In this document: positions 1-60,430 of the stretch, piece by piece
How the letters are laid out: each line of letters starts with the position of its first letter
How positions within the stretch are numbered: the first letter of the stretch is position 1
DNA from: an uncultured Monoglobus sp.
Lineage (GTDB): Bacteria > Bacillota > Clostridia > Monoglobales > Monoglobaceae
NCBI GenBank assembly: GCA_947585115.1
Contig: CANPWW010000005.1
Span: 1 to 60,430, forward strand
Length of the DNA: 60,430 bases
Direction: 5' to 3'
Notes under the pieces: model-generated
Told to the model about the DNA's origin: nothing
Seen by the model: only the letters and a program-made list of their open reading frames with translations
Databases searched by the model: none
Program-made: the position numbers and the translations under genes

Positions 1-95
1 CAAGCTCACTGAATTTCTGCACTTTTTCCTTGCTTTGATCAATGTTACAACTTTGTTAATAAATTAGATTGACGTGTATATAGACATCTTAGGTC

Positions 96-124
96 TTGAC
101 AAGGCATCGTTAATGTGTTATTAT
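96..124 (+). promoter_or_regulatory. Promoter of the antisense antitoxin RNA
   Basis: TTGACA at 96-101 and TATTAT at 119-124 are separated by exactly 17 bases, a near-consensus vegetative sigma factor promoter. Transcription would start near 131, just where the hairpin at 136-158 begins, and would run against the 3' part of the toxin transcript. Confidence 0.75.
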
Positions 125-125
125 A

Positions 126-158
126 CAAATAAAAAGAGAGGTCGCAAAGCAACCTCTC
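126..158 (-). terminator. Terminator of the toxin mRNA
   Basis: On the minus strand GAGAGGT (152-158 read in reverse) pairs with ACCTCTC (136-142), extended by a GC/GC pair after one mismatch, and is followed by TTTTTATTTG. This is a standard intrinsic terminator about 100 bases beyond the toxin stop codon. On the plus strand the same sequence forms a 5' hairpin of the antisense RNA. Confidence 0.7.
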
Positions 159-268
159 GAAATGTGGAAACCAAGACGGTTGCCACGGTTGATAGTCACA
201 TTTTTGCAGTGATTTTATCACTACACATCGTGAGCCATCTGCTGGTGACAGACGGCTCACTTTTTCTT
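131..268 (+). ncRNA. Antisense RNA antitoxin of a type I toxin-antitoxin locus
   Basis: A plus-strand RNA of about 138 nt is predicted from its own promoter (96-124) to a strong terminator: GTGAGCC-TCTG (230-240) pairs with CAGA-GGCTCAC (248-260), followed by TTTTTCTTA (261-269). It contains no credible coding sequence. It is fully complementary to the 3' untranslated part and the last codons of the toxin mRNA on the opposite strand. This 3'-overlap arrangement is that of known Bacillota type I systems such as txpA/RatA and bsrG/SR4 (established knowledge). The RNA itself is inferred from promoter and terminator, not observed. Confidence 0.68.
230..268 (+). terminator. Terminator of the antisense RNA
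   Basis: An 11-base-pair stem with one mismatch (230-240 with 250-260) closed by a short loop is followed directly by TTTTTCTTA. It sits across the 3' end of the toxin gene, so the two transcripts share this hairpin in opposite senses. Confidence 0.75.
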
Positions 269-349
269 ATTGGAGTTTATGTAGAAAACTATTGTCAGAA
301 TAACTCCGGCAATGCTGCACACACTTCCAATCAAGGTCAAAGTGTTCAT
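257..349 (-). CDS. Small hydrophobic type I toxin (putative holin-like toxin), 30 aa
   Basis: This reading frame is 30 codons long, starts ATG at 349 and stops TGA at 257-259. The start is preceded by AAAGGGGG seven bases upstream, a strong ribosome site. The product has a two-residue polar start, one continuous hydrophobic segment (roughly residues 4-24, LIGSVCSIAGVILTIVF), then a basic tail NSNKKK. Short length, a single membrane span and a lysine tail are the hallmarks of type I toxins of the Fst/TxpA/Hol_Tox kind that depolarise the membrane (established knowledge). Its own promoter lies at 505-534, its terminator at 126-158, and an antisense RNA overlaps its 3' end. I do not assign it to one named family. 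It could alternatively be a harmless small membrane peptide, but the promoter/terminator architecture argues for toxin-antitoxin. Confidence 0.7.
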   Translation of the reverse strand: MNTLTLIGSVCSIAGVILTIVFYINSNKKK

Positions 350-504
350 GTATCAACCCCCTTTCGAGAATATTTCCCGTCAAGAGCTGTACATTCGCCT
401 CCATTCCGCTCATGCGGGATGCCAAGGCAACCTTCTTTTGACCGCCATACCGTTTACAAAGGAGATAAAAACTCAACTGTATCACGGCGGTTTCCACGGT
501 CCGT

Positions 505-534
505 ATTATAACATAAAACGACACATGGTGTCAA
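505..534 (-). promoter_or_regulatory. Promoter of the type I toxin mRNA
   Basis: On the minus strand TTGACA (529-534) and TATAAT (505-510), both perfect consensus hexamers, are 18 bases apart. The start would be near 498, giving a toxin mRNA with a leader of about 150 nt. The leader carries CTCCTTT (minus strand of 457-464), complementary to the toxin ribosome site AAAGGGGG (minus strand of 357-364). Confidence 0.75.
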
Positions 535-547
535 GAACATCAAAAAT

Positions 548-575
548 AGGGGCAATAAGTATGCCCTTATTTTTA
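548..575. terminator. Short bidirectional terminator hairpin
   Basis: AGGGGCA (548-554) pairs with TGCCCTT (562-568) around a 7-base loop and is flanked by TTATTTTTA on the plus side and by ATTTTT on the minus side. It insulates the toxin-antitoxin locus from the promoter of the next gene. Confidence 0.5.
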
Positions 576-598
576 TACATTTATCCATAAAACCGCAC

Positions 599-627
599 TT
601 GAAAGTGGGGGATTATTGTGGTATAAT
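599..627 (+). promoter_or_regulatory. Promoter of the SLH phosphodiester glycosidase gene
   Basis: TTGAAA (599-604) and TATAAT (622-627) are separated by 17 bases, 33 bases upstream of the chosen ATG at 660. Confidence 0.65.
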
Positions 628-659
628 AAACTGATTACTGAAAACAAGGACAGGTGAAT

Positions 660-3242
660 ATGAAAAATTTTAATCTTAAAAAATTCGCGAAAAGGCTGAC
701 GGCGGCGGTTTCGGCGGCCGTGCTGCTTATGCCCGCATCCGCTTTTGCCTCATCGATCCTGGGCGAGCAGACCTCCCACTCCGAGCTTGAGTACGCACAG
801 GGCACGGTTTACAACAAAAACACGTTTATGAGCTCGTCGGTTGGTCAGCAGACCGAGAACTTTTTTTCGTACCTGCCGAACCCCGACGTGCTGCCGATCA
901 TCTCAAACGGCAGTCAGGTGTTCGGCAAGCGCACCGTGCTGGAGGCGAATCAATATCTGAACAACCTGGGCGTGTTCGCCGCCATGGGCATGAACGCCGA
1001 CTTTTTCTCGTTCACTACCGGAGTGCCGATGAGCGACACCATCACGGACGGCGAGGTGCTGACCTGCGACAGCGACGAGCTGATCGGCCTCGGATTTAAC
1101 GCCGACGGCACCGCCTTTGTGACGCCGCTCAAGATCGCGATAACCGCGCAGCGGGCGGACGGCTCGACGTTCGGGATAGAGGCGCTGAACAAATTCCGCC
1201 AGCCCTATATCATGTACTTATACACCGACGATTTCGGCTCAGAGACAGGCTGCTCCGGAACGGGAACCAACATCGTTCTCGGCGATGTCTCGGGCGGATT
1301 CATGTTCGGACAGCCCGTCACGGCCACGGTCGAGTCGGTCTTTGAGGCCGACGGCTCGGTCGAGATCCCCGAGGGCAAGTTGCTGCTCAGCGTGGACAAC
1401 ACCGCCGCGGACGAGGTAAAGGCCAGGATCGCGGGCATAGCCCCGGGAGAGAAGATAACCTTCACGGCGGCCGAGACGACGGGCGATCAGCGCTGGCAGA
1501 ACGCGGTATACGGCACGGGCTGTCTCGGCGGGTCGCTGATTCGGAACGGGCAGCTCGACTTCACGGACGACATTGCGGCGCCCAGAAGCGCTGTGGGCAT
1601 CCGCGCCGACGGCTCGATAATATTCTACACCATCGACGGCAGACAGCAGGGCTACAGCTACGGAGTGCGCAAGGAAACGCTTGCCAACCGTCTGCTGGAG
1701 CTGGGCTGCGTCGACGCGGTGAACCTGGACGGCGGCGGCAGCACACAGCTGGCGGGAACGCTGCCCGAGACGACCGATTTCACGGTGCTGAACAGCCCGT
1801 CGGAATCCCTCAGGCGCTGCGCCAACTTTATATTTTTGAAAAAGACCAACGCCCCCGACGGCGTGCCTTATAAGCTGCTGGTCTACCCGTGGGGCGACTA
1901 TATTCTCTCCGGCTGCTCAACGGCGGTATGGGTAGCGGCGATCGACAGCTCATACGGCAGAGCGAACATAAACGAGCCGGTGGCGTACACCGTCACGAGC
2001 GGCGACGCGGACATAAACCAAGACGGATACGTGACCGTCCGCGGCGACGGCGAGATATACATCGACGCCGCTTCGGGCGCTGCCCGTGGCTCCACCATGC
2101 TGCGCTCGGTCACCACTCCCGACACGGTCACCATACGCCGGGAGGACGGAGCCGAGCCGCTGACCGAGCTGTCTCTGCTACCCGGAGAGACGGTTGACCT
2201 GGCGGCCGACTGCACCTACGCGGGCGCGGCCGTGACCGACGCGGACGAGGCCTACGCATGGGCCCTCAGCGACCCGTCTATCGGCTCGATCTCGCCGAGC
2301 GGAGTTCTGACCGCGGGCGACGTTCCGGCCGAGGGCACAATTACGGCCAAAGCCGGAGGCGCGAGCGGCGTTATAAAGGTCCGCGTGTCGTATGACAACG
2401 CGCCGCCTCCGAAGGAAGGCGACTATCCGATAATCACCGACGGCCTGAGCGGCAACATGTATATCGCCGAGTTCGACAACTGCCACGGCGACCTCAAAGC
2501 GGAGAATATCACGCTCGCCTATGACGGAAAGCCGATCGACTTCAGCTTCTATGAGGCGGACGACAGGCTCGAGTGCCGCCTGCCCAACGGCGAGGACCTA
2601 AAGCCGCACCTGATCCGTGCGTCCGTGACAGACGCCGCCGGGTTCAGCGCCTTTAAGCTGTCTCTTATCGGCGGCGATATCGAGGCGCTTGAAAACATAT
2701 ACGACGACACCGAAAGCCACTGGGCAAAGGACTATGTTTCCTACATGACGGAGCGCAAGGTGGTCTCGGGCTACAGCGAGGACGGCAAAACGCTGTTTAA
2801 GCCCGACAACAACATGACGCGCGCCGAGTTCGCCTGCATGATCGCCAACTATCTGGGAATAAATCCCTCGGACTACAGCGGAGCGCAGCCGCCCTATGAC
2901 GATATAGACGACATCCCCGCGTGGGCGATAAATCAGGTCAAGGCGCTCTACAGCCTCGGCATAATGCGTGGACAGCAGAACGGCGACAGGACCGAGTTTT
3001 CTCCAAACGGCAGGATACGGCGCTGCGAGTTTTCGGTCGCGGCGGCAAGGCTGCTGCCCGAGGGGCTCTACCGCGGAGAAATAATCGCCGCGGACGAAAA
3101 CGACGTGCCCGACTGGGCGAAGGACGAGACGGCTCTGCTGCTGACTCACGGCATAATGAACGGCTATACCGACGGCACTCTGAAACCCGAAAACAACGTG
3201 ACGAGAGCCGAAGCGGTGAAGATTCTTTTCAACATAGGCTGA
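660..3242 (+). CDS. S-layer-anchored phosphodiester glycosidase family protein
   Basis: The product is about 860 residues. Start ATG 660 is chosen because AAGGA lies 9 bases upstream; GTG 654 is too close to it. A signal peptide ends near ASAFA-S (about residue 32). Residues about 95-395 match the phosphodiester glycosidase (NAGPA, uncovering enzyme-like) family: an APRSAVGI segment and the hallmark VNLDGGGSTQL near residue 356. Two Ig-like or beta-rich regions follow (about 400-680). Three SLH repeats close the protein (about 685-860), with HWAKDYVSYM, PAWAINQVKALYSLGIM and NVTRAEAVKILF cores. SLH domains bind pyruvylated cell-wall polymer, so the enzyme should sit on the outer surface. Family members remove sugars linked through phosphodiesters in peptidoglycan or teichoic acid; the exact substrate here is unknown. 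The subtilisin gene follows after 34 bases and may be co-transcribed. Confidence 0.85.
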   Translation: MKNFNLKKFAKRLTAAVSAAVLLMPASAFASSILGEQTSHSELEYAQGTVYNKNTFMSSSVGQQTENFFSYLPNPDVLPIISNGSQVFGKRTVLEANQYLNNLGVFAAMGMNADFFSFTTGVPMSDTITDGEVLTCDSDELIGLGFNADGTAFVTPLKIAITAQRADGSTFGIEALNKFRQPYIMYLYTDDFGSETGCSGTGTNIVLGDVSGGFMFGQPVTATVESVFEADGSVEIPEGKLLLSVDNTAADEVKARIAGIAPGEKITFTAAETTGDQRWQNAVYGTGCLGGSLIRNGQLDFTDDIAAPRSAVGIRADGSIIFYTIDGRQQGYSYGVRKETLANRLLELGCVDAVNLDGGGSTQLAGTLPETTDFTVLNSPSESLRRCANFIFLKKTNAPDGVPYKLLVYPWGDYILSGCSTAVWVAAIDSSYGRANINEPVAYTVTSGDADINQDGYVTVRGDGEIYIDAASGAARGSTMLRSVTTPDTVTIRREDGAEPLTELSLLPGETVDLAADCTYAGAAVTDADEAYAWALSDPSIGSISPSGVLTAGDVPAEGTITAKAGGASGVIKVRVSYDNAPPPKEGDYPIITDGLSGNMYIAEFDNCHGDLKAENITLAYDGKPIDFSFYEADDRLECRLPNGEDLKPHLIRASVTDAAGFSAFKLSLIGGDIEALENIYDDTESHWAKDYVSYMTERKVVSGYSEDGKTLFKPDNNMTRAEFACMIANYLGINPSDYSGAQPPYDDIDDIPAWAINQVKALYSLGIMRGQQNGDRTEFSPNGRIRRCEFSVAAARLLPEGLYRGEIIAADENDVPDWAKDETALLLTHGIMNGYTDGTLKPENNVTRAEAVKILFNIG

Positions 3243-3276
3243 TCAACGATTTAACTTAAACGGAGTGATTATTATT

Positions 3277-4659
3277 ATGAAATTCCGAAAAACCATATGC
3301 GCGGCGTTTGCGGCATTTATGCTCGCGGTCTCCGCTCCCGCTTCCGCCGAGCCGATATACGGAGACGGCATTGTTACCATACCCGATGAAGAGCTGGAGT
3401 TTGGCGAGATCGCGCTGCCCGACCCGATAACGGCGGCGGCCGAAACCTTCCCCAACGACCCCGAATATTCAAAGCAATGGAACACGCTGATGGTGCGCCC
3501 CGAAAAAGTGTACTCAAATCACGCTTTCGGAAAGCGCGTGAAGATCGCGGTGGTCGACAGCGGCAGCCCCTCAAAGCACCCCGACATCGGCGGCAACATT
3601 GCCGTCGAGGCCGACTTTACCAAAAACAAGGTCGGACTTTATGACAGCTACGGACACTGCACATTTATCTCGGGCATAATCGGAGCCGACACCAACAACG
3701 GCGTCGGCATCGCCGGAGTTCTGCCCGAGGTCTCGATATACTCCCTGCGCGGTCTTGAGGGCAGGACAGGCTACATATCCGACATCGCAAACGCCGTGAC
3801 CGCCGCTGTGGACACCTACGGCTGCGACGTTATAAACCTTAGCCTCACCACACCCTCCGACTTCGCGAGTCTGCGCGGCGCTATCACTCACGCGGTCGAA
3901 AGCGGCGCGATAGTGGTCGCGGCCAGCGGCAACAAATCGGGCTCAAACAAGGGCACCGAGCTGCTGTATCCCGCGGCGTACGATGGGGTTATCGGCGTGG
4001 GCGCGATAGACAAAGACAAAAAACGCGGCTCGTTCAGCCACTACAACTCGTCGGTGGACGCCTGCGCGCCCGGCGTTGACGTTTACAGCACGGTGATATC
4101 GGGCGGGTACAACACGGGACGCGGCACCTCCTACGCCGCGCCGTATGTGGCGGCGGCCGCGGCCGTTGCGAAATACTATCGGCCCGATATCGACAGCGCG
4201 GGATTTATGGACCTGCTCTCAAAGACCTGCGATCCTCTCGGAGGCGCGGCGCAGGGCGAGCGCAACGACGAGTACGGCTACGGCATGGTCGATTTCCAAA
4301 ATATCGTTGAATACTTGGAGCCGATCGAAAGTCCCGAGCCTAGCGAGAGCCCCGAACCGAGCGCGCCGCCCGAGCCCGATACGCCCGCGGCTCTCGAAAA
4401 CGTGAATATCAGCAAAACCGAAAACGGCGCCGAGGTATCATTCACCGTGACGAACAACAGCGAAAACGCGATATTCGGCGACCTGTACATCTGCGCCTAT
4501 GACGCTTCGGGGGCCCTGCGCTCCACCGAGATCATAAACGACGTTGAACTTGAACCGAGCGCCTCCAAGGATTTTTCACAGCCCGTCAATACCCCAAGCG
4601 CCGCGGACAATATCAAAATATTCTACTGGACCGACAACCTGATACCGCTTACAACGTAG
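3277..4659 (+). CDS. Secreted subtilisin-like serine protease (S8)
   Basis: The protein is 460 residues from ATG 3277 (ACGGAG 11 bases upstream; a GTG at 3265 overlaps the ribosome site). The signal peptide ends at PASA-EP. The catalytic triad is visible: Asp in AVVDSGS (about 94), His in YGHCTFISG (about 127) and Ser in GRGTSYAAPY (about 285), with the oxyanion Asn in AASGNK (about 219). After the catalytic domain comes a short Pro/Glu/Ser linker (EPIESPEPSESPEPS...) and an 85-residue C-terminal beta domain ending IKIFYWTDNLIPL. That last domain resembles the one ending the BspA-like protein at 17.2 kb (IKVMLWSDTDSIKPL). No SLH is present. Role inferred: processing or turnover of surface proteins. 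The stop codon TAG lies inside the AACGTAGTGATTAG tract of a repeat element. Confidence 0.88.
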   Translation: MKFRKTICAAFAAFMLAVSAPASAEPIYGDGIVTIPDEELEFGEIALPDPITAAAETFPNDPEYSKQWNTLMVRPEKVYSNHAFGKRVKIAVVDSGSPSKHPDIGGNIAVEADFTKNKVGLYDSYGHCTFISGIIGADTNNGVGIAGVLPEVSIYSLRGLEGRTGYISDIANAVTAAVDTYGCDVINLSLTTPSDFASLRGAITHAVESGAIVVAASGNKSGSNKGTELLYPAAYDGVIGVGAIDKDKKRGSFSHYNSSVDACAPGVDVYSTVISGGYNTGRGTSYAAPYVAAAAAVAKYYRPDIDSAGFMDLLSKTCDPLGGAAQGERNDEYGYGMVDFQNIVEYLEPIESPEPSESPEPSAPPEPDTPAALENVNISKTENGAEVSFTVTNNSENAIFGDLYICAYDASGALRSTEIINDVELEPSASKDFSQPVNTPSAADNIKIFYWTDNLIPLTT

Positions 4660-4826
4660 TGATTAGCGATTAGTGAATAGCGATTAGGATTCCCCCCCTC
4701 AGTCGGTATGCCCGACAGCTCCCCCAAGGGGGCGCCTAATATTTGCCTCCTCCAGGGAGGAGGCGGAAAGACGGAGGTGGGAACGTAGCGATTAGTGATT
4801 AGTGAATAGTGATTAGTTGAGGCGGC
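4649..4826. repeat. Composite intergenic repeat, copy 1 (AGYGATTAG tracts plus C-rich palindromes)
   Basis: The element begins AACGTAGTGATTAGCGATTAG, continues with a C-rich section (CCCCCCTCAGTCGG, hairpin GTCGG/CCGAC, then CCCCCAAGGGGG), a palindrome CCTCCTCC-AGGGAGGAGG, GACGGAGGTGGGAACGTAG, and ends in another AGTGATTAGTGAATAGTGATTAG tract. Copies or parts occur at 16.7, 27.7, 22.6, 18.8 and 41.9 kb. Its first bases supply the stop codon of the subtilisin gene. It has no coding potential. Confidence 0.75.
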
Positions 4827-4890
4827 AACCTACCGCCCATTTGCCTTCACTGCGAAAGATGCAACAAAAAACCTTTTTTGAATAAAATTC

Positions 4891-4922
4891 AATCACCCTT
4901 AATAATAATATTAGGGGTGATT
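4891..4922 (+). promoter_or_regulatory. Hairpin that covers the ribosome site of the deacetylase gene
   Basis: AATCACCCTTAAT (4891-4903) pairs along its full 13 bases with ATTAGGGGTGATT (4910-4922), leaving a 6-base loop. The second arm contains AGGGGTGA, the only ribosome site for ATG 4927, and is followed by TTTTTC. It could act as a translation-blocking hairpin, a heat-sensitive switch or a leaky intrinsic terminator. Confidence 0.55.
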
Positions 4923-4926
4923 TTTC

Positions 4927-5817
4927 ATGTATGTTATCAAACTCAGAACTCTTATAATCTACGCGCTCGCGTTTGTTATCTCGATCGCGCTGGGCGCGTT
5001 CGGCTTCCGCATGATCGCCGCCAAAGAGGCAAAGCCCGCGGCCGCGGAGGGCGGCTCGGTCAAGCTGCCCATCCTGATGTACCACGGCCTGACCGAGAAC
5101 CAAAGCAAGGTGAACGCCTACGTTATACCCGTGAGCGGTTTTGAGAGCGACCTCAAATATATGCGCGATAACGGCTACACCGCCGTTTTTATGAGCGACG
5201 TTATAAACTACGTCGAGGGCGGCGGCGAACTGCCCGAAAAGCCTGTCGTTATCACGTTCGACGACGGGTTCGAGAACAACTGCGAGTACGGCCTGCCCCT
5301 ATTTGAAAAGTACGACATGCGCGGTCTTGTGTCGATAGTCGGGAGCTATACCGAGAACTATTCAAAGATCTCGGATGAGAACCCTGAGTACGCCTACCTG
5401 AACTATGACACGATCAACAAAATGAAAGACAGCGGCAGATTCGAGTTCGCCAATCACAGCTATAATATGCACATGCTGCCCGGCATGAAGGGCAACGACA
5501 GCGGACGCAGGGGCGCCGCGAAGCTCAAGGGCGAGAGCGCCGAGAACTACCGCGCCGCCCTGACCGAGGACGCCCAAAAGGCCCAAAATCTGCTTTCGGA
5601 CAACTGCGGAATAACACCTGTGGTCTACACCTATCCCTACGGCGAGATCACACGCTCCGCCGAGGATATACTGCGCGACATGGGCTTTAAGGCGACCCTT
5701 TCGTGCTTTGACAAGCAGAACATAATTACCCGCGGCAACGCCGACTGCCTCCGCTGCCTATGCCGCGCCCTGCGCGACAACAAACGCTCCGCCGCCGAGA
5801 TCCTCGAAAACTATTAG
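4927..5817 (+). CDS. Membrane-anchored polysaccharide deacetylase (NodB domain)
   Basis: The protein has 296 residues. An N-terminal membrane segment (about 7-28) anchors it outside the cell. The NodB fold shows motif 1 TFDDG (110-114, catalytic and metal Asp), motif 2 HSYNMH (His 177 and 182, metal ligands) and motif 3 TYPYGE (about 235). It begins with LPILMYHGL, typical of YheN/PgdA-like enzymes that remove acetyl groups from peptidoglycan or other cell-surface sugars. The substrate is not predictable. The ribosome site AGGGGTGA is buried in a hairpin. The stop codon overlaps by three bases with the stop of the convergent membrane protein gene. Both metal histidines and both aspartates are present, so it should be active. 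Confidence 0.87.
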   Translation: MYVIKLRTLIIYALAFVISIALGAFGFRMIAAKEAKPAAAEGGSVKLPILMYHGLTENQSKVNAYVIPVSGFESDLKYMRDNGYTAVFMSDVINYVEGGGELPEKPVVITFDDGFENNCEYGLPLFEKYDMRGLVSIVGSYTENYSKISDENPEYAYLNYDTINKMKDSGRFEFANHSYNMHMLPGMKGNDSGRRGAAKLKGESAENYRAALTEDAQKAQNLLSDNCGITPVVYTYPYGEITRSAEDILRDMGFKATLSCFDKQNIITRGNADCLRCLCRALRDNKRSAAEILENY

Positions 5818-6227
5818 CTCCGCGCTCTCAGGATATAATAGCACACGACGTAGATCACGACAAAGCCGCACAGGCACAGCGCGACAGTCAACCCCGCCTC
5901 GGACATTCCGACAAGCTCCAGCGCCATTATCGCGGCCGCCGCGGCGTATATAAAAATATTGAACGCCAGGCTCACCGCCTTGCCGTAGATCATTCTGTTG
6001 CGCTCGTCTTTTGACTCTATCTCAAGTTTTTTGAGCTTTTCGGGGTTTGAGATAATAACGCCGTTCCTGATCAGCATCGCCAGTCCGCAGGCGGCGTAGG
6101 CGCAGCCGAAGGATATGAATATATCCGGCATGTATCCCAAGATCCGCAACACTATGAACGCCGCGCCCAAGGCGACAAGCGCCGCATAGTATATCATGTT
6201 TATCTTCATCTTTTTCTTAAAATCCAT
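5814..6227 (-). CDS. Four-helix membrane protein coupled to an HTH regulator
   Basis: The product has 137 residues with four hydrophobic segments in two pairs: about 11-30, 35-53, 83-103 and 110-130. The pairs are separated by a charged cytoplasmic loop (SNPEKLKKLEIESKDERNRM). I know no function for it; the same kind of small membrane protein is often found paired with a short XRE regulator in Bacillota. Its ATG overlaps the TAA of the upstream HTH gene (TAATG), so the two are translationally coupled and share the promoter at 6477-6504. It is probably the target or partner of that regulator, for example in envelope stress sensing; this is inference. Confidence 0.7.
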   Translation of the reverse strand: MDFKKKMKINMIYYAALVALGAAFIVLRILGYMPDIFISFGCAYAACGLAMLIRNGVIISNPEKLKKLEIESKDERNRMIYGKAVSLAFNIFIYAAAAAIMALELVGMSEAGLTVALCLCGFVVIYVVCYYILRARS

Positions 6228-6430
6228 TATTGATCCTCCTCATCAAAAATAAATATGCTTTCAATGCTCTCGCCGAAAAACACGGCGATCCTGTGAGCCA
6301 GCGGCAGCGACGCGCAGTAGGTCCCTTTCTCGATAGCGATCACTGTCTGCCGCGTGACGCTCAGCGCGCCCGCCAGCTCGTCCTGGGTCAGCCCCATTGC
6401 CCGTCTGAGCTCTCTTATCCTGTTTTTCAG
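6227..6430 (-). CDS. XRE-family HTH transcriptional regulator with a probable CTG start
   Basis: The protein is 67 residues, one helix-turn-helix domain (LTQDELAGALSVTRQTVIAIEKG) with a short acidic tail, matching the compact family that begins MKNRIKELR. No ATG, GTG or TTG in frame lies between the predicted transcription start (about 6470) and this point. AAAGGAGG sits 8 bases before CTG 6430, which is followed by AAA AAC AGG ATA, exactly the expected family start. I therefore take CTG as start. A longer frame reaching 6496 would begin within the promoter. Two inverted repeats flank the promoter and are likely its own operators. It is coupled to the membrane protein gene downstream. Confidence 0.75.
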   Translation of the reverse strand: MKNRIRELRRAMGLTQDELAGALSVTRQTVIAIEKGTYCASLPLAHRIAVFFGESIESIFIFDEEDQ

Positions 6431-6448
6431 TTTAGCCGCCTCCTTTCC

Positions 6449-6474
6449 AAAATGTAAAACATGCTTTACATTTT
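6449..6474. promoter_or_regulatory. Operator 1, perfect inverted repeat
   Basis: AAAATGTAAA (6449-6458) and TTTACATTTT (6465-6474) are exact reverse complements around a 6-base spacer. The site covers the predicted transcription start of the HTH gene, as expected for autorepression. Confidence 0.65.
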
Positions 6475-6476
6475 CT

Positions 6477-6504
6477 ATTATAACACCATCTCCCAAAATG
6501 TCAA
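6477..6504 (-). promoter_or_regulatory. Promoter of the HTH/membrane-protein pair
   Basis: On the minus strand TTGACA (6499-6504) and TATAAT (6477-6482) are 16 bases apart. The -35 hexamer is part of the second operator arm. Confidence 0.7.
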
Positions 6505-6520
6505 GTATATTTTACATTTT
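6495..6520. promoter_or_regulatory. Operator 2, imperfect copy
   Basis: AAAATGTCAA (6495-6504) and TTTACATTTT (6511-6520) repeat the operator 1 pattern with one mismatch and the same 6-base spacer, 46 bases away centre to centre. It overlaps the -35 element. Confidence 0.6.
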
Positions 6521-6602
6521 TATTTAAAAATTTTGTGATTTGTTATAAAGCGTTATTATTTCATAAATACCCCGATTTTCTGAACCTTTGCGAATGTATG
6601 AG

Positions 6603-6650
6603 ATATAAAAACGCGGCAAGATGATTTTCGGAATCATCCTGCCGTAATTT
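6603..6650. terminator. Strong bidirectional terminator
   Basis: CGGCA-GATGATT (6614-6626) pairs with GAATCATC-TGCCG (6631-6644) around TTCG. The minus strand continues with GTTTTTATATC and the plus strand with TAATTTTAT. It lies 40 bases after the stop of the 6687-7304 gene and ends that minus-strand transcript. Confidence 0.75.
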
Positions 6651-6686
6651 TATCGCTATGTTCTTAATTCATGATCATAGTCATAC

Positions 6687-7304
6687 TTATTGAACATCAT
6701 AAACGGCACCGAAATGTTCATTCATATAAGGAATATCATATTGAACAATTCCCGACTCACTGTAACATAAATCATAATAGCCAATACATACAAGCGAAGC
6801 ATTATCGGATTCAAATCTGGCATAATGGTGCTCTCCGCCCACATCCCAAGATATGTTCAAAGCATACCGTTCAAATATTGAACCGCTGCTCTCGATTCTG
6901 TATCCGGTCATTGTTCCGCCAATACTGTTTATGTAGTTGATCTGCTTTGAAACCTGATGCTTCAGTTTTTGAATATCGGACATGCCTGAATAATCATAGT
7001 TGAAAGTCTCTCCCAGCGTTAGCGTCTCATCGGAATCATCACTTCCGAAACATGAATAGAACTCCCGCAAAGAATAGTCCCACACAATTTCTTCTGCCTT
7101 TAACAGTTTATTAAACTGATTATATCGAGCATATACGCTGGCTCCGGATGCACTGCCAATATTCATTCTCTCGGTTTCATCATCCGTATATATACCGCCG
7201 GTGGCGGTGTATATACGGAAACCCGGCTCCGGATCGGCATATACAACATTGCTTATGCACGTAATTATCGCGAAAACCATAAATACCTTAAAAAACTTTT
7301 TCAT
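6687..7304 (-). CDS. Secreted protein of unknown function
   Basis: The product has 205 residues with a clear signal peptide (MKKFFKVFMVFAIITCISNVVYA) and no other membrane segment. No family is recognised. The body is rich in Tyr, Ser and acidic residues. Base composition is AT-richer than most of the window. It is last in a three-gene minus-strand group after two tandem lipoproteins (33 bases from the 7338 gene) and is followed by a strong terminator, so one transcript from the promoter at 10962-10990 may cover all three. Confidence 0.7.
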   Translation of the reverse strand: MKKFFKVFMVFAIITCISNVVYADPEPGFRIYTATGGIYTDDETERMNIGSASGASVYARYNQFNKLLKAEEIVWDYSLREFYSCFGSDDSDETLTLGETFNYDYSGMSDIQKLKHQVSKQINYINSIGGTMTGYRIESSGSIFERYALNISWDVGGEHHYARFESDNASLVCIGYYDLCYSESGIVQYDIPYMNEHFGAVYDVQ

Positions 7305-7337
7305 GTTTATTCTATCAGCCTTTCTTAATTAATATCA

Positions 7338-9125
7338 TTATTGCGAAACGGACACGGTGTGCTCAATTTGTCCTCCCGCACCCGCCGAAAGCTCACGGCA
7401 TGTATCGTTTACAGCCGCTAACCATACGGCGTTATCCGCTGTATACATTAGCGGAAAGGATTGACTTTCCTCCGATGTCGTTCCGTCATAATTCTTTTTT
7501 GTATATTTCCATTCCCCGTAATCGACCGTTTTCAGGCCGTACTTGATACCCTCATACATGATCGCGTCATTATATGAATAGTATTCACCCGGATGAAGCG
7601 CTTTGTCGGAGCTGTGATCTTCGGCTCCAATCGGGACACTATACAGAGTTGAAGGTTCATCCGATGATCCAGATGTGTATAAATACATGACCCTCTCAAA
7701 ATTACTTCCGTTGTATTTAAAGAGATAATACTCCGATTTTAAACTGTTATTTATAGCAGCGGTACAAGCCGAAACCGCGCAAATATAGTTTTCGTTATTA
7801 TACTGGTGCACAAAAACGTCTCTGCGCGCCGCTGACGCAAAATAGTTGTTAAGAACCGGAACTTCGTTGCTCATATACGGCTGTCCGTCCGCGCCGATTT
7901 CGTAGATCTGCAAATATACATTTTGTTTATATCCATAACCCACCGATCTGGCAGCGCCGCTCTCTTTCGGATCCTCAAGGCAGACCGCGCATAAAGCTAT
8001 CATTTCGGCGTGACTGTCATTGTCAAAGTCGCTGATATACTTTGAAATAAGTCCGTAAGGCGCGGGGCCGTGTCCTTGAGCATAAATTGTTCCCGGACTA
8101 ACAATGCCGAATGTTGAACGGAGATATCCGTCATAGTAGCTTTCTAAAACCGCCTTCTCATCTTCGGGCACAACAAACTCCTTATCGGGCAGAGACGCGT
8201 AATCCTCTTCTTTCGGGAAAGGATCGTACCATATGGGCTGCAAGGTCATAGTTTTTACCCATGAATAGTCATATTCGTATCTTAAACCGTTTTTGACGTA
8301 CTCTTTCCTGTCGTTTTCTGAAATGAAATTTTTGTATGTGCTCTCATCTTTGGCGTCATAAGGGTAGGACGGCCATTCGTTAAGCGTATTATATTCCCCG
8401 TTCGGTAAAAGAGCTTTCCATCCCGCGAAGCGCTTGTCCTCGGTATCGTCAAGCGTGGGAAGCGGAATATCGGAGTTGTCCTTTGCCTCTATATCATCTA
8501 CGATCTTTTGTCCGTTTTCGTCTTTAAATTGAATATTGAATGGATACAGCGTTTCCCCAATGTATAGCGTATTGTCCTCATTGTCAAATTTGCATGTCGT
8601 TTGAAATAAATTCTTAAACTCAAGATAGGTATTTCCGTATTTTATGGGAATATATACGTATCCGTTTATCGTTTCAACTTTAGCCTCCAGTTGGCCCCTC
8701 CCATGAACTTCCTGAACTGTCGGCTGACCAGTTGCGATACTGTTTGATATTTCATTGGTATAATAGAATTTATAGCTGCTTACTCCCTCAATAAACTCTA
8801 CGCGGTGAGAATAATCATCATTTTTAACAATGGTGAGTTTTTTTGCCTCATCATCCCATGTAAGGTCATATTTGTCCGGATTGCCGTCTTTGTTATAAGC
8901 TTCAACCATAGGCGCGGCAGGAATCATAATAATATTCTCGTCGGTTATAAACGGTGGTGTCTTCGGGAAATCCACTTTTGTCATAACACCGTTCGATAAA
9001 TAGGAGATATTAACAGCTCTGCCGGGCACATCATAACTTTTAAGAGAACATGAGGACAACGCAAATAATGACAGCATTGCCAAGATGGGTAATATTTTTA
9101 TCAATAATATACGTTTAAATTTCAT
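7338..9125 (-). CDS. Lipoprotein with stalk-like N-terminus and FG-GAP-like module, tandem copy B
   Basis: The protein has 595 residues. It starts with a lipoprotein signal peptide (lipobox LSSC, Cys about 26). Residues about 45-195 resemble the copper amine oxidase N-terminal (stalk) domain: alternating short beta strands such as DENIIMIPAAPMVEAYN and INGYVYIPIKY. About 210-240 matches an InlB-type beta-grasp/FAGW segment (PLPTLDD...KRFAGWKALLP). About 350-420 has YISDFDNDSHAEMI, a calcium-type Asp-rich loop as in VCBS/FG-GAP propeller repeats. It is clearly homologous along its full length to the next gene (9154-10908), for example the identical run PKEEDYASLPDKEFVVPEDE. Function unknown; a surface-exposed binding protein is likely. 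Confidence 0.72.
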   Translation of the reverse strand: MKFKRILLIKILPILAMLSLFALSSCSLKSYDVPGRAVNISYLSNGVMTKVDFPKTPPFITDENIIMIPAAPMVEAYNKDGNPDKYDLTWDDEAKKLTIVKNDDYSHRVEFIEGVSSYKFYYTNEISNSIATGQPTVQEVHGRGQLEAKVETINGYVYIPIKYGNTYLEFKNLFQTTCKFDNEDNTLYIGETLYPFNIQFKDENGQKIVDDIEAKDNSDIPLPTLDDTEDKRFAGWKALLPNGEYNTLNEWPSYPYDAKDESTYKNFISENDRKEYVKNGLRYEYDYSWVKTMTLQPIWYDPFPKEEDYASLPDKEFVVPEDEKAVLESYYDGYLRSTFGIVSPGTIYAQGHGPAPYGLISKYISDFDNDSHAEMIALCAVCLEDPKESGAARSVGYGYKQNVYLQIYEIGADGQPYMSNEVPVLNNYFASAARRDVFVHQYNNENYICAVSACTAAINNSLKSEYYLFKYNGSNFERVMYLYTSGSSDEPSTLYSVPIGAEDHSSDKALHPGEYYSYNDAIMYEGIKYGLKTVDYGEWKYTKKNYDGTTSEESQSFPLMYTADNAVWLAAVNDTCRELSAGAGGQIEHTVSVSQ

Positions 9126-9153
9126 TTAATTTCCTTCTTTATAAGAATTTATA

Positions 9154-10908
9154 TTATTCATACTCCGGAACCGAAACAGTGCGCGCGGTTTGCTCTTCTG
9201 AATATAATAAAAATTCATACATAGTATCATCTATCGACGCTATCCATACAGCGTTATCGGCGGTATACATCGGTTTTAACGATCTACTCTCTTCGGTCGT
9301 TGTGCCGTCATAATTATATCTGGTATAGTTCCACGTGCCGTAATCGGCCACTTTTAGGCCGAATTCCATACCCTCGTACATAACCGCGTCATTATATGAA
9401 TAATATTTGCCGGGATAGACCTCTTCTCCGTCGTCATAATAGTTTTTCGCGTTATCCGGCACATTGTACAGTCCGACACCATCGGAATATCCGGGGTCTA
9501 ACAAACAATAAACTCCTTCAAATTTGTTACCGTTGTATTTTAATAAACGATGCTCAGCGCCCATATTTCGATTTACACCGGCGCTGCATGATGTCGCGCA
9601 TATATAGTTCACGTTGTTATATTGGTGAACAAAAACCGTTCTGCGTGCTACCGCGTAATAATTATTGTAGAACACGGGGCGTTCGTCTTTAAGGCACGGC
9701 TGTCCATCCTCGCCTATCTCATAAATTTGCAGACATATATTATGACCAACGTCTCCGTCGCCGGCGATGGCGCACACGGTGATCATTTCAGCGTGATCAT
9801 CATTATCAAAATCGCTAACGTATCTTGTTATGAGCCCGCTCGGCGCCTCGGTCAATTCCTTTCCGTAAGTTGTGCCCGGAGGTATAATGCCGTATATCGA
9901 GCTGAGATATCCTTCATAGTAATTCTCGAAAAGCGCCTTTTCATCTTCGGGAACGACAAACTCCTTGTCGGGAAGTGAGGCATAGTCTTCTTCTTTTGGA
10001 AAATGATCATACCATATCGGATATAATGTCATGGTTTTTGCCCATGAATAATCATAAATGTGACTCAAATCATTACGGATATACGCTTTCCTCTGAGATG
10101 TTTTCAGCGTGTTATTATATGTGTCGATTTGACCTAAGTCTACGTCATATGTGCTCGCGGCAAGCGATCTGTATTCTCCGTTCGGCAGCACGGCTTTCCA
10201 GCCCGCAAAGCGTTTGCTTTCGGTGTCCTCAAGAACGGGCAGCGGCACATCCGATTCGCTTTCCACCCGAATATCATCGGCGATATTCTCCCCGTTTTCG
10301 TCCTTAAAAGCAATATTGAACGGATAAAGCGCTTCGCCTATGTAAAGCATATTTTCGTTGTAATCAAATCGGCAACTTGTGGAACAAATCCTTCCGACGC
10401 CCAAAGGAACAGTATTATATTTTATCGGCAAATACAAACGGCCGTTGATCGTTTCCGGAGCGCAGACTAATTCCTCATTTGAATACGCCTCTTTTGATGG
10501 ATCATATTTGGGTTCCTCGCCCCTGATTCTTTGTCCGGTTTGATAATAATCTCTGCGGTTCGGGTTTCCATCGAAATATTCCACCCGATAAGCATAATTA
10601 TTATTCATTGTCAATGTCAGCTTATGCTCCTCGTCGTTCCACGCGATTTGGTATTGGTCGCTGTTATCGAATTGATTATACGCGTCAATGAGCGGCGCGA
10701 CCGGTACCATTATGCGGCCCTCGTCCGCGATAAAAGGCTTCGTGTCGGTGAACTCCACCTCTTTGAACACATCACCCGACGGAATACTGATCCTGATATC
10801 CTTTGTGGCGTCGGCCGCCTCTTCCGCCAGACAAGCCGGAAGTATAACCGCCGAAGCTATAATTGCTGCTAATAATATAATCGTAAAATAAACCCGCTTT
10901 GTTGTCAT
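9154..10908 (-). CDS. Lipoprotein, tandem copy A of the pair
   Basis: The protein has 584 residues, with a lipoprotein signal (lipobox LPAC, Cys about 26) and the same domain order as its neighbour: stalk-like beta region, KRFAGWKAVLPNGEY segment, YVSDFDNDDHAEMI loop and a C-terminal MYTADNAVWIASIDDT stretch. ATG 10908 has AGGAGGG upstream and follows a consensus promoter. The two copies arose by tandem duplication, the spacer being only 28 bases. The regions between the shared blocks differ clearly, so the duplication is not recent. No enzymatic motif is seen. Confidence 0.72.
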   Translation of the reverse strand: MTTKRVYFTIILLAAIIASAVILPACLAEEAADATKDIRISIPSGDVFKEVEFTDTKPFIADEGRIMVPVAPLIDAYNQFDNSDQYQIAWNDEEHKLTLTMNNNYAYRVEYFDGNPNRRDYYQTGQRIRGEEPKYDPSKEAYSNEELVCAPETINGRLYLPIKYNTVPLGVGRICSTSCRFDYNENMLYIGEALYPFNIAFKDENGENIADDIRVESESDVPLPVLEDTESKRFAGWKAVLPNGEYRSLAASTYDVDLGQIDTYNNTLKTSQRKAYIRNDLSHIYDYSWAKTMTLYPIWYDHFPKEEDYASLPDKEFVVPEDEKALFENYYEGYLSSIYGIIPPGTTYGKELTEAPSGLITRYVSDFDNDDHAEMITVCAIAGDGDVGHNICLQIYEIGEDGQPCLKDERPVFYNNYYAVARRTVFVHQYNNVNYICATSCSAGVNRNMGAEHRLLKYNGNKFEGVYCLLDPGYSDGVGLYNVPDNAKNYYDDGEEVYPGKYYSYNDAVMYEGMEFGLKVADYGTWNYTRYNYDGTTTEESRSLKPMYTADNAVWIASIDDTMYEFLLYSEEQTARTVSVPEYE

Positions 10909-10961
10909 ATAATTCCCTCCTATTGTTATTAATTATAGCGGATAAAGCGCTGATTAATGAA

Positions 10962-10990
10962 ATTATAACATTTAGTATAATTATTGTCAA
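10962..10990 (-). promoter_or_regulatory. Promoter of the tandem lipoprotein operon
   Basis: On the minus strand TTGACA (10985-10990) and TATAAT (10962-10967) are separated by 17 bases. The leader to ATG 10908 is about 47 nt. Confidence 0.78.
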
Positions 10991-11099
10991 TAATTTGAGC
11001 GGATTATTTCGATTTTTAGAAAAAACAATTATTCTGTCTTAAAATATATACGCGCAGCTTACGTGGGTTTGCTCCGCGACGAAACGCTTGTTCACGCCG

Positions 11100-11708
11100 T
11101 CAGCGGTCGAGAGCCTCGCAGATTGAGAACTCGTATTCTTTGTAGGAGCCGGCGGTGACGGCGCAGGGGAGCGGGCGCGAATCGCGGAATATCTCGTTTG
11201 TTTCGGGGCTTATCTCAAGGCGCAGCGGCGAGACGCCGAGGCCCTCTCCGCTCATTTTGAGGCAGCTTTCCTTGATCGTCCACAGTCTGAAAAATCTGCG
11301 GTCCCTGTCGCCTAAATCTTTAGCGGAGTTTATGTAGCTTTGCTCGATTTCGGTAAAGACCCGTCTCATTATCTCAAGGTGGGCGGCCGTGACCCTTTCG
11401 ATATCGCAGCCGATCGGCGCGCCGCCGTAGGCGAACATGACAATCCCGCCCGAGTGGGAAATATTAAAGTGCGCGCCGCCGCAGACGAGCTTGCCGTTTG
11501 CGCTGACCCTGATATCCGCGGCCGAAAATCCGCGCTTTTCAAGCTCGCGCTCTGTGAGCCGCCACGCGCCAAGGCTGAGCTTTCTGTCGATCGCGTTTCT
11601 GTATTTCAAAATATAATGTTTCCGCCAGTCTGGTATCCCGTCAAGCGCCCGCGGCTCAAACGCGGGGTCGGGAAGAACCGCGGCGTTTTCAAAACAATAC
11701 TCCGCCAT
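11100..11708 (-). CDS. 4'-phosphopantetheinyl transferase (Sfp type)
   Basis: The enzyme moves the phosphopantetheine arm of CoA to a conserved serine of acyl or peptidyl carrier proteins. The 202-residue product shows the family signatures: FNISHSGG (about 78-85), GCDIERV (about 98, metal-binding Asp and Glu) and WTIKESCLKMSGEGL (about 142, Glu and Lys). This length is usual for the Sfp class. GGAGG stands 7 bases before ATG 11708. No polyketide or peptide synthetase is near, so it may serve fatty acid synthesis or a distant cluster. It lies alone on the minus strand, divergent from the lyase gene. Confidence 0.87.
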   Translation of the reverse strand: MAEYCFENAAVLPDPAFEPRALDGIPDWRKHYILKYRNAIDRKLSLGAWRLTERELEKRGFSAADIRVSANGKLVCGGAHFNISHSGGIVMFAYGGAPIGCDIERVTAAHLEIMRRVFTEIEQSYINSAKDLGDRDRRFFRLWTIKESCLKMSGEGLGVSPLRLEISPETNEIFRDSRPLPCAVTAGSYKEYEFSICEALDR

Positions 11709-11858
11709 TTGATATTCCTCCGATTTTAAACTTTGTTTTCTCTGAATTATATTTTATCACAGGCCTTTTAAAAACACAACCGATTTTTGCGCGTCTTGAA
11801 TCTTAAAAACGATATGGCAAAAAATCAAAGTTTTCAGCCTAACATGACAAGAATTATA

Positions 11859-11887
11859 TGGAAATCATGTATTTATTGCTGTATAAT
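11859..11887 (+). promoter_or_regulatory. Probable promoter of the lyase/AKR/MATE genes
   Basis: TGGAAA (11859-11864), 17 bases, then TATAAT (11882-11887) with TG one base upstream. The -35 is weak, so an activator may be needed. Confidence 0.45.
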
Positions 11888-11931
11888 TATATTTAATGTT
11901 AATTTAAAATCACCCAAACGGAGGACGAGTG

Positions 11932-14112
11932 ATGATAAAGCTGCATTTTGAAAAAACATACAATTGTGACAGAAAGAGAGAGCACATATATTTCGGCGCG
12001 CCGTTTAAAAGAGGCGCGCTGCCCGAGGCGCGCGGCGCTTTGGTCGACGGCGCGGGAAACGCGCTGCCCTCAGACCTGAGAGCCTTGTCGCGCTGGGACG
12101 ACGGCAGCGTCAAGTGGCTGTTCGTTCGGGGCATGGCCGACCTGCCGAAAAACGCCGCGATCGACTATTATTTCGATACCGACAAAAACGACCGCGGGGA
12201 GTTTGAGCCCGTGGAATTTGACGGGAATACTGTTAATGTGGGGGAACTTAAAATAATCCTTTCGAACAGGCCGAACCGAATTTTTGAAAGCGTAAATTTT
12301 ATGTGCCGTGACTTGGGCGAGTGCGTCTCGGCTCCTGTTCTCACAGACGCGGACGGCATGGTTTACGACTATAAAACCGACAGGATCGGCATAAAAGAAA
12401 CCGGCCCGCTCTGCACGGTCGTCAATCTCGAGGGCAGTCACACGGGCGGTGGCAGGTCATACGCGGCGCGGATAAACCTGACGTTTTGCGCCGAGAAAAA
12501 TCAATTCGAGCTCGCGTACACGCTAACAAACACGACAAGCGAGCCTCTTGAAATAAAGTCGCTGAGCATAAACCACAAAAGACTGTCCGCGCCAACCCGC
12601 AGCGCGGTCGCGATAACCAACCATGAGACAGAATATTTGGTCGGGGAAAGCGCGGAGCTTGAGATCGGCGCCGAGCGGCTTTTGTATGAGCCTAACGAGC
12701 ATAACGCGGAAGTGTTTTACGGCTCGTTTTTCGTCGACAGCTCGGACGATGAGACAGGCCTATGCGCAACGATATTCCAGCCGCAGCAGAACTATCCCAA
12801 AGGGCTGCGCTCCGACAGAAGTGGTTTCCGCGTTGACCTGGTTCCCGAGGGCTCCGAAAGCATCGTCATGCAGAGCGGAATGGCGAGGGAGCAGAAGGTC
12901 CTGTTCATATTTCACGAAAATGAGGATCTAAAGAGCCTCAACAACCGAAGCATAATTTACCAGATGCCCGACAGACCCGCGATAAGCCCTAAGGTTTTCG
13001 AGGAATCGGGCGCGTTTGAGGATATATTCCGAGGCAATACAAGCGACGATATCGAGATATTTTTGATAAACAAGGCCGACGAGCACGCGCGCTGCTACGG
13101 CATGCTCAACTGGGGCGACTCGCCGAACATGGGCTACACCAATCAGGGCCGCGGCGGCGGAGAGCTTGTGTGGACCAACAACGAGTACGACTATCCCCAC
13201 GCCTGCGCGCTGATGTACGCGCGCACAGGCATCAGGCGGTACATGGACTATCTCATGGTCTCGGCCAGGCACCAGATCGACGTGGACATCTGCCACTTCA
13301 GCGACGATCCGCGGCTATACGGCGGGCAATGGGAGCACACCAACGGACACTGCAAAAACGGCAAGATCGCTTGTAGCCACCAGTGGGTCGAGGGTCTGCT
13401 CGACCTGTACCACCTGACAGGAGACGACGAGGCGAAAAGCGCCGCGATCGGCATAGGCGAAAACGTAATTCGTCTGCTTGATGATCCCGTGTTCCGAAAA
13501 GGCGGACGCGCAAGCGCCAGAGAGACCGGCTGGGCGCTGCGCACCCTGACCGCGCTGTATGTTGAGACAAACGACGAACGCTGGCTCGAAAAATGCGGCC
13601 GCATAGTCGGGCATTTCAAGCAGTGGCGCGACGAGTACGGGCTGTGGCTCTCGCCATACCTTGAGAACACGGCAATCAGGGTCGTGTTTATGATATCGGT
13701 GGCGGTGGGCAGCCTGATGAGGTATTACAGGGTGAAGCCCAATCCCGAGATAAAAGACATGATAATCGCCGCGGTGGACGACCTGCTCGAAAACGCGCGG
13801 CTTGAAAACGGGCTGTTTTATTACAAGGAGCTGCCGAGCCTCAAACGAAACGGCAACAATCCGCTGGTGCTTGAAGCTCTGGCGGCGGCCTACGAACTGA
13901 CTGGCGACAAAAAATATCTCACAGCAGGCCTGCCAACGCTCAGATACGTTATGACGTTCAGGGCGTCGGGCCTGCCCGGCGGCAAAAAGACAGTATACGG
14001 CGACGCGGTGCTGTGCGGCGCGGCGAGCACAAAGGGCTTCGCTCAAATGTTCGTGCCCTTCGCTTCGTTCCTGAGCGCCTGCGGCCGCGCGGGCATTGAT
14101 ATTAACAATTAA
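11932..14112 (+). CDS. Exo-rhamnogalacturonan lyase-like protein (PcRGLX/YetA family)
   Basis: The product has about 726 residues and no signal peptide, so it should act in the cytoplasm. It has the three-part build of the PcRGLX/YetA family: an N-terminal RIFT-barrel type beta domain (about 1-90, SRWDDGSVKWLFVRG), a central beta-sandwich (about 90-360) and an alpha/alpha barrel (about 380-720). Family-typical residues cluster in the last part: NNEYDYPHACALMYARTG, GGQWEHTNGHC, and SHQWVEGLLDLY. Characterised relatives remove unsaturated units from rhamnogalacturonan I, a pectin fragment imported from the gut lumen. ATG 11932 is chosen with GGAGG 7 bases upstream. The aldo/keto reductase follows after 14 bases. 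Substrate is inferred from the family only. Confidence 0.75.
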   Translation: MIKLHFEKTYNCDRKREHIYFGAPFKRGALPEARGALVDGAGNALPSDLRALSRWDDGSVKWLFVRGMADLPKNAAIDYYFDTDKNDRGEFEPVEFDGNTVNVGELKIILSNRPNRIFESVNFMCRDLGECVSAPVLTDADGMVYDYKTDRIGIKETGPLCTVVNLEGSHTGGGRSYAARINLTFCAEKNQFELAYTLTNTTSEPLEIKSLSINHKRLSAPTRSAVAITNHETEYLVGESAELEIGAERLLYEPNEHNAEVFYGSFFVDSSDDETGLCATIFQPQQNYPKGLRSDRSGFRVDLVPEGSESIVMQSGMAREQKVLFIFHENEDLKSLNNRSIIYQMPDRPAISPKVFEESGAFEDIFRGNTSDDIEIFLINKADEHARCYGMLNWGDSPNMGYTNQGRGGGELVWTNNEYDYPHACALMYARTGIRRYMDYLMVSARHQIDVDICHFSDDPRLYGGQWEHTNGHCKNGKIACSHQWVEGLLDLYHLTGDDEAKSAAIGIGENVIRLLDDPVFRKGGRASARETGWALRTLTALYVETNDERWLEKCGRIVGHFKQWRDEYGLWLSPYLENTAIRVVFMISVAVGSLMRYYRVKPNPEIKDMIIAAVDDLLENARLENGLFYYKELPSLKRNGNNPLVLEALAAAYELTGDKKYLTAGLPTLRYVMTFRASGLPGGKKTVYGDAVLCGAASTKGFAQMFVPFASFLSACGRAGIDINN

Positions 14113-14126
14113 AAGGAGGAGCAAAA

Positions 14127-15257
14127 ATGACCGGGCTTTTAAATTCAGTCAAAAAACTGGGATTCGGATTTATGCGGCTGCCGCTCACCGACAGCGAGGA
14201 TCCGAAAAGCATAGACTATGATTTGGTATGCGAAATGGTTGACCGCTTTATCGAGCGCGGATTCTCGTACTTCGACACAGCCTACGGCTATCACGGCGAG
14301 CTGTCGGAAACCGCGGTGAAGCGCTGCCTGACCGACCGATATCCGAGAGACAAATACATACTGGCCGACAAAATGCCGATAATACGCGTAAAGGGCGGCG
14401 GCGAGTACCAAACGTATTTTAGCGAGCAGCTGCGCCGCTGCGGAGCGGAGTACTTCGACTTCTATCTTCTGCACAACATGTGCAGAGACAGATACGACAA
14501 CACGGTGAAATTCGGCGGCTTTGAGTTCCTCAAAGGGCTGAAGGAGCGCGGTCTCGCCAAGCACATAGGATTTTCGTATCACGACAGCGCGGAATTTCTG
14601 GACAGGGTGCTGACCGAGCACCCCGAGATAGACTTTGTGCAGCTGCAGCTCAACTATCTTGACTGGAACAGCGCGGCGATACAGTCGGGCGCGTGCTACG
14701 AGACCGCCCGCCGCCACGGAAAGCCCGTCATCGCCATGGAGCCGGTCAAGGGCGGCACACTGGCGAGCCTGCCGAAGGACGCCGAGGCCGAGTTCAAAAA
14801 GGCGGGCATGAACGCCTCGCCCGCGTCGTACGCGATCCGATTCGCCGCGTCGCTCGAGGGCTGCATGATGGTTTTAAGCGGCATGAGCAGCGCGGAGCAA
14901 ATGCTCGACAACACATCAAACATGGCCGATTTCAGACCCCTGAGCGGCCGCGAGCGGGAAACTCTCGATCGCGTCACAGGGATAATAAACAAGAACGCGA
15001 CGCCCTGCACCAACTGCAAATACTGCACCGAGGAGTGCCCGAAGGACATAAACATACCGGCGTATTTCGGGCTATATAATATGTTCAGAACGACAGGCAA
15101 AAAATCGGGCATGTACTACCGCAGAGTTTCGCTGAACCGAGGCCGCGCGTCCGACTGCGTGAAATGCGGAAAATGCGAAAAGGCCTGCCCTCAGCACATA
15201 AAGATACGCGATGAGCTTGAAAAGTTCGCGGAGATATACGAGAGCGACCAGGATTGA
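14127..15257 (+). CDS. Aldo/keto reductase with two ferredoxin-type [4Fe-4S] motifs
   Basis: The 376-residue protein begins with an aldo/keto reductase barrel: GFGFMRLPL, the catalytic Asp and Tyr in YFDTAYGYH (about 49-54), the Lys in ILADKMP (about 80) and His in YLLHNM (about 112). The C-terminal 100 residues hold CTNCKYCTEECP (about 294-305) and CVKCGKCEKACP (about 341-352), each able to bind a 4Fe-4S cluster. Such fusions are common in anaerobes and are thought to use ferredoxin-linked electrons. It starts with AAAGGAGGAGC upstream and is 14 bases after the lyase gene, so it probably reduces a sugar or keto-acid product of that pathway; this is inferred from context. Confidence 0.85.
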   Translation: MTGLLNSVKKLGFGFMRLPLTDSEDPKSIDYDLVCEMVDRFIERGFSYFDTAYGYHGELSETAVKRCLTDRYPRDKYILADKMPIIRVKGGGEYQTYFSEQLRRCGAEYFDFYLLHNMCRDRYDNTVKFGGFEFLKGLKERGLAKHIGFSYHDSAEFLDRVLTEHPEIDFVQLQLNYLDWNSAAIQSGACYETARRHGKPVIAMEPVKGGTLASLPKDAEAEFKKAGMNASPASYAIRFAASLEGCMMVLSGMSSAEQMLDNTSNMADFRPLSGRERETLDRVTGIINKNATPCTNCKYCTEECPKDINIPAYFGLYNMFRTTGKKSGMYYRRVSLNRGRASDCVKCGKCEKACPQHIKIRDELEKFAEIYESDQD

Positions 15258-15290
15258 TTTTCTGAAAACAATTTTCGGGGAGATGTCGAT

Positions 15291-16691
15291 TTGGAAAAAT
15301 TAAAAAAGATATTTCTTGTAAAAAACAACAACGAGCTGATACTGCGCGGCAGCATCGTCAAAGCGCTGTTCCTCATCGCCTCGCCCATAATCGTGACCAA
15401 CCTGCTGCAGCACATGTACAACCTGACCGACACGTACTGGCTGGGCAAGATAGGCACGGGGCCGCAGGCGGCCATCTCGATGGTGTCGCCCATACAGAAC
15501 ACCGTTATAGCGTTCGGGCAGGGCATAACCATGGCGGGCTCGATACTTATGGCGCAGTACATCGGCGCGGACAAACCCGACAAGGCGCGGCACATGGCAA
15601 ACCAGATATTTCTGACCGCCATGATCTTTTCGCTGTTCTGCACGACCGCGCTTGTCGTCTGCACGCCGCTTATTACCGCGTGGATAGGCGCCTCGGGCGA
15701 GATATTCGACTTAGGCAACATATACCTTCGAATAGTTATGCTCGACACGCCACTCTTGTTTATAATCAATATTTTCTCGGCCGTCAACCAGTCGCAGGGC
15801 AACACGGTGTTCCCCATGCTTTTGAACCTTTTGGGAATACTGATAAACATGGTGCTGGACCCGCTGTTTCTGATGGTCCTCAGGTGGGGCATAGGCGGTG
15901 TGGCCCTCGCCACTCTGCTTTCAAAGGTGCCCTGCGCGGCCGTGGGTATGAAATATCTGCTCAGCCGCAAAAACGATATTCACCTTGAGAAAAACATGCT
16001 CAGGCCGCAAAAAAAGATGATCAGACAGATCATCTCGGTGGGACTGCCGACCGCGATAGGCAGCAGCACCATGCAGTTCGGCTTTGTGCTTATGTCGAAA
16101 AACGTGTACGTTTTCGGCCCGTCAGCAATGGCGGCTTACGGCATAGGCAACAGGATCAACGGAATAATCACGCTGCCCTCGACCGCGATAGGCTCCGCCA
16201 CATCAACCATAGTCGGCCAGAACCTGGGCGCGGGCCAGCTCAAGCGCGCGGAACACGGCTACCAAATCGCCACATTCGGCGGCGTTGTGCTGCTGTTCTG
16301 TCTGGGACGGCTGTTCTCCTACCGTCCGTTCGGCAACGCCGCCGCGGGCCTTTTGACCTCGGACAGCGAGGTGCTGTCGATGGCGGTGGACTTTCTTTCG
16401 ATAATGGCGTTCTGGTGCTTCACAAACAACGTCTATAACTGCACAATGGGGCTTTTGAACGCCTCGGGCAGAACCAAGATAACAATGCTGATCGAGGCGG
16501 CGCGCCTCTGGGTGTTCCGCTTCGCCACGATATTCTTCTGCCAGAAAGTGCTGCACATGGGCGTTGAGAGCATATGGTACTCGGTGGTCGTCAGCAACGG
16601 ACTTTCGGCGGCGATACTATTTCTCCTCTACCTCAGCCGCATCTGGGCCCGGGACACCCTCGGCATCAGCAAACGCCCGAGCGTATCATAA
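15291..16691 (+). CDS. MATE family multidrug/sodium antiporter
   Basis: The 466-residue protein has twelve predicted membrane helices in two halves, with family sequences such as ITNLLQHMYNLTDTYWLGKIG-like (about 38-58), QYIGADKPDKARH and, in the second half, GIGNRINGIITLPSTAIGSA. It starts with TTG at 15291, with GGGGAG 8 bases upstream; an ATG at 15283 is out of frame. MATE transporters export cationic drugs or metabolites in exchange for sodium or protons. It follows the aldo/keto reductase by 33 bases on the same strand and may share its transcript. A repeat element starts just after its stop. Confidence 0.88.
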   Translation: MEKLKKIFLVKNNNELILRGSIVKALFLIASPIIVTNLLQHMYNLTDTYWLGKIGTGPQAAISMVSPIQNTVIAFGQGITMAGSILMAQYIGADKPDKARHMANQIFLTAMIFSLFCTTALVVCTPLITAWIGASGEIFDLGNIYLRIVMLDTPLLFIINIFSAVNQSQGNTVFPMLLNLLGILINMVLDPLFLMVLRWGIGGVALATLLSKVPCAAVGMKYLLSRKNDIHLEKNMLRPQKKMIRQIISVGLPTAIGSSTMQFGFVLMSKNVYVFGPSAMAAYGIGNRINGIITLPSTAIGSATSTIVGQNLGAGQLKRAEHGYQIATFGGVVLLFCLGRLFSYRPFGNAAAGLLTSDSEVLSMAVDFLSIMAFWCFTNNVYNCTMGLLNASGRTKITMLIEAARLWVFRFATIFFCQKVLHMGVESIWYSVVVSNGLSAAILFLLYLSRIWARDTLGISKRPSVS

Positions 16692-16694
16692 AAT

Positions 16695-16825
16695 CGCGCG
16701 GCCAAGGCCGCCCAGCTGCCTCCTCCCGGGAGGAGGTGGATTTTCGCCAAAGGCGAAAAGACGGAGGTGGGAACGTAGTGATTAGTAATTAGCGAATAGT
16801 GATTAGACTCCCCCACGGGGCGAGC
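16695..16825. repeat. Composite intergenic repeat, copy 2
   Basis: GCGGCCAAGGCCGC, then CCTCCTCCCGGGAGGAGG, the hairpin TTTTCGCC-AAA-GGCGAAAA, GACGGAGGTGGGAACGTAG, an AGTGATTAGTAATTAGCGAATAG tract, and CTCCCCCACGGGG. Order and sequence follow copy 3 at 27.7 kb closely. Confidence 0.75.
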
Positions 16826-16946
16826 CTATTTTTTATATCCGCTGTGTTTGTGGGCGAGGCAAACGAGCGACCCGCATAAAATATTTGCCGCATATGTGAA
16901 TATTTGTAAAGCCTCTCCCAAACTGTTATGTATTTTTAAATTTTCA

Positions 16947-16975
16947 TTGACGTTTTTGGAATAATATGATAAAAT
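16947..16975 (+). promoter_or_regulatory. Promoter of the structured leader RNA
   Basis: TTGACG (16947-16952), 17 bases, TAAAAT (16970-16975). The expected start falls at about 16981, exactly the first base of a 14-base-pair terminal stem. Confidence 0.72.
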
Positions 16976-16980
16976 AAATT

Positions 16981-17154
16981 TGCCACGTAAATTTAATAAT
17001 CTACTTGATTTGATCGGTGTATTTTTGCATTTGGCAAAAATGTACGCTCTATTTTCGTATACCGATTAAATCAGGTTAGAAATTTGCGTGGCAGCAATCG
17101 GAGCTAAACATTTTTCGTGTGTGGTTCCGATTGAGACCACACACTTTTTATTTT
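16981..17154 (+). ncRNA. Highly structured leader RNA with terminal stem and terminator (candidate riboswitch or small RNA)
   Basis: The RNA opens with TGCCACGTAAATTT (16981-16994), which pairs over 14 positions (one G-U) with 17080-17093. Inside, 17001-17021 pairs with 17058-17079 (CTA/TAG, TTGATTT/AAATCAG, TCGGTGTA/TATACCGA), and within that TTTTTGC/GCAAAAA (17022-17028, 17034-17040) forms a further hairpin. After the closed domain, CAATCGGA (17095-17102) is complementary to TCCGATTG (17126-17133), which lies in the loop of the terminator hairpin. These two pairings are alternatives or form a pseudoknot. I do not recognise a known riboswitch, T-box or 6S consensus. It precedes a secreted BspA-like gene, whose ribosome site follows the terminator directly. 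It may be a cis-regulator or a free small RNA. Confidence 0.6.
17117..17154 (+). terminator. Intrinsic terminator between leader RNA and the BspA-like gene
   Basis: GTGTGTGG (17117-17124) and CCACACAC (17137-17144) form a perfect 8-base-pair stem followed by TTTTTATTTT. The ribosome site GGAGG (17155-17159) follows at once, so expression of the gene needs readthrough. Confidence 0.75.
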
Positions 17155-17168
17155 GGAGGTACATTTTT

Positions 17169-18737
17169 ATGAAAAAGGTTTTATGTTTTGTTTTATCATT
17201 AACAATGATCTGCGCGATGTTTACGTTTATGCCCGTAAATGCCGCGACAATAGTGGACAGCGGCACTTTTGGCGCAAACGGCAACAATTTGACTTGGACA
17301 CTTGATGATAAAGGAGTTCTAACAATCAGCGGTGTGGGCAGTATGGGAACGATGGTAGATCAACAGCCTTGGGGATACGTGCGAAGTAAGATTTTATCAG
17401 TTGTGATTCAATATGGTGTAACAGATGTTGGTGATTATGCATTTATAGACTATCCATTAAAAAGCGTGAAAATAGGTAATGGCATTACTTCTATTGGAAC
17501 TGCGGCGTTTTATTCTTGCAATAACCTAACAGACATAACTGTTGGCAACAGTATTAAAATTATCGGAGAGAGAGCGTTTGGAGATTGCACATCACTTGCA
17601 AAAATAGAAATCCCCGATAGCGTTGAATCTATTTGCAGCGAGGCATTTCTTGATTGCAGCGCCTTAAAAAATATAACAATAGGCAGCGGGGTCACGTCCA
17701 TTGACTCTCGTGCATTTTATAATACTGAATACTATAATAATAAAAATAACTGGACTAACGGTTTTTTATATATAAACAGTTGTTTAATTGAGGCCGAGAT
17801 GGATATAACGGAATGTATAATAAAAGAAGGCACTACATGTATAGCAGGCGGTGCTTTAGAATACTGTAACATGAAAACAATAACCATTCCCGCAAGCGTT
17901 ATTTCTCTTGAAAGTGCATTTGGTTACCTTGATAAATTAACGGACATATATGTATCTGAAAAAAATCAACATTACCGCTCGGAAAGCGGCGTTTTATTCG
18001 ATAAAAATATGACTACTTTAATTAAATATCCTCAAGGTAATACAAAAAGAAATTACATAATTCCCAGCAGCGTTGCGTTTATAAGAGAGTTCGCATTTAC
18101 TGGTTGTAACAACCTGATCAGTGTAACAATTCCTAAGGGTGTAACCTCTATACCGTATTGCACATTTCAAGTTTGCCACAATTTGAAATGTGTAGAAATA
18201 CCAAATAGTATTATATCTATTGAAAGATATGCATTTTTAAATTGTAATAGTCTTAGCGATATATATTATGGCGGAAATAAATCAGAATGGCAGGCGATTG
18301 AAATTAATAAATATGACTTTGGTAACGATTCCTTGCTGAACGCCGCGATCCACTATAATTCAGCAATGCCAAGCGAGGCAACGCCCACGTCAAAGCCGAC
18401 GCCGACACAAAAACCTACGCCTATTCCCACACAAAAGCCGACTCCAATACCGGAGGCAAAACCGACCGCAGACCCGAACGCGCCTTCGGTTGAGATCACC
18501 GAGGTATCTGATTATATTGTTACTGTAAAGGTCAATAATTGCGATGATTTTGACGCCCAAGTTATATTGGCGGTGTACAATAAAAACGGCGCGTTGATTG
18601 AAATGCAGAATTATTATAACTTCGGTGATGTAACGTTTTTCAGTGCAAACCTACAAAACGCGAACATAAAAGTAATGCTGTGGAGCGATACGGACAGCAT
18701 AAAGCCGCTGGCAGAATCCGTCGAAATAAGTTTGTAA
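17169..18737 (+). CDS. Secreted BspA-like leucine-rich-repeat protein
   Basis: The product has 522 residues. ATG 17169 has GGAGG 9 bases upstream; the frame continues upstream to 17088 but that part lies in the leader terminator. A signal peptide ends near PVNA-AT. Residues about 45-400 are treponemal/BspA-type LRR_5 repeats (for example GNGITSIGTAAFYSCNNLTDI, KIEIPDSVESICSEAFLDCSALKNI). These surface repeats commonly bind host or bacterial partners. A Pro/Thr/Lys linker (TPTQKPTPIPTQKP) leads to an 80-residue C-terminal beta domain ending IKVMLWSDTDSIKPL, shared with the subtilisin. No SLH or sortase signal is seen. The gene is much AT-richer than its neighbours, suggesting transfer. Transcription passes a structured leader and terminator. 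Confidence 0.82.
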   Translation: MKKVLCFVLSLTMICAMFTFMPVNAATIVDSGTFGANGNNLTWTLDDKGVLTISGVGSMGTMVDQQPWGYVRSKILSVVIQYGVTDVGDYAFIDYPLKSVKIGNGITSIGTAAFYSCNNLTDITVGNSIKIIGERAFGDCTSLAKIEIPDSVESICSEAFLDCSALKNITIGSGVTSIDSRAFYNTEYYNNKNNWTNGFLYINSCLIEAEMDITECIIKEGTTCIAGGALEYCNMKTITIPASVISLESAFGYLDKLTDIYVSEKNQHYRSESGVLFDKNMTTLIKYPQGNTKRNYIIPSSVAFIREFAFTGCNNLISVTIPKGVTSIPYCTFQVCHNLKCVEIPNSIISIERYAFLNCNSLSDIYYGGNKSEWQAIEINKYDFGNDSLLNAAIHYNSAMPSEATPTSKPTPTQKPTPIPTQKPTPIPEAKPTADPNAPSVEITEVSDYIVTVKVNNCDDFDAQVILAVYNKNGALIEMQNYYNFGDVTFFSANLQNANIKVMLWSDTDSIKPLAESVEISL

Positions 18738-18765
18738 AAAATTTAATTATTCCCAATTAAATTCG

Positions 18766-18916
18766 AAGGGCGGGCGGCCGAGGTCGTCCGCCCCTACGGT
18801 GTTTTGCGTACTTTGGTTGTAGGGGACGACGACCCCGGCGTCCCACCCTAGTCCCTAGTTGCTAATCACGAGTACCTGTGTTAGCACCTCTCCCTCCCCG
18901 GAGGGCGAAGCAAACA
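18766..18916. repeat. Intergenic palindromic repeat, GGGCGG...CCGCCCCTAC type
   Basis: GGGCGG-CCGAGGTCG-TCCGCCCCTAC, then GTAGGGGACGACGACCCCGGCGTCCC, followed by CTAGTTGCTAATCACGAG and CTCCCTCCCCGGAGGG. Related pieces are at 22.56 kb and 59.71 kb. It fills the space between two convergent genes. Confidence 0.6.
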
Positions 18917-18934
18917 GGTGGTAGCCTGCGGTTA

Positions 18935-19327
18935 TTATGAAAGCCAATTATTTTCTACTTCGGTTCTCAGTTTTTTAAACAGAGAAAGATAGGTTTTTCT
19001 TGTGTTCCGAATTATGGATTCGGCGATCTTTTCGTTATATGAATGAGCTACGTTGTTGCGGTCGCCGAGCAGGTCAAGCCACGCCTGCTCATCGCTTATC
19101 ATGCCCGCTGAAAAAGCGGTTTTTATAACCGTTCTCGGCGAACCCGTCGCGCTTTCGCTGTAGCCGTGATAACTCAGCAGTTCTTTCATCATTTTCCACG
19201 CCTGATCGAAGGTTATCTCAAAAAGCCCTACCAGTCCCGCCATGGTTACCGGCGGATAGGGCGGCTCTATGTCGGACGCGCCCGCCAGATTTTCATACGC
19301 TTTGACAAAGTTTTCATACTTTTTCAT
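18935..19327 (-). CDS. HEPN-domain protein (HI0074 family), toxin half of a HEPN/MNT module
   Basis: The protein has 130 residues, an all-helical HEPN domain of the nucleotidyltransferase substrate-binding (HI0074) type. It carries the R-x4-H motif RNNVAH (about 94-99), the catalytic ribonuclease motif of HEPN toxins. Family partners are small MNT nucleotidyltransferases that neutralise the HEPN protein by adding AMP groups to a tyrosine (type VII toxin-antitoxin, established knowledge); SYNE after the motif contains such a Tyr. Here the upstream partner survives only as a short 3' stub overlapping the start (19314-19402). The toxin frame is intact, so its control is unclear. A repeat lies downstream. 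Confidence 0.82.
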   Translation of the reverse strand: MKKYENFVKAYENLAGASDIEPPYPPVTMAGLVGLFEITFDQAWKMMKELLSYHGYSESATGSPRTVIKTAFSAGMISDEQAWLDLLGDRNNVAHSYNEKIAESIIRNTRKTYLSLFKKLRTEVENNWLS

Positions 19328-19402
19328 AAATCACAACTCCCTCTTTGCTTATCGATTCAAGCAAGTCGTCCTGCACGGATATGGCCGGAAAAATCAACTT
19401 AA
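19314..19402 (-). pseudogene. 3' remnant of an MNT nucleotidyltransferase (antitoxin) gene
   Basis: In the minus-strand frame ending TGA at 19314-19316, the last codons read SVQDDLLESISKEGVVIYEKV, the usual C-terminus of MNT antitoxins, and overlap the HEPN start by 14 bases as in intact modules. Upstream of about 19402 the sequence turns into A/T-only tracts with no catalytic GSR-x-DxD core anywhere near. The gene is therefore truncated at its 5' side. Confidence 0.55.
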
Positions 19403-19669
19403 AAAAGAAAAAATAAAAAAATTTTGAATTTTTTTAAAAATTCGGGAACTTTTTTGCCACGGCAGTCGTCATATATAGTGAATGGCTGTTATATGATAGA
19501 CTTTGGGTTTGTTCCGGCGGCGGTTTGTCCGCCGCGGAACCGACCCGGAACATAATTTTTATAGCGGCCGAAAAGCAACTACTGATTAAAACGTTATTTG
19601 ATCAGCGGTTACAAAAAGGGTCGTTTTTTGTTTTGTAATAAAAATTATTTGAAAGAGGTGTTTTGGAAA
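19395..19669. other. Intergenic leader region of the large SLH gene
   Basis: The stretch starts with A/T tracts including the palindrome GAATTTTTTTAAAAATTC (about 19425-19442), the breakpoint of the MNT remnant. Further on is a strong hairpin GTTCCGGCGGCGG/CCGCCGCGGAAC (about 19513-19543) and ACTGATTAAAACGTTATTTGATCAG (about 19580-19604). No gene is seen. A promoter probably lies near TATATAGT/TATGAT at 19472-19498 but no good -35 is visible. Confidence 0.4.
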
Positions 19670-22489
19670 ATGAAACTTAACGATTCAAAAAACTTGCTTA
19701 AACGATTATCACTGATGCTTGTTATTACCGTGATCGCGTCGATCTTATCCTGCGGCGCGGCTCTCGCCGAGGCCGATGGGGCCGCGGTTATCGGAGACAC
19801 GGTGTACCCCACGCTCAAGGCGGCGATCGAGAGCGCCAAGGACGGCGACGTTATAAAGCCCGCGCGGGGCTCGGCCGTTATCGACAGCGGCTGCGAGGCG
19901 GCGCTTTCGGGAAACGCCGAGGTGCGCGGCTTCACGTTCCGCGACGGCGGATATCTTAAAGTCACCGGAAATCACGACTTCGCGTTAAAAGACTGCGTTT
20001 TCGCGGCGCAAAAGCCGTTCACCGCGACAGGCGCGGCGATCCCCGTGTCGCTGGCCGTCACCGGAAGGCTGACCGTCACCGGGAACGACTTTTCAAAGGC
20101 GGCCGACGGGGCGTATTACAACTGCGTCGAGAGCGGCTACGGCGGACAGTACCGCGTGAAAAACGGCAGCTCGTTTTCAAACAACAAGTTCGGCAACGTG
20201 CCGGGCAGCGCGATAAGCGTGTTTGCCGTGGACTCAAACGCGAATATCAGCATATCGGGCAACAGCTTCAAAAGCTGCTCAAATCCCGTGCTGCTGGGTA
20301 ACATGAGATACGAGAAGGTCGCCGCCGCCTTTGACATGAAGAACAACTCAAAGACCGCCGAGGCGGGGTTCGTGACGCTCAACGACAACGGCGCGGACAA
20401 ACACGAGATATTCACGGGCTACACGATAAAGATAACCAACTTAAAGTGCGGCGCGTCTCAGACGATCGCCGCCGACAACGAGCCCCATCAATACATAGTA
20501 AACAGCAGAGGCGTTATAAATCCTCCCGATAACATGCCAACGGTCGTATTTGACACCGTACAATCGCCCTCCGCGTCCGCGGAGGCTGAAATTCCCCCGA
20601 CCGAGGCAACCGTGACGCCCGCTGTCACACCCGAGGGCGGCGCGGAAAGCGCCGCTCCGACGGAACTTCCGACCGCGCTTCCCGCGGCTGTTCCCACAGC
20701 CGTGCCGACGGCCGTACCCACAGAGGCGCCGTCCGCCGAGCCGACTCTCGAGCCCGCTCCCGAGATCAGCGAGGAGCCGAGCGCCGAGCCGTCAGCCTCA
20801 CCCGAGGCTTCGGAAACGCCGAGCGCGTCGGCCGAACCTGAGGCGACCGAGACGCCCGCGCCCCTGCGCACGGTCACGGTCCTCGCGTCAAGCGATATTA
20901 CGGCCGTCACGCTCACGGATAAAAACGATCCCTCGAACTCTCTGAAACTCATGAAGGACGAGGCAGACGGCGCGTTTAAAGGCGCGGTCAGGGACGGATA
21001 TTACAGGATCACCGCCGAGGCCGCAGAGGGCAAAGAGGTCGATCTCAAAAACAGCAGTCTGACGATTTTGGTGCGCGGCGAGGACGCGTCCGCGGCAGTC
21101 GCGACGACCGAGGAGGGAAAGATCGCCAAGATCGCGATCAGCTCGCCTCCGGCAAAGCTGACATACAGAGAGGGCGAGAAATTCGACCCCGCGGGTCTTG
21201 AGCTCACCGTGACATACAACGATGAAGACACGCCGCCCGCTATTGTCAAATACGGCGACAGCGCCGCGAATGGCTTCGCCTTTGTGCCCAATCTCGACGC
21301 CGCACTGCCGAATTCCAACCCCTATGACACCGGCAGGACGATGACCGTTATATACGGCAACAGAGCGGCTGAGATAACTCTTGACTATATCCTGGGCTCG
21401 GCCGCGGCATACGTGACCGCCCCCGATGTCAACAAGATCGCGGACAGCGCCGCGACTGTTCCCGAAAACGCCTGCTACACGACCGCCGAGGCGGTCTGGA
21501 GCCCGACGATATATCCGGGAAGCAACTTTAACTACGGCACCGCGTATCATGTGACGGTCGAATTCACAGCCAAGGACGGCTTCACGTTCTCAAACACCGA
21601 GGACAGACCCACGGAGGCCACCGTGAACGACAGGCCCGCCTCGGTCGAGAATATCAGCGCGGACGGCAAAAAGCTCACCGCCGTATATCTGTTCCCAAAA
21701 ACATACATGCCCGGCGGATCACTCGGCAACTCGAACTTCTCAACGAGCGAGAGCACACCGAGGCCCACGACCAAGCCCGCGCTCAACACCTACGACCACT
21801 TCGCGTATATCGTGGGCTACCCCGACGGAAAGATAAGACCCGAGAACAACATCACCAGAGACGAGGTGGCGACCATCTTCTTCCGCCTCCTGACCGACAA
21901 CACACGCGACATATACTGGACGAGGGTCAACCACTATATCGACGTTCCCGAGGACCTGTGGTCGAACAACGCCATATCGACGCTTACCAACGCGGGGATT
22001 TTAGGCGGCGACGGCACGGCCTACTTCAGGCCCGCCGACTACATCACCCGAGCCGAGTTTGCCGCGATAGCCGCCAGATTCAGCGACGCGGTCTCAAGCG
22101 GAAGCGGCAAGTTCAAGGACGTGAACGGCCACTGGTCGGAGGAATACGTGGAGATAGCCGCCGAGGAAGGATGGATACAGGGCTACGAGGACGGCACCTT
22201 CAAGCCTGACCAAAACATAACCCGCGCCGAGGCGATGACAATCGTCAACAATGTGCTTGAGAGAAAGGTGCACGCCAGCGGTCTGATTTCCGGCATGGCA
22301 ACATGGTCGGACAACAGGAACACAAGCGAGTGGTACTACGCCGCGGTGCAGGAAGCGACCAACACCCACAACTACAAGCGCTCGCGCAACACCGAGTACG
22401 AGACATGGACCGAGATAGGCGACAACCCCGACTGGGTAAAGCTGGAGCAGCAATGGTCCTCCTCCGGCAGCGCCGGTAGCATAAATTAA
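19670..22489 (+). CDS. Large S-layer (SLH) protein with beta-helix-like and Ig-like domains
   Basis: The protein has 939 residues from ATG 19670 (AGAGGTG 9 bases upstream). The signal peptide ends near AALA-EA. Residues about 30-260 have short repeated turns (FRDGGYLKVTGN, GRLTVTGNDFS, ANISISGNSFKSC) typical of a right-handed parallel beta-helix. A long low-complexity linker of Ala-Pro-Thr-Ser-Glu (about 290-410) follows. Residues about 480-590 match an Ig-like (Big_3) domain (LTYREGEKFDPAGLELTVTY). A further beta domain comes next, then three SLH repeats (about 700-900; YIVGYPDGKIRPENNITRDE, GGDGTAYFRPADYITRAEFA, GWIQGYEDGTFKPDQNITRAEA). It is probably a structural or adhesive surface protein; no catalytic motif is seen. 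A strong terminator follows. Confidence 0.82.
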   Translation: MKLNDSKNLLKRLSLMLVITVIASILSCGAALAEADGAAVIGDTVYPTLKAAIESAKDGDVIKPARGSAVIDSGCEAALSGNAEVRGFTFRDGGYLKVTGNHDFALKDCVFAAQKPFTATGAAIPVSLAVTGRLTVTGNDFSKAADGAYYNCVESGYGGQYRVKNGSSFSNNKFGNVPGSAISVFAVDSNANISISGNSFKSCSNPVLLGNMRYEKVAAAFDMKNNSKTAEAGFVTLNDNGADKHEIFTGYTIKITNLKCGASQTIAADNEPHQYIVNSRGVINPPDNMPTVVFDTVQSPSASAEAEIPPTEATVTPAVTPEGGAESAAPTELPTALPAAVPTAVPTAVPTEAPSAEPTLEPAPEISEEPSAEPSASPEASETPSASAEPEATETPAPLRTVTVLASSDITAVTLTDKNDPSNSLKLMKDEADGAFKGAVRDGYYRITAEAAEGKEVDLKNSSLTILVRGEDASAAVATTEEGKIAKIAISSPPAKLTYREGEKFDPAGLELTVTYNDEDTPPAIVKYGDSAANGFAFVPNLDAALPNSNPYDTGRTMTVIYGNRAAEITLDYILGSAAAYVTAPDVNKIADSAATVPENACYTTAEAVWSPTIYPGSNFNYGTAYHVTVEFTAKDGFTFSNTEDRPTEATVNDRPASVENISADGKKLTAVYLFPKTYMPGGSLGNSNFSTSESTPRPTTKPALNTYDHFAYIVGYPDGKIRPENNITRDEVATIFFRLLTDNTRDIYWTRVNHYIDVPEDLWSNNAISTLTNAGILGGDGTAYFRPADYITRAEFAAIAARFSDAVSSGSGKFKDVNGHWSEEYVEIAAEEGWIQGYEDGTFKPDQNITRAEAMTIVNNVLERKVHASGLISGMATWSDNRNTSEWYYAAVQEATNTHNYKRSRNTEYETWTEIGDNPDWVKLEQQWSSSGSAGSIN

Positions 22490-22497
22490 ATAAAATA

Positions 22498-22526
22498 CCC
22501 CTCCTTCAAAAGGAGGGGATATTTTT
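22498..22526 (+). terminator. Terminator of the large SLH gene
   Basis: CCCCTCCTT (22498-22506) and AAGGAGGGG (22510-22518) form a perfect 9-base-pair stem with a 3-base loop, followed by ATATTTTTC. Confidence 0.8.
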
Positions 22527-22552
22527 CATATAAATGAATTTTTCCAAAACCG

Positions 22553-22606
22553 TAGGGGCGGATATCATCCGCCCGTCCTATTCGCTAATCACTACGTTTA
22601 TATAAA
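22553..22606. repeat. Intergenic repeat, GTAGGGGCGGAT...ATCCGCCC plus AATCACTACG tract
   Basis: The palindrome GGGCGGATATCATCCGCCC is followed by CTATTCGCTAATCACTACGTTTATATA. On the minus strand the ACGTAGTGATTAGCGAATAG tract starts right after the TAA stop of the ECF fusion gene. Confidence 0.65.
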
Positions 22607-25021
22607 CGAATTTTTTTCTTTTAGAAGAAGGCCGTATTTTTTCTTTACTCTGTCGAGTTTGCTCAGCATGGGCTTTGCCAGCAGGGCAAGGAAGATCACG
22701 GTCGAAAGGCCGTGTATCGCGTCAAAGGGCAGGCCCGTCAGGTAGCACGCGGCGAGGGCCGCGCCGTTTATCTCGCTGCCGGCCATGATAAGCGACGCCG
22801 GGTTCATTATCCCGCCGTACACGATCACCGTCGTCAGAAACCCGAACACGCACACCGGAACGGGCGTTTTGGGCAGCGCCTCTTTTTTATACATAAATCC
22901 GGCCAGCAGTCCGACCGCGCCCATCGTCAGCATCTGCCAGGGCGTCCACGGTCCCTGACCCACGAACATGTTTGACACGAACGCGGTTATCACGCCGATC
23001 ATAAAACCCCGCTGGCTCCCGAGCGCCATGCCCGCGATTATGATTATCGCCAGCGTTGGCTTGAACTGCGGCACCATGTAAAACGCGACTCTGCCGACCA
23101 CCGCCAGCGCGCACAGCACCGATATCGTCACAAGCTCGCGCGCTTTGGGCTTTCGCCCCTCGAACATGATGACAAACGGCAGTATCGCCAGAATGATAAG
23201 CGCCGCGCTGATGTAGTAATACGGTCTGCTCGGGATATATTTTGTTCCTAAAAATATCACAAGCGGCATCAGCAGCACCGAGAGTATCGAAAAGAAAACC
23301 GAGCCTTTGGCCGCGCCGTCCGACATGGTGCCGCTTTTTATCCGCTCCATTTTTTCGGTATCGAGCGGCTGCGTTTTTTTCGGCGCCTTGGGCTTCGCGT
23401 CAGTCGGCGCGGGGGAGCCGCCTATGGCGTATATCACGTCGTCGGCCGTGATGGCGTCGTCTATGATATGCCTCGAAATGCGGTTGGCCGCGGTGGTGTA
23501 GAAATTATTGCCCGAGAAGAACGCGCGGGGCTCGTCCTTTGATATTATCTCGCCGTCGAACAAAAACGCGCAGTTGTCGGCGTAGGACGCGCAGAACTCA
23601 ATGTCGTGGGAAACCATGATTATCGAGATGCCGCGGAGCTTGAGGCTCAGCAGTATGCCCGCCAGCTTTTTCTTAAAGTGGGCGTCGAGGCCCTTTGTTG
23701 GCTCGTCCAGCAGCAGTATTCTCGGCCGCCTCAGCAGCACCTTCGCCAGAGCCGCGCGCTGCTGCTCGCCACCCGACAGGTCGTAGGGGTGCATATAAAG
23801 AAGATCGTTTAGGTCGCACAGCTTTATCACGCTGTGGAGATAGCTGTCGTCCTTGAGCGACACGCCCTGCATCAGATCGTCGGCCACGGTGTCTTTCTCG
23901 AATATGGTGGTGGGATCCTGCGGCAGCAGGCACACGCGGTTGCCCATGTCGTAGACCTTGCCGCGGTAGGGCGTGTTGTTGCCCGAGAGTATGGACAAAA
24001 ACGTGGTCTTGCCCACACCGGTGCTGCCCACAAGCGCCTGCCACTCGCCGCTGTGCAGCGTCAGCGATATGTTTTTCAGTATGTCGTTTTCGCGTTTTTC
24101 GTACCTGAACCAGATATTTTTCGCGGCCAGCACGGTCTCGTCGGTCTTATAGCCGAGCTTTTTCACCGGGACGGGCCTTATTTTTTTGTTTTTGACGTAT
24201 TCGCTTATCCACTCCCTGCCCTCGCGGACCGTGAGGGGACAGTTCTTGCCGCTGTCCACCGAGGCGAAAATGCGCGCCGGGGTCGGCATGGCGAGAAACA
24301 TCTCGCTGCCCTCGTTTCTAAGCTGCATTATAACGTTTCTCGGCTCGTTGTCGGCTATGATCCTGCCGTCCTCCATGACGATCATGCGGTCGGATATCGG
24401 CACTACCTCCTCGAGATTGTGGGCGGATATAAGTATCGCTGTGCCGAACTCAAGATTTATCTTGAGAAGCATCTGCATAAAGTCTCCCGCCGAGATCGGG
24501 TCAAGCTGCGCCGTGGGCTCGTCCAGTATAAGTATTTTCGGCTCAAGCACCATGACCGACGCCAGGCTCAACAGCTGGCGCTGACCGCCCGACAGGGTGG
24601 CCGTGTCGCGGTAGAACCAGGACTGCAGCCCGAAAAAGCTTGCCATTTCCGAGACCCTCAGGCGGATCTCGTCGGTATCGTAACCCAGACTCTCAAGTCC
24701 GAACGCCATCTCGTGCCAGACCTTGTCGGTCACTATCTGACTCTCGGCCTTTTGCATAACAAAGCCGATGTCCGACGCCTGGACCTCGGGCGGGACCTTG
24801 TCAAGCTCCGCACCGCGGAACTTGACCGAGCCCGAGCGGTAGCCGCCGGGCAATAGGCTTGTTTTGAGCTGTTTTAAAAGGCTGGTCTTTCCGCAGCCCG
24901 ATTTTCCGCACAGGGTTATGAACTCTCCGCTGCGTATATCAAAGCTGATATCCCGCAGGGCGAAGCCGTTCCGCCCGTTGGTGTAGGAAAAGTTCAGATC
25001 CTTGATCGAAAATAGTTCCAT
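22598..25021 (-). CDS. ECF transporter fusion: two EcfA ATPases joined to an S component
   Basis: The protein has 807 residues from ATG 25021 (GGAGGATATAAA upstream). ATPase 1: Walker A GKSGCGKT (39-45), signature LSGGQ (144-148), Walker B ILILDEP (about 164-170). ATPase 2: Walker A GSTGVGKT (333-340), signature LSGGE (about 416), Walker B ILLLDEP (about 437). After a linker rich in Lys and Pro (about 540-565) comes a membrane domain (about 575-800) with about eight hydrophobic helices. Its second part (ELVTISVLCALAVVGRVAF, GMALGSQRGFMIGVITAF) looks like an ECF substrate-binding S component. Usually EcfA1, EcfA2 and S are separate; joining all three in one chain is unusual. EcfT overlaps its start by 28 bases. 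The vitamin is not proven; the neighbours point to cobalamin or a related corrinoid. Confidence 0.85.
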   Translation of the reverse strand: MELFSIKDLNFSYTNGRNGFALRDISFDIRSGEFITLCGKSGCGKTSLLKQLKTSLLPGGYRSGSVKFRGAELDKVPPEVQASDIGFVMQKAESQIVTDKVWHEMAFGLESLGYDTDEIRLRVSEMASFFGLQSWFYRDTATLSGGQRQLLSLASVMVLEPKILILDEPTAQLDPISAGDFMQMLLKINLEFGTAILISAHNLEEVVPISDRMIVMEDGRIIADNEPRNVIMQLRNEGSEMFLAMPTPARIFASVDSGKNCPLTVREGREWISEYVKNKKIRPVPVKKLGYKTDETVLAAKNIWFRYEKRENDILKNISLTLHSGEWQALVGSTGVGKTTFLSILSGNNTPYRGKVYDMGNRVCLLPQDPTTIFEKDTVADDLMQGVSLKDDSYLHSVIKLCDLNDLLYMHPYDLSGGEQQRAALAKVLLRRPRILLLDEPTKGLDAHFKKKLAGILLSLKLRGISIIMVSHDIEFCASYADNCAFLFDGEIISKDEPRAFFSGNNFYTTAANRISRHIIDDAITADDVIYAIGGSPAPTDAKPKAPKKTQPLDTEKMERIKSGTMSDGAAKGSVFFSILSVLLMPLVIFLGTKYIPSRPYYYISAALIILAILPFVIMFEGRKPKARELVTISVLCALAVVGRVAFYMVPQFKPTLAIIIIAGMALGSQRGFMIGVITAFVSNMFVGQGPWTPWQMLTMGAVGLLAGFMYKKEALPKTPVPVCVFGFLTTVIVYGGIMNPASLIMAGSEINGAALAACYLTGLPFDAIHGLSTVIFLALLAKPMLSKLDRVKKKYGLLLKEKNSFI

Positions 25022-25881
25022 TTTATATCCTCCGTAAGGTTGATTATCATCGGGGTCACGCACAGCAGGGCGTAGCATATATATCCGTATATCGAGATCG
25101 GCATGACGTTCAGCTCATAGTAGGGATAGTACGAAATTTTTGCGCAGCCCGTTATCGTCAGAAAAATCTGCGCGCCGATCAAAATTATCAGCGCGGCAAG
25201 CACAACGCCGTCCCTTGAGTAAAATCGGTACCGGGAAAACGCCGTCCTGCCCTTTAAGCCGTAGCCGCGGGCGTTCATCGAGTCGGCGGTGATTATCGAG
25301 TTCTCAAGCGACCAAGTGAGCATTATCGAAAACACATTCATGCCGCGCCTGATTTTTGAGAACAGCCCGTTTTTGCCGTCCGCCTTTCTGAGGCTGCTCT
25401 GAGCGGTCGCCACGCTTTGGTGCTGCCTGCGCAGCATGGGTATAAAGCGGAGCACCATCGAGAGTATCAGAGACAGCGAGGGGATTATCCGACCGAACAG
25501 ATAGATAAACTTGTCCGACGTGATAACGCGGTTAAAGCAGAAGAACCAAAGAATAACGTCGGCCAGCAGCGCCGCGGCGGTCATGCCGTATACAATCGAC
25601 TCGAGCGTTATCGGGTTGCCGGTCGGCAGATAGCACAGGATAGTCATTCCGTTGTGGTTGAACGCGACGTTCACCAGCGCGGCGAAAAGCGCGATCGGCA
25701 GGATCATCAAAAAGCTGAATTTCAGGGATTTTCTGCCGTCCAGATATAGCGAGTATATCAGCGCCGCCGCCAGCGAAATCAGCACGAGAGGCGGACTCAT
25801 ATAGACAGCGGAAAAAATTATCACCGCCGCGAAATATATGAAGTTGATCAGCGGATGGAACCGCGAGAACTCGTCGCGCAT
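24994..25881 (-). CDS. ecfT: ECF transporter transmembrane component T
   Basis: The product has 295 residues with five to six hydrophobic segments and the EcfT coupling motif near SMNARGYGLKGR (about 208-219), where Ala-Arg-Gly helices contact the ATPases. It couples ATP hydrolysis to toppling of the S component. The 3' end overlaps the start of the EcfA-EcfA-S fusion gene by 28 bases, so the two subunits are made in step; with them a complete ECF transporter is encoded. AAAAAGGAGCG precedes ATG 25881. The lipoprotein gene lies 24 bases upstream on the same transcript. Confidence 0.85.
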   Translation of the reverse strand: MRDEFSRFHPLINFIYFAAVIIFSAVYMSPPLVLISLAAALIYSLYLDGRKSLKFSFLMILPIALFAALVNVAFNHNGMTILCYLPTGNPITLESIVYGMTAAALLADVILWFFCFNRVITSDKFIYLFGRIIPSLSLILSMVLRFIPMLRRQHQSVATAQSSLRKADGKNGLFSKIRRGMNVFSIMLTWSLENSIITADSMNARGYGLKGRTAFSRYRFYSRDGVVLAALIILIGAQIFLTITGCAKISYYPYYELNVMPISIYGYICYALLCVTPMIINLTEDIKWNYFRSRI

Positions 25882-25905
25882 AATTCGCTCCTTTTTATAA
25901 ATATT

Positions 25906-26688
25906 TTACAGGTCTATATCATTGCCAAGATCAAGTGTGTAGTACCAGCGCACATCGTCGCCGGGGTTCACGGGCGTTTTGTCGCAGCCGACGCTCGGCC
26001 TCTCGCCGTTCACGAAGTAGACCCAGCCCGAGTTTGAGCCGCAGTCGAACTCATACAGCGAGTTTATGCCCTCGACGTATTTTGAGCCGAAGCCCGCCGA
26101 CGAGGAAAACTCCATCGGTATGCCGCCGCTCCGCGTCACCCGCGCCAGTATGTCAAACACGCTGTCGCCGCCCGATATCTCGACGTTTCCCGAGAATATG
26201 ACGCCGCTCCGAGGCAGCGCGTCCCTCAGTTTTTCGGGCAGGTTCGGGGAGGTCAGCGCCTTTGAGCAGTCGATCAGAAAGGAGCAGGTGTTCTGCGTAT
26301 CTTCGGGTCTTGGCTGCTCGGGTGCGTTTTGATTCGGCGGAGCCGCGTTTTCCTCGGCCCGGCTCTCTTCCGAATTACCGCCCGCCGCGGAACCGTCGTC
26401 CGCCGTGCCGCCGCTCTCGGCCGCGCTTTCACGCCGTGGCAGTTCTTCCTCGCCGCCTTCGGTCGGCTGCGCCGCGCCTTTTGCGGGAGCCGCGGTCTCA
26501 GCCGCCGCTGCCGAGGGAAAAGTGTTTTTTTGAGCCGCAAATCGGCTTTCGGTTCGGTTTCCGTTCGGCTCTCCGTCGGGTGACGGCGCCGAGAAAGCGC
26601 CGCTCACCGTCTCGCCGCCATCGCTGCCGCAGCCGCACAGACCGAGGCACAGCAGGGCGCTCAAAAAAATTATTATCGCTTTTTTCAT
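25906..26688 (-). CDS. DUF4430 lipoprotein (transcobalamin C-terminal-like beta domain)
   Basis: The protein has 260 residues. A lipoprotein signal peptide ends at LGLCGC (Cys about 20), so it is fixed on the outer face of the membrane. Residues about 22-130 are low complexity (Ala, Glu, Gly, Pro, Ser). The C-terminal part (about 140-255) matches DUF4430, the domain related to the beta domain of transcobalamin and intrinsic factor: GDSVFDILARVTRSGG, then YEFDCGSNSGWVYFVNGERPSVG and a PGDDVRWYYTL end. In the animal proteins this domain closes over the corrin ring from one side. It lies between ecfT (24 bases) and an alpha/alpha-barrel protein (3 bases), so it is likely the substrate-delivery part of the ECF system. 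Substrate is inferred. Confidence 0.8.
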   Translation of the reverse strand: MKKAIIIFLSALLCLGLCGCGSDGGETVSGAFSAPSPDGEPNGNRTESRFAAQKNTFPSAAAAETAAPAKGAAQPTEGGEEELPRRESAAESGGTADDGSAAGGNSEESRAEENAAPPNQNAPEQPRPEDTQNTCSFLIDCSKALTSPNLPEKLRDALPRSGVIFSGNVEISGGDSVFDILARVTRSGGIPMEFSSSAGFGSKYVEGINSLYEFDCGSNSGWVYFVNGERPSVGCDKTPVNPGDDVRWYYTLDLGNDIDL

Positions 26689-26691
26689 AGG

Positions 26692-27648
26692 TTATTCTCT
26701 CACGCTCTCAAGATACATTTGATTCGCCTCGAACCACAGCGCGTCATAGATCAGCGTCCGCTGATCCGCAAGCGGCTCGGTCAGAGCCAGCAGCGCCTGT
26801 TCGGCCGCCATTTGGTCGGGCGCGCCGCCCTCGATAACGTGGAGATACGCGCCGCCGCCTGAGCGAAAACGCTCGAGAGCCGTTTTTGGGGTGTTTCCGT
26901 TTTTGGTGAAAAACCTGTTGTCGTCGGGCAGGCCGTACCGCCTCATGGCGATCATGACCTGCGCCGTGGTCTCGCAGCAGGCCGCCTCGCCCGTGGTCTC
27001 GGAAAAGCTTCCGTCTCCGTTCTGGACCGACGAGAGATACAAAAACGCGCGGTTTATCGCGCGGTCTATTTCAACGCCGCCGCCATACAGACAGAGCGCG
27101 GAAATTGCCATCGCGGTCACGTCGGCGTCCGGCTTATCGTTGGACAGACCGAAAGAGCCGTCCTTGTTTTGGCGGCTTAAAATATAGTCAATGTATCTGT
27201 CGCGAGTGCTTGTGTCAGTATCGCCGAGGGCCGATTTTGCCTCGAGCGCGAATATCGCGCCGTTGATGCCCTGAGCCGTGACGCTGTCATAGTCGTTTAC
27301 GCGGGAGAGCAAATCATATTTGTCGCTCTCGCCCAGTTCACTCAGCGCCAGAGCGATACGCGAATACTCGGTGTAGCGTCTGCCCAGGTCGCCTCCGCTC
27401 TCGCTCATGCGCGCGTCCAGATTTCTGAGGTACGCGTCAAAATAAGCGCCGTCCGCGGCATTCGCGCGGTGCAAACCGATAACGGCCCACTCGCCGCCCA
27501 CCGAGCCCGGAGACGGGTCGGGCGCCGCCGACATTATATACGTCGCGGTCTCCGCGGTCTCGGCCCCGTCCTCGGCGCAGAACGCCGAAACAGGCCCCGC
27601 CGCCAGAACCGCCGCCAAAAACAAAATAAATATCCGATTGATCCTCAT
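26692..27648 (-). CDS. Secreted alpha/alpha-barrel protein of the prenyltransferase/transcobalamin fold
   Basis: The protein has 318 residues with an N-terminal signal segment (IFILFLAAVLAAGPVSAFCA). Residues about 65-300 form an alpha/alpha barrel with the repeat motifs SRQNKDGSFGLSNDKPDAD and SVQNGDGSFSETTGEA, shared by squalene cyclase/prenyltransferase repeats and by the alpha domain of intrinsic factor and transcobalamin. The catalytic DxDD of cyclases is absent, which favours a binding role. It is the first gene of the operon that continues with the DUF4430 lipoprotein, ecfT and the ATPase-S fusion, under the promoter at 27678-27706. Alpha and beta halves encoded side by side imply a two-chain cobalamin binder; this is inference. 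Confidence 0.75.
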   Translation of the reverse strand: MRINRIFILFLAAVLAAGPVSAFCAEDGAETAETATYIMSAAPDPSPGSVGGEWAVIGLHRANAADGAYFDAYLRNLDARMSESGGDLGRRYTEYSRIALALSELGESDKYDLLSRVNDYDSVTAQGINGAIFALEAKSALGDTDTSTRDRYIDYILSRQNKDGSFGLSNDKPDADVTAMAISALCLYGGGVEIDRAINRAFLYLSSVQNGDGSFSETTGEAACCETTAQVMIAMRRYGLPDDNRFFTKNGNTPKTALERFRSGGGAYLHVIEGGAPDQMAAEQALLALTEPLADQRTLIYDALWFEANQMYLESVRE

Positions 27649-27677
27649 AATAAATTCTCCCGTGTTTTATAGCATAT

Positions 27678-27706
27678 ATCTTAACATTTTTGTCGGGTGA
27701 TGTCAA
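27678..27706 (-). promoter_or_regulatory. Promoter of the ECF operon
   Basis: On the minus strand TTGACA (27701-27706), 17 bases, TAAGAT (27678-27683). The leader to ATG 27648 is only about 20 nt, so no riboswitch can fit here. Confidence 0.72.
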
Positions 27707-27715
27707 GTAGGGGCT

Positions 27716-27876
27716 GGGGAACGTAGGGATTAGTGATTAGCAAATAGCGATTAGACCTCCCCCCTCAGTCGGGCTTTGCCCGACAGCTCCCCCGAGGGGG
27801 CGCCTATCTTCTGCCTCCTCCCGGGAGGAGGTGTATTTTCGCCAAAGGCGAAAATACAGAGGTGGGAACGTAAAAA
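27716..27876. repeat. Composite intergenic repeat, copy 3
   Basis: GGAACGTAGGGATTAGTGATTAG tract, CTCCCCCCTCAGTCGGGC-ttt-GCCCGACAGCTCCCCCGAGGGGG, CCTCCTCCCGGGAGGAGG, TTTTCGCC-AAA-GGCGAAAA, AGAGGTGGGAACGTA. It is the most complete copy, with all modules in the order seen at 4.65 kb and 16.7 kb. Confidence 0.78.
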
Positions 27877-27882
27877 TTTGGG

Positions 27883-28992
27883 TTATTTGGTAATTTCCGT
27901 TTTTTCGCCGGAGGGCTCGTCGTATTGGAAATATCTGTCGGATTCGGCGTGCTCGGCGAAGAACAGGCGTCCGCCGCGGCTCAGGAAATTATAGGCGTAC
28001 TGCGAGCCCTGCTCCAGCTCAGTCAGGCGCGACTCGTTGGAGCCGCTTATCCGCGCGCTGTATATTCCGCGGTCCGCCTGATAATATATTCTTCCGTCGA
28101 TCACGTCAAAACGGTTGCTCATGCACAAAAACGCGTAGAGATCAATGTTCCCGTTTCCGTCCTTCGGCGAGCGGTACAGTCTGTAGCTTTGGGTCGCGTC
28201 GTCAAACGCCGAGAAGAACACGTAGTTTTTATCGACAACTATGCTGTCGGTGGGAACCGAAAAGCTCAGGATCTGCGTTTGATTTTCCCCGTTATAGTCC
28301 ATTCTGAAAAGCTCCGTTCCGCTGACCGAGCTTTCAATATTGTCATAATAAATATGGTCTTTGTCGTAACCGAATATGACATACTCGCCCTCGATCGCCT
28401 TTTTTGTCTCTCCGGCGCCGATGTCATATCTGTAAATCCCGTTGTTGAGGCCGCCGTCCGCCTCGGTGTAGTACGCCGAGTATATACCGCCGTTCACATA
28501 GGCCGGAGAGCCTATCGGCGACACAAACTCTGTTATCGAGATATCGTTGTTGCCGTCTGTTCCGCAGCGGCGCAGCTCGGGCGCGTACTCCTCGTCGCCC
28601 TCGGTGACGTAATACACGTCCTCGCCCAGGATCGCGAACAGCTCGGAGTCGATAGGAATTATCTCCGCGCCTTCAATATCCATCCTGCGCGACACCGACT
28701 CGGAGGTATACAAGACGCCGTCCTTCTCGGCGATATAAGTGAAGGGAACTATCTCGTCCTCAGCCGGCGAAGGATCAGCTCCGAGACCACTTCCCTCGCT
28801 ATCAGTATCGGCGGGCTCATCGCTATCCTCGATATCCGCAACAATCTTTTGATCTTCTTTTTCATTTTCGGATCCTCCCCCCGAGCCGCGGGAAACAATG
28901 ATCCCGTTTCTGTAGCCGTAGACGCCGAGGCAGGTCAGCGCCGCGGCGAAAACCAGCGTCAGCGCCAGGATAATAACATGCGATCGTTTCAT
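27883..28992 (-). CDS. Membrane-anchored DUF5050-type beta-propeller protein
   Basis: The protein has 369 residues from ATG 28992 (GGAGTGATACT upstream). One N-terminal membrane helix (about 5-27) anchors it; an acidic stretch (about 38-75) follows. The body consists of repeated strands of the kind DGVLYTSESVSRR, NGGIYSAYYTEADGG, DKDHIYYDN, VVDKNYVFFSAFDD, DGRIYYQADRGIYSARISG, typical of DUF5050/low-density-lipoprotein-receptor-like propellers. Ligand unknown. It starts four bases after the gtrA-like gene, so both form an operon from the promoter at 29491-29519. Confidence 0.72.
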   Translation of the reverse strand: MKRSHVIILALTLVFAAALTCLGVYGYRNGIIVSRGSGGGSENEKEDQKIVADIEDSDEPADTDSEGSGLGADPSPAEDEIVPFTYIAEKDGVLYTSESVSRRMDIEGAEIIPIDSELFAILGEDVYYVTEGDEEYAPELRRCGTDGNNDISITEFVSPIGSPAYVNGGIYSAYYTEADGGLNNGIYRYDIGAGETKKAIEGEYVIFGYDKDHIYYDNIESSVSGTELFRMDYNGENQTQILSFSVPTDSIVVDKNYVFFSAFDDATQSYRLYRSPKDGNGNIDLYAFLCMSNRFDVIDGRIYYQADRGIYSARISGSNESRLTELEQGSQYAYNFLSRGGRLFFAEHAESDRYFQYDEPSGEKTEITK

Positions 28993-28996
28993 AGTA

Positions 28997-29461
28997 TCAC
29001 TCCGATTTTTTCTTGAATATCCACAGCTTGCTGAACACGTAGTTAAGCACCACGATAACAAACTGGGCGATTATGTTCATAATAAGCTCCGGATAGTGCA
29101 GTCCGTTTACCGTCACCGACATGAATATCATCTCAAATATGAGGGTCGAGAGACGCGCGGCGAAAAACTGCACCATTTCTTTGAATATCGCGCCTGCGCC
29201 GCGGACCTTGCTTTTGAACACAAAAATCCGGTTCGTGACATAGGCGAACAATATCGCGACGATGTTTTTCAAAACCAGACACACGTTCTGAAGCGCCAGA
29301 TTATTGGCGAGCCTCAGGTTATCGTTACCCGACACAGCCGCTATCTTGTCGAACATAAAGACAAACAGCGCGTACAGCGCGATCGACACAATGGTTGTCA
29401 GCACGCCGAAAACCAAGTACAGAATAATTTCCTCATACTTTTTGTAAAGTTTCTTGATCAT
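28997..29461 (-). CDS. GtrA-family membrane protein
   Basis: The protein has 154 residues with four membrane helices and the GtrA signatures LVFGVLTTIVSIALYALFV (about 17-35) and the end NYVFSKLWIFK. Family members help move lipid-linked sugars across the membrane for glycosylation of surface polymers. The usual glycosyltransferase partner is not in this window. GAGGAG precedes ATG 29461. The DUF5050 gene follows after four bases. Confidence 0.85.
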   Translation of the reverse strand: MIKKLYKKYEEIILYLVFGVLTTIVSIALYALFVFMFDKIAAVSGNDNLRLANNLALQNVCLVLKNIVAILFAYVTNRIFVFKSKVRGAGAIFKEMVQFFAARLSTLIFEMIFMSVTVNGLHYPELIMNIIAQFVIVVLNYVFSKLWIFKKKSE

Positions 29462-29490
29462 AGTAATCTCCTCGTTTGAATATTAAAAAT

Positions 29491-29519
29491 ATCATAATAC
29501 AGTATCAATTTTTTGTCAA
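29491..29519 (-). promoter_or_regulatory. Promoter of the gtrA-like operon
   Basis: On the minus strand TTGACA (29514-29519), 17 bases, TATGAT (29491-29496). Confidence 0.7.
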
Positions 29520-29609
29520 TGAATTTCGGGCAATTTTAAGATTTTTTTAACATATACCGGGCGCCGGCGTGATCGGATATTTAAAAAAGATTTAATATAA
29601 ACTCGGCTC

Positions 29610-29638
29610 TTGACAGTTTTTTGCCGTTATGATAAAAT
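29610..29638 (+). promoter_or_regulatory. Promoter of the DtxR-like gene
   Basis: TTGACA (29610-29615), 17 bases, TAAAAT (29633-29638); ATG 29675 follows 36 bases later. Confidence 0.75.
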
Positions 29639-29674
29639 TTTATTATTAAGATAATTTGGTTGGGGTGCATAAAA

Positions 29675-30055
29675 ATGAAGATAATGGAATCGGCGGAAAA
29701 CTATCTTGAAACAATATTGATACTGAAAAACAAAAGCGGCAGCGTCCGCTCGATTGATATTGTCGCGGAGACCGGATTCACCAAGCCGAGCATCAGCCGC
29801 GCCGTGAAGCATCTGCGCGAGAACGGATACATAACCGTCGGCGAGCACGGACATATCGATCTGACCGAGTCCGGCAGAGAGATCGCCGAAAAAATCTACG
29901 AGCGCCACAGACTTCTCAGCAAATATCTTATGAAAATCGGCGTTTCGGAAGAGACCGCGCTGGAGGACGCGTGCCGTATCGAGCATGTTATCAGTGAGGA
30001 AAGTTTTTCGCGCCTCAAGGAATTTGTCAAAAAATATGAAGGATCGGTCTCATAG
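29675..30055 (+). CDS. DtxR/MntR-family metal-dependent repressor
   Basis: The regulator has 126 residues, with a winged HTH (about 10-65; VRSIDIVAETGFTKPSISRAVKHLRENGYI) and a helical dimerisation/metal domain (about 66-125). It ends without the SH3-like third domain, like MntR. Metal ligands seen: Glu in NYLETI, His in YERHRLL, and the Cys-x-x-Glu-His set of DACRIEHVIS; this Cys is typical of DtxR/IdeR, whereas MntR has Glu there. The first ligand position (Met in DtxR, Asp in MntR) is Asn here. It should repress metal-uptake genes when Fe or Mn is plentiful. GGGGTG lies 8 bases before the chosen ATG. A cobalamin riboswitch begins only 38 bases after its stop. Confidence 0.82.
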   Translation: MKIMESAENYLETILILKNKSGSVRSIDIVAETGFTKPSISRAVKHLRENGYITVGEHGHIDLTESGREIAEKIYERHRLLSKYLMKIGVSEETALEDACRIEHVISEESFSRLKEFVKKYEGSVS

Positions 30056-30093
30056 CTCAGACAAAGCTTTTTGGAGCCGAGATAAATTGAATA

Positions 30094-30261
30094 TGATTAA
30101 ACGGTGCGGGCGCCGAGGCGTCCGATAATAGGGAATGCGGGTGAAAATCCCGAGCAGTCCTGCTGCCGTGATGGGGAGCGCAGCGGCAACGCGCCACTGA
30201 TTTTATATCGGGAAGGCGCCGCGGCGCGATGAACCTTAGCCGGAAGACCTGCCTTTAATCA
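30094..30261 (+). ncRNA. Cobalamin (B12) riboswitch
   Basis: The element shows the conserved cores: GGGAATGCGGGTGAAAATCC, CAGTCCTGCTGCCGTGATGG, GCGCCACTG, GGGAAGGCG and GATGAACCTTAGCCGGAAGA, followed by CCTGCC. TGATTAAA (30094-30101) and TTTAATCA (30254-30261) form the closing P1 stem. The order and spacing fit a class I cobalamin aptamer binding adenosylcobalamin or a related corrinoid. With the terminator at 30335-30360 it should switch the following SLH gene off when corrinoid is abundant. No good promoter lies directly in front of it; the start may be inside the 3' end of the DtxR-like gene. Confidence 0.95.
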
Positions 30262-30334
30262 GCCTATTATAATTCACAGGGTCTTGAATTGGGCAATCGC
30301 ACCAAGCCGTTTTTCGGTCCGCGGTGTTTTTGTG

Positions 30335-30360
30335 CCTGCGCCCTGCGCGGGTATTTTTTT
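30335..30360 (+). terminator. Terminator (expression platform) of the cobalamin riboswitch
   Basis: CCTGCGC (30335-30341) and GCGCGGG (30345-30351) pair around a CCT loop, followed by TATTTTTTT (30352-30360). The ribosome site AAAGGAGG of the regulated gene comes next, so the switch acts on transcription. Confidence 0.82.
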
Positions 30361-30381
30361 ATAATTAAAGGAGGACTTTTT

Positions 30382-33294
30382 ATGACACCAAAGAAAACGA
30401 CAACAAAATTCGCGGCTATCCTGCTGGCGGTCATCATGGCAATGCAGACATTTTGCCTCGGCGCCGCGGCTGACGAGAGTGACACAAAGACGGTCACCGT
30501 TATGATCTCGGACGAGGCCGTGATCATGCCGCCGACCGAGATCTCGGTCAGCCCCGACGAGGCGGCGAAGTACGGCTATCCCGACGACCTGTCGACCGTG
30601 AGCGTTTTTGACGCGATGACAGCCGCCCATAAATATCTTTTGGGCGGAGACTTCACGGCGGACACCGCGAAAAATTACCTCAACATCACCGAGTCCGGAT
30701 TTGTGGACCTGATACTCGGCGACAACCGAGCGTCGGGCTTTCTCACGGACGGCATACAGCCGAATGACGGCGTGCTGAACCCGCTTTACGGCTCATACAG
30801 CGCGTACACGGCGGACAAGGCATACCTAAACGGCGGAGAGACCCTTGACATATTCTTTTATCAGGACCAAGATTTCTACAGCGATTATTACTCCGCCTTT
30901 GACAGAACGGAAATAACCGCCTCTCCCGGAGAAGAAATAACCCTTGATCTCAGCGGATATATGACATTTTATGGCGCGTACCCCGCGGACATGATCGAGG
31001 AATCCACCGAGCCGCTGGCGGACATCGCGGTTCTCAGCGGAACCGACGAAAACAACCTGAGCGCGAGCGGCATAACGACGGACGAGAACGGCACGTTCTC
31101 GATCAGCTTCGATGAGCCCGGCACGTATTATATTTCGGCCGAAAGCGCATCGGACGGTTTCACGTATTTTATACCGCCTTGGTGCCGCGTCACCGTTACA
31201 GACAACCGTGCTACAGCAGAGCCTTCGGAAGCTCCGTCGGCCGAGCCCTCGAGCGAACCTTCGGCAGAGCCCTCGAAAGCTCCCTCCGAGGATATCGAGA
31301 CGAAGGACCGGATCCCCGTTCTGCTTGACAACATTTCAAGATCATACGCGGACACGAGCGACCCGTGGGCGCTGTTTGACATGGCGCGCGGCGGATACGA
31401 AAAAACTCTTTCGGACAAGGCCGCATCGCTCCAAAAGCTGACCGACGAGGCGTACGCCGCCGACACGATAGGCGCGGTCTCCAAATACGGCTTGGCTATA
31501 GGCGCCCTTGGCGGAAATCTCCAAAAGCTCACCACATCGGACGGCGGACAATTTGATCTGATCGACAGGCTCTCGTCCTTTGAGCCCTCGGATATATCCT
31601 ATATAACCGACGCGGTTTTCGCGATGACGGTCTACGACTCCGGGAATTACACAGCCGGCGGCAACCTGACGCGCGATGCTCTGCTTGACTACATACTCAC
31701 GAGCCGAAACAGCGACGGCATCTGGGGATACGAGTGGGGCGGACAGAGCTTTCCCGATTATGACTCGACAGCCATGGCGCTGAACGCGCTGGCGAAATAC
31801 TATAGCGCAAGCTCCGCCAAAGCAGCGGGGCTGAGCGATGAGACCTACGGCCAAATAAAGTCCGCCGTTTCGGATATAATCAATATCCTGTCCGCGGCCC
31901 AGAGCGAAAGCGGCACGTTCTACAGCTCGAACACCGACGCGATGGTAGTGATCGGTCTTGCCGCCGTCGGGATCGACCCCTCAAGCGACGCGCGCTTTGT
32001 CAAAGGCGGCAGCGCGGTCGACGGTCTGGCGGGCTACGCGCTGGCTGACAACAGCGGATTCGGATTTTCGGACAACGCCGAGTTTAACGCTCTCGCCACC
32101 GAGCAGAGCTTCCGCGCCCTGATCGCGTACAGCGCGTTTAAAAACGGCGGCGGCAAGCCGTTCAATATTTACACCGACAAAATAACCGCTCCCGGCGGCT
32201 CGGGCGGCGGTTCGGGTTCGGGCGGCGGCTCAGGCTCGGGCGGCTTCGACTCGGGCAAGATAACGGTTTATGTCACGCTGAAGGGCGACACCGTTCACGG
32301 CAGCGGAAAGCACAGCGGCGGCTATCCCACATGGATCGCCGAGACCGCGGCAACCGTGTCAAAGGGCGGCAAGGCCTCTGACGCGGTCAAGGCGGCGCTT
32401 TCGGCGAAAGGCTACACCGCTGACGGCCTCGACAGCGGATATATAAGATCTGTCACCACGCCCGACGGCGTGAAGCTGAGCGAGTTTGACAACGGCAAAA
32501 ACAGCGGCTGGCTGTACACCGTGAACGGCGCCTCGCCCTCGGTAGGCATAGGCTCGTACACCTTAAAAGACGGCGACCGTATTGTGCTGTATTACAGCGA
32601 CGACTACACAAAGGAAAGCGGCTCAAGCGGCGGCTGGTCGGGCGGCGGCTCATTCGGCGGCTCAGCGGCGCAGAGCACCGCGGCTCCGACGCCGACGCAA
32701 GCGCCGACGGAAACTCCTTCTTCCGCTCCTTCCTCCTCCGATTCCGAGGATAAAAACGGCTTTGCGGACGTGCCCGCCGAACATTGGGCGCATGATTATA
32801 TCATAAAGCTCAGCGGCTGCGGAATTTTGAGCGGCTACCCCGACGGCAGCTTTCTGCCCGACGGCAATATCACCCGCGCCGAGCTGACCGCCGTCCTCTG
32901 CCGCGCCTTCGGAAACGGCGGAACCGCCGAATATCAAGACGGCTTGTTCTCGGATGTGACCCCGGGCGACTGGCACTCGGGCTATATCGCCCAGGCAGCC
33001 GCGGCGGGATTTGTGAACGGTTATCCCGACGGCAGTTTCCTGCCCGACAGCGACATCACTCGCGAGGACATATGCGTGATATTGGCGAGGATATGCGCCG
33101 CTCTCGGAAAATCCGAAGGCGAGCGGTCTGATGAGCCTTTCGCCGACCAAAGCGAGATCTCCGACTACGCGGCAGACGGCGTTCAAAAAATGCGGAGCAT
33201 GGGAATAGTCGGCGGCAGGGAAAACAATATGTTTGAGCCGAAAGCTCCCGCGACCCGCGCCGAGGCCGCCAAAATGATCTGCGGCCTGCTATAA
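30382..33294 (+). CDS. SLH-anchored intrinsic-factor-like protein (alpha/alpha barrel plus DUF4430) under B12 control
   Basis: The protein has 970 residues from ATG 30382 (AAAGGAGG upstream). Domains in order: signal peptide (1-29, AAA-DE); a first beta region (about 36-165) with VFDAMTAAHKYLL and a GGETLDIFFY end like DUF4430; an Ig-like domain (about 177-275); a PSAEPS linker; an alpha/alpha barrel (about 308-595) with SRNSDGIWGYEWGG and QSESGTFYSS repeats of the prenyltransferase/transcobalamin type; a Gly-Ser linker (604-621); a DUF4430 domain (about 625-745; NSGWLYTVNGASPSVG); and three SLH repeats (793-970). The order alpha barrel then beta domain is that of mammalian intrinsic factor and transcobalamin. 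With the cobalamin riboswitch in front, a surface corrinoid-capture role is strongly suggested, though not proven. Partners: the ECF operon on the other strand. Confidence 0.85.
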   Translation: MTPKKTTTKFAAILLAVIMAMQTFCLGAAADESDTKTVTVMISDEAVIMPPTEISVSPDEAAKYGYPDDLSTVSVFDAMTAAHKYLLGGDFTADTAKNYLNITESGFVDLILGDNRASGFLTDGIQPNDGVLNPLYGSYSAYTADKAYLNGGETLDIFFYQDQDFYSDYYSAFDRTEITASPGEEITLDLSGYMTFYGAYPADMIEESTEPLADIAVLSGTDENNLSASGITTDENGTFSISFDEPGTYYISAESASDGFTYFIPPWCRVTVTDNRATAEPSEAPSAEPSSEPSAEPSKAPSEDIETKDRIPVLLDNISRSYADTSDPWALFDMARGGYEKTLSDKAASLQKLTDEAYAADTIGAVSKYGLAIGALGGNLQKLTTSDGGQFDLIDRLSSFEPSDISYITDAVFAMTVYDSGNYTAGGNLTRDALLDYILTSRNSDGIWGYEWGGQSFPDYDSTAMALNALAKYYSASSAKAAGLSDETYGQIKSAVSDIINILSAAQSESGTFYSSNTDAMVVIGLAAVGIDPSSDARFVKGGSAVDGLAGYALADNSGFGFSDNAEFNALATEQSFRALIAYSAFKNGGGKPFNIYTDKITAPGGSGGGSGSGGGSGSGGFDSGKITVYVTLKGDTVHGSGKHSGGYPTWIAETAATVSKGGKASDAVKAALSAKGYTADGLDSGYIRSVTTPDGVKLSEFDNGKNSGWLYTVNGASPSVGIGSYTLKDGDRIVLYYSDDYTKESGSSGGWSGGGSFGGSAAQSTAAPTPTQAPTETPSSAPSSSDSEDKNGFADVPAEHWAHDYIIKLSGCGILSGYPDGSFLPDGNITRAELTAVLCRAFGNGGTAEYQDGLFSDVTPGDWHSGYIAQAAAAGFVNGYPDGSFLPDSDITREDICVILARICAALGKSEGERSDEPFADQSEISDYAADGVQKMRSMGIVGGRENNMFEPKAPATRAEAAKMICGLL

Positions 33295-33305
33295 ATATGC
33301 AACAC

Positions 33306-33337
33306 AAAAGCTCCCGAAATCGAATTCGGGAGCTTTT
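33306..33337. terminator. Bidirectional terminator between convergent genes
   Basis: AAAAGCTCCCGAA (33306-33318) and TTCGGGAGCTTTT (33325-33337) are exact reverse complements around ATCGAA. T and A tracts on both sides allow use by the SLH gene (plus) and the stalk protein gene (minus). Confidence 0.85.
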
Positions 33338-33353
33338 ATTATTGTTTAAAATT

Positions 33354-34148
33354 TTAATCTCCGTATATTCCGGCCCGGTCATTCACGACGAAATACCTGA
33401 GGTCCTCCTCTGTGAGCCTGAGCCTTCCGTAGGCGTCGCCTTTTATATAGCCCTTGTTGACCAGCTTTGTTACCGTGGGAACAGCCCAGTCGGGCATGTT
33501 GGCGTCGATATAATCATAGTATACCGTGGTGTCCGTCGTGGTATTCGCCGCCACCTGCTGAACGGGAATCTTATACTCGGTCGGCTTTGTAGCGGTGGGT
33601 CTCTGGTACTCGGCTATGCTCATGCCGTTTATCCAGATATTGACCGCCTTGTTCTCGCTTACATAGTACATGGTCGCGCCCAAAGCGGTAAGGTCGCCCA
33701 CATAAATAAAGGTGTAGCCCGTGATTCCGGAAAAGCCCTGGATCTGATACTCATAGTCGTTTATGTATACCTTGACATCGGAAGCGTACACGTCGCACTG
33801 CTTGGTGCCCAGCTGACTGTCCTTGGGCAGGTAAACCGGGATCGGGTTGGGATACATATTCGAGTTCCTGAATATGCGCAGCGTGCGGTTCACGCTGTCC
33901 CACAGCACATCGAATCCGTACTTGTTCAGATCCTCAACCGCCACCATAGGATATCCGTTGACGATCCAAGAGGGGATGGCGTAGTGGTTTATGTAGGTCA
34001 CAATATCGGTATACAGCGCCTGGCCCACATACTCGCCGGGTTTTTGTATAGCTCCGTAATCGGCCGAAACCGGGACCGCAAACAGCGAAACCAGCAAAAT
34101 GACGGCTATACAAATCGAAACAAGTCTTTTGGATACAATCTTTTTCAT
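33354..34148 (-). CDS. Secreted stalk-domain (copper amine oxidase N-terminal-like) protein with one SLH-like repeat
   Basis: The protein has 264 residues from ATG 34148 (AAAGGAGATGCGTTAT upstream; an earlier ATG overlaps the ribosome site). The signal peptide ends at PVSA-DY. Residues about 30-170 contain the alternating strands of the copper amine oxidase N-terminal domain: VNGYPMVAVEDLNKYGFDVLW, RTLRIFRNS, and YTFIYVGDLTALGATMYYVSENKAVNIWING. Residues about 200-264 (MPDWAVPTVTKLVNKGYIKG) look like a single, incomplete SLH repeat. These domains are non-enzymatic and typical of cell-wall associated Clostridia proteins. Function unknown. It has its own promoter (34217-34244). Confidence 0.75.
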   Translation of the reverse strand: MKKIVSKRLVSICIAVILLVSLFAVPVSADYGAIQKPGEYVGQALYTDIVTYINHYAIPSWIVNGYPMVAVEDLNKYGFDVLWDSVNRTLRIFRNSNMYPNPIPVYLPKDSQLGTKQCDVYASDVKVYINDYEYQIQGFSGITGYTFIYVGDLTALGATMYYVSENKAVNIWINGMSIAEYQRPTATKPTEYKIPVQQVAANTTTDTTVYYDYIDANMPDWAVPTVTKLVNKGYIKGDAYGRLRLTEEDLRYFVVNDRAGIYGD

Positions 34149-34216
34149 ATAACGCATCTCCTTTCACAGTTTTATATGCAAAGACGTATCGCCTTTTATC
34201 AGCGTTTTTTTATGTC

Positions 34217-34244
34217 TCTATAGTATTAGACGACATTTTTTCAA
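34217..34244 (-). promoter_or_regulatory. Probable promoter of the stalk-domain gene
   Basis: On the minus strand TTGAAA (34239-34244), 16 bases, TATAGA (34217-34222), giving a leader of about 60 nt. The rest of 34149-34347 is very AT-rich and holds no gene. Confidence 0.5.
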
Positions 34245-34347
34245 AAAAGTTGCATTTGTTTTTCAATTTGTTTAAATATTATACATAATATATTATATCA
34301 AATATTTTTAAAAATGCAAGTGTTTTTTTAAATCTTTTAAAATATCT

Positions 34348-36009
34348 TTATCTCATGACGACGGTTATGTTTGTCGCGCCCAGCCGTATCTGCGTGAACG
34401 CCTCGCAGCCCTGCTCTATATCCGACGCGTCGCCGACGTAAAGCCTGCGGCTGTTTTTGTTATAGACATAGACCGAGCCCGCGGCCGGCACCGTTCTTAA
34501 AATATTCTCTCCTCCCGCCGACAGCAGGAACTTGTCAGCGAATTTATGCTCGACCGTGCCGAAGGCGGTGTACAGCTCGCTGTAATACTGCTCGGCCGTG
34601 AGCGCTCCGTAGTCGCCCAGATTTTTCTCGTAGTGAGCGCCCTGCTCTATAACGTCACGGGTCAGCAGCATGCGGAAGGCGGAGCACACTCCGTCGCGCT
34701 CCGAGAACTGCATGACCTCGCCGGCGCTGAACGGGTTTTCGCCGTTTTGGGTCGACCTCTCGGCGTAGCCCGATATCCACGAGCCCGTCCTGTCGGCGGC
34801 GCCCTCGCTGCCGAACCTGATCTCGCGCTTCTCGCCGTTTACGTAGGCTGTCAGGCTGAGCTGCTCGGTGCCGTCCTCGGCTATGAATCTGCCCGCGCTC
34901 TCGATAACGCAGACCGGGCTGTAGTTATAAACCGAGCCGCTGTCGTCGGCGCTCTTTATCACCACCGCGCCCGCCTTGTACTCATCGCTCAGATCGAATA
35001 TCTGAACGTTATAGGCGGTGTCGGACAGCAGATCGGCCTTTCCTCCCACTCTGTACTTGGTTATGTCCGAGGCGTCGCTTGGGACCGTGAAGACCTTGGT
35101 TGACGGGTCCAGCTGGTACTTGGACGCGAACACGCTCAGACTGTCGTAATACTTCGCGGATTCCGAAACGTAATTTCTGGCGAATCTGTTCTGATCGGGC
35201 ACGCCGTTTATGTCGTCGGCCGTTTGGAGCTCGCCTATCGAGCCGTCGGCCTTCACTGTGAACTTGACAAGTTGGGGCCGAAGCTCCGCGAATTTGTCAA
35301 GCGAGAACCTCTCGCCGTTTAGGATCGACGAGCCCTTTGCGCTCAGCGTCTCGGCCTTGCCGCTCTCGGTCACCACCTGCAGCAGGACCGCGTCCGAGAA
35401 CGGGTCTCCCGACAGATCGACCGACTTCAGATAGCCGTATCTCATTGCCGATGCCGACTCGGATGTATCGGCGATATTGCCGTTTATGTCAAGATAGGCG
35501 GTGATCTCTCCGCCCGACGCACTCAGCCCGCGGCCGCTGTTTTTGAAATACTCCGACAGGGCGTAGCTCTCGCCGCCGATAATATACTCGTTTTCCGCTC
35601 GGTTCACCATAGTCACCTCGCCTACGGCGGTGTCGAGCGAAATTCTTATATCCGCGATTTTTCCGTCGGGGCTTTTGGCGACATTCACGACCTGACCGCG
35701 GCTCAGCGTAAAGTCGGGGTCATACTCGATTTTTTCGCCGTCTCGGCTCAGCATTATCTTGTCCGCCTCGTCAAGACGCAGATTTACCGCGCCCATATTC
35801 TTATCGCTTATCACGCCGCCGAGACGCGCGGAGCCGCTCGGTATATACGTGTCAAAATCATATATCAGAACATAGTCGGCGCTGCCGCCGCGGTTTGAAA
35901 TGATCCTCATAAAGCCGCATTTAAAAGGCAGCTTTCCGTCGTCCAAAAGGCTCGCTCGGGTCAGATATTGATAATTATATATTATCTTCGCGTCGCCGCT
36001 GATCGGCAC
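34348..36009 (-). CDS. C-terminal part of an SLH surface protein separated by an in-frame TGA
   Basis: This frame of 553 codons from GTG 36009 has no signal peptide, no clear ribosome site and begins abruptly in PISGDAKIIYNYQYLT. It is in the same frame as the upstream SLH gene; only TGA at 36046-36048 and twelve sense codons (reading AIYCEERGAERR) separate the two. Read through, the product would be about 1030 residues. The part itself is made of repeated small beta modules (GQVVNVAKSPDGKIADIRI, GYLKSVDLSGDPFSDAVLLQV, NNSRRLYVGD-like turns) of unknown family. It could be a pseudogene fragment, a readthrough product or a sequencing error. If translated separately it would stay in the cytoplasm, which makes little sense. 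Confidence 0.6.
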   Translation of the reverse strand: MPISGDAKIIYNYQYLTRASLLDDGKLPFKCGFMRIISNRGGSADYVLIYDFDTYIPSGSARLGGVISDKNMGAVNLRLDEADKIMLSRDGEKIEYDPDFTLSRGQVVNVAKSPDGKIADIRISLDTAVGEVTMVNRAENEYIIGGESYALSEYFKNSGRGLSASGGEITAYLDINGNIADTSESASAMRYGYLKSVDLSGDPFSDAVLLQVVTESGKAETLSAKGSSILNGERFSLDKFAELRPQLVKFTVKADGSIGELQTADDINGVPDQNRFARNYVSESAKYYDSLSVFASKYQLDPSTKVFTVPSDASDITKYRVGGKADLLSDTAYNVQIFDLSDEYKAGAVVIKSADDSGSVYNYSPVCVIESAGRFIAEDGTEQLSLTAYVNGEKREIRFGSEGAADRTGSWISGYAERSTQNGENPFSAGEVMQFSERDGVCSAFRMLLTRDVIEQGAHYEKNLGDYGALTAEQYYSELYTAFGTVEHKFADKFLLSAGGENILRTVPAAGSVYVYNKNSRRLYVGDASDIEQGCEAFTQIRLGATNITVVMR

Positions 36010-36045
36010 CCGCCGCTCGGCTCCGCGTTCCTCGCAGTATATCGC

Positions 36046-37443
36046 TCAGTTTTCGAATCTGTCGTAATCATTATAATCTATATCGGTCACGGTGGTTCCG
36101 TTTCCCTTTTCGAAATACACCGCGGCATATCCATTGCCGTTATTTTTAAGATACGCCGTGCCGCGCATACCGAGATAGGGGAGCATATCAAAACCGCCGA
36201 GATCATAGATCTCTCCGCCGATCATAAAGCGCGAGCCGCTTGTGTTGCTTTCGGCATACACGCCCGCTCCGCCCACGTCGGTCACCTCTCCAACGCGGGT
36301 TATGATGTCGTGGTAGCGGCTGAGTATCGTCTCTTCGCCGTAGCTGTAAACATTGTTTCCGCCGTAGGTGTTCTGCGCCACGACCGGCACATCGAGGGCG
36401 TTGTCCATCAGCACGGCCGCCTCGCCGCGTATCAGCGGTTCCCCGTAATTCTCGCCGAGGCCGCCGAGCAGCGACAGCCTCGAGGCCTCGCGCAGAAATC
36501 CCTCGGGATAGCCGCCGCGGTCAAGCGCCGACGCGGTATATCCCAGCGACGATACCATGATCTTGAGCGCGTCTTGAAGCGTGATATTATCCTCGGGACT
36601 GAAATTTCCGTTCTCGTCGCCGTTCACAACGCCCAGCGAATAGAGCGCGTATATCGCGCCCGTGCCCCAGTAATCGGGAGCGACGTCCGAGAATATCTTC
36701 TTATATCCGCTCGGGTCCACGGTCTCGCCGATAGCCAGCAGCCTTGACACCATCGCGCTGAACTCGGCGCGGGTTATCGTGCCCTCGGGGTTAAACTCGG
36801 TCGCGCTGTAGCCGCTGATGAGGCCCAGGTTCTTGAGCTTGGCGGTGGAGCCGTAATACTCCGTGCCGACGCAGTCGGCGAATCCGATGTCGTCGGCGAC
36901 GCGGCTTTTGAGCTCCACGCTCTCTATGCAGGGCGACCAGGGCGTTCCTCCCACGTTGCCGAAGGTCACTCTGATCTTCGCCGCGTCCTCGGGCAGCTTT
37001 TTAAGGCTGTAGTGAACGGGTATCCACTTGCCCGAAACCGAGTCCTCTGTTATTATCGGATTGAATTTTTTGTAGCTTTCGCCGTCCGAGGAATACTCGA
37101 ATGTGAAGTGGGATATCGTCTCGTTCGGCGCGTAGGCCGTGTGGAACACAAGATAACCGTTTTGCGGCGCGTCGTACTCTATCCACTCCGCCTCGGAGGT
37201 CACTCTTATCAGGTGGGTGTCGTCGCCGCTGAACGCGTACTTGTTTTCCTCGGTGACTATGTCTATCGCCAGTCCCTCGCTGTGGGCGGCCGCCACCGAA
37301 AAGTCCGCCAGATCGTCGAACATGACAAAATCGGACGATGCGCTCTCCTCGTCCGCCGCGATACTGAGCCGCGGAACCAGAAGCAGGGCCGCCAGGACCG
37401 CCGCGGTTATTATTCTTATGTATTTTTTTGATTTAAATCCCAT
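36046..37443 (-). CDS. SLH protein with sugar-binding-like N-terminus (N-terminal part of a split gene)
   Basis: From ATG 37443 (GGGAG 9 bases upstream) the frame codes 465 residues. A signal peptide (ITAAVLAALLLVPRLSIA-AD) is followed by a jelly-roll-like domain (about 30-165; GKWIPVHYSLKKLPEDAAKIRV, then GTPWSPCIESVEL). SLH repeats follow: YGSTAKLKNLGLISGYSATEF..NPEGTITRAEF, WGTGAIYALYSLGVVNGDENG..NFSPEDNITLQDA, and a degenerate third. After about residue 370 a beta region starts and is cut by TGA at 36046-36048. The next gene continues in the same frame. It is placed directly after nrdG and probably belongs to the operon beginning at 40352. Confidence 0.75.
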   Translation of the reverse strand: MGFKSKKYIRIITAAVLAALLLVPRLSIAADEESASSDFVMFDDLADFSVAAAHSEGLAIDIVTEENKYAFSGDDTHLIRVTSEAEWIEYDAPQNGYLVFHTAYAPNETISHFTFEYSSDGESYKKFNPIITEDSVSGKWIPVHYSLKKLPEDAAKIRVTFGNVGGTPWSPCIESVELKSRVADDIGFADCVGTEYYGSTAKLKNLGLISGYSATEFNPEGTITRAEFSAMVSRLLAIGETVDPSGYKKIFSDVAPDYWGTGAIYALYSLGVVNGDENGNFSPEDNITLQDALKIMVSSLGYTASALDRGGYPEGFLREASRLSLLGGLGENYGEPLIRGEAAVLMDNALDVPVVAQNTYGGNNVYSYGEETILSRYHDIITRVGEVTDVGGAGVYAESNTSGSRFMIGGEIYDLGGFDMLPYLGMRGTAYLKNNGNGYAAVYFEKGNGTTVTDIDYNDYDRFEN

Positions 37444-37459
37444 AATATCCATTCTCCCG

Positions 37460-37969
37460 TTATTCAAAAGTATGCACGGTTTTTCCGCCGTCCTTCATGG
37501 TTTTTTTAAGGTCGATCATGCGCTGGTTCCTGCTGCTGCGGAACCTTGTCAAGAGGCTCCGCTCGCTCATTACGAACCTGCCGTCGATCAGCACGTCCGC
37601 AATATTCAAAAGCCGCAGGATATCGCCGTTCTCGCGGCTCATTTCCAAAAGCTGCTCGAAAGTATAGCCCGAGTAGACCGTCACATTTTTGCCGATCTCA
37701 ACTATTTTCTCGCCTAAGTCCGCCAGCGGCCCCGGCTGGCAGAACGGCTCGCCGCCCGAAAACGTTATGCCGCTGAGCAGCGGATTCTTTTTGAACTCAT
37801 TAAATATATTCCCGATGTCCTCATATGTGCCGCCCGAGAAATCGTGGGTCTCGGGGTTGTGACAGCCAGGGCAGTGATGGGGGCAGCCCTGAACGAACAG
37901 CACGTATCTTATGCCATCGCCGTCGGTTATCGACTCGGGGACGATCCCCGCAATTTTAAGCTTACTCAT
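37460..37969 (-). CDS. nrdG: Anaerobic ribonucleotide reductase activating protein
   Basis: This radical SAM enzyme makes the glycyl radical of the class III ribonucleotide reductase NrdD. The 169-residue product has the expected size. It shows CPHHCPGC (about 29-36), the C-x3-C-x2-C ligands of the 4Fe-4S cluster, the SITDGDGIRYVLFVQG lead-in typical of NrdG, and TFSGGEP (about 69-75) for SAM binding. NrdD is not in the window. The gene overlaps the 3' end of the cohesin-SLH-dockerin gene by 8 bases and stops 16 bases before the start of the split SLH gene; an odd place for a housekeeping activase. Confidence 0.92.
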   Translation of the reverse strand: MSKLKIAGIVPESITDGDGIRYVLFVQGCPHHCPGCHNPETHDFSGGTYEDIGNIFNEFKKNPLLSGITFSGGEPFCQPGPLADLGEKIVEIGKNVTVYSGYTFEQLLEMSRENGDILRLLNIADVLIDGRFVMSERSLLTRFRSSRNQRMIDLKKTMKDGGKTVHTFE

Positions 37970-40352
37970 TATTATCAGCCGCCTTTTTTGATATATACGC
38001 GATGTCGATCACGCTGATCTTTTCGTCTCGGTTTATGTCGGCGTCTCTCGCGTCACGCCAGTCGGCCCCGGCCGAAGTCTCTCCGTACCGCGCCGCGGCT
38101 ATCACCGCGTCATCGCGGCTCACCTCTCCGTCAAGATTAAGATCGCCCAAAAGCGCCGCCGTGAGTTTCACTTTAAGCTCCGCAAAAAAAACTCCCGACT
38201 CGGCATAGAGCGTGAACTCCGCGCCGTCCTTCATATCGCTGCCGATCGTTATCGTTCCGTCCTCTGAGATCGAGAGACCCTCTATATCGCTTTCCTTTAC
38301 CGAAAGCTTCACATCGCCGGGGTAGATCTCGCCGATCTGGTCGATAAGATTCGCGGAATATTTATATTCGGCACTGTCGTACATGGGTATGATCGGCCGC
38401 GTCTCGCCGCTTATTTCTATGCCGACGGCGCGCGCCTTTCCGAGCTGCGCCGAAACGCGCGAAACCAGCGGCGTCCAGCTGTTGACCGTCTCGGGATATA
38501 TGATCTTGATATAGGGGCTGTCGTCGCCGGTGTCTATCGTGTAGACCGCGCGCGTCCACTTGCCCTCGGCCTCAAGATACGAGCAGGACGCCTCGGCGGC
38601 GATCCAGTTCTCATTGTCCTTTGAGGTCTCAAAGCTCATATCGCGCAGGGGCTCGCCCGCGTAGAAATACGACTCGACGCGGACCTTCTCGGCGTAGGGT
38701 ATCCTGTAGGCGATATACGCGCCGCCCGCGGCGGGACGCTGGAACGTGGTGAAATCGTCGTAAAACGCGCCGCGGCTGCCGTCGTCGGGCACCTCATAGG
38801 CGTAGATGTTTTCATAGGAGCAAAGCTCGTCAAGGCCCGCGCAGTCAAAGTCCGCGTCCTCGCGGAAGGTCTCATCGGGCTGCTCGGTCTGAGCCGGCGG
38901 CTCGGTCGAAACAGGCTGCTCGCTCTCGGTCGGTTCCTCGGTCGGCCCGGCCGTCTCGCTCGGTTCCTCGGTTTGATTCGGGGTCTCGCTTTGAACCGGG
39001 GTATTATCACCGCCCGGCTCGGTTGAACTTTCAGGCTCGGCTGACGACTCGGCCTCCTCCGCCTTTATCATTCTGTCCGCCTTAGGTTCAAGCGGCGCCT
39101 CGGACCCGCTCGGAGCTTCCGAGGGCTCGGGCTCAAGCGCGCCGAGCAGGTTGACTATCATCTGCGCGGTCTCGGCGCGGCTCAGACTGTCAGCGGGGCG
39201 GAAATTTCCGTCGTCGTCGCCGTTTATGATCCCCGCGGTGTAGAGCTTGTCCACATAGCCCACGAATATTTCCTGTATATCGCTCTCGTCTCCGAAGTTT
39301 ATATTGAGCCTCGTCTCTTTGAGCGGCAGCTCAAGCGCGTCTGCGGCGCGGCAGATTATCGCGGCCGCCTCCTCTCGGGTTATGCCGCTGTCGGGCCTGA
39401 AATTTCCGTCCTCATATCCGTTCACAATTTTCAGGTCGGCCGCCGCCGCGATATAAGGCGCGTGCCAGTCCTCCGCCGAAACGTCGCCGAATTCGCTTTT
39501 CGGCTCGGCCGGCGGCTCTATTCCCAGCGCCGCGGTCGCGAACTTGCAGAACTCGGCGCGGTTTACCCTGTCTCCCGGGTGGAAGCCGCCGTCGTCATAG
39601 CCCGCGGCGACGCCCAGGGCGCGCAGCTTTTCTATGGCGGGCTTTGCCCACTCGAAACCCGAAAGGTCGTTAAATACCTCGGGCGCAACGACAGGCTCGG
39701 CCATATCGCTCGGCTCAAGGTTCTGAGACGAGGCGGTCACGGTGTTGGATCCGCCTCCCACGGAAAATGTTCCCCCGCTCGAAAAGCCGCCGGAATATCC
39801 TCCGCCTCCGCCGCCCGAGCCTCCGCCCGACGGCGCGTTTGACTTGATATTTATTGTCACGCTGCCGCTTATATTATTAAATTCCTCATATCCCATATCG
39901 GAATTCACAACGGCGCCGCTTTTGAGCCTCACCGAAGCGTTTCCCGCACGGCGGGCTTTGAACTTGAGCGTCGCGAGAATTTTTTTCGCGCCGCTTTTCT
40001 CGCTCGTTTTGGAAAAGGCCAGCTTGACCCTGCCGCCGTCCTCGACCGCGGCGGACACGCTTTCGCCGTCGATACCGCCGTCGGCGCCCGTGTATGTAAG
40101 ATAATCGTCGTCGTACTCAATTTCAAACTCGTATCCCCACAGCTCGTCGGCTTTGCCCGAGGCCAGCTCCACACGCGCGTAGGCCTCATCGCCGACGGAT
40201 ATGCTTGAAACGGGATTCGTCAAAGATAGTTCTACGCCCGTGTCCGCCGCGTAAGGCAGCTTGATCTCGGCCGCATTCGCCGCCGAAAACAGCATTGCCG
40301 ACGACAGCGCCGCCGCGAAAAATCTTTTTAGTGTCTTTGTTTTGTTTTTCAT
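37962..40352 (-). CDS. Cohesin-SLH-dockerin surface protein
   Basis: The protein has 796 residues with a signal peptide (FFAAALSSAMLFSAANA). A cohesin domain lies at about 30-175 (SISVGDEAYARVELASG, GYEFEIEYDDDYLTYTG). A Gly/Ser linker leads to three SLH repeats (about 235-405; GVAAGYDDGGFHPGDRVNRAEF, KIVNGYEDGNFRPDSGITREEA, GIINGDDDGNFRPADSLSRAET). Then come a long Glu/Pro/Ser/Thr linker (about 410-505), a sugar-binding-like domain (about 510-660), and a dockerin at the end with two calcium loops, DLNLDGEVSRDD and DADINRDEKISV. It can in principle hold a dockerin enzyme, bind cell wall polymer and dock itself. It is first of the operon with nrdG and the split SLH gene. No clear promoter was found in the 71 bases upstream. 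Confidence 0.82.
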   Translation of the reverse strand: MKNKTKTLKRFFAAALSSAMLFSAANAAEIKLPYAADTGVELSLTNPVSSISVGDEAYARVELASGKADELWGYEFEIEYDDDYLTYTGADGGIDGESVSAAVEDGGRVKLAFSKTSEKSGAKKILATLKFKARRAGNASVRLKSGAVVNSDMGYEEFNNISGSVTINIKSNAPSGGGSGGGGGGYSGGFSSGGTFSVGGGSNTVTASSQNLEPSDMAEPVVAPEVFNDLSGFEWAKPAIEKLRALGVAAGYDDGGFHPGDRVNRAEFCKFATAALGIEPPAEPKSEFGDVSAEDWHAPYIAAAADLKIVNGYEDGNFRPDSGITREEAAAIICRAADALELPLKETRLNINFGDESDIQEIFVGYVDKLYTAGIINGDDDGNFRPADSLSRAETAQMIVNLLGALEPEPSEAPSGSEAPLEPKADRMIKAEEAESSAEPESSTEPGGDNTPVQSETPNQTEEPSETAGPTEEPTESEQPVSTEPPAQTEQPDETFREDADFDCAGLDELCSYENIYAYEVPDDGSRGAFYDDFTTFQRPAAGGAYIAYRIPYAEKVRVESYFYAGEPLRDMSFETSKDNENWIAAEASCSYLEAEGKWTRAVYTIDTGDDSPYIKIIYPETVNSWTPLVSRVSAQLGKARAVGIEISGETRPIIPMYDSAEYKYSANLIDQIGEIYPGDVKLSVKESDIEGLSISEDGTITIGSDMKDGAEFTLYAESGVFFAELKVKLTAALLGDLNLDGEVSRDDAVIAAARYGETSAGADWRDARDADINRDEKISVIDIAYISKKAADNNE

Positions 40353-40423
40353 AAGAATTTCTCACCTCTCAATATATGCCGAGCAAGGCGGAATCACTTC
40401 CGCCCCGCCTTTTTACGTCTTTA

Positions 40424-41827
40424 TTATCTTTCAAAAAATGCCTTGTATGCCTTATACGCCATGTAAATGTCCAGCTTTCCCGCGGTCTCGTAGGGCGAGT
40501 GCATTGAGAGCAGAGGCACTCCCACGTCCACCACCTCAATATCAAGGTTCGCCACAAAGCCGGCTATCGTTCCGCCGCCTCCGCCGTCCACCTTGCCGAG
40601 CTCCGCGATCTGCCACTTGACATCCGCGTCGTTGAATATTTTTCTGAGCTTCGCCATAAGCTCGGCATTGGCGTCGCTGGCTCCGCTCTTTCCGCCCGAG
40701 CCGCTGTATTTCATAACGCCTATGCCGCCGTTTATCACGGGGATATTGTTTTTCTCCACAGTGTCGGGGAAGCCCGGGTCAAACGCCGCGCACACGTCGG
40801 CCGAGAGGCACACCGAATTCGAGACAGTCTCGCGGAGTTTCAGGTCGCTGTAATCCTCGACGCGTTTGTCAACGATCTTCGCCATTGTGTTTTCGAAATA
40901 TCTTGAGCGCATTCCCGTGTTGCCGACACTGCCGATCTCCTCCTTGTCGACCAGCAGGCACACCGCGGTGTAAGCCGGGCGCTTGAGCGCCGCGACCGCC
41001 CTCATGGCGCCGAACGCGCACACCCTGTCGTCATGGCCGTAGGCCGCGACCATCGAGCGGTCAAAGCCCAGATCCTTCGCCTTGTATGCCGGGACCGCCT
41101 CGATCTCGGAACTTATAAAATCCTCCTCGCGTATATCGTATTTGTCGTGGAGCAGATTCAGAATATTGTATTTCACCTTTTCTTTTGTCTCGTCGTCTTT
41201 GATATCGCCCGAATATTCGGCGTTGCCCAGGATTATATTTAGGCTCTCGCCGGGTATGGCCTCGGCCAGCTTTTTCTGCATCTGTTCCTTCGCCAGGTGC
41301 GGCAGAAGATCGGTCACCATAAACGTCGGATCGTCGTCCTTTTCGCCCACGCTTATCTTTATCTGGGTGCCGTCCTCTAAGGTTGCCACGCCGTGGAGCG
41401 CCAGAGGAACGGTCGTCCACTGGTATTTTTTTATGCCGCCGTAGTAGTGGGTCTTGAAGTAGGCGAAGTGGCCGTCCTCGTAAAGCGGGTTGGGCTTTAA
41501 GTCAAGTCTGGGCGAGTCGATATGCGCGCCCACGATCGAAACGCCCTCGGTGATGTCCTCGCGTCCGATGACCGCCGCCAGAACGCCCTTGCCGCGATTT
41601 ATCGTGTAAACGCGGTCGCCAGGCTTTAATTTGTCCGCCGCGTCGAGGGGCTTAAAGCCGTTTTCCTCCAGATATTTCTGCGCCTCGTGAGCAAACTCGC
41701 GCTCAGTCTTGGCGCGGTCAAGAAAGCTCTTGTAGTCCTCGCAGTAGGCGTTCATCGTCTTGGTCTCCGCCTTGCCGAGCTCCGAGAGCTTGTTATCGTT
41801 GTTTTTGTTAAGTAAACCTTTTGCCAT
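40424..41827 (-). CDS. M18 family metalloaminopeptidase
   Basis: The product has 467 residues, the usual length of M18 enzymes. All zinc ligands and catalytic residues are visible: GAHIDSPRLDL (His, Asp), YGHDDRVCAF (bridging Asp), DKEEIGSVG (catalytic Glu and ligand Glu), SADVCAAFDP (Asp) and SMHSPYETAG (His). M18 peptidases are cytosolic and trim acidic or neutral N-terminal residues in peptide turnover. ATG 41827 is chosen with GGGGGAAATAT upstream. It is followed by the surface-protein operon and preceded by a repeat tract. Confidence 0.92.
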   Translation of the reverse strand: MAKGLLNKNNDNKLSELGKAETKTMNAYCEDYKSFLDRAKTEREFAHEAQKYLEENGFKPLDAADKLKPGDRVYTINRGKGVLAAVIGREDITEGVSIVGAHIDSPRLDLKPNPLYEDGHFAYFKTHYYGGIKKYQWTTVPLALHGVATLEDGTQIKISVGEKDDDPTFMVTDLLPHLAKEQMQKKLAEAIPGESLNIILGNAEYSGDIKDDETKEKVKYNILNLLHDKYDIREEDFISSEIEAVPAYKAKDLGFDRSMVAAYGHDDRVCAFGAMRAVAALKRPAYTAVCLLVDKEEIGSVGNTGMRSRYFENTMAKIVDKRVEDYSDLKLRETVSNSVCLSADVCAAFDPGFPDTVEKNNIPVINGGIGVMKYSGSGGKSGASDANAELMAKLRKIFNDADVKWQIAELGKVDGGGGGTIAGFVANLDIEVVDVGVPLLSMHSPYETAGKLDIYMAYKAYKAFFER

Positions 41828-41854
41828 TATATTTCCCCCTATTCTCTCTATCTT

Positions 41855-41907
41855 TCTAATCACTATTCGCTAATCACTAATCACTATGTTCGCTAATCGC
41901 TACGTTC
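41855..41907. repeat. AGYGATTAG repeat tract (no palindromic module)
   Basis: On the minus strand the tract reads ACGTAGCGATTAGCGAACATAGTGATTAG and continues with two more AGTGATTAG copies. It is the simplest copy of the family. Its first bases encode the last codons and the TAG stop of the lytic transglycosylase gene (GAA CGT AGC GAT TAG). Confidence 0.7.
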
Positions 41908-42546
41908 GTATAACTCTTTGTATTTTTGATATGATTCGTTGACGCCCTTCACATAGCCCGCGGTCTCGGGAAACGGAATGTTGTCAAGGCCGCCGCTGCC
42001 GTCGGAATAGCTGTTGTCCTCGAGCCATTCGTCCACGTTTCCGATGCCGCCGTTGTAGGCCGCCACCGCCACGCTGATGTTTTGGTCGTACCGCTCGAGC
42101 AGCCACGACAGATAATATGTTCCGATATGTATGTTTATATCCGGCTCGTACAGGTCGTCGGGCAGGTCGGGCTTGATATCAAGCTTTTTCGCGCAGTCCG
42201 AGGCGGTCTCGGTCTGAAGCTGCATCAGGCCGTAGGCTCCCGAATCGGACACCGCGTACTGGTCAAACTTGCTCTCGGTGCGTATCACCGCGTACACGAG
42301 ATACTTGTCCAGATCGTATCTGTTCGCGTACTTTTCGACTATGCTCTCGTACTTCACGGGATACTGCCGCTGCATGATCTCGTTTCCCAAGGCGGCTATA
42401 CGATCGTCCACCATGCGGTAAAGCCGAAATCCGCCGTACACTACCCCGATCAGGATAACTATTATCAGCGCAGCCTTAAGGCAGCCGCCTCTTTTTCTCG
42501 CTCGTCTTCTCCGCGCGGGGGCTCGGCCCCGTGTTGATTCTCTCAT
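41893..42546 (-). CDS. Membrane-anchored lytic transglycosylase (SLT domain)
   Basis: The product has 217 residues: a very basic start (ARRRRARKRGG), one membrane helix (about 24-44), then an SLT/goose-lysozyme-like domain (about 70-210). The catalytic Glu is in YAVIRTESKFDQYAVS (about 91) and the downstream motifs SGAYGLMQLQTETA and VAAYNGGIGNVDEWL are typical. It cuts peptidoglycan glycan strands with formation of 1,6-anhydro ends. The start overlaps the coaE stop by four bases (ATGA). The last three residues RSD and stop fall in a repeat tract. Confidence 0.9.
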   Translation of the reverse strand: MRESTRGRAPARRRRARKRGGCLKAALIIVILIGVVYGGFRLYRMVDDRIAALGNEIMQRQYPVKYESIVEKYANRYDLDKYLVYAVIRTESKFDQYAVSDSGAYGLMQLQTETASDCAKKLDIKPDLPDDLYEPDINIHIGTYYLSWLLERYDQNISVAVAAYNGGIGNVDEWLEDNSYSDGSGGLDNIPFPETAGYVKGVNESYQKYKELYERSD

Positions 42547-43154
42547 ATTTTTTTGATCAGCCTTTCATAAAGCTCTTTCACTTTGTTTTCAAGGTCTTTT
42601 ATGTCGTTTGTGTTGTTTTCGATAATATAATCCGCCCGCGCCGCAAGCTCAGCGTTTGTGAGCTGGCTCTTGATCCTGCTTTCAACCTCGGCGCGGCTCG
42701 CGCCGTCGCGCTTTAAAACGCGCTTTATTCGAATTTCATCATCGGCTATGACCGCGGCCGACCTGTCGTACCGCATTTTAAAATCGGGCGCGAACAGCAG
42801 CGGCGCGTCAATAACTATTATTGAGTTTTCATATTTCTCGTTGTTTTCGGCGTCACGCGCCTCGCGCTCCATGACGGCGAAAATATGCTTGTGGGTGATA
42901 TTGTTAAGCGCCTCGAGCTCGGTCTCCGAGCCGAACACTATCGCGGCCAGCGCCTTGCGGTCCACGGTCCCGTCGGGGTTTAAGATCCTGTCTCCGAACC
43001 GCGCGACCGTCTCGCGGTAGGCCTCGGTATTCGGCTTCAGGATATCCCTTGATATTTTATCGGCGTCAACAATATATGCGCCCAGCGCCTTAAAAATTCC
43101 GGCCGCCGCGCTTTTGCCCGAGCCGATACCGCCGGTGAGCCCCAGTCTTAACAT
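42543..43154 (-). CDS. coaE: Dephospho-CoA kinase
   Basis: The last step of CoA synthesis: phosphorylation of dephospho-CoA at the ribose. The 203-residue product begins with the P-loop LTGGIGSGKSAAA and has DADKISRDI (CoA-binding), VIDAPLLF and the lid with RIKRVLKRDGASRAEVESRI, all typical. ATG 43154 is chosen with GGAAGTGAG directly upstream rather than an ATG 18 bases earlier. It overlaps the transglycosylase start by four bases and lies 100 bases after polA, a common neighbourhood for coaE. Confidence 0.94.
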   Translation of the reverse strand: MLRLGLTGGIGSGKSAAAGIFKALGAYIVDADKISRDILKPNTEAYRETVARFGDRILNPDGTVDRKALAAIVFGSETELEALNNITHKHIFAVMEREARDAENNEKYENSIIVIDAPLLFAPDFKMRYDRSAAVIADDEIRIKRVLKRDGASRAEVESRIKSQLTNAELAARADYIIENNTNDIKDLENKVKELYERLIKKI

Positions 43155-43254
43155 AATCTCACTTCCAAACATAATACCCTATTATGGATTATACCACAAA
43201 GCGCCCGCGGTTTTACGAATATAACCCAATAATTAGCATACTGTAACCAAATTG

Positions 43255-45873
43255 TTATTTAGTATCGTACCAGCGCTTGCCCGAGTTCAGATCAACTATA
43301 AGCGGAACGCGCAGCTTGGCGGCGTTCTGCATCTCCTCGCGCAGAATAGTCTCCACGCGCTCCCGCTCCTCGGGCACTGCCTCGACTATCAATTCGTCGT
43401 GCACCTGAAGTATCAGCTTTGACTTTAGGCCCTCGTCCCTTAACCTGCGGTAGACGCTGACCATGGCGATCTTTATTATATCCGCCGCGGTGCCCTGTAT
43501 CGGCGCGTTGCGCGCCACCCTCTCGCCGAACGCCCTCGTCACCGCGTTGCTGGCCTTGAGCTCGGGCAGGTAGCGGCGGCGGTTGTATTTTGTCGTTACA
43601 TAGCCGTCGGCCTTCGCTTTTTCGACTATGCTCTTCATGTACTCGTCAACGCCGCTGTAGAAATTTAAGTAGTCATGGATATACTGATCCGCCTCTTTTC
43701 GGCTGACCTTTATGTCCTGCGCCAGCGAAAACGCGCCTATGCCGTACACGATGCCGAAATTTACCGCCTTGGCCCGCGATCTCATGGTGGAGGTCACCCC
43801 GCTTATCGGGACCTTGAACACCTGCGCCGCGGTTCGGGTGTGGATGTCGTCGTTTTCGAGGAAGGCGGCGCACATATTTTGGTCGTTTGATATGTCGGCC
43901 AGAACTCTCAGCTCTATCTGGGAATAGTCGGCGTCCACCAATATCCTGTCCCCCTCGGCGGCGAACATCTTTCGTATCTCGCGGCCCAGCTCGGTGCGGA
44001 CGGGTATGTTCTGGAGGTTAGGCTCGGTGCTGCTGATCCTGCCGGTGGCGGTCACGGTCTGGTTGAAGCTGGAATGGATGCGCCCCGTCTTTTTGTTTAT
44101 AACGCCGATCAGGCCGTCAACATACGTTGAGTCCAGCTTGGTGAGCGCGCGGTACTCGATCACCGCCTCGATTATCGGGTGCGAGCCGATCAGCTTTTTC
44201 AGCACGTCGATATTTGTCGAATAGCCGCGCTTGGTCTTTTTGCCGTGGGGCAGCGCCAGCTTTTCGAACAGTATATCACCCAGTTGGAAGGGCGACTTTA
44301 TATTGAACTCCTCGCCCGCGTACTCGTATATGTCCTTAGTCAGCACCTCGATGCGCGACTTGAGCTTAGCGCCGAAATCCGACAGCTCATTTCTGTCAAC
44401 GTACATTCCGGTTATCTGCATGTCGGCGAGCACCTTTATAAGCGGCAGCTCTATGTCGAAATACAGGCTCTCCTGCTCGTTCTCTTTGAGTTTTCCGCGG
44501 AATATCTTTTCAAGGCCGATCACCGCGGTCAGCATCTCGGCATCCCGCTTGTCTCCGCCCGTGCCCGCGTCCATCGAGATCTGCTCGCCCTCGGACACTC
44601 CGATGTCCGAGTTCAGGCTTCTGCCCAGATAATCAAGGCATAGCAGGTCGATGTCATACCTGCTTCGGGTCGGGTCGTCTATATAAGCGGCGATCAGCGC
44701 GTCAAAGCCGAGGCCCTCGAAGTCAATGCCCCTTGAGTTTAAGTACAGTATATCGCTCTTTAGGTCGTACCCGATCTTTTTTATATTTTTTTCCGCGAAA
44801 ATTTCGCGCAGCGCCTCGACGCCCGGCTCAAACACGTATATCTTTTCGCCGTCACCAAACGAGAACGTCAGCCGCCCCGTGTCGTGATTAAGGCAAAAAC
44901 GCATTTCTCCGCTTTTTTTGATGAGCCCGAGCGCCTCAGGCTCCTCGATCTCAACGCTTTGGGCCGATATCGCCTCGGGCGCCTTTTCGGCCGCGGGCGA
45001 GAAATTAAAACGCTTCATGAACGATTTGAAGTTTAGCCGCGTGAACAGCTCCTTGAGCTTTTGGCCGTCCGGAGTTTTGAATTTATACTCCTCAAGCTCA
45101 AAATCTATCGGCGCGTCGCGTACGATCGTCGCCAGCGTTTTGCTGAGATACGCTTTGTCCTTATCGTTTTTAAGCTTTGTTCTCAACGAGCTTGTCACGT
45201 CGATCTCGTCTATGTTTTCGTAGATATAATCAAGACTCTTGTATTTTTGTATCAGCGAGAACGCCGTCTTTTTACCCACGCCCTTAACTCCCGGGATATT
45301 GTCGCTGGGGTCGCCCATCAGGGCCTTAACGTCAATATACTCGGTCGGCGTCACGCCGTATTCCTCGATAACCGCGTCCTCATCGTAGGGCGTGGTGTCG
45401 GTGCTGCCTCTGCGGGTCACCACAAGCTTTATCACCGTGCTGTCCGAGGCCAGCTGCAGACCGTCCTTGTCGCCGGTCAGTATGCTGCACGCGATATTTT
45501 TCTCGTCGCATATGCGTGAGACCGTGCCGATAATGTCGTCCGCCTCGTAGCACTCAAGCTCCACGCACTTGCAGTCCATCGCCCCCAGCACCTCTTTGAT
45601 AAGAGGCAGCTGCGCCAAAAAGTCGGGCTCGGGCGGCTTGCGCTGCGCCTTGTACCCGTCGTACATCTTGTGGCGGAAGGTGGGCGCCTTTAAGTCAAAC
45701 GCCACGCCCAGATAGTCGGGCGTCTCCTCGTCCAGATACTTGAGCATAATATTCAAAAATCCGTACACCGCGTTTGTCGGCGTTCCGTCCGGCGCGGTCA
45801 GCGGCCTTATGCCGTAGTAGGCGCGGTTCAATATGCTGTTGCCGTCGATTATCAATAATTTTTTCTTGTCCAT
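43255..45873 (-). CDS. polA: DNA polymerase I
   Basis: The enzyme has 872 residues. N-terminal 5'-3' exonuclease (about 1-295; LLIIDGNSILNRAYYGI, GDKDGLQL, GDPSDNIPGVKGVGKKTA). The middle domain (about 310-480) has the proofreading fold but the DxE motif is replaced (MRFCLNHDTGRLTF), so 3'-5' exonuclease activity is predicted to be lost, as in many Bacillota. The polymerase part shows motif A DYSQIELRVLADI, motif B RSRAKAVNFGIVYGIG and motif C VHDELIVE. It works in lagging strand maturation and repair. coaE lies downstream. Confidence 0.96.
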   Translation of the reverse strand: MDKKKLLIIDGNSILNRAYYGIRPLTAPDGTPTNAVYGFLNIMLKYLDEETPDYLGVAFDLKAPTFRHKMYDGYKAQRKPPEPDFLAQLPLIKEVLGAMDCKCVELECYEADDIIGTVSRICDEKNIACSILTGDKDGLQLASDSTVIKLVVTRRGSTDTTPYDEDAVIEEYGVTPTEYIDVKALMGDPSDNIPGVKGVGKKTAFSLIQKYKSLDYIYENIDEIDVTSSLRTKLKNDKDKAYLSKTLATIVRDAPIDFELEEYKFKTPDGQKLKELFTRLNFKSFMKRFNFSPAAEKAPEAISAQSVEIEEPEALGLIKKSGEMRFCLNHDTGRLTFSFGDGEKIYVFEPGVEALREIFAEKNIKKIGYDLKSDILYLNSRGIDFEGLGFDALIAAYIDDPTRSRYDIDLLCLDYLGRSLNSDIGVSEGEQISMDAGTGGDKRDAEMLTAVIGLEKIFRGKLKENEQESLYFDIELPLIKVLADMQITGMYVDRNELSDFGAKLKSRIEVLTKDIYEYAGEEFNIKSPFQLGDILFEKLALPHGKKTKRGYSTNIDVLKKLIGSHPIIEAVIEYRALTKLDSTYVDGLIGVINKKTGRIHSSFNQTVTATGRISSTEPNLQNIPVRTELGREIRKMFAAEGDRILVDADYSQIELRVLADISNDQNMCAAFLENDDIHTRTAAQVFKVPISGVTSTMRSRAKAVNFGIVYGIGAFSLAQDIKVSRKEADQYIHDYLNFYSGVDEYMKSIVEKAKADGYVTTKYNRRRYLPELKASNAVTRAFGERVARNAPIQGTAADIIKIAMVSVYRRLRDEGLKSKLILQVHDELIVEAVPEERERVETILREEMQNAAKLRVPLIVDLNSGKRWYDTK

Positions 45874-45889
45874 ATCTTTCCCTCTCTTT

Positions 45890-46885
45890 TTATTCGGCTG
45901 TTTTCAGCAGATTTATCATGGTGTCATACGCCGCGAGTATGTCGCGCTTGTCGACTATCTCCGAGGCGGTGTTCTTGTTCCTTATCGGAATGTCAAGCTC
46001 GGCGCAGCGGATCCCCTCGCCCCTGACGCTGACGCTTGAAATGTCACCCGCGCTGTTCTTTTTGGCGAACGGGATAAGCTTTCCCGCCTTTTCCGCGGCC
46101 TTTCTGAGGCTTCTGACCGCGCTTTCGTCGGCGCAGGTCTCGCCTATCACGCTCGGCGCAGCCACGCCCTCACCGAGCTTCGCGCGCTCATCCTCGAGGC
46201 AGTCCAGCGTGAACGCCGCAGAATACTTTGTCTCGTCGAGCCCGAAACTCGTCTTTGAGCCGCGCATCCCCGTCTGCTTCTGCGCCGTGAAAACGCAGGT
46301 CACTCCGCGCCCGAAGTCCTGTTTGAGCAGCCCGGCAAGCACGGCGCAGCATACGCTTCTCATCAGCGCCTTGCCCGTGATTTGATTTTCGCCCAGCCGG
46401 GCGAACGCGCTTTTAAACGCCGCGCAGTCTCCTATCATGACGCTTTTCTCCGCGTCGGCTTTTGTGTCGGCTCCTATGTCGATAAAAAGGTCCTTTAGCG
46501 CCGCGGGCTTTTCGCGCTCCTCTTTGGTGGTCAGATGCACCGCCTTGAGCGAGATTATGCCGGGCAGCTTTTTGCCGCCCACAACAACGGCCTGCGATAC
46601 CACCGAGTGGGGCTTCACCGCGCCCACCGCGGCGAAATCCAGAAACGCTCCGCCGCCCTCTTTGACGTTTGTCACGATAAAGCCCGGCTCGTCCATAGCG
46701 GTCATGAGCAGTATCGGATCGGCGCCGTTTTTTTCGGCTATAAGACTGCCCAGCGGATCGCGCCGCACGCTGTCGCAAAACGGCTCGATCTCGGCCCTTA
46801 AAATATCCCTGACCTCGTTCTCTCTGCCCGAGACTCCGAACGCCTCGGACAATTTTTTTATTAATTCAAGATTTAATTTTTGCAT
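45890..46885 (-). CDS. M42 peptidase paralogue lacking the metal ligands (probable pseudoenzyme)
   Basis: The product has 331 residues, with the fold signatures of M42 peptidases but with every catalytic position changed relative to its neighbour. The first His is Met in LLMTAMDEPGF (about 64). The bridging Asp motif ALDNRAGM is replaced by ALMRSVCCAV. The Glu-Glu pair is Lys-Gln in FTAQKQTGMRG. The next Asp is in an altered ALDC context (AFTLDCLED), and the last His (YMHTNVE) is KNTASE. Metal binding and peptidase activity should be lost. The frame is intact with normal codon use, so a structural or regulatory role with the adjacent active copy is plausible. The start overlaps the upstream stop as TAATG, giving coupled translation. 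Confidence 0.8.
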   Translation of the reverse strand: MQKLNLELIKKLSEAFGVSGRENEVRDILRAEIEPFCDSVRRDPLGSLIAEKNGADPILLMTAMDEPGFIVTNVKEGGGAFLDFAAVGAVKPHSVVSQAVVVGGKKLPGIISLKAVHLTTKEEREKPAALKDLFIDIGADTKADAEKSVMIGDCAAFKSAFARLGENQITGKALMRSVCCAVLAGLLKQDFGRGVTCVFTAQKQTGMRGSKTSFGLDETKYSAAFTLDCLEDERAKLGEGVAAPSVIGETCADESAVRSLRKAAEKAGKLIPFAKKNSAGDISSVSVRGEGIRCAELDIPIRNKNTASEIVDKRDILAAYDTMINLLKTAE

Positions 46886-47907
46886 TATTCGCCCTCACCG
46901 TCCTTCGCAAATTTTTCAACCGCGGCAGCGGCCAGCTCTGCCACCGCCTCAATGTCTGCGGTCTTGACGACCTCCACGTTTGTGTGCATATATCTGAGCG
47001 GGACCGAGATCAAAACGGTCCTGACGCCCTCGCCCGCGGTCTGGATAGCCCACGCCGTGGTGCCCGACGCGCCTCCCGCCGCCTCGATCTTGTAAGGTAT
47101 ACCGCTTGCCTTGGCGATCTCGATAAGCCCAAGGCTCAGGTCGTAGTCAACGCTCGGACCGCGGAGTATGACGGGGCCGCAGCCCAGATCAAACACGCCG
47201 GGGTCTTTTTCGGAATCCACGGTGGTGCCGTGGGTCACGTCGACGACCACGGCGATATCCGGCTTTATCGAAAACGCGCCGGTATATGAGCCGCGCAGAC
47301 CCACCTCCTCCTGAGTTGAAAACAGGGTGTATATGTCGGCGCCGATGTCTTTTCCGTCGAGCTTTTCGAGGACCGACAGCATAGCCGCCATTCCGGCGCG
47401 GTTGTCAAGCGCGCCCGAGCAGAGGTTTCCGCAGAGCAGGCTTTCGGTTTCGTAATCAAAGGCTGTAAAGTCGCCGACCTTTATGAGCTTTTCCGCCTCT
47501 TGTCTGCTTTCGAAGCCCGCGTATATTTTCATATTTTTGATCTCTGGCGTCTTTTCGGGGGCCTCGTCGTCGACCGCTATCACGCCGGTTATCGTCTTGC
47601 CGCCGAAGATCCTCACTCTCAGACCCGGCAGTATTCTCGGGTCAACGCCGCCCACCGCCGCGAACTTGAGACTGCCGCTTTCCTCGATCTCGGTGACTAT
47701 CAGACCCACCTGGTCCATGTGCGCCTCCAGCATGATCTTTAATTTTCCGCCGCCGCGCCTTATTCCCAGGAGATTCCCCATTCGGTCGCGCCTCACCTCG
47801 CCGCAGTATTTTTTGAGATATTCCTCCGCGAGCCCGGCCACGGGTTTTTCGTTTCCGCTTATGCCCCGAGGCTCGGTCAGCCGCCGAAGCAGGTTTTCGA
47901 TATTCAT
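46885..47907 (-). CDS. M42 family metallopeptidase (glutamyl aminopeptidase/endoglucanase-like)
   Basis: The 340-residue product carries all M42 metal and catalytic residues: EAHMDQVGLIV (His 63, Asp 65), GALDNRAGMAAML (bridging Asp), STQEEVGLRG (Glu, Glu), VVDVTHGT (Asp) and PLRYMHTNVEVV (His). M42 enzymes form tetrahedral dodecamers and degrade cytosolic peptides. ATG 47907 is preferred (AGGAAGGA 10 bases upstream) to TTG 47916. The next gene is its inactive paralogue, coupled by a TAATG overlap, so the two may form a mixed particle. Confidence 0.9.
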   Translation of the reverse strand: MNIENLLRRLTEPRGISGNEKPVAGLAEEYLKKYCGEVRRDRMGNLLGIRRGGGKLKIMLEAHMDQVGLIVTEIEESGSLKFAAVGGVDPRILPGLRVRIFGGKTITGVIAVDDEAPEKTPEIKNMKIYAGFESRQEAEKLIKVGDFTAFDYETESLLCGNLCSGALDNRAGMAAMLSVLEKLDGKDIGADIYTLFSTQEEVGLRGSYTGAFSIKPDIAVVVDVTHGTTVDSEKDPGVFDLGCGPVILRGPSVDYDLSLGLIEIAKASGIPYKIEAAGGASGTTAWAIQTAGEGVRTVLISVPLRYMHTNVEVVKTADIEAVAELAAAAVEKFAKDGEGE

Positions 47908-48014
47908 AAGCTTCAATCCTTCCTAAATTTTTCTGTGTTAAAATCTATGCCGCATAAAAGCGCCGCCTTTTGAATATTATTAAACATTGATTTGATTACT
48001 CATGGGGGCGCGTT

Positions 48015-48737
48015 ATGAACAAGCTTGTTAGATCCGATGTGTATTATCCGACCGTTGTTCCTTTAAAAGACAGCCGCTCGGCGGGAGGCAGGAACAAGGC
48101 GGCCGCGGCCGCGCGCCGCTTTTTATTTAAAAACAAGCGGCGCATATTGCTGTGCGCCTGTCTTATAGCCGTGGGCGCGGCCTTCGGGGTGTTCGCCTAT
48201 ATCCGCATGTCCGTTGAAAACAAAAACGCGGTGTTCGCCTATATGCAGAACTATTTCAGCGGCTCGGTGCTGCTGGGCGCGTCGCCGGGCGAAATATTCA
48301 AGGCGACGTTTCCTACGCTGATCGTCACCGGAATCATTATGGTCCTCGGCGGAATACTGCCTCCGCTGCTCCCGTTCGCGCTGGCGCGCCTAATATTCAG
48401 AGGCTTCAGCATGGGCTTTTCGGCCGCGTTTTTTATCGCAAGATACGGGGCCAAGGGCGCCGCGTTCGCGCTGGTGTCGGTGGTCCTGTGCGGCGCTCTG
48501 CCTCTGTGCGCCTCGGTCTGGCTTTTGCTGGAGTGCCGCTCGGCCCGCGGCGAAACTCCGCCCAAACGCGGAAAAAAACGCCTTATCTCCTGGTTTGCAA
48601 TAAAACCGAAAGCGCTGCTCAGAGCCGCCGTCTGCCTCGCGGTGTTCGCGTGCGCGGCTCTCGTCTCGGCGCTTTTTGACAGCGTGATCGGCCACGGCAT
48701 GATGAAAAGCCTGTACGGGATATTCAGCGCGTTTTAG
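48015..48737 (+). CDS. SpoIIM-like membrane protein
   Basis: The 240-residue product has five to six hydrophobic segments. A basic start (about 30-45) precedes the first helix (about 46-64), then come FPTLIVTGIIMVLGGILPPLLPFALARLIFRGF-type helices (split over about 97-130) and further helices to the end. The pattern fits the stage II sporulation protein M family, which in spore formers joins SpoIID and SpoIIP in peptidoglycan removal during engulfment. The partners are not in the window, so a general SpoIIM/DUF95 role is also possible. GGGGGCG precedes ATG 48015. It is divergent from the M42 pair and convergent with the AraC gene, 3 bases apart. Confidence 0.62.
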   Translation: MNKLVRSDVYYPTVVPLKDSRSAGGRNKAAAAARRFLFKNKRRILLCACLIAVGAAFGVFAYIRMSVENKNAVFAYMQNYFSGSVLLGASPGEIFKATFPTLIVTGIIMVLGGILPPLLPFALARLIFRGFSMGFSAAFFIARYGAKGAAFALVSVVLCGALPLCASVWLLLECRSARGETPPKRGKKRLISWFAIKPKALLRAAVCLAVFACAALVSALFDSVIGHGMMKSLYGIFSAF

Positions 48738-48740
48738 GCC

Positions 48741-49562
48741 TCACTCGATCAGGTGCCTGTACTTGTTGGGCGAAACGCCGTACTCTCCCTTAAACGTGGT
48801 TGCGAAATAATTGCTGTCGCTGAAACCGCACTTCGCGGCGACGTCGGTTATCGAGACAAAATCGGGGCTTTTCAGCATATCCTCCGCTTTGTGAAGCCTA
48901 AACTTGCATAAGTATTCCTTAAAGCCGATGCCTGTCTCCTTTTTGAATTTTTTCGAGAAGTATGTCGAGCTCATGTGAACGTAATCCGCAGTCTTGCTAA
49001 GAGTTATATCGGCGCTGAAATTCATTCTGATATAGTCGATCGCGTTTCTTATGACCTCGTCGAGGGTGTCCTGGTCCGAGCGGTACTCGTAAGACTGGCG
49101 GCTGTAGCGTCTCAGCATTTGAATAAGCAGCGTTGACAGCACTCCGCGTATCATGATCTCAGACATGCAGTCGGGCGCGCTGAGCTCGCTCTCGATCTCC
49201 TTGAACATCTGCTTGACGCGGCCCTGCATGATCTCGGGAACATGGATTATTATCGAGTCAAAGCTGTCAAAGCTGAGCTCGCCGTCGCCGCTGCGTTTGA
49301 GCTCGGTTATCGCGCTGTCGGGAAACATGAGAACCGTCCGCACATGAGTGTTATTATCCCCCGACAGGGTTTTGTGTATTCTTCCGCTTTTTATAAACAC
49401 CAGGCTGCCCTCGGACAAGCTGTACAGCTTTGTGTCCACAAACATTTTGCTTTTGCCCTCCTCAAGATAATACAGCTCGTTGTCGCGGTGAAAATGAGGG
49501 CGCGTCCCGTGCCGCTTGCCGCGGCGGACCGTTGAGATCCTGATCTTATCGTCCTGGATCAT
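48741..49562 (-). CDS. AraC-family transcriptional regulator with cupin sensor
   Basis: The regulator has 273 residues: an N-terminal cupin-like domain (about 15-90; RPHFHRDNELYYLEEGKSKMF) expected to bind a small ligand such as a sugar, a helical linker, and two C-terminal HTH motifs (about 170-273; ITLSKTADYVHMSSTYFSKKFKKETG and ITDVAAKCGFSDSNYFATTFKGEYG). No obvious target operon is adjacent; AraC proteins in gut Clostridia usually activate carbohydrate use. Its -10 lies near 49598-49603 next to a perfect palindrome CCACATGTGG (49604-49613), a possible operator. Confidence 0.88.
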   Translation of the reverse strand: MIQDDKIRISTVRRGKRHGTRPHFHRDNELYYLEEGKSKMFVDTKLYSLSEGSLVFIKSGRIHKTLSGDNNTHVRTVLMFPDSAITELKRSGDGELSFDSFDSIIIHVPEIMQGRVKQMFKEIESELSAPDCMSEIMIRGVLSTLLIQMLRRYSRQSYEYRSDQDTLDEVIRNAIDYIRMNFSADITLSKTADYVHMSSTYFSKKFKKETGIGFKEYLCKFRLHKAEDMLKSPDFVSITDVAAKCGFSDSNYFATTFKGEYGVSPNKYRHLIE

Positions 49563-49603
49563 ATCGTCACCACCCCATAAATTTTATTAATATGCTTATT
49601 ATA

Positions 49604-49613
49604 CCACATGTGG
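49604..49613. promoter_or_regulatory. Palindrome next to the AraC -10 element
   Basis: CCACATGTGG directly precedes TATAAT (49598-49603 on the minus strand), in the spacer of the probable AraC gene promoter. It is a plausible binding site for autoregulation; the match could be chance. Confidence 0.35.
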
Positions 49614-49705
49614 CAAAAAAATAAAGGTTTTTCTTGAAATAAACAAAATTTCTATAGAAATCAGAAAAAATTCCCATATAGCGGCCTGCCGCCGATCGGC
49701 GCCGC

Positions 49706-49734
49706 TTGACACCCGCGCGGAAAATTGTTATAAT
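49706..49734 (+). promoter_or_regulatory. Promoter of radC
   Basis: TTGACA (49706-49711), 17 bases, TATAAT (49729-49734); ATG 49769 follows after 34 bases. Confidence 0.82.
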
Positions 49735-49768
49735 ATTTTAGGAAAAAAAGATCAAACGGTGTGATATT

Positions 49769-50461
49769 ATGAGTGAAAAAAACGTCCACGCGGGACACAG
49801 ACAAAGAATGTACGAAAAGGCCGAGAAAATCGGATACGAAAACCTGCCCGAGCACGAGCTGCTGGAAATAATGCTTTTTTCGGCGATACCCAGAGCGAAC
49901 ACCAACGTGATCGCCCACGAGCTTATCAAAAAATTCGGCTCGGCGTACGGCGCTCTGACCGCTCCGCTCGACGAGCTTTTGAAGGTGGACGGCGTCGGGC
50001 CCGCCGCGGCAAGATTCCTGCGCAGCCTGCCCATGACAATGAGGGCCGTGGCCGCGTCGAAAAACGCCTATCTCCGCGACGGATACACGAAAAAGGATTC
50101 AAACCCCGACGACCTCAGGGAATACATTTGCTCCCAATATCTCGACACCGACCAGGAGCGCATCATCGTCTGGTACCTGACCCCGACTCTAAAGATCATA
50201 AAGCACAGCGTTTTTGAAAGCGGCAGCTTTGACTCAGCCGCGGTCAACATGAGCGCCATAGTGCGCGAGGCGGTCACATCGGGAGCGGCGTATGTCATAC
50301 TGAGCCACAACCACCCCAGCGGCATAGCGTTCCCCAGCGAGGCCGACAGAATGGTTACCACCGAGATCAGGGAAGCGCTGGAATGCGTCGGCGTTAAGCT
50401 TTTTGACCACATAATCTCCGCCGGCGCCGAATACTACAGCTTCAGAGAAAGAATGTTTTAA
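49769..50461 (+). CDS. radC: RadC family JAB/MPN-domain protein
   Basis: The product has 230 residues: an N-terminal helix-hairpin-helix region (about 25-75; LPEHELLEIMLFSAIPRANT, DGVGPAAARFL) and a JAB/MPN domain (about 105-228) with the JAMM zinc motif SHNHPSGIAFPSEAD. Despite the name, the molecular role is unresolved; a repair or recombination link was proposed from early genetics and later disputed. It has its own consensus promoter and terminator, so it is a single transcription unit. Confidence 0.92.
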   Translation: MSEKNVHAGHRQRMYEKAEKIGYENLPEHELLEIMLFSAIPRANTNVIAHELIKKFGSAYGALTAPLDELLKVDGVGPAAARFLRSLPMTMRAVAASKNAYLRDGYTKKDSNPDDLREYICSQYLDTDQERIIVWYLTPTLKIIKHSVFESGSFDSAAVNMSAIVREAVTSGAAYVILSHNHPSGIAFPSEADRMVTTEIREALECVGVKLFDHIISAGAEYYSFRERMF

Positions 50462-50523
50462 AACATTTTTATAATGTTTTCGGATCTTTCAAATTTACGA
50501 CGAATTTAAAAATATATACTACA

Positions 50524-50563
50524 GGGCATGTTTTTGTTTCAAATCATGCCCCTGATTTTTGTA
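50524..50563 (+). terminator. Terminator of radC
   Basis: GGGCATG (50524-50530) pairs with CATGCCC (50545-50551), followed by CTGATTTTTG. It lies 62 bases after the radC stop, in the convergent space before the SGNH gene end. Confidence 0.65.
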
Positions 50564-50571
50564 TCTGCCCG

Positions 50572-52035
50572 CTATTTTTTCTCAACCGCGGGTTTTTTAA
50601 CTGTCGCGCTTCCGCTCCACTCAAAACGGATATTTTCGACTAACTCTTTTGAAAAGCTGTCATAAACGCTCACATAGCATCCCTTTTTCTCGGAAATCTG
50701 CTCTTTACCGTCCCATTTTAAACTCAGCTCCGGCTGACTGTCCGACTTTTCAAAAGAGAGAACGTGATTATCAAGCCTTATCATTTTTTCAAAGCTATTT
50801 TCGCCGCTATAGTCAACGGTTCCGCCGCGGATCACATAAACGCGGCCGTCGCGCAGCTCGGCTGTGTCGATCCCCAAGCCTTCAAGACTTTCCTTGCACT
50901 TGCCCAATATTTTATCGGTATCGCTTATAGTCGCGATGGTTATAACATATCTTTCTTTTTTTAATTTTTCAAAGTATGCCCCGACGTTATTCTCATTTTT
51001 CAGATATTGGTTTTCCGTCCTGCCAAGCACATCCTTGCTGTGCATTTCCCATGATTCGTATTCCTGCTGCCCCTTGCGGTCGGGGATATCGAACCGCTTT
51101 TTTATTTCCTCCGCCAACGCCTTTGTATACTTTACGTTTCCCATATAATTCAAATGATTTATATCCGCGAAGTCTTTGGAAAAATCCAGTTTCATTGAAT
51201 TATAATACTTTGAACTGTTAAAGTTGATAAAGGGAACCCCATATTCGTCGGCAATTTTTTTGGACATATTGTACTTTTTCATACTATCCTCATTCAATAT
51301 GTAAGGCGACTTCACAATCAAAAGAGGAATATTCTCCTGCTTGCACAGTTCGATGATTTTTCTGTAATATTCCTCGGATTTGGGAAAAAGCGGCGTCTCG
51401 GTGGTTATTTTATCCGGATCGGGCTTATTTTGCGACTTCGTCGTAAAATTAACGCCGAAACCTTTGTAATAATACCAAAAAGGCCTTTTATAATATTGTG
51501 GAAAATCAGAGGCGCCAAACTCGGTATATCTTGAATGCCATAACCTGTATGATAGTAAATAATCATAAAACTTGTCTTTGGGCGACGAAACCTTCAGCGC
51601 CTTATAACGGATGGCAATATCGCGTATTCCCAAAGTATTTTTAATTATTCTGCTGTTATCACTGTATTCGTCGTTAAACGTTGAGCCAAAAGCGTCAAGT
51701 ACGATCAATTTTGGGGTTTGAGTCTTTAGCGCTTCCATAAGATAATAATATGTATTCCAATAAGGCTGTACGCTTCCCGCCAAGACATACGCCGCCATTC
51801 CGTATGAATCATACAGCACGCCGGTATTTACATTTTCAAAAGCGTGACTGCTGCCCAGCACGAGCACATCAACGGAATCATTATCCTGTTTGTATAAATA
51901 CTTAATTCCCATAATGCCGTCGCCGTACTTAAATGAAAGCACGGAAAATACCGAACTCAGCGCCAGAGTAAAGATCAAAAGTATCGCGATTATTTTATAG
52001 GCCCGAACGAAATTTTTATTTTTTAAGACGTTCAT
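50572..52035 (-). CDS. SGNH-type O-acetyl transfer partner of MBOAT (DltD/AlgX-like)
   Basis: The protein has 487 residues with one N-terminal membrane helix (about 13-33), so the body is outside. An SGNH hydrolase-like domain (about 50-315) shows the Ser block VLVLGSSHAFENV and the Asp-His pair in FADINHLNYMG. A second, unrecognised domain (about 345-487) follows. Proteins of this kind receive the acyl group passed through a neighbouring MBOAT and put it on surface polysaccharide or teichoic acid. The MBOAT gene lies 18 bases upstream on the same strand. AT-richer than the flanks. Confidence 0.78.
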   Translation of the reverse strand: MNVLKNKNFVRAYKIIAILLIFTLALSSVFSVLSFKYGDGIMGIKYLYKQDNDSVDVLVLGSSHAFENVNTGVLYDSYGMAAYVLAGSVQPYWNTYYYLMEALKTQTPKLIVLDAFGSTFNDEYSDNSRIIKNTLGIRDIAIRYKALKVSSPKDKFYDYLLSYRLWHSRYTEFGASDFPQYYKRPFWYYYKGFGVNFTTKSQNKPDPDKITTETPLFPKSEEYYRKIIELCKQENIPLLIVKSPYILNEDSMKKYNMSKKIADEYGVPFINFNSSKYYNSMKLDFSKDFADINHLNYMGNVKYTKALAEEIKKRFDIPDRKGQQEYESWEMHSKDVLGRTENQYLKNENNVGAYFEKLKKERYVITIATISDTDKILGKCKESLEGLGIDTAELRDGRVYVIRGGTVDYSGENSFEKMIRLDNHVLSFEKSDSQPELSLKWDGKEQISEKKGCYVSVYDSFSKELVENIRFEWSGSATVKKPAVEKK

Positions 52036-52053
52036 AATTATATTATCCTCCCG

Positions 52054-53541
52054 TTAGAACTGAAAATATATAAACTCTTGCGCGTTGTATGCCGGGCCGT
52101 ACATTCCGAACACAAAAATCGCCAAAAACAGAACAATATATATTATTCCTTGGAATCCCCAATTCTGTTTCAAAACAAGCTCATCTATGCCTCTGCCCGT
52201 TCGATACTTTATACAATCAAGGACAAAAACCACGCAAAGCGCGATTGCGAGAATGCTCACTTGAACAGCGTCCAATCCCAAATTATAAATGGACTTGTTA
52301 AATAAATTCCAGATGTTAAAATTTGTCACCATTCTGCCAATGTAAAGAAAAGCGTCGGTCACGGTGGCGGAGCGAAAGAATATCCAGGCCACGGCCACCA
52401 AAATAAAAGTAACCAGCCGCTGCCCCAGCTTGAAGCCGAAACGATCGGTTTTAAAAGAATATTTTTTATATAGATTTTTTCTGAATGGCGCGGTAAGATC
52501 GCCTATCACCTGATAAAGGCCGTGCAAAAAACCCCAAACTATGTATGTCCACGACGCTCCGTGCCAGATTCCGCTGACAAGAAACGTAACCACAAGATTA
52601 AAATTTTTCCTGAGTTTTGAGCATCGGTTTCCGCCAAGCGGAATATACACATAATCACGGAACCATGTGCTTAGCGAGATATGCCATCTTCTCCAAAAAT
52701 CGCGTATGGACACCGCCAGATACGGAGCGTTAAAATTCTCGATAATATTAAAGCCCATCATCTTGGCAAGGCCGAAAGCCATAACGGAATAAGCAAAAAA
52801 GTCACAATATATTTGCAGAGTGTAGCCGATAGCGGACAGCCACAGCTCGGTCGAGCCGTAAGCCATATAGGAATTAAATACCGTATCGGTAAACACAGCA
52901 AGTCTGTCAGCGACGACATATTTTACAAAGCCGCCGTATAAAACAAGAAGAAGTCCCGATTTCAGTTCAGCAAAGTCAGCTCTTTGCAGCTCATCTTCTC
53001 TGAGCTGTCTCAGCAAGCCGGTCGGTCTCTCTATCGGGCCCGACATAACGGTCGGGAAAAATGTTACATAGGCCGCATATGTAATCAGGTTGTGTTCCGC
53101 GGCTACGTTTTTCTTGTATACCTCAAACACATAAGCGAGGGATTGGAATGTGAAAAAAGATATTCCGAGCGGAAGAATAATATTTAACTTATAATTGTAC
53201 TCCCCGGGCAAAATAAAGCCCATTATTGAGCCGAATGTGTTTAAAAGAAAATTCGCATATTTAAAATACGCCAGAGAGCCTATGCAGCCCGCTATCGAAA
53301 AAATCAACGCGATTTTCCTAGTGCGAACGCCGGGGGTCCTTTTAATTATCAGCGCGCATACCCATGTGATCAATGTTATCGCTACTATTGGGATCAGATC
53401 AAAAACACTTTTCGCCCAAGTGATATAATAAAGGATATTGCATATTACCAAAAACGGCCTTCTGAACTTTGCGGGAACAACGCTGTATATGACAACAAAC
53501 ACCGCCATAAACACCAAAAAGCCGATTGAAATAAACTGCAT
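52054..53541 (-). CDS. MBOAT family O-acyltransferase (AlgI/DltB-like)
   Basis: The protein has 495 residues with about eleven membrane helices. It has the MBOAT signatures: DFWRRWHISLSTWFRDYVYIP (about 285-305), then the catalytic His in VSGIWHGASWTYIVWG (about 335) and a later one in FLHGLYQV. It moves an acetyl or other acyl group from a cytoplasmic donor across the membrane to an exported polymer. With the SGNH protein downstream it makes a complete O-acylation pair. FHA and PP2C genes stand directly upstream in the same direction; the 45-base gap holds no full promoter. Confidence 0.88.
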   Translation of the reverse strand: MQFISIGFLVFMAVFVVIYSVVPAKFRRPFLVICNILYYITWAKSVFDLIPIVAITLITWVCALIIKRTPGVRTRKIALIFSIAGCIGSLAYFKYANFLLNTFGSIMGFILPGEYNYKLNIILPLGISFFTFQSLAYVFEVYKKNVAAEHNLITYAAYVTFFPTVMSGPIERPTGLLRQLREDELQRADFAELKSGLLLVLYGGFVKYVVADRLAVFTDTVFNSYMAYGSTELWLSAIGYTLQIYCDFFAYSVMAFGLAKMMGFNIIENFNAPYLAVSIRDFWRRWHISLSTWFRDYVYIPLGGNRCSKLRKNFNLVVTFLVSGIWHGASWTYIVWGFLHGLYQVIGDLTAPFRKNLYKKYSFKTDRFGFKLGQRLVTFILVAVAWIFFRSATVTDAFLYIGRMVTNFNIWNLFNKSIYNLGLDAVQVSILAIALCVVFVLDCIKYRTGRGIDELVLKQNWGFQGIIYIVLFLAIFVFGMYGPAYNAQEFIYFQF

Positions 53542-53586
53542 TTATATCTTCTCCCCGTTTCTAAATAATTAATCATGTCAATAACC

Positions 53587-54243
53587 CTAAAGGTTTATTC
53601 TTATCTGGCGGTCGCCGAGGGTCAGCATATCGTTGTTTTTGAGCTCGACCACGTGTTTTAAAGGCTTGCCGTTTAGGAGCGTGCCGTTGGTTGAGTTGTT
53701 GTCCTCGACCATAAGCTTGTTTTTATCCTTTACCAGTATGCAGTGAACGGATGAAACCATCGGCTTCGGCACCACAACGTCGCACTTGGGATTTCTGCCG
53801 ATAAGCGCCTCGCCGGTTACCGAAAGCTTGTATGTTTTGTTTGTCTCGATTATAGTCACCAAAACGTCTATACCCGCGCCGGGGCGCGCGGTTCCCGCCT
53901 CGGATCCGTCCTCATTTTCATCTTCGCTTTCATTTTCGGCTTCCGCCTCGGTTTCGGCCGCGTCGTTATCTGTATCTGCGTCAAGATCTTTGTCCTCGTC
54001 GGCCCCGTCAGCCTCGTAAGTTTCCTCGTCATCATCAATCTGCTCATCATCGGCGGCGCTCTCCGCCTGCCTTTCTAAGCCCGCGAAAGCTCTGTTTCCC
54101 GTCGGAACAACGGCTGCCGCGTAGTCAAGGCTTTCGGGTTCGTCTTTTATTTTGGGCTTTTTAAACAGCCCGATACATATAAAAAGCATGGACAGCGCGA
54201 AAAGAAAGCCCGCCGCTCCAAGTATCTCGTATAATATTCTCAT
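53587..54243 (-). CDS. Membrane protein with FHA phosphothreonine-binding domain
   Basis: The protein has 218 residues: one N-terminal membrane helix (about 5-27), a very acidic, low-complexity linker (about 65-120, almost only Asp, Glu and Ala), and a C-terminal FHA domain (about 130-215; GEALIGRNPKCDVVVP, SSVHCIL, NNSTNGTLLNG). FHA domains bind phosphothreonine. All binding residues (Arg, Ser, His, Asn-Gly) are present. No Ser/Thr kinase lies in the window, but a PP2C phosphatase is 30 bases upstream, and the O-acyltransferase genes follow. It may couple phosphorylation state to surface modification; this is inference. Confidence 0.87.
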   Translation of the reverse strand: MRILYEILGAAGFLFALSMLFICIGLFKKPKIKDEPESLDYAAAVVPTGNRAFAGLERQAESAADDEQIDDDEETYEADGADEDKDLDADTDNDAAETEAEAENESEDENEDGSEAGTARPGAGIDVLVTIIETNKTYKLSVTGEALIGRNPKCDVVVPKPMVSSVHCILVKDKNKLMVEDNNSTNGTLLNGKPLKHVVELKNNDMLTLGDRQIRINL

Positions 54244-54273
54244 GCTTATCCCTCCCGATTTGATCTTTCCGGT

Positions 54274-54981
54274 CTAAAATATAATGGTAACCGCGCTGTA
54301 GCTGTCGTCAGGCGTGTGCCCTTTCAGTATGCGCAGCATTTTCCGCAGCCATTCGGATGATGATTTGGAGCGCTTCAGCGTCCGCTCCACCTGACGCTCG
54401 GTCACTTTTTCCCAGAACCCGTCCGAGCATATGAGGACCGCGTCGCCCTTGTGCACGGCGATCGGCTCGGTGACCTCCGCGGCGCACATGGGATCCGCCC
54501 CCATATAAGCGGTCAGTCTGCGCCTCTCGCGGCTTTTGCGTATGCCGGGGAAACGGAACTTGCCCTCGGCGTGCGCCATGTATGCCAGAGAATGGTCCGG
54601 CGTTATATATTGAAGATAATTCTCGCTCAGGTAGTACATGCGGCAGTTGCCCAGATGGCCGCTTATGACAACGTTCCCGTCTGTCAGCACCAGCACGGCC
54701 GAGGCCTTATACTCGCTGCCGCCGTCCTCGTGGGTGCGGCTCCAAAGCTTCTCATCGGCGTTTTTGAAATACTCGGTCACGGTCTCGCCGCTTATGTCCG
54801 AGGTGGCCTTGAAATCCTCCATAAAAGAGTCGATAACCGTCTCGGCGGTGCCGAGGCTCGGGTCGGAGCTGGGCGAGCCGTCGCACACGGCGAAGCATCC
54901 GACTCCGCCGTCCTCCATCATTCCGAGATAATCGCAGTTCACGTCAGTGCCTCCCGAACTGCGTGCCGATGAAATATCCAT
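54274..54981 (-). CDS. PP2C-family Ser/Thr protein phosphatase
   Basis: The product has 235 residues from ATG 54981 (AGGAGATCAAGTT upstream). PP2C landmarks: NCDYLG near the start, AVCDG (about 36-40, metal Asp), GHLGNCRMYYL (about 104-114), TPDHSLAYMAHAEG, LICSDGFWEKV (metal Asp) and DDSYSAVTIIF at the end. The usual DGMGG loop is replaced by DGSPSS, so the loop differs, but the three metal aspartates are kept. It should reverse phosphorylation recognised by the FHA protein downstream. It is first of a four-gene group driven by the promoter at 55012-55040. Confidence 0.83.
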   Translation of the reverse strand: MDISSARSSGGTDVNCDYLGMMEDGGVGCFAVCDGSPSSDPSLGTAETVIDSFMEDFKATSDISGETVTEYFKNADEKLWSRTHEDGGSEYKASAVLVLTDGNVVISGHLGNCRMYYLSENYLQYITPDHSLAYMAHAEGKFRFPGIRKSRERRRLTAYMGADPMCAAEVTEPIAVHKGDAVLICSDGFWEKVTERQVERTLKRSKSSSEWLRKMLRILKGHTPDDSYSAVTIIF

Positions 54982-55011
54982 AACTTGATCTCCTAATACA
55001 TATATAGAAAT

Positions 55012-55040
55012 ATTATACTGTAAATTTTGCGCAGTGTCAA
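55012..55040 (-). promoter_or_regulatory. Promoter of the PP2C-FHA-MBOAT-SGNH group
   Basis: On the minus strand TTGACA (55035-55040), 17 bases, TATAAT (55012-55017), both perfect. The start is about 25 bases before ATG 54981. Confidence 0.82.
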
Positions 55041-55052
55041 GCGGATAAGCGC

Positions 55053-55090
55053 AAAAAAACAGCCGTTCTTTGGTCAACGGCTGCCTTTTT
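55053..55090. terminator. Bidirectional terminator after fba
   Basis: CAGCCGTT (55060-55067) pairs with AACGGCTG (55076-55083). On the minus strand it is followed by TTTTTTTGCGC, on the plus strand by CCTTTTTG. It separates the central-metabolism cluster from the PP2C operon. The 55091-55270 stretch is AT-rich with no gene. Confidence 0.7.
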
Positions 55091-55270
55091 GTTTTAAAAA
55101 AATCAACACCTATGTGTGTCATAATAGGAAATTAATTTTTTTTGCGTTTTTATAAGCGTATAATATTATTATACAAATATATAATAACAGATTTTTTTAG
55201 GTTTGTCAACCATATTATCCGCTGATTTTTAATAAAATCCCGATATTTTATTAAAAATTATCAAATTCTT

Positions 55271-56134
55271 TTACGCTTTGCCGATCGAGCCGAACAGCTC
55301 CATCTTTTCTTTTACCACAACTTTGATAGCCTCGGCGCCGGGAGCCAGCAGCATTCTGGGGTCGTAGCCCTTGCCCTCAAGGTCCTTGCCGGCCTCGATG
55401 TACTTTCTGGTGGCCTCCTGGAAGTAAAGCTGGCACTCGGTGTTAACGTTTATCTTCGCAACGCCGAGAGAGATGGCCTTCTTTATCATATCCTCGGGAA
55501 TGCCCGTGCCGCCGTGAAGAACCAGAGGCAGATCGCCGATCAGCTCTTTGGTCTTTGCCAGAGCGCCGAAGTCGAGACCCTTCCAGTTGTCGGGGTACTT
55601 GCCGTGGATATTTCCTATGCCCGCGGCCAGGAAGTCAACTCCCAGATCAGCTATTCTCTTGCATTCGTTGGGGTCCGCAATCTCGCCCGCGCCGATAACG
55701 CCGTCTTCCTCGCCGCCGATCGAGCCGACCTCGGCCTCTATCGACATGCCCATGGCGTGCGCCACCGTTACCAGTTCCTTGGTCTTTGCGACGTTTTCGT
55801 CGATCGGGAAGTGGGAGCCGTCGAACATGATCGACGAGAAGCCCGCCTTGATGCACTTGTAGCAGCCCTCGTATGTACCGTGGTCGAGATGCAGAGCCAC
55901 CGGAACGGTGATTCCCATTTCCTCGATCATGGCCTTTACCATAGCCGCGACCGTCTTAAAGCCGGTCATATATTTGCCCGCGCCCTCGGACACTCCCAGA
56001 ATAACCGGAGAACTGTTCTCCTGTGCCGTGGCAAGGATAGACCGTGTCCACTCGAGATTGTTGATGTTAAACTGACCCACCGCGTACTTGCCGGCGACCG
56101 CTTTGTTTAACATGTCTGTTGCTGAAACTAACAT
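55271..56134 (-). CDS. fba: Class II fructose-1,6-bisphosphate aldolase
   Basis: The enzyme splits fructose 1,6-bisphosphate in glycolysis. The product has 287 residues from ATG 56134 (AGGAGGAATGA upstream). Zinc ligands and active site are visible: VALHLDHGTYEGC (about 78-90), IEAEVGSIGGEEDGV, GIGNIHGKY (His), PLVLHGGTGIPED (His) and KINVNTECQ. It is a short class IIB-type enzyme. It lies 34 bases after the 8-oxoguanine glycosylase gene in a long co-oriented row with rex and isocitrate dehydrogenase. Confidence 0.94.
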   Translation of the reverse strand: MLVSATDMLNKAVAGKYAVGQFNINNLEWTRSILATAQENSSPVILGVSEGAGKYMTGFKTVAAMVKAMIEEMGITVPVALHLDHGTYEGCYKCIKAGFSSIMFDGSHFPIDENVAKTKELVTVAHAMGMSIEAEVGSIGGEEDGVIGAGEIADPNECKRIADLGVDFLAAGIGNIHGKYPDNWKGLDFGALAKTKELIGDLPLVLHGGTGIPEDMIKKAISLGVAKINVNTECQLYFQEATRKYIEAGKDLEGKGYDPRMLLAPGAEAIKVVVKEKMELFGSIGKA

Positions 56135-56168
56135 TTTTTCATTCCTCCTAAAATAATATATAAAATTT

Positions 56169-56978
56169 TTATTTGGTTCCGATTTTATTGTCTCTCGCCC
56201 AAAAATACAGATACTGCTGGGCAAAGCCCGCCAGATCGCCGTATTTTTCGGCTATGAAACCGTCGATTTCCTTGTCCTCAACGCCGTACAGCTCGGTTAC
56301 CACGCGCTTTATCCAGACGTCCTTAGGGAACGTCTCATATCTCGCGCAGGAAAACAGCAGTATGCAGTCGGCCACCTTGCCGCCCACGCCCTTGATCTTC
56401 ATAAGCTCGCGCTTGGCATCGGCTGTGGACATATCGGCGACCGCCGAAAGATCGACCTCGCCCGATGAGACCTTGCGGGCCGCGTCCAGAATATATTTGT
56501 TGCGGTAGCCCGCGCGCAGGCAGGCCAGATCGCCCACGTCGAGAACGCCGAGCTTCTCCGCGGACGGGAAAGAGAAGCGCCCCTCCTCTATCTCGTCGCC
56601 GAAGCTTTCGCACAGGGTCTCGATTATCTTTTTTATTCTCGGTATGTTGTTGTTGGCCGAGATGATAAAAGATATTATCGTCTCCCATAAATCCTGGCGC
56701 AGTATCCTGATGCCCGAGCCGTACCTGACGCATTTTTCAAGCTCCGGGTCCCTTGATATCAGCTCGGACTTGATCCTGTCGTAATCGTCGCCCTCGCCGA
56801 AATAGTTTTCCCAGAACTCGTTGTCGGCGTCGGGGCACATTACCGCGCCGTCCTTGACGCGGCAGACCCTGCCGCCCGCCACGCCGATATATCCGCCGTC
56901 TCCGTCCGGGTTCCAGCGGAAGCATTGGCCGCACTCGAAGGTGTGGACCTGATCAAAGTTCCGTGTTAAGTATATCAT
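56169..56978 (-). CDS. 8-oxoguanine DNA glycosylase/AP lyase (OGG1-like)
   Basis: The 269-residue protein removes 8-oxoguanine from DNA. N-terminal OGG_N domain (about 1-95; FECGQCFRWNPDGDGGYIG), then the HhH-GPD domain: hairpin MKIKGVGGKVADC with the catalytic Lys 201 and catalytic Asp 220 in FPKDVWIKR. Length and motifs agree with the bacterial OGG1-type family of anaerobes. It starts inside the 3' end of the P-loop/Asp23-like gene (26-base overlap) and is followed by fba. Confidence 0.92.
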   Translation of the reverse strand: MIYLTRNFDQVHTFECGQCFRWNPDGDGGYIGVAGGRVCRVKDGAVMCPDADNEFWENYFGEGDDYDRIKSELISRDPELEKCVRYGSGIRILRQDLWETIISFIISANNNIPRIKKIIETLCESFGDEIEEGRFSFPSAEKLGVLDVGDLACLRAGYRNKYILDAARKVSSGEVDLSAVADMSTADAKRELMKIKGVGGKVADCILLFSCARYETFPKDVWIKRVVTELYGVEDKEIDGFIAEKYGDLAGFAQQYLYFWARDNKIGTK

Positions 56979-57822
56979 CTTTGTATTTTTCCAACTGTCT
57001 TAAATATATCCTCGAAACGTGAAGGGTGCGGACATAGATGTTGACATCCTTCACGGTGATCGAAGTGTGGCTTTCGACCGACTCTTTCACGCTCGCCGCT
57101 ATGGCGTCCGCCTCCGCTCTGATATCGCAGGGATAACGCAGCGACACCTCGGCGTCAATCGTGAGTCTGTTGCCCTTGGCGGTGCCGGTCTTTATCCGCA
57201 GCGGTTTGTACATGCTGGCGAATCTGAGCATCTCATATGAGCAGATGTCCAAAATAGCCTTCTGGGATATCTTGAAGTCACCCAGATAGCTGTACGTGGG
57301 GCGCATGACCGTTTTTTCCTCGGATATGGTCTTGTTCTTTCGGCTGAACAGCTGCACCATCGGGTCGATAAAATAACCCGAAAACTGCTTTTTGACCTCA
57401 AAGGTCGGCACGGGAATGACGTGCTTGCCCTGTTTGAGCCGCATCTCGCGCGCGATCTCGCGCTCCTCGGGCGTTGAAACGTCCTCAATATAGAGCGTTT
57501 TCTGTATCGGCGCCACTCCGAGCGTATCGGCTATCCTGCCGACCATTTTGTCGCTTGTGCCGATAATGAGCAGCGATTCGATATTGTTTTCCTCTATCGC
57601 GCGGCGTACCGCTCCGCTGTGCTCGGGGTCGCTGAAAATGGCGGTGCGCACCGAGGCGATCTTGGTCGGCTCCCTCTTGGCGCTTTTGCCCGCGATTATC
57701 TTATTGTCCGACACGAGCAGGCCGTCGTCCACGATATAGTCAATATTGTTTTCTCTGGCCACCCACATGCTGTGGTGGGATTTTCCGGTGCCGGATTTTC
57801 CCACAAGAGCGTATACCTTCAT
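56953..57822 (-). CDS. P-loop ATPase with C-terminal Asp23-like domain
   Basis: The product has 289 residues. The start holds a Walker A motif, LVGKSGTGKSHHS (about 6-18), and a nucleotide-binding fold to about 130 (IESLLIIGTSDKMVGRI). The end (about 205-280; GNRLTIDAEVSLRYPCDIRAEA, then VKESVESHTSITVKDVNIYV) resembles the Asp23/alkaline shock protein domain found in envelope-related proteins. I know no defined role; the combination is found as a hypothetical conserved protein in Clostridia. It starts 16 bases after rex and overlaps the glycosylase gene by 26 bases, so it is in the same operon. Confidence 0.75.
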   Translation of the reverse strand: MKVYALVGKSGTGKSHHSMWVARENNIDYIVDDGLLVSDNKIIAGKSAKREPTKIASVRTAIFSDPEHSGAVRRAIEENNIESLLIIGTSDKMVGRIADTLGVAPIQKTLYIEDVSTPEEREIAREMRLKQGKHVIPVPTFEVKKQFSGYFIDPMVQLFSRKNKTISEEKTVMRPTYSYLGDFKISQKAILDICSYEMLRFASMYKPLRIKTGTAKGNRLTIDAEVSLRYPCDIRAEADAIAASVKESVESHTSITVKDVNIYVRTLHVSRIYLRQLEKYKDDILNTEL

Positions 57823-57838
57823 AATTGTTACCCCGCTG

Positions 57839-58477
57839 TTATCTGCCGCCGTCCTCTTTTTCTGAGATCTTGTAGGACAGCCGCATCAGGCTGTCGCTCA
57901 AATGAACGTTCTCGACTATAACGCCCTCCATTTCGCGAAGCTCGGTGTACGAAAAGTTCATGAATGCCTTTATTCCCAGCGCCCTCAAATCCGCAGCTAC
58001 GCTTTTCGTGGCGTCTTTGGGCACGGTGAGTATCGCCATCTCGGGCTTGTGTTCCCGCACAAAATCGCCTATCTCGGCGTAGTCCATCACGGTATGGCCC
58101 TGTATGTCCGTGCCTATGACGCCCGGACTTGAGTCGAAAATGCCTATCAGCTTAAAGCCGCGGCTCTCGAACTTGGTGTTCGTGGCAAATGTTCTGCCCA
58201 TGTGTCCCGCTCCGACCATGACCGCCGTGTATCCACGGTCAAGGCCGAGTATCTTGGCGATCTCTGTTCTGAGCATCTCAACGTTGTAGCCGTAGCCCTG
58301 CTGCCCGAATCCGCCGAAGCAGTTCAGGTCCTGGCGTATCTGCGACGCGGTAACGTTCATGCGGCGGCTGAGCTCCTTTGATGAAATGCGCTCGACACCG
58401 CTTTCGTATAGATCAGTAATATGTCTGTAATATCTGGGCAGACGGTTCACGACCGAGCCCGATACTTTCTTTTCCAT
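57839..58477 (-). CDS. rex: Redox-sensing transcriptional repressor Rex
   Basis: Rex senses the NADH/NAD+ ratio and represses fermentative and electron-transfer genes when NADH is low. The 212-residue protein has an N-terminal winged helix (about 5-75; RLPRYYRHITDLYESGVERISS, SQIRQDLNCFGGFGQQGYGYNV) and a Rossmann domain (about 80-205; VGAGHMGRTFATN, GIFDSSPGVIG) ending in a swapped helix. It is embedded between isocitrate dehydrogenase and the P-loop gene, all co-oriented. No clear TTGTGAA-type Rex box was found next to these genes. Confidence 0.95.
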   Translation of the reverse strand: MEKKVSGSVVNRLPRYYRHITDLYESGVERISSKELSRRMNVTASQIRQDLNCFGGFGQQGYGYNVEMLRTEIAKILGLDRGYTAVMVGAGHMGRTFATNTKFESRGFKLIGIFDSSPGVIGTDIQGHTVMDYAEIGDFVREHKPEMAILTVPKDATKSVAADLRALGIKAFMNFSYTELREMEGVIVENVHLSDSLMRLSYKISEKEDGGR

Positions 58478-58512
58478 AGTTCCTCTCCCGATGGTTCCTC
58501 CTCAGGTTTTTT

Positions 58513-59673
58513 CTATGCCAGCTTTGACATTATGTAGTCCGCGAATTCGGCTGATGTGGCGCCCGTGTCGCGGCCGGTTATAACCAGCTTTTTCTCGGTG
58601 TACATGCACTCGTCGAGAGCCTTTTCAAGCGCCTTTGCCTTGTCAACGTATCCGATATGCTCAAGCAGCATGACCGCCGCTCTGATAATGCTGCAGGGAT
58701 CGGCGTACTTGTCTCTGCCCTCCTGCACCATTCTGGGCGCGCTGCCGTGGATAGCCTCGAACATGGCGTAGCGCTTTCCGATATTGGCGCTGCCCGCCGT
58801 GCCGACGCCGCCCTGGAACTCGGCCGCCTCGTCGGTCAGAATGTCGCCGTAGAGATTGGGCAGCACCAGAACCTGGAACTGCGTCCTTCTCTTGGGGTCG
58901 ACCAGCTTGGCCGTCATGATGTCGATATACCAGTCGTCAAGCTCGATACCGGGATAGTCCTTGGCGACCTCCTTGCACACGCTCAGGAAATTGCCGTCGG
59001 TGGTTTTTATAACATTTGCCTTTGTGACGCAGGTCACGCGGGTCTTGCCGGCCTTTTTCGCGTAGTCGAACGCGGCTCTCGCTATCCTCTCGGAGCCCTC
59101 GCGCGTCTGAACAACGAAGTCGATCGCCAGATCGTCGGTCACGTTCACGCCCTTTGAGCCGACAGCGTATCCGCCCTCGGTGTTCTCGCGGTAGAACGTC
59201 CAGTCGATGCCCTCGTCGGGAACCTTTACGGGTCTCACGTTGGCGAAAAGATCAAGCTCCTTGCGCATGGCCACGTTGGCGCTCTCTATATTCGGCCAGG
59301 GATCGCCCTGCCTGGGCGTGGTGGTGGGGCCTTTTAAGATAACGTGGCACTGCTTGAGCTCGTCGAGCACGTCGTCGGGCAGAGCTTTGCCCACCTCGGC
59401 TCTGTGCTCTATCGTGCAGCCCGTGATCTCCTTAAAAGCGATCTTGCCGCTCGCCGTCTCGTCTTTGAGCAGGAATTTCAATATTCTCTCGGCCTGCTCG
59501 GTGATGGCGGGGCCTATTCCGTCGCCGCCGACCACGCCGATAACGATCTGATCCAGTTTTCCGTAATCGATAAAGTCCTTTTCGGCCTTCATTTTTTCCA
59601 CTCTTTTGAGCTGCTCCGAGAGCACCTCCTCGAATTTTTTCTTAGCGTCCTCAATTTGCGCTGTATATGACAT
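58513..59673 (-). CDS. Isocitrate/isopropylmalate dehydrogenase family protein, probably NAD-dependent isocitrate dehydrogenase
   Basis: The product has 386 residues with a 40-residue helical N-terminal extension. Then IGVVGGDGIGPAITEQ (start of the fold), the substrate block SANVAMRKELDLFANVRPV (three Arg-type contacts), YRENTEGGYA, TCVTKANVIKTTDG, and metal-binding NLYGDILTDEAAEFQGGVG. The nucleotide loop near AIHGSAPRM is NAD-type. With the aconitase gene upstream on the same strand it would make 2-oxoglutarate from citrate for glutamate synthesis, the usual incomplete cycle of anaerobes. AGGAGG stands before ATG 59673. Confidence 0.9.
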   Translation of the reverse strand: MSYTAQIEDAKKKFEEVLSEQLKRVEKMKAEKDFIDYGKLDQIVIGVVGGDGIGPAITEQAERILKFLLKDETASGKIAFKEITGCTIEHRAEVGKALPDDVLDELKQCHVILKGPTTTPRQGDPWPNIESANVAMRKELDLFANVRPVKVPDEGIDWTFYRENTEGGYAVGSKGVNVTDDLAIDFVVQTREGSERIARAAFDYAKKAGKTRVTCVTKANVIKTTDGNFLSVCKEVAKDYPGIELDDWYIDIMTAKLVDPKRRTQFQVLVLPNLYGDILTDEAAEFQGGVGTAGSANIGKRYAMFEAIHGSAPRMVQEGRDKYADPCSIIRAAVMLLEHIGYVDKAKALEKALDECMYTEKKLVITGRDTGATSAEFADYIMSKLA

Positions 59674-59705
59674 GTTTTTTCCTCCTTGAGTTATTTTTGA
59701 ATTTT

Positions 59706-59870
59706 TCGCGGGCGGATAATATCCGCCCCTACAAGACTACGCGTTGTTCCGCCGACTTCGTAGGGGACGGCTGCGGCCGGAGCCGCGAAGCGGGTTCGAG
59801 GCACTAACGTGTTCCGTATGCAGATATAAACGATTAACGATAGTCGCTATGAGCCCTCGACGTCCCAAAA
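59706..59870. repeat. Intergenic palindromic repeat, GGGCGGATAATATCCGCCCCTAC type
   Basis: GGGCGGATAATATCCGCCC is a perfect hairpin followed by CTAC; further on CGTAGGGGACGGCTGCGGCCGGAGCC appears. The first part closely resembles 22.56 kb and 18.77 kb. It separates aconitase and isocitrate dehydrogenase, which otherwise would be adjacent in an operon. Confidence 0.65.
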
Positions 59871-59878
59871 TCATAACG

Positions 59879-60430
59879 TCATGCGTTATCCTTTGTGTAG
59901 TTCAAAAGTCCGCCGGCAAGCAGCATTTTTCTCTGGCGCTCCGACAGGTCTATCTTCGCCTCGAACTCAATGCCCTTGGTGACGTCCTTGATCTTGAGCG
60001 TGTCGCTGCTCTCGATCTGCGCGCGCACGTTCTCGATATGCAGATCGTCCATCTGGTCGATCCTGTCGTAGTCCGCCTCGTTCGCGAACGTCATCGGGAT
60101 GATTCCCGCGTTTATCAGATTCGCCATGTGTATTCTGGCGAACGACTTGACAAGCACAGCCTTGACGCCCAAGTAGAGAGGCGCGAGAGCGGCGTGCTCT
60201 CTGGACGAGCCCTGACCGTAGTTGCTGCCGCCAACCACTATGCTGCGTTTAAGCTCAAGCGCTCTCTTGGGGAACTCCTCGTCGCACACCGCGAAGCAGT
60301 ATTCCGATATTTTTGGAATATTGGAGCGCAGCGGCAGTATCTTGGCACCCGCGGGCATGATGTGGTCGGTGGTTATGTTGTCGCCCACCTTGAGGCCGCA
60401 CTTCGCATCGATCGTGTCGAGCAGCGGCTC
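59879..60430 (-). CDS. Aconitate hydratase, C-terminal part (runs off the window)
   Basis: The last 183 codons of an aconitase; the gene continues beyond 60430. This is the swivel domain: KVGDNITTDHIMPAG, FAVCDEEFP, VVGGSNYGQGSSREHAALAPLYLG (the SREH substrate block) and VKSFARIHMANLINAGIIP. The cluster-binding cysteines lie in the missing part. The GTG inside VGDN (60388) is not the true start since the frame is open to the window edge with conserved sequence (EPLLDTIDAKCGLK). Aconitase turns citrate to isocitrate, the substrate of the enzyme encoded next. Confidence 0.93.
   Translation of the reverse strand, partial: EPLLDTIDAKCGLKVGDNITTDHIMPAGAKILPLRSNIPKISEYCFAVCDEEFPKRALELKRSIVVGGSNYGQGSSREHAALAPLYLGVKAVLVKSFARIHMANLINAGIIPMTFANEADYDRIDQMDDLHIENVRAQIESSDTLKIKDVTKGIEFEAKIDLSERQRKMLLAGGLLNYTKDNA

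What the first reader, a model, noticed from the sequence alone, without database searches (positions are those of the whole stretch)
30094..33294. Cobalamin-riboswitch-controlled, S-layer-anchored intrinsic-factor-like protein
A clear B12 riboswitch with terminator controls a 970-residue protein that joins an alpha/alpha barrel and a DUF4430 domain in the same order as intrinsic factor and transcobalamin, fixed to the cell wall by three SLH repeats. Together with the split pair and ECF fusion only 3 kb away, it suggests a complete capture-and-uptake route for corrinoids on the surface of a Gram-positive gut bacterium, functionally comparable to BtuG/BtuB of Bacteroides but built from unrelated parts. 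I know of no description of such a system.
Basis: partly seen in the sequence, partly recalled or inferred. Interest (0 to 1): 0.88.

Follow-up and report, generated by a model that had tools for sequence, protein, structure and literature searches.

The report
Wall-anchored bacterial vitamin B12 catcher
A gut bacterium that appears unable to make vitamin B12 carries, under a B12-sensing RNA switch, a cell-wall protein built from the same two kinds of domain as the human B12 carriers intrinsic factor and transcobalamin, beside a matching membrane importer; it is most likely how this group of bacteria catches B12, an idea first predicted in outline in 2007 and, as far as I could find, still untested.

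Summary
The genome's only detected cobalamin riboswitch (30084-30270, 107.6 bits, with terminator) precedes a 970-aa secreted protein: DUF4430-like beta-grasp domain, Ig-like domain, alpha/alpha toroid, DUF4430, three SLH repeats. A divergent operon 2.4 kb away encodes a secreted toroid, a DUF4430 lipoprotein, EcfT and an EcfA-A-S fusion; its S domain is closest, among solved structures, to the B12 S-component CbrT (E 2e-22). In related loci picked by protein similarity, 57 of 69 with an intact 5' side have a B12 riboswitch in front of the toroid/DUF4430 genes (control ORFs 4 of 588). The 90%-complete genome has MetH but no hit for MetE, CobS, CobA, PduO or the BtuF family. So this is very likely a B12 capture and import route. 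Added here: riboswitch control, SLH anchoring, CbrT-like S domain, auxotroph context. In this genome the ECF operon has no riboswitch.

The parts
30084..30270 (+). Cobalamin riboswitch aptamer (RF00174), complete model 1-189
   Evidence: cmscan 107.6 bits, E 5.3e-26; only copy found in the genome
30332..30364 (+). Intrinsic terminator (10-pair stem 30332-30354, then U run) = likely expression platform
   Evidence: comparable hairpin by eye in same-genus relatives (sequences printed)
30382..33294 (+). SLH-anchored toroid-DUF4430 protein, 970 aa, with signal peptide (approx. residues 1-31, by inspection)
   Evidence: ORF from ATG with AAGGAGGA upstream; domains
30475..30981 (+). N-terminal domain (residues ~32-200), divergent DUF4430-like beta-grasp
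   Evidence: hhalign of A5 with DUF4430 set A7: probability 94.9%, E 4.7e-8; Pfam DUF4430 in 2 of 18 members at E<=0.1, not in the window member; shallower comparison only 22%
30982..31197 (+). Ig-like / CarboxypepD_reg-like domain (residues ~201-272), followed by a Pro/Ser/Glu linker
   Evidence: Pfam hits below cut-off; PDB profile hits to Ig-like repeats
31315..32175 (+). alpha/alpha toroid domain (residues ~312-598)
   Evidence: profile-profile match to the toroid gene 26692-27648: E 2.9e-37, 7.2e-46; PDB profile hits to squalene-hopene cyclase toroids
32254..32616 (+). DUF4430 beta-grasp domain (residues ~625-745; Pfam core 667-739)
   Evidence: Pfam E 1.9e-14; profile A4 reaches human transcobalamin-2, E 2.9e-4; DUF4430-only profile A7 only E 0.11
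32752..33291 (+). three SLH repeats (cell-wall polymer anchor)
   Evidence: Pfam E 1.2e-38, 3 stretches; CsaB-type pyruvyl transferase in genome, 251 bits vs cut-off 213, within a 768-aa open frame
26692..27648 (-). secreted stand-alone alpha/alpha toroid protein, 318 aa
   Evidence: Pfam Prenyltrans E 6e-9; homologues within riboswitch-led clusters
25906..26688 (-). DUF4430 lipoprotein, 260 aa (signal ending L-C-G-C, by inspection)
   Evidence: Pfam DUF4430 E 8.1e-18; profile match to the DUF4430 of the SLH protein 99.4%
24994..25881 (-). EcfT (CbiQ-like transmembrane component), 295 aa
   Evidence: Pfam CbiQ E 1.3e-5, just over cut-off; gene order conserved
22598..25078 (-). EcfA-EcfA-S fusion (two ATPases + S-component domain); listed ATG at 25078, real start more likely near 25021 (MELFSIKD)
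   Evidence: Pfam ABC_tran x2, ECF_trnsprt; S domain 22601-23281 profile hits CbrT 6fnp_A E 2e-22; start compared with L042 homologue
27678..27706 (-). sigma70-like promoter before the toroid-DUF4430-ECF operon; no riboswitch found there
   Evidence: TTGACA-17-TAAGAT with TG, one found against 0.4 expected; no second RF00174 hit

Best explanation
This is a B12 (corrinoid) capture-and-uptake system of a Monoglobus species that appears unable to make B12. When intracellular cobalamin is high, the riboswitch folds so that the terminator at 30332 stops transcription; when it is low, the SLH protein is made, secreted and fixed to pyruvylated wall polymer through its three SLH repeats. Its toroid and DUF4430 domains, in the order found in transcobalamin and intrinsic factor, close on a corrinoid at the surface. 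The vitamin then passes to a membrane-near split version of the same pair (secreted toroid plus DUF4430 lipoprotein) and on to the CbrT-like S domain of the EcfT/EcfA-A-S transporter, supplying MetH. Shown by computation: riboswitch, terminator-like hairpin, domain order, SLH anchor, conserved gene clusters, CbrT-likeness, tested gene content. Inferred: corrinoid binding, direction of riboswitch control, hand-over, and pairing of the split proteins.
For: Riboswitch and terminator-like hairpin. In 80 loci picked by similarity to the protein (the best 80 of 556), 79 carry a toroid/DUF4430 gene group, 69 have an untruncated 5' side and 57 of these 69 have a riboswitch within -150..900 nt upstream (55 from Rfam hits overlapped by a profile hit, 2 by profile only: L101, L134); control 4 of 588 other ORFs of 150 aa or more and 0 of 23 SLH-only ORFs (older profile). 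25 of 32 untruncated ECF-containing groups are riboswitch-led. Reverse direction: 30 of 40 riboswitch regions of relatives examined lead toroid/DUF4430/ECF genes. S domain: CbrT 2e-22, RibU 1.2e-4 (6FNP = ECF-CbrT). Genome: MetH found; no hit for MetE (52), CobS (47), CobA/BtuR (48), PduO (39) or Peripla_BP_2/BtuF family. CsaB present. The toroid/DUF4430 profile reaches transcobalamin-2.
Against: The ECF operon in this genome has its own promoter-like site and no riboswitch was found there. 12 of 69 intact loci show no riboswitch directly upstream, and in 32 of the 57 riboswitch-led loci no ECF gene is in the same group. Intrinsic factor itself is reached only at E 0.69; PF01122 (Cobalamin_bind) is not matched by the window protein and by only 1 of 30 relatives at E 0.0018; the DUF4430-only profile reaches transcobalamin only at E 0.11; the best solved relatives of the toroid are squalene-hopene cyclases. 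The genome is a 90%-complete draft, so absences are weak. No adenosyltransferase was found (CobA, PduO; EutT not tested) although this riboswitch class usually senses adenosylcobalamin (recalled).
Confidence: 0.8

Rival explanations
1. The wall protein binds corrinoids but mainly stores, shields or competes for them (or takes them from host carriers) and does not pass them to the neighbouring ECF transporter, which works alone.
For: In the window the two transcription units are separate and only the wall protein is riboswitch-led; in 32 of the 57 riboswitch-led loci no ECF gene lies in the same detected gene group (25 groups have one).
Against: In a good part of the relatives one riboswitch-led run encodes toroid/DUF4430 proteins and ECF parts together (8 of 40 riboswitch regions by the strict run rule; 25 groups).
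Confidence: 0.1
2. The ligand is another tetrapyrrole or small molecule (for example heme or a corrinoid precursor only), and the B12 riboswitch regulates it indirectly.
For: [quoted passage not shown] another ECF system takes up heme (PMC7299338, listing only).
Against: S domain is closest to CbrT, not to other solved S-components; the riboswitch link is frequent (57 of 69); the genome has a B12-dependent MetH but no hit for the other tested B12 routes.
Confidence: 0.07
3. The toroid is an enzyme-like or structural module (squalene-cyclase or adhesin type) and not a ligand-binding half.
For: Best solved-structure hits of the toroid are squalene-hopene cyclases, E 4e-12 and 2e-14.
Against: The DXDD acid motif of cyclases (recalled) is not seen by inspection: DYDS in the window protein, DADV in the toroid gene, and variable in relatives (alignments); frequent company of DUF4430 and ECF genes under a B12 riboswitch.
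Confidence: 0.03

Closest known systems
Transcobalamin-like SLBB clade surface proteins with alpha/alpha toroid, CbiO/CbiQ operons (Burroughs et al. 2007, PMC1796856; abstract, section 7 part 1 of 2 and passages seen)
   Same: Toroid fused to the beta-grasp domain, secreted, second paralogous SLBB protein, CbiO/CbiQ-type transporter genes, hosts usually lacking key B12 synthesis enzymes, predicted to scavenge B12
   Different: That paper names Gram-positive anchor motifs and Ig, FIVAR, fasciclin and beta-propeller fusions; a search of its main text finds no 'riboswitch', 'SLH', 'S-layer' or 'ECF'. Here: B12 riboswitch, SLH anchor, CbrT-like S domain fused to two ATPases, and a second N-terminal beta-grasp-like domain
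Animal intrinsic factor / transcobalamin / haptocorrin
   Same: Toroid followed by beta-grasp domain; relationship to transcobalamin-2 at profile level
   Different: Wall-anchored, extra N-terminal and SLH domains, not matched by the PF01122 model in this protein, B12 binding not shown
ECF-CbrT (Santos et al. 2018, PMC5997447; passages seen) and the CbrUVT transporters listed by Rodionov et al. 2019 (PMC6593275; passages seen)
   Same: ECF transporter with a CbrT-related S domain (E 2e-22)
   Different: Dedicated module with EcfA-A-S in one chain, accompanied by extracytoplasmic toroid/DUF4430 proteins; the passages seen on L. delbrueckii CbrT mention no such partner
BtuG / BtuH / BtuJ surface lipoproteins with BtuB of Bacteroides (Wexler 2018 PMC6143338, Putnam 2022 PMC8941943, FEBS Open Bio 2026 PMC13398666; passages seen)
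   Same: Riboswitch-controlled accessory surface proteins that catch B12 before the transporter
   Different: Other folds (BtuG beta-propeller recalled; BtuJ/DUF4465 jellyroll), outer-membrane BtuB and BtuFCD instead of wall anchoring and ECF

Membership tests
Cobalamin riboswitch RF00174 | Covariance-model score above gathering cut-off, full-length | tested here: met
   107.6 bits vs 31.5, model 1-189
Cobalamin riboswitch RF00174 | 5' leader position with an expression platform | tested here: met
   terminator-like hairpin between aptamer and ATG
Cobalamin riboswitch RF00174 | Binds a cobalamin and changes expression | not testable with these tools
   needs in-line probing or reporter assay
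Burroughs 2007 transcobalamin-like SLBB surface scavengers | SLBB/DUF4430 domain with alpha/alpha toroid in one secreted protein | tested here: met
   signal peptide by inspection
Burroughs 2007 transcobalamin-like SLBB surface scavengers | Operon or neighbourhood with CbiO/CbiQ-type genes and a second SLBB protein | tested here: met
   neighbouring operon in the window; same cluster in part of the relatives
Burroughs 2007 transcobalamin-like SLBB surface scavengers | Host lacks B12 synthesis | tested here: inconclusive
   no CobS, CobA, PduO hit in a 90%-complete draft; other pathway genes not tested
Intrinsic factor / transcobalamin family | N-terminal toroid followed by C-terminal beta-grasp domain | tested here: met
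Intrinsic factor / transcobalamin family | Match to PF01122 Eukaryotic cobalamin-binding protein | tested here: not met
   no hit in the window protein; 1 of 30 members at E 0.0018
Intrinsic factor / transcobalamin family | Sequence relationship to solved family members | tested here: inconclusive
   profile hit to transcobalamin-2 at E 2.9e-4, intrinsic factor 0.69; DUF4430-only profile 0.11
Intrinsic factor / transcobalamin family | One cobalamin held between the two domains | not testable with these tools
   structure prediction switched off
ECF-CbrT B12 transporter | S-component related to CbrT more than to other solved S-components | tested here: met
   6fnp_A 2e-22; RibU 1.2e-4; 4hzu_S 0.02. 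NCBIfam gives only sub-threshold folate/riboflavin-family hits
ECF-CbrT B12 transporter | Cobalamin transport | not testable with these tools
   needs uptake assay
SLH-anchored S-layer-associated proteins | Three SLH repeats and CsaB pyruvylation enzyme in the genome | tested here: met
BtuG/BtuH/BtuJ (Bacteroides) | Shares their domain families | tested here: not met
   Pfam scan of the 970-aa protein shows only DUF4430 and SLH above cut-off, plus weak Ig-like, DUF4198 and PT matches

The most novel reading that the evidence does not exclude
An ECF transporter that works with extracytoplasmic binding proteins: a wall-anchored intrinsic-factor-like receptor relays cobalamin to a split transcobalamin, a heterodimer of a secreted toroid and a beta-grasp lipoprotein that closes on the vitamin and docks on the CbrT-like S domain. 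ECF importers are held to do without soluble binding proteins (recalled), so this would be a mixed mechanism, and a living relative of the bacterial source from which Burroughs et al. proposed animals took their B12 carriers.
Probability: 0.35. Interest if true: 0.82.

Novelty: new variant of a known kind. Interest (0 to 1): 0.62.

Why it matters
Rodionov et al. 2019 found BtuFCD(B) or CbrT transporters in nearly half of the auxotrophic variants of gut bacteria and say that identifying B12 transport systems in numerous gut genomes 'remains an open problem' (passages); Putnam et al. [quoted passage not shown] The riboswitch statistics given here make a specific family of wall proteins and a specific ECF module directly testable as a missing route in Clostridia and Paenibacillus relatives, and suggest how such bacteria could compete with each other, with Bacteroides and possibly with the host for B12. 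The wall protein also offers a bacterial counterpart for studying how intrinsic factor and transcobalamin arose.

Tried and rejected
Pfam alone does not find the toroid in the window protein. A regex for the B12 box gave hits in only a few loci because the pattern was too narrow; dropped. The first nhmmer riboswitch profile was contaminated with reverse-complement sequences, since some loci are held in contig orientation; the count 54 of 69 used it; rebuilt with oriented sequences, which gives 57 of 69 (56 with nhmmer E<0.01, 53 with E<1e-5). The DNA alignment mixes orientations in the same way and was not used. A DUF5050 protein and a GtrA protein next to the cluster were considered as parts and rejected: in the loci held, homologues turned up only in same-genus ones. 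Cyclase activity held unlikely because the DXDD motif (recalled) is not seen. Rodionov et al. 2009 (J Bacteriol) is not held and was not read. Literature searches for prior descriptions: (all 10 allowed; open-licence PMC papers only; one search listed 10 of 50 papers). Zhang et al. 2009 (PMC2667541, passages) gave nothing on this system.
Full report
WHAT IS THERE. The window lies in a genome of the genus whose nearest named records are uncultured Monoglobus species: the same-genus genome G002 has its riboswitch on a contig of 33983 bases, the length and riboswitch position of the contig titled Monoglobus sp.. Rfam finds one riboswitch in the whole window, RF00174 at 30084-30270 with 107.6 bits, and it is the only one found in the 2.34-Mb, 90.4%-complete assembly. 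A 10-pair hairpin with a U run follows at 30332-30364 (by pattern alone such sites are expected by chance, 2 found against 1.7 in shuffles), then AAGGAGGA and an ATG at 30382. By eye, same-genus relatives have a comparable hairpin and T run at this place, in L041 and L042 with altered stem sequence (oriented sequences printed; not folded).

THE PROTEIN. The 970-aa product has a signal peptide (by inspection), one DUF4430 domain (E 1.9e-14) and three SLH repeats (E 1.2e-38). Pfam does not see the barrel in it, but a profile of its residues 312-595 matches the profile of the neighbouring Prenyltrans-family toroid with probability 99.9%, and the larger alignment A4 does so at E 7e-46. A further N-terminal domain matches the DUF4430 profile with 95% probability (only 22% with the shallower alignment; Pfam sees DUF4430 in 2 of 18 members at E up to 0.1, not in the window member). 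It is followed by an Ig-like domain (weak hits). The order is therefore signal, beta-grasp-like, Ig-like, linker, toroid, Gly/Ser linker, DUF4430, linker, SLH x3. The profile of toroid + DUF4430 (30 sequences) reaches squalene-hopene cyclases (4e-12) through the toroid and human transcobalamin-2 (2.9e-4) through the DUF4430 part; intrinsic factor only at 0.69. A DUF4430-only profile reaches transcobalamin at 0.11. PF01122 is matched by 1 of 30 members and not by the window protein. So it has the architecture of intrinsic factor; membership in the animal family is not established.

THE NEIGHBOURING OPERON. On the minus strand from 27648 to 22598 lie a secreted toroid, a DUF4430 lipoprotein, EcfT and an EcfA-A-S fusion. 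The S domain, as a profile of 31 sequences, matches 6fnp_A at 2e-22, then riboflavin RibU at 1.2e-4 and 4hzu_S at 0.02; 6FNP is ECF-CbrT, a characterised B12 transporter (PMC5997447, passages). NCBIfam offers only sub-threshold folate and riboflavin S-component hits. Before this operon lies a sigma70-like site at 27706-27678 (one found, 0.4 expected) and no riboswitch was found, so in this genome only the wall protein appears under direct B12 control.

IS THE RIBOSWITCH LINK MORE THAN CHANCE? Of these 80, 79 contain a toroid/DUF4430 gene group by my profiles (L112 does not), and 69 have at least one group that starts 300 nt or more from the locus end. Riboswitches of the 80 genomes came from two whole-genome searches (37 of 40 and 39 of 40 genomes with a match). 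Placed by coordinates and required to overlap a riboswitch-profile hit in the locus, or profile-only with E<1e-5, riboswitches stand between -150 and 900 nt upstream of the group in 57 of 69 loci: 55 by both methods, L101 and L134 by profile only (L134 a 52-nt hit); 56 with nhmmer E<0.01, 53 with E<1e-5. An earlier, partly mis-oriented profile gave 54. The same test on 588 other ORFs of 150 aa or more in these loci gives 4, of which L113_07 and L131_10 lie immediately in front of a toroid/DUF4430 group; SLH-only ORFs give 0 of 23 (earlier profile). Of 32 untruncated groups containing ECF genes, 25 are riboswitch-led. The twelve loci without one are L076, L082, L103, L106, L113, L117, L137, L139, L143, L146, L148 and L152. 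In the other direction, one search found 60 riboswitch matches in 60 genomes (the own genome and 59 relatives); I took regions around 40 of the 59 matches outside the own genome. Of these 40, 30 lead toroid/DUF4430/ECF genes, 8 of them with both kinds in one strict run; three (L061, L063, L066) look like BtuFCD runs (L061 checked), and seven lead other, short or cut-off ORFs (L051, L054, L056, L062, L065, L070, L071). Several genomes occur in both sets (for example L073/L033 and L083/L036), so the two directions are not independent.

THE HOST'S NEED FOR B12. The only B12-binding-domain hit above cut-off is MetH (794 aa from its listed start, beside MetF); a second hit, below cut-off, lies in a MiaB-like radical-SAM ORF (name by inspection). 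No hit was found for MetE, CobS (47), CobA/BtuR (48), PduO-type adenosyltransferase (39) or the Peripla_BP_2 family of BtuF (49); each search rang in 7 to 13 of 14 control genomes. The draft is 90% complete, so single absences are weak, but together they describe a B12-dependent auxotroph without the classical importer. The anaerobic ribonucleotide reductase activator NrdG lies at 37460-37969, in line with MetH as a main consumer; a B12-dependent ribonucleotide reductase was not searched for. SLH anchoring is plausible because a CsaB-type protein is present.

MECHANISM. Most likely, low intracellular cobalamin lets transcription pass the terminator; the wall protein catches corrinoids between toroid and DUF4430; the split toroid/DUF4430 pair receives them near the membrane; the CbrT-like S domain with EcfT and the fused ATPases imports them. 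The parts and their genetic linkage are shown; binding, direction of control and hand-over are inferred. A tension remains: this riboswitch class usually senses adenosylcobalamin (recalled), yet no CobA- or PduO-type adenosyltransferase was found; either the switch senses another cobalamin, or imported adenosylcobalamin is sensed, or EutT (not tested) or a missing contig supplies it.

WHAT WAS KNOWN. Burroughs et al. 2007 (PMC1796856; abstract, section 7 part 1 of 2 and passages seen) describe the beta-grasp domain of transcobalamin in many low-GC Gram-positive surface proteins, fused to alpha/alpha toroids on either side, in operons with CbiO-like ATPases and CbiQ-like proteins and often a second paralogous protein, in hosts that usually lack key B12 synthesis enzymes, and propose B12 scavenging. 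A search of its main text finds no 'riboswitch', 'SLH', 'S-layer' or 'ECF'. My ten literature searches in open-licence PMC papers brought up no experimental test of such a bacterial system in their listings; subscription papers were not searchable. Rodionov et al. 2019 (PMC6593275, passages) list CbrUVT and BtuBCDF as B12 transporters and call the rest an open problem; Putnam et al. [quoted passage not shown]

VERDICT. A real, well-conserved, riboswitch-controlled system whose B12 function is very likely; a wall-anchored, ECF-coupled variant of a kind predicted in 2007. Interest 0.62, because it makes an open question testable; the most novel reading (ECF transport assisted by external binding proteins) is not excluded.

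Noticed in passing
29675-30055 +: DtxR/MntR-like metal-dependent regulator (126 aa), ending 28 nt before the aptamer; also found in front of or near the cluster in several same-genus loci, in L044/L077 and in L121. Its role next to a B12 system is unexplained.
   Followed up: partly
27883-29025 -: DUF5050 protein (propeller fold recalled) directly upstream of the toroid gene on the same strand; in the loci held, homologues only in same-genus ones.
   Followed up: partly
L052:5282-9835, L053, L050:7174-11982: Some same-genus genomes have B12 riboswitches leading 1500-1640-aa proteins; the two scanned (L052, L050) have GLUG repeats and DUF4430, and L050 SLH: another riboswitch-controlled surface protein type. 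The window genome has only one riboswitch hit.
   Followed up: partly
whole genome G000: No CobA- or PduO-type adenosyltransferase hit although a cobalamin riboswitch is present; which cobalamin the switch senses is open.
   Followed up: partly
L049, L064, L116, L127, L130, L144, L147, L152: Relatives shuffle the same modules: proteins of 1300-3100 aa, several with more than one toroid or DUF4430; elsewhere toroid genes with their own SLH repeats (L083) and ATPases and S domain fused or separate.
   Followed up: partly
L068:11677-12473 (riboswitch-oriented coordinates): In one relative the riboswitch-led gene is followed by integrase/transposase-like ORFs (names by inspection): possibly an interrupted cluster.
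   Followed up: no
L062 RS 9903-10100 (riboswitch-oriented coordinates): A B12 riboswitch hit lies upstream of a UvrD/PcrA-like helicase ORF and a ligase-like ORF (names by inspection), an odd target.
   Followed up: no
19598-22489 +, 36046-37467 -, 37962-40352 -: Further SLH proteins around the cluster; the first confirmed by Pfam, the other two by inspection and by SLH matches of their counterparts in relatives.
   Followed up: no
37460-37969 -: NrdG, activator of the oxygen-sensitive B12-independent ribonucleotide reductase (E 2.4e-39).
   Followed up: yes
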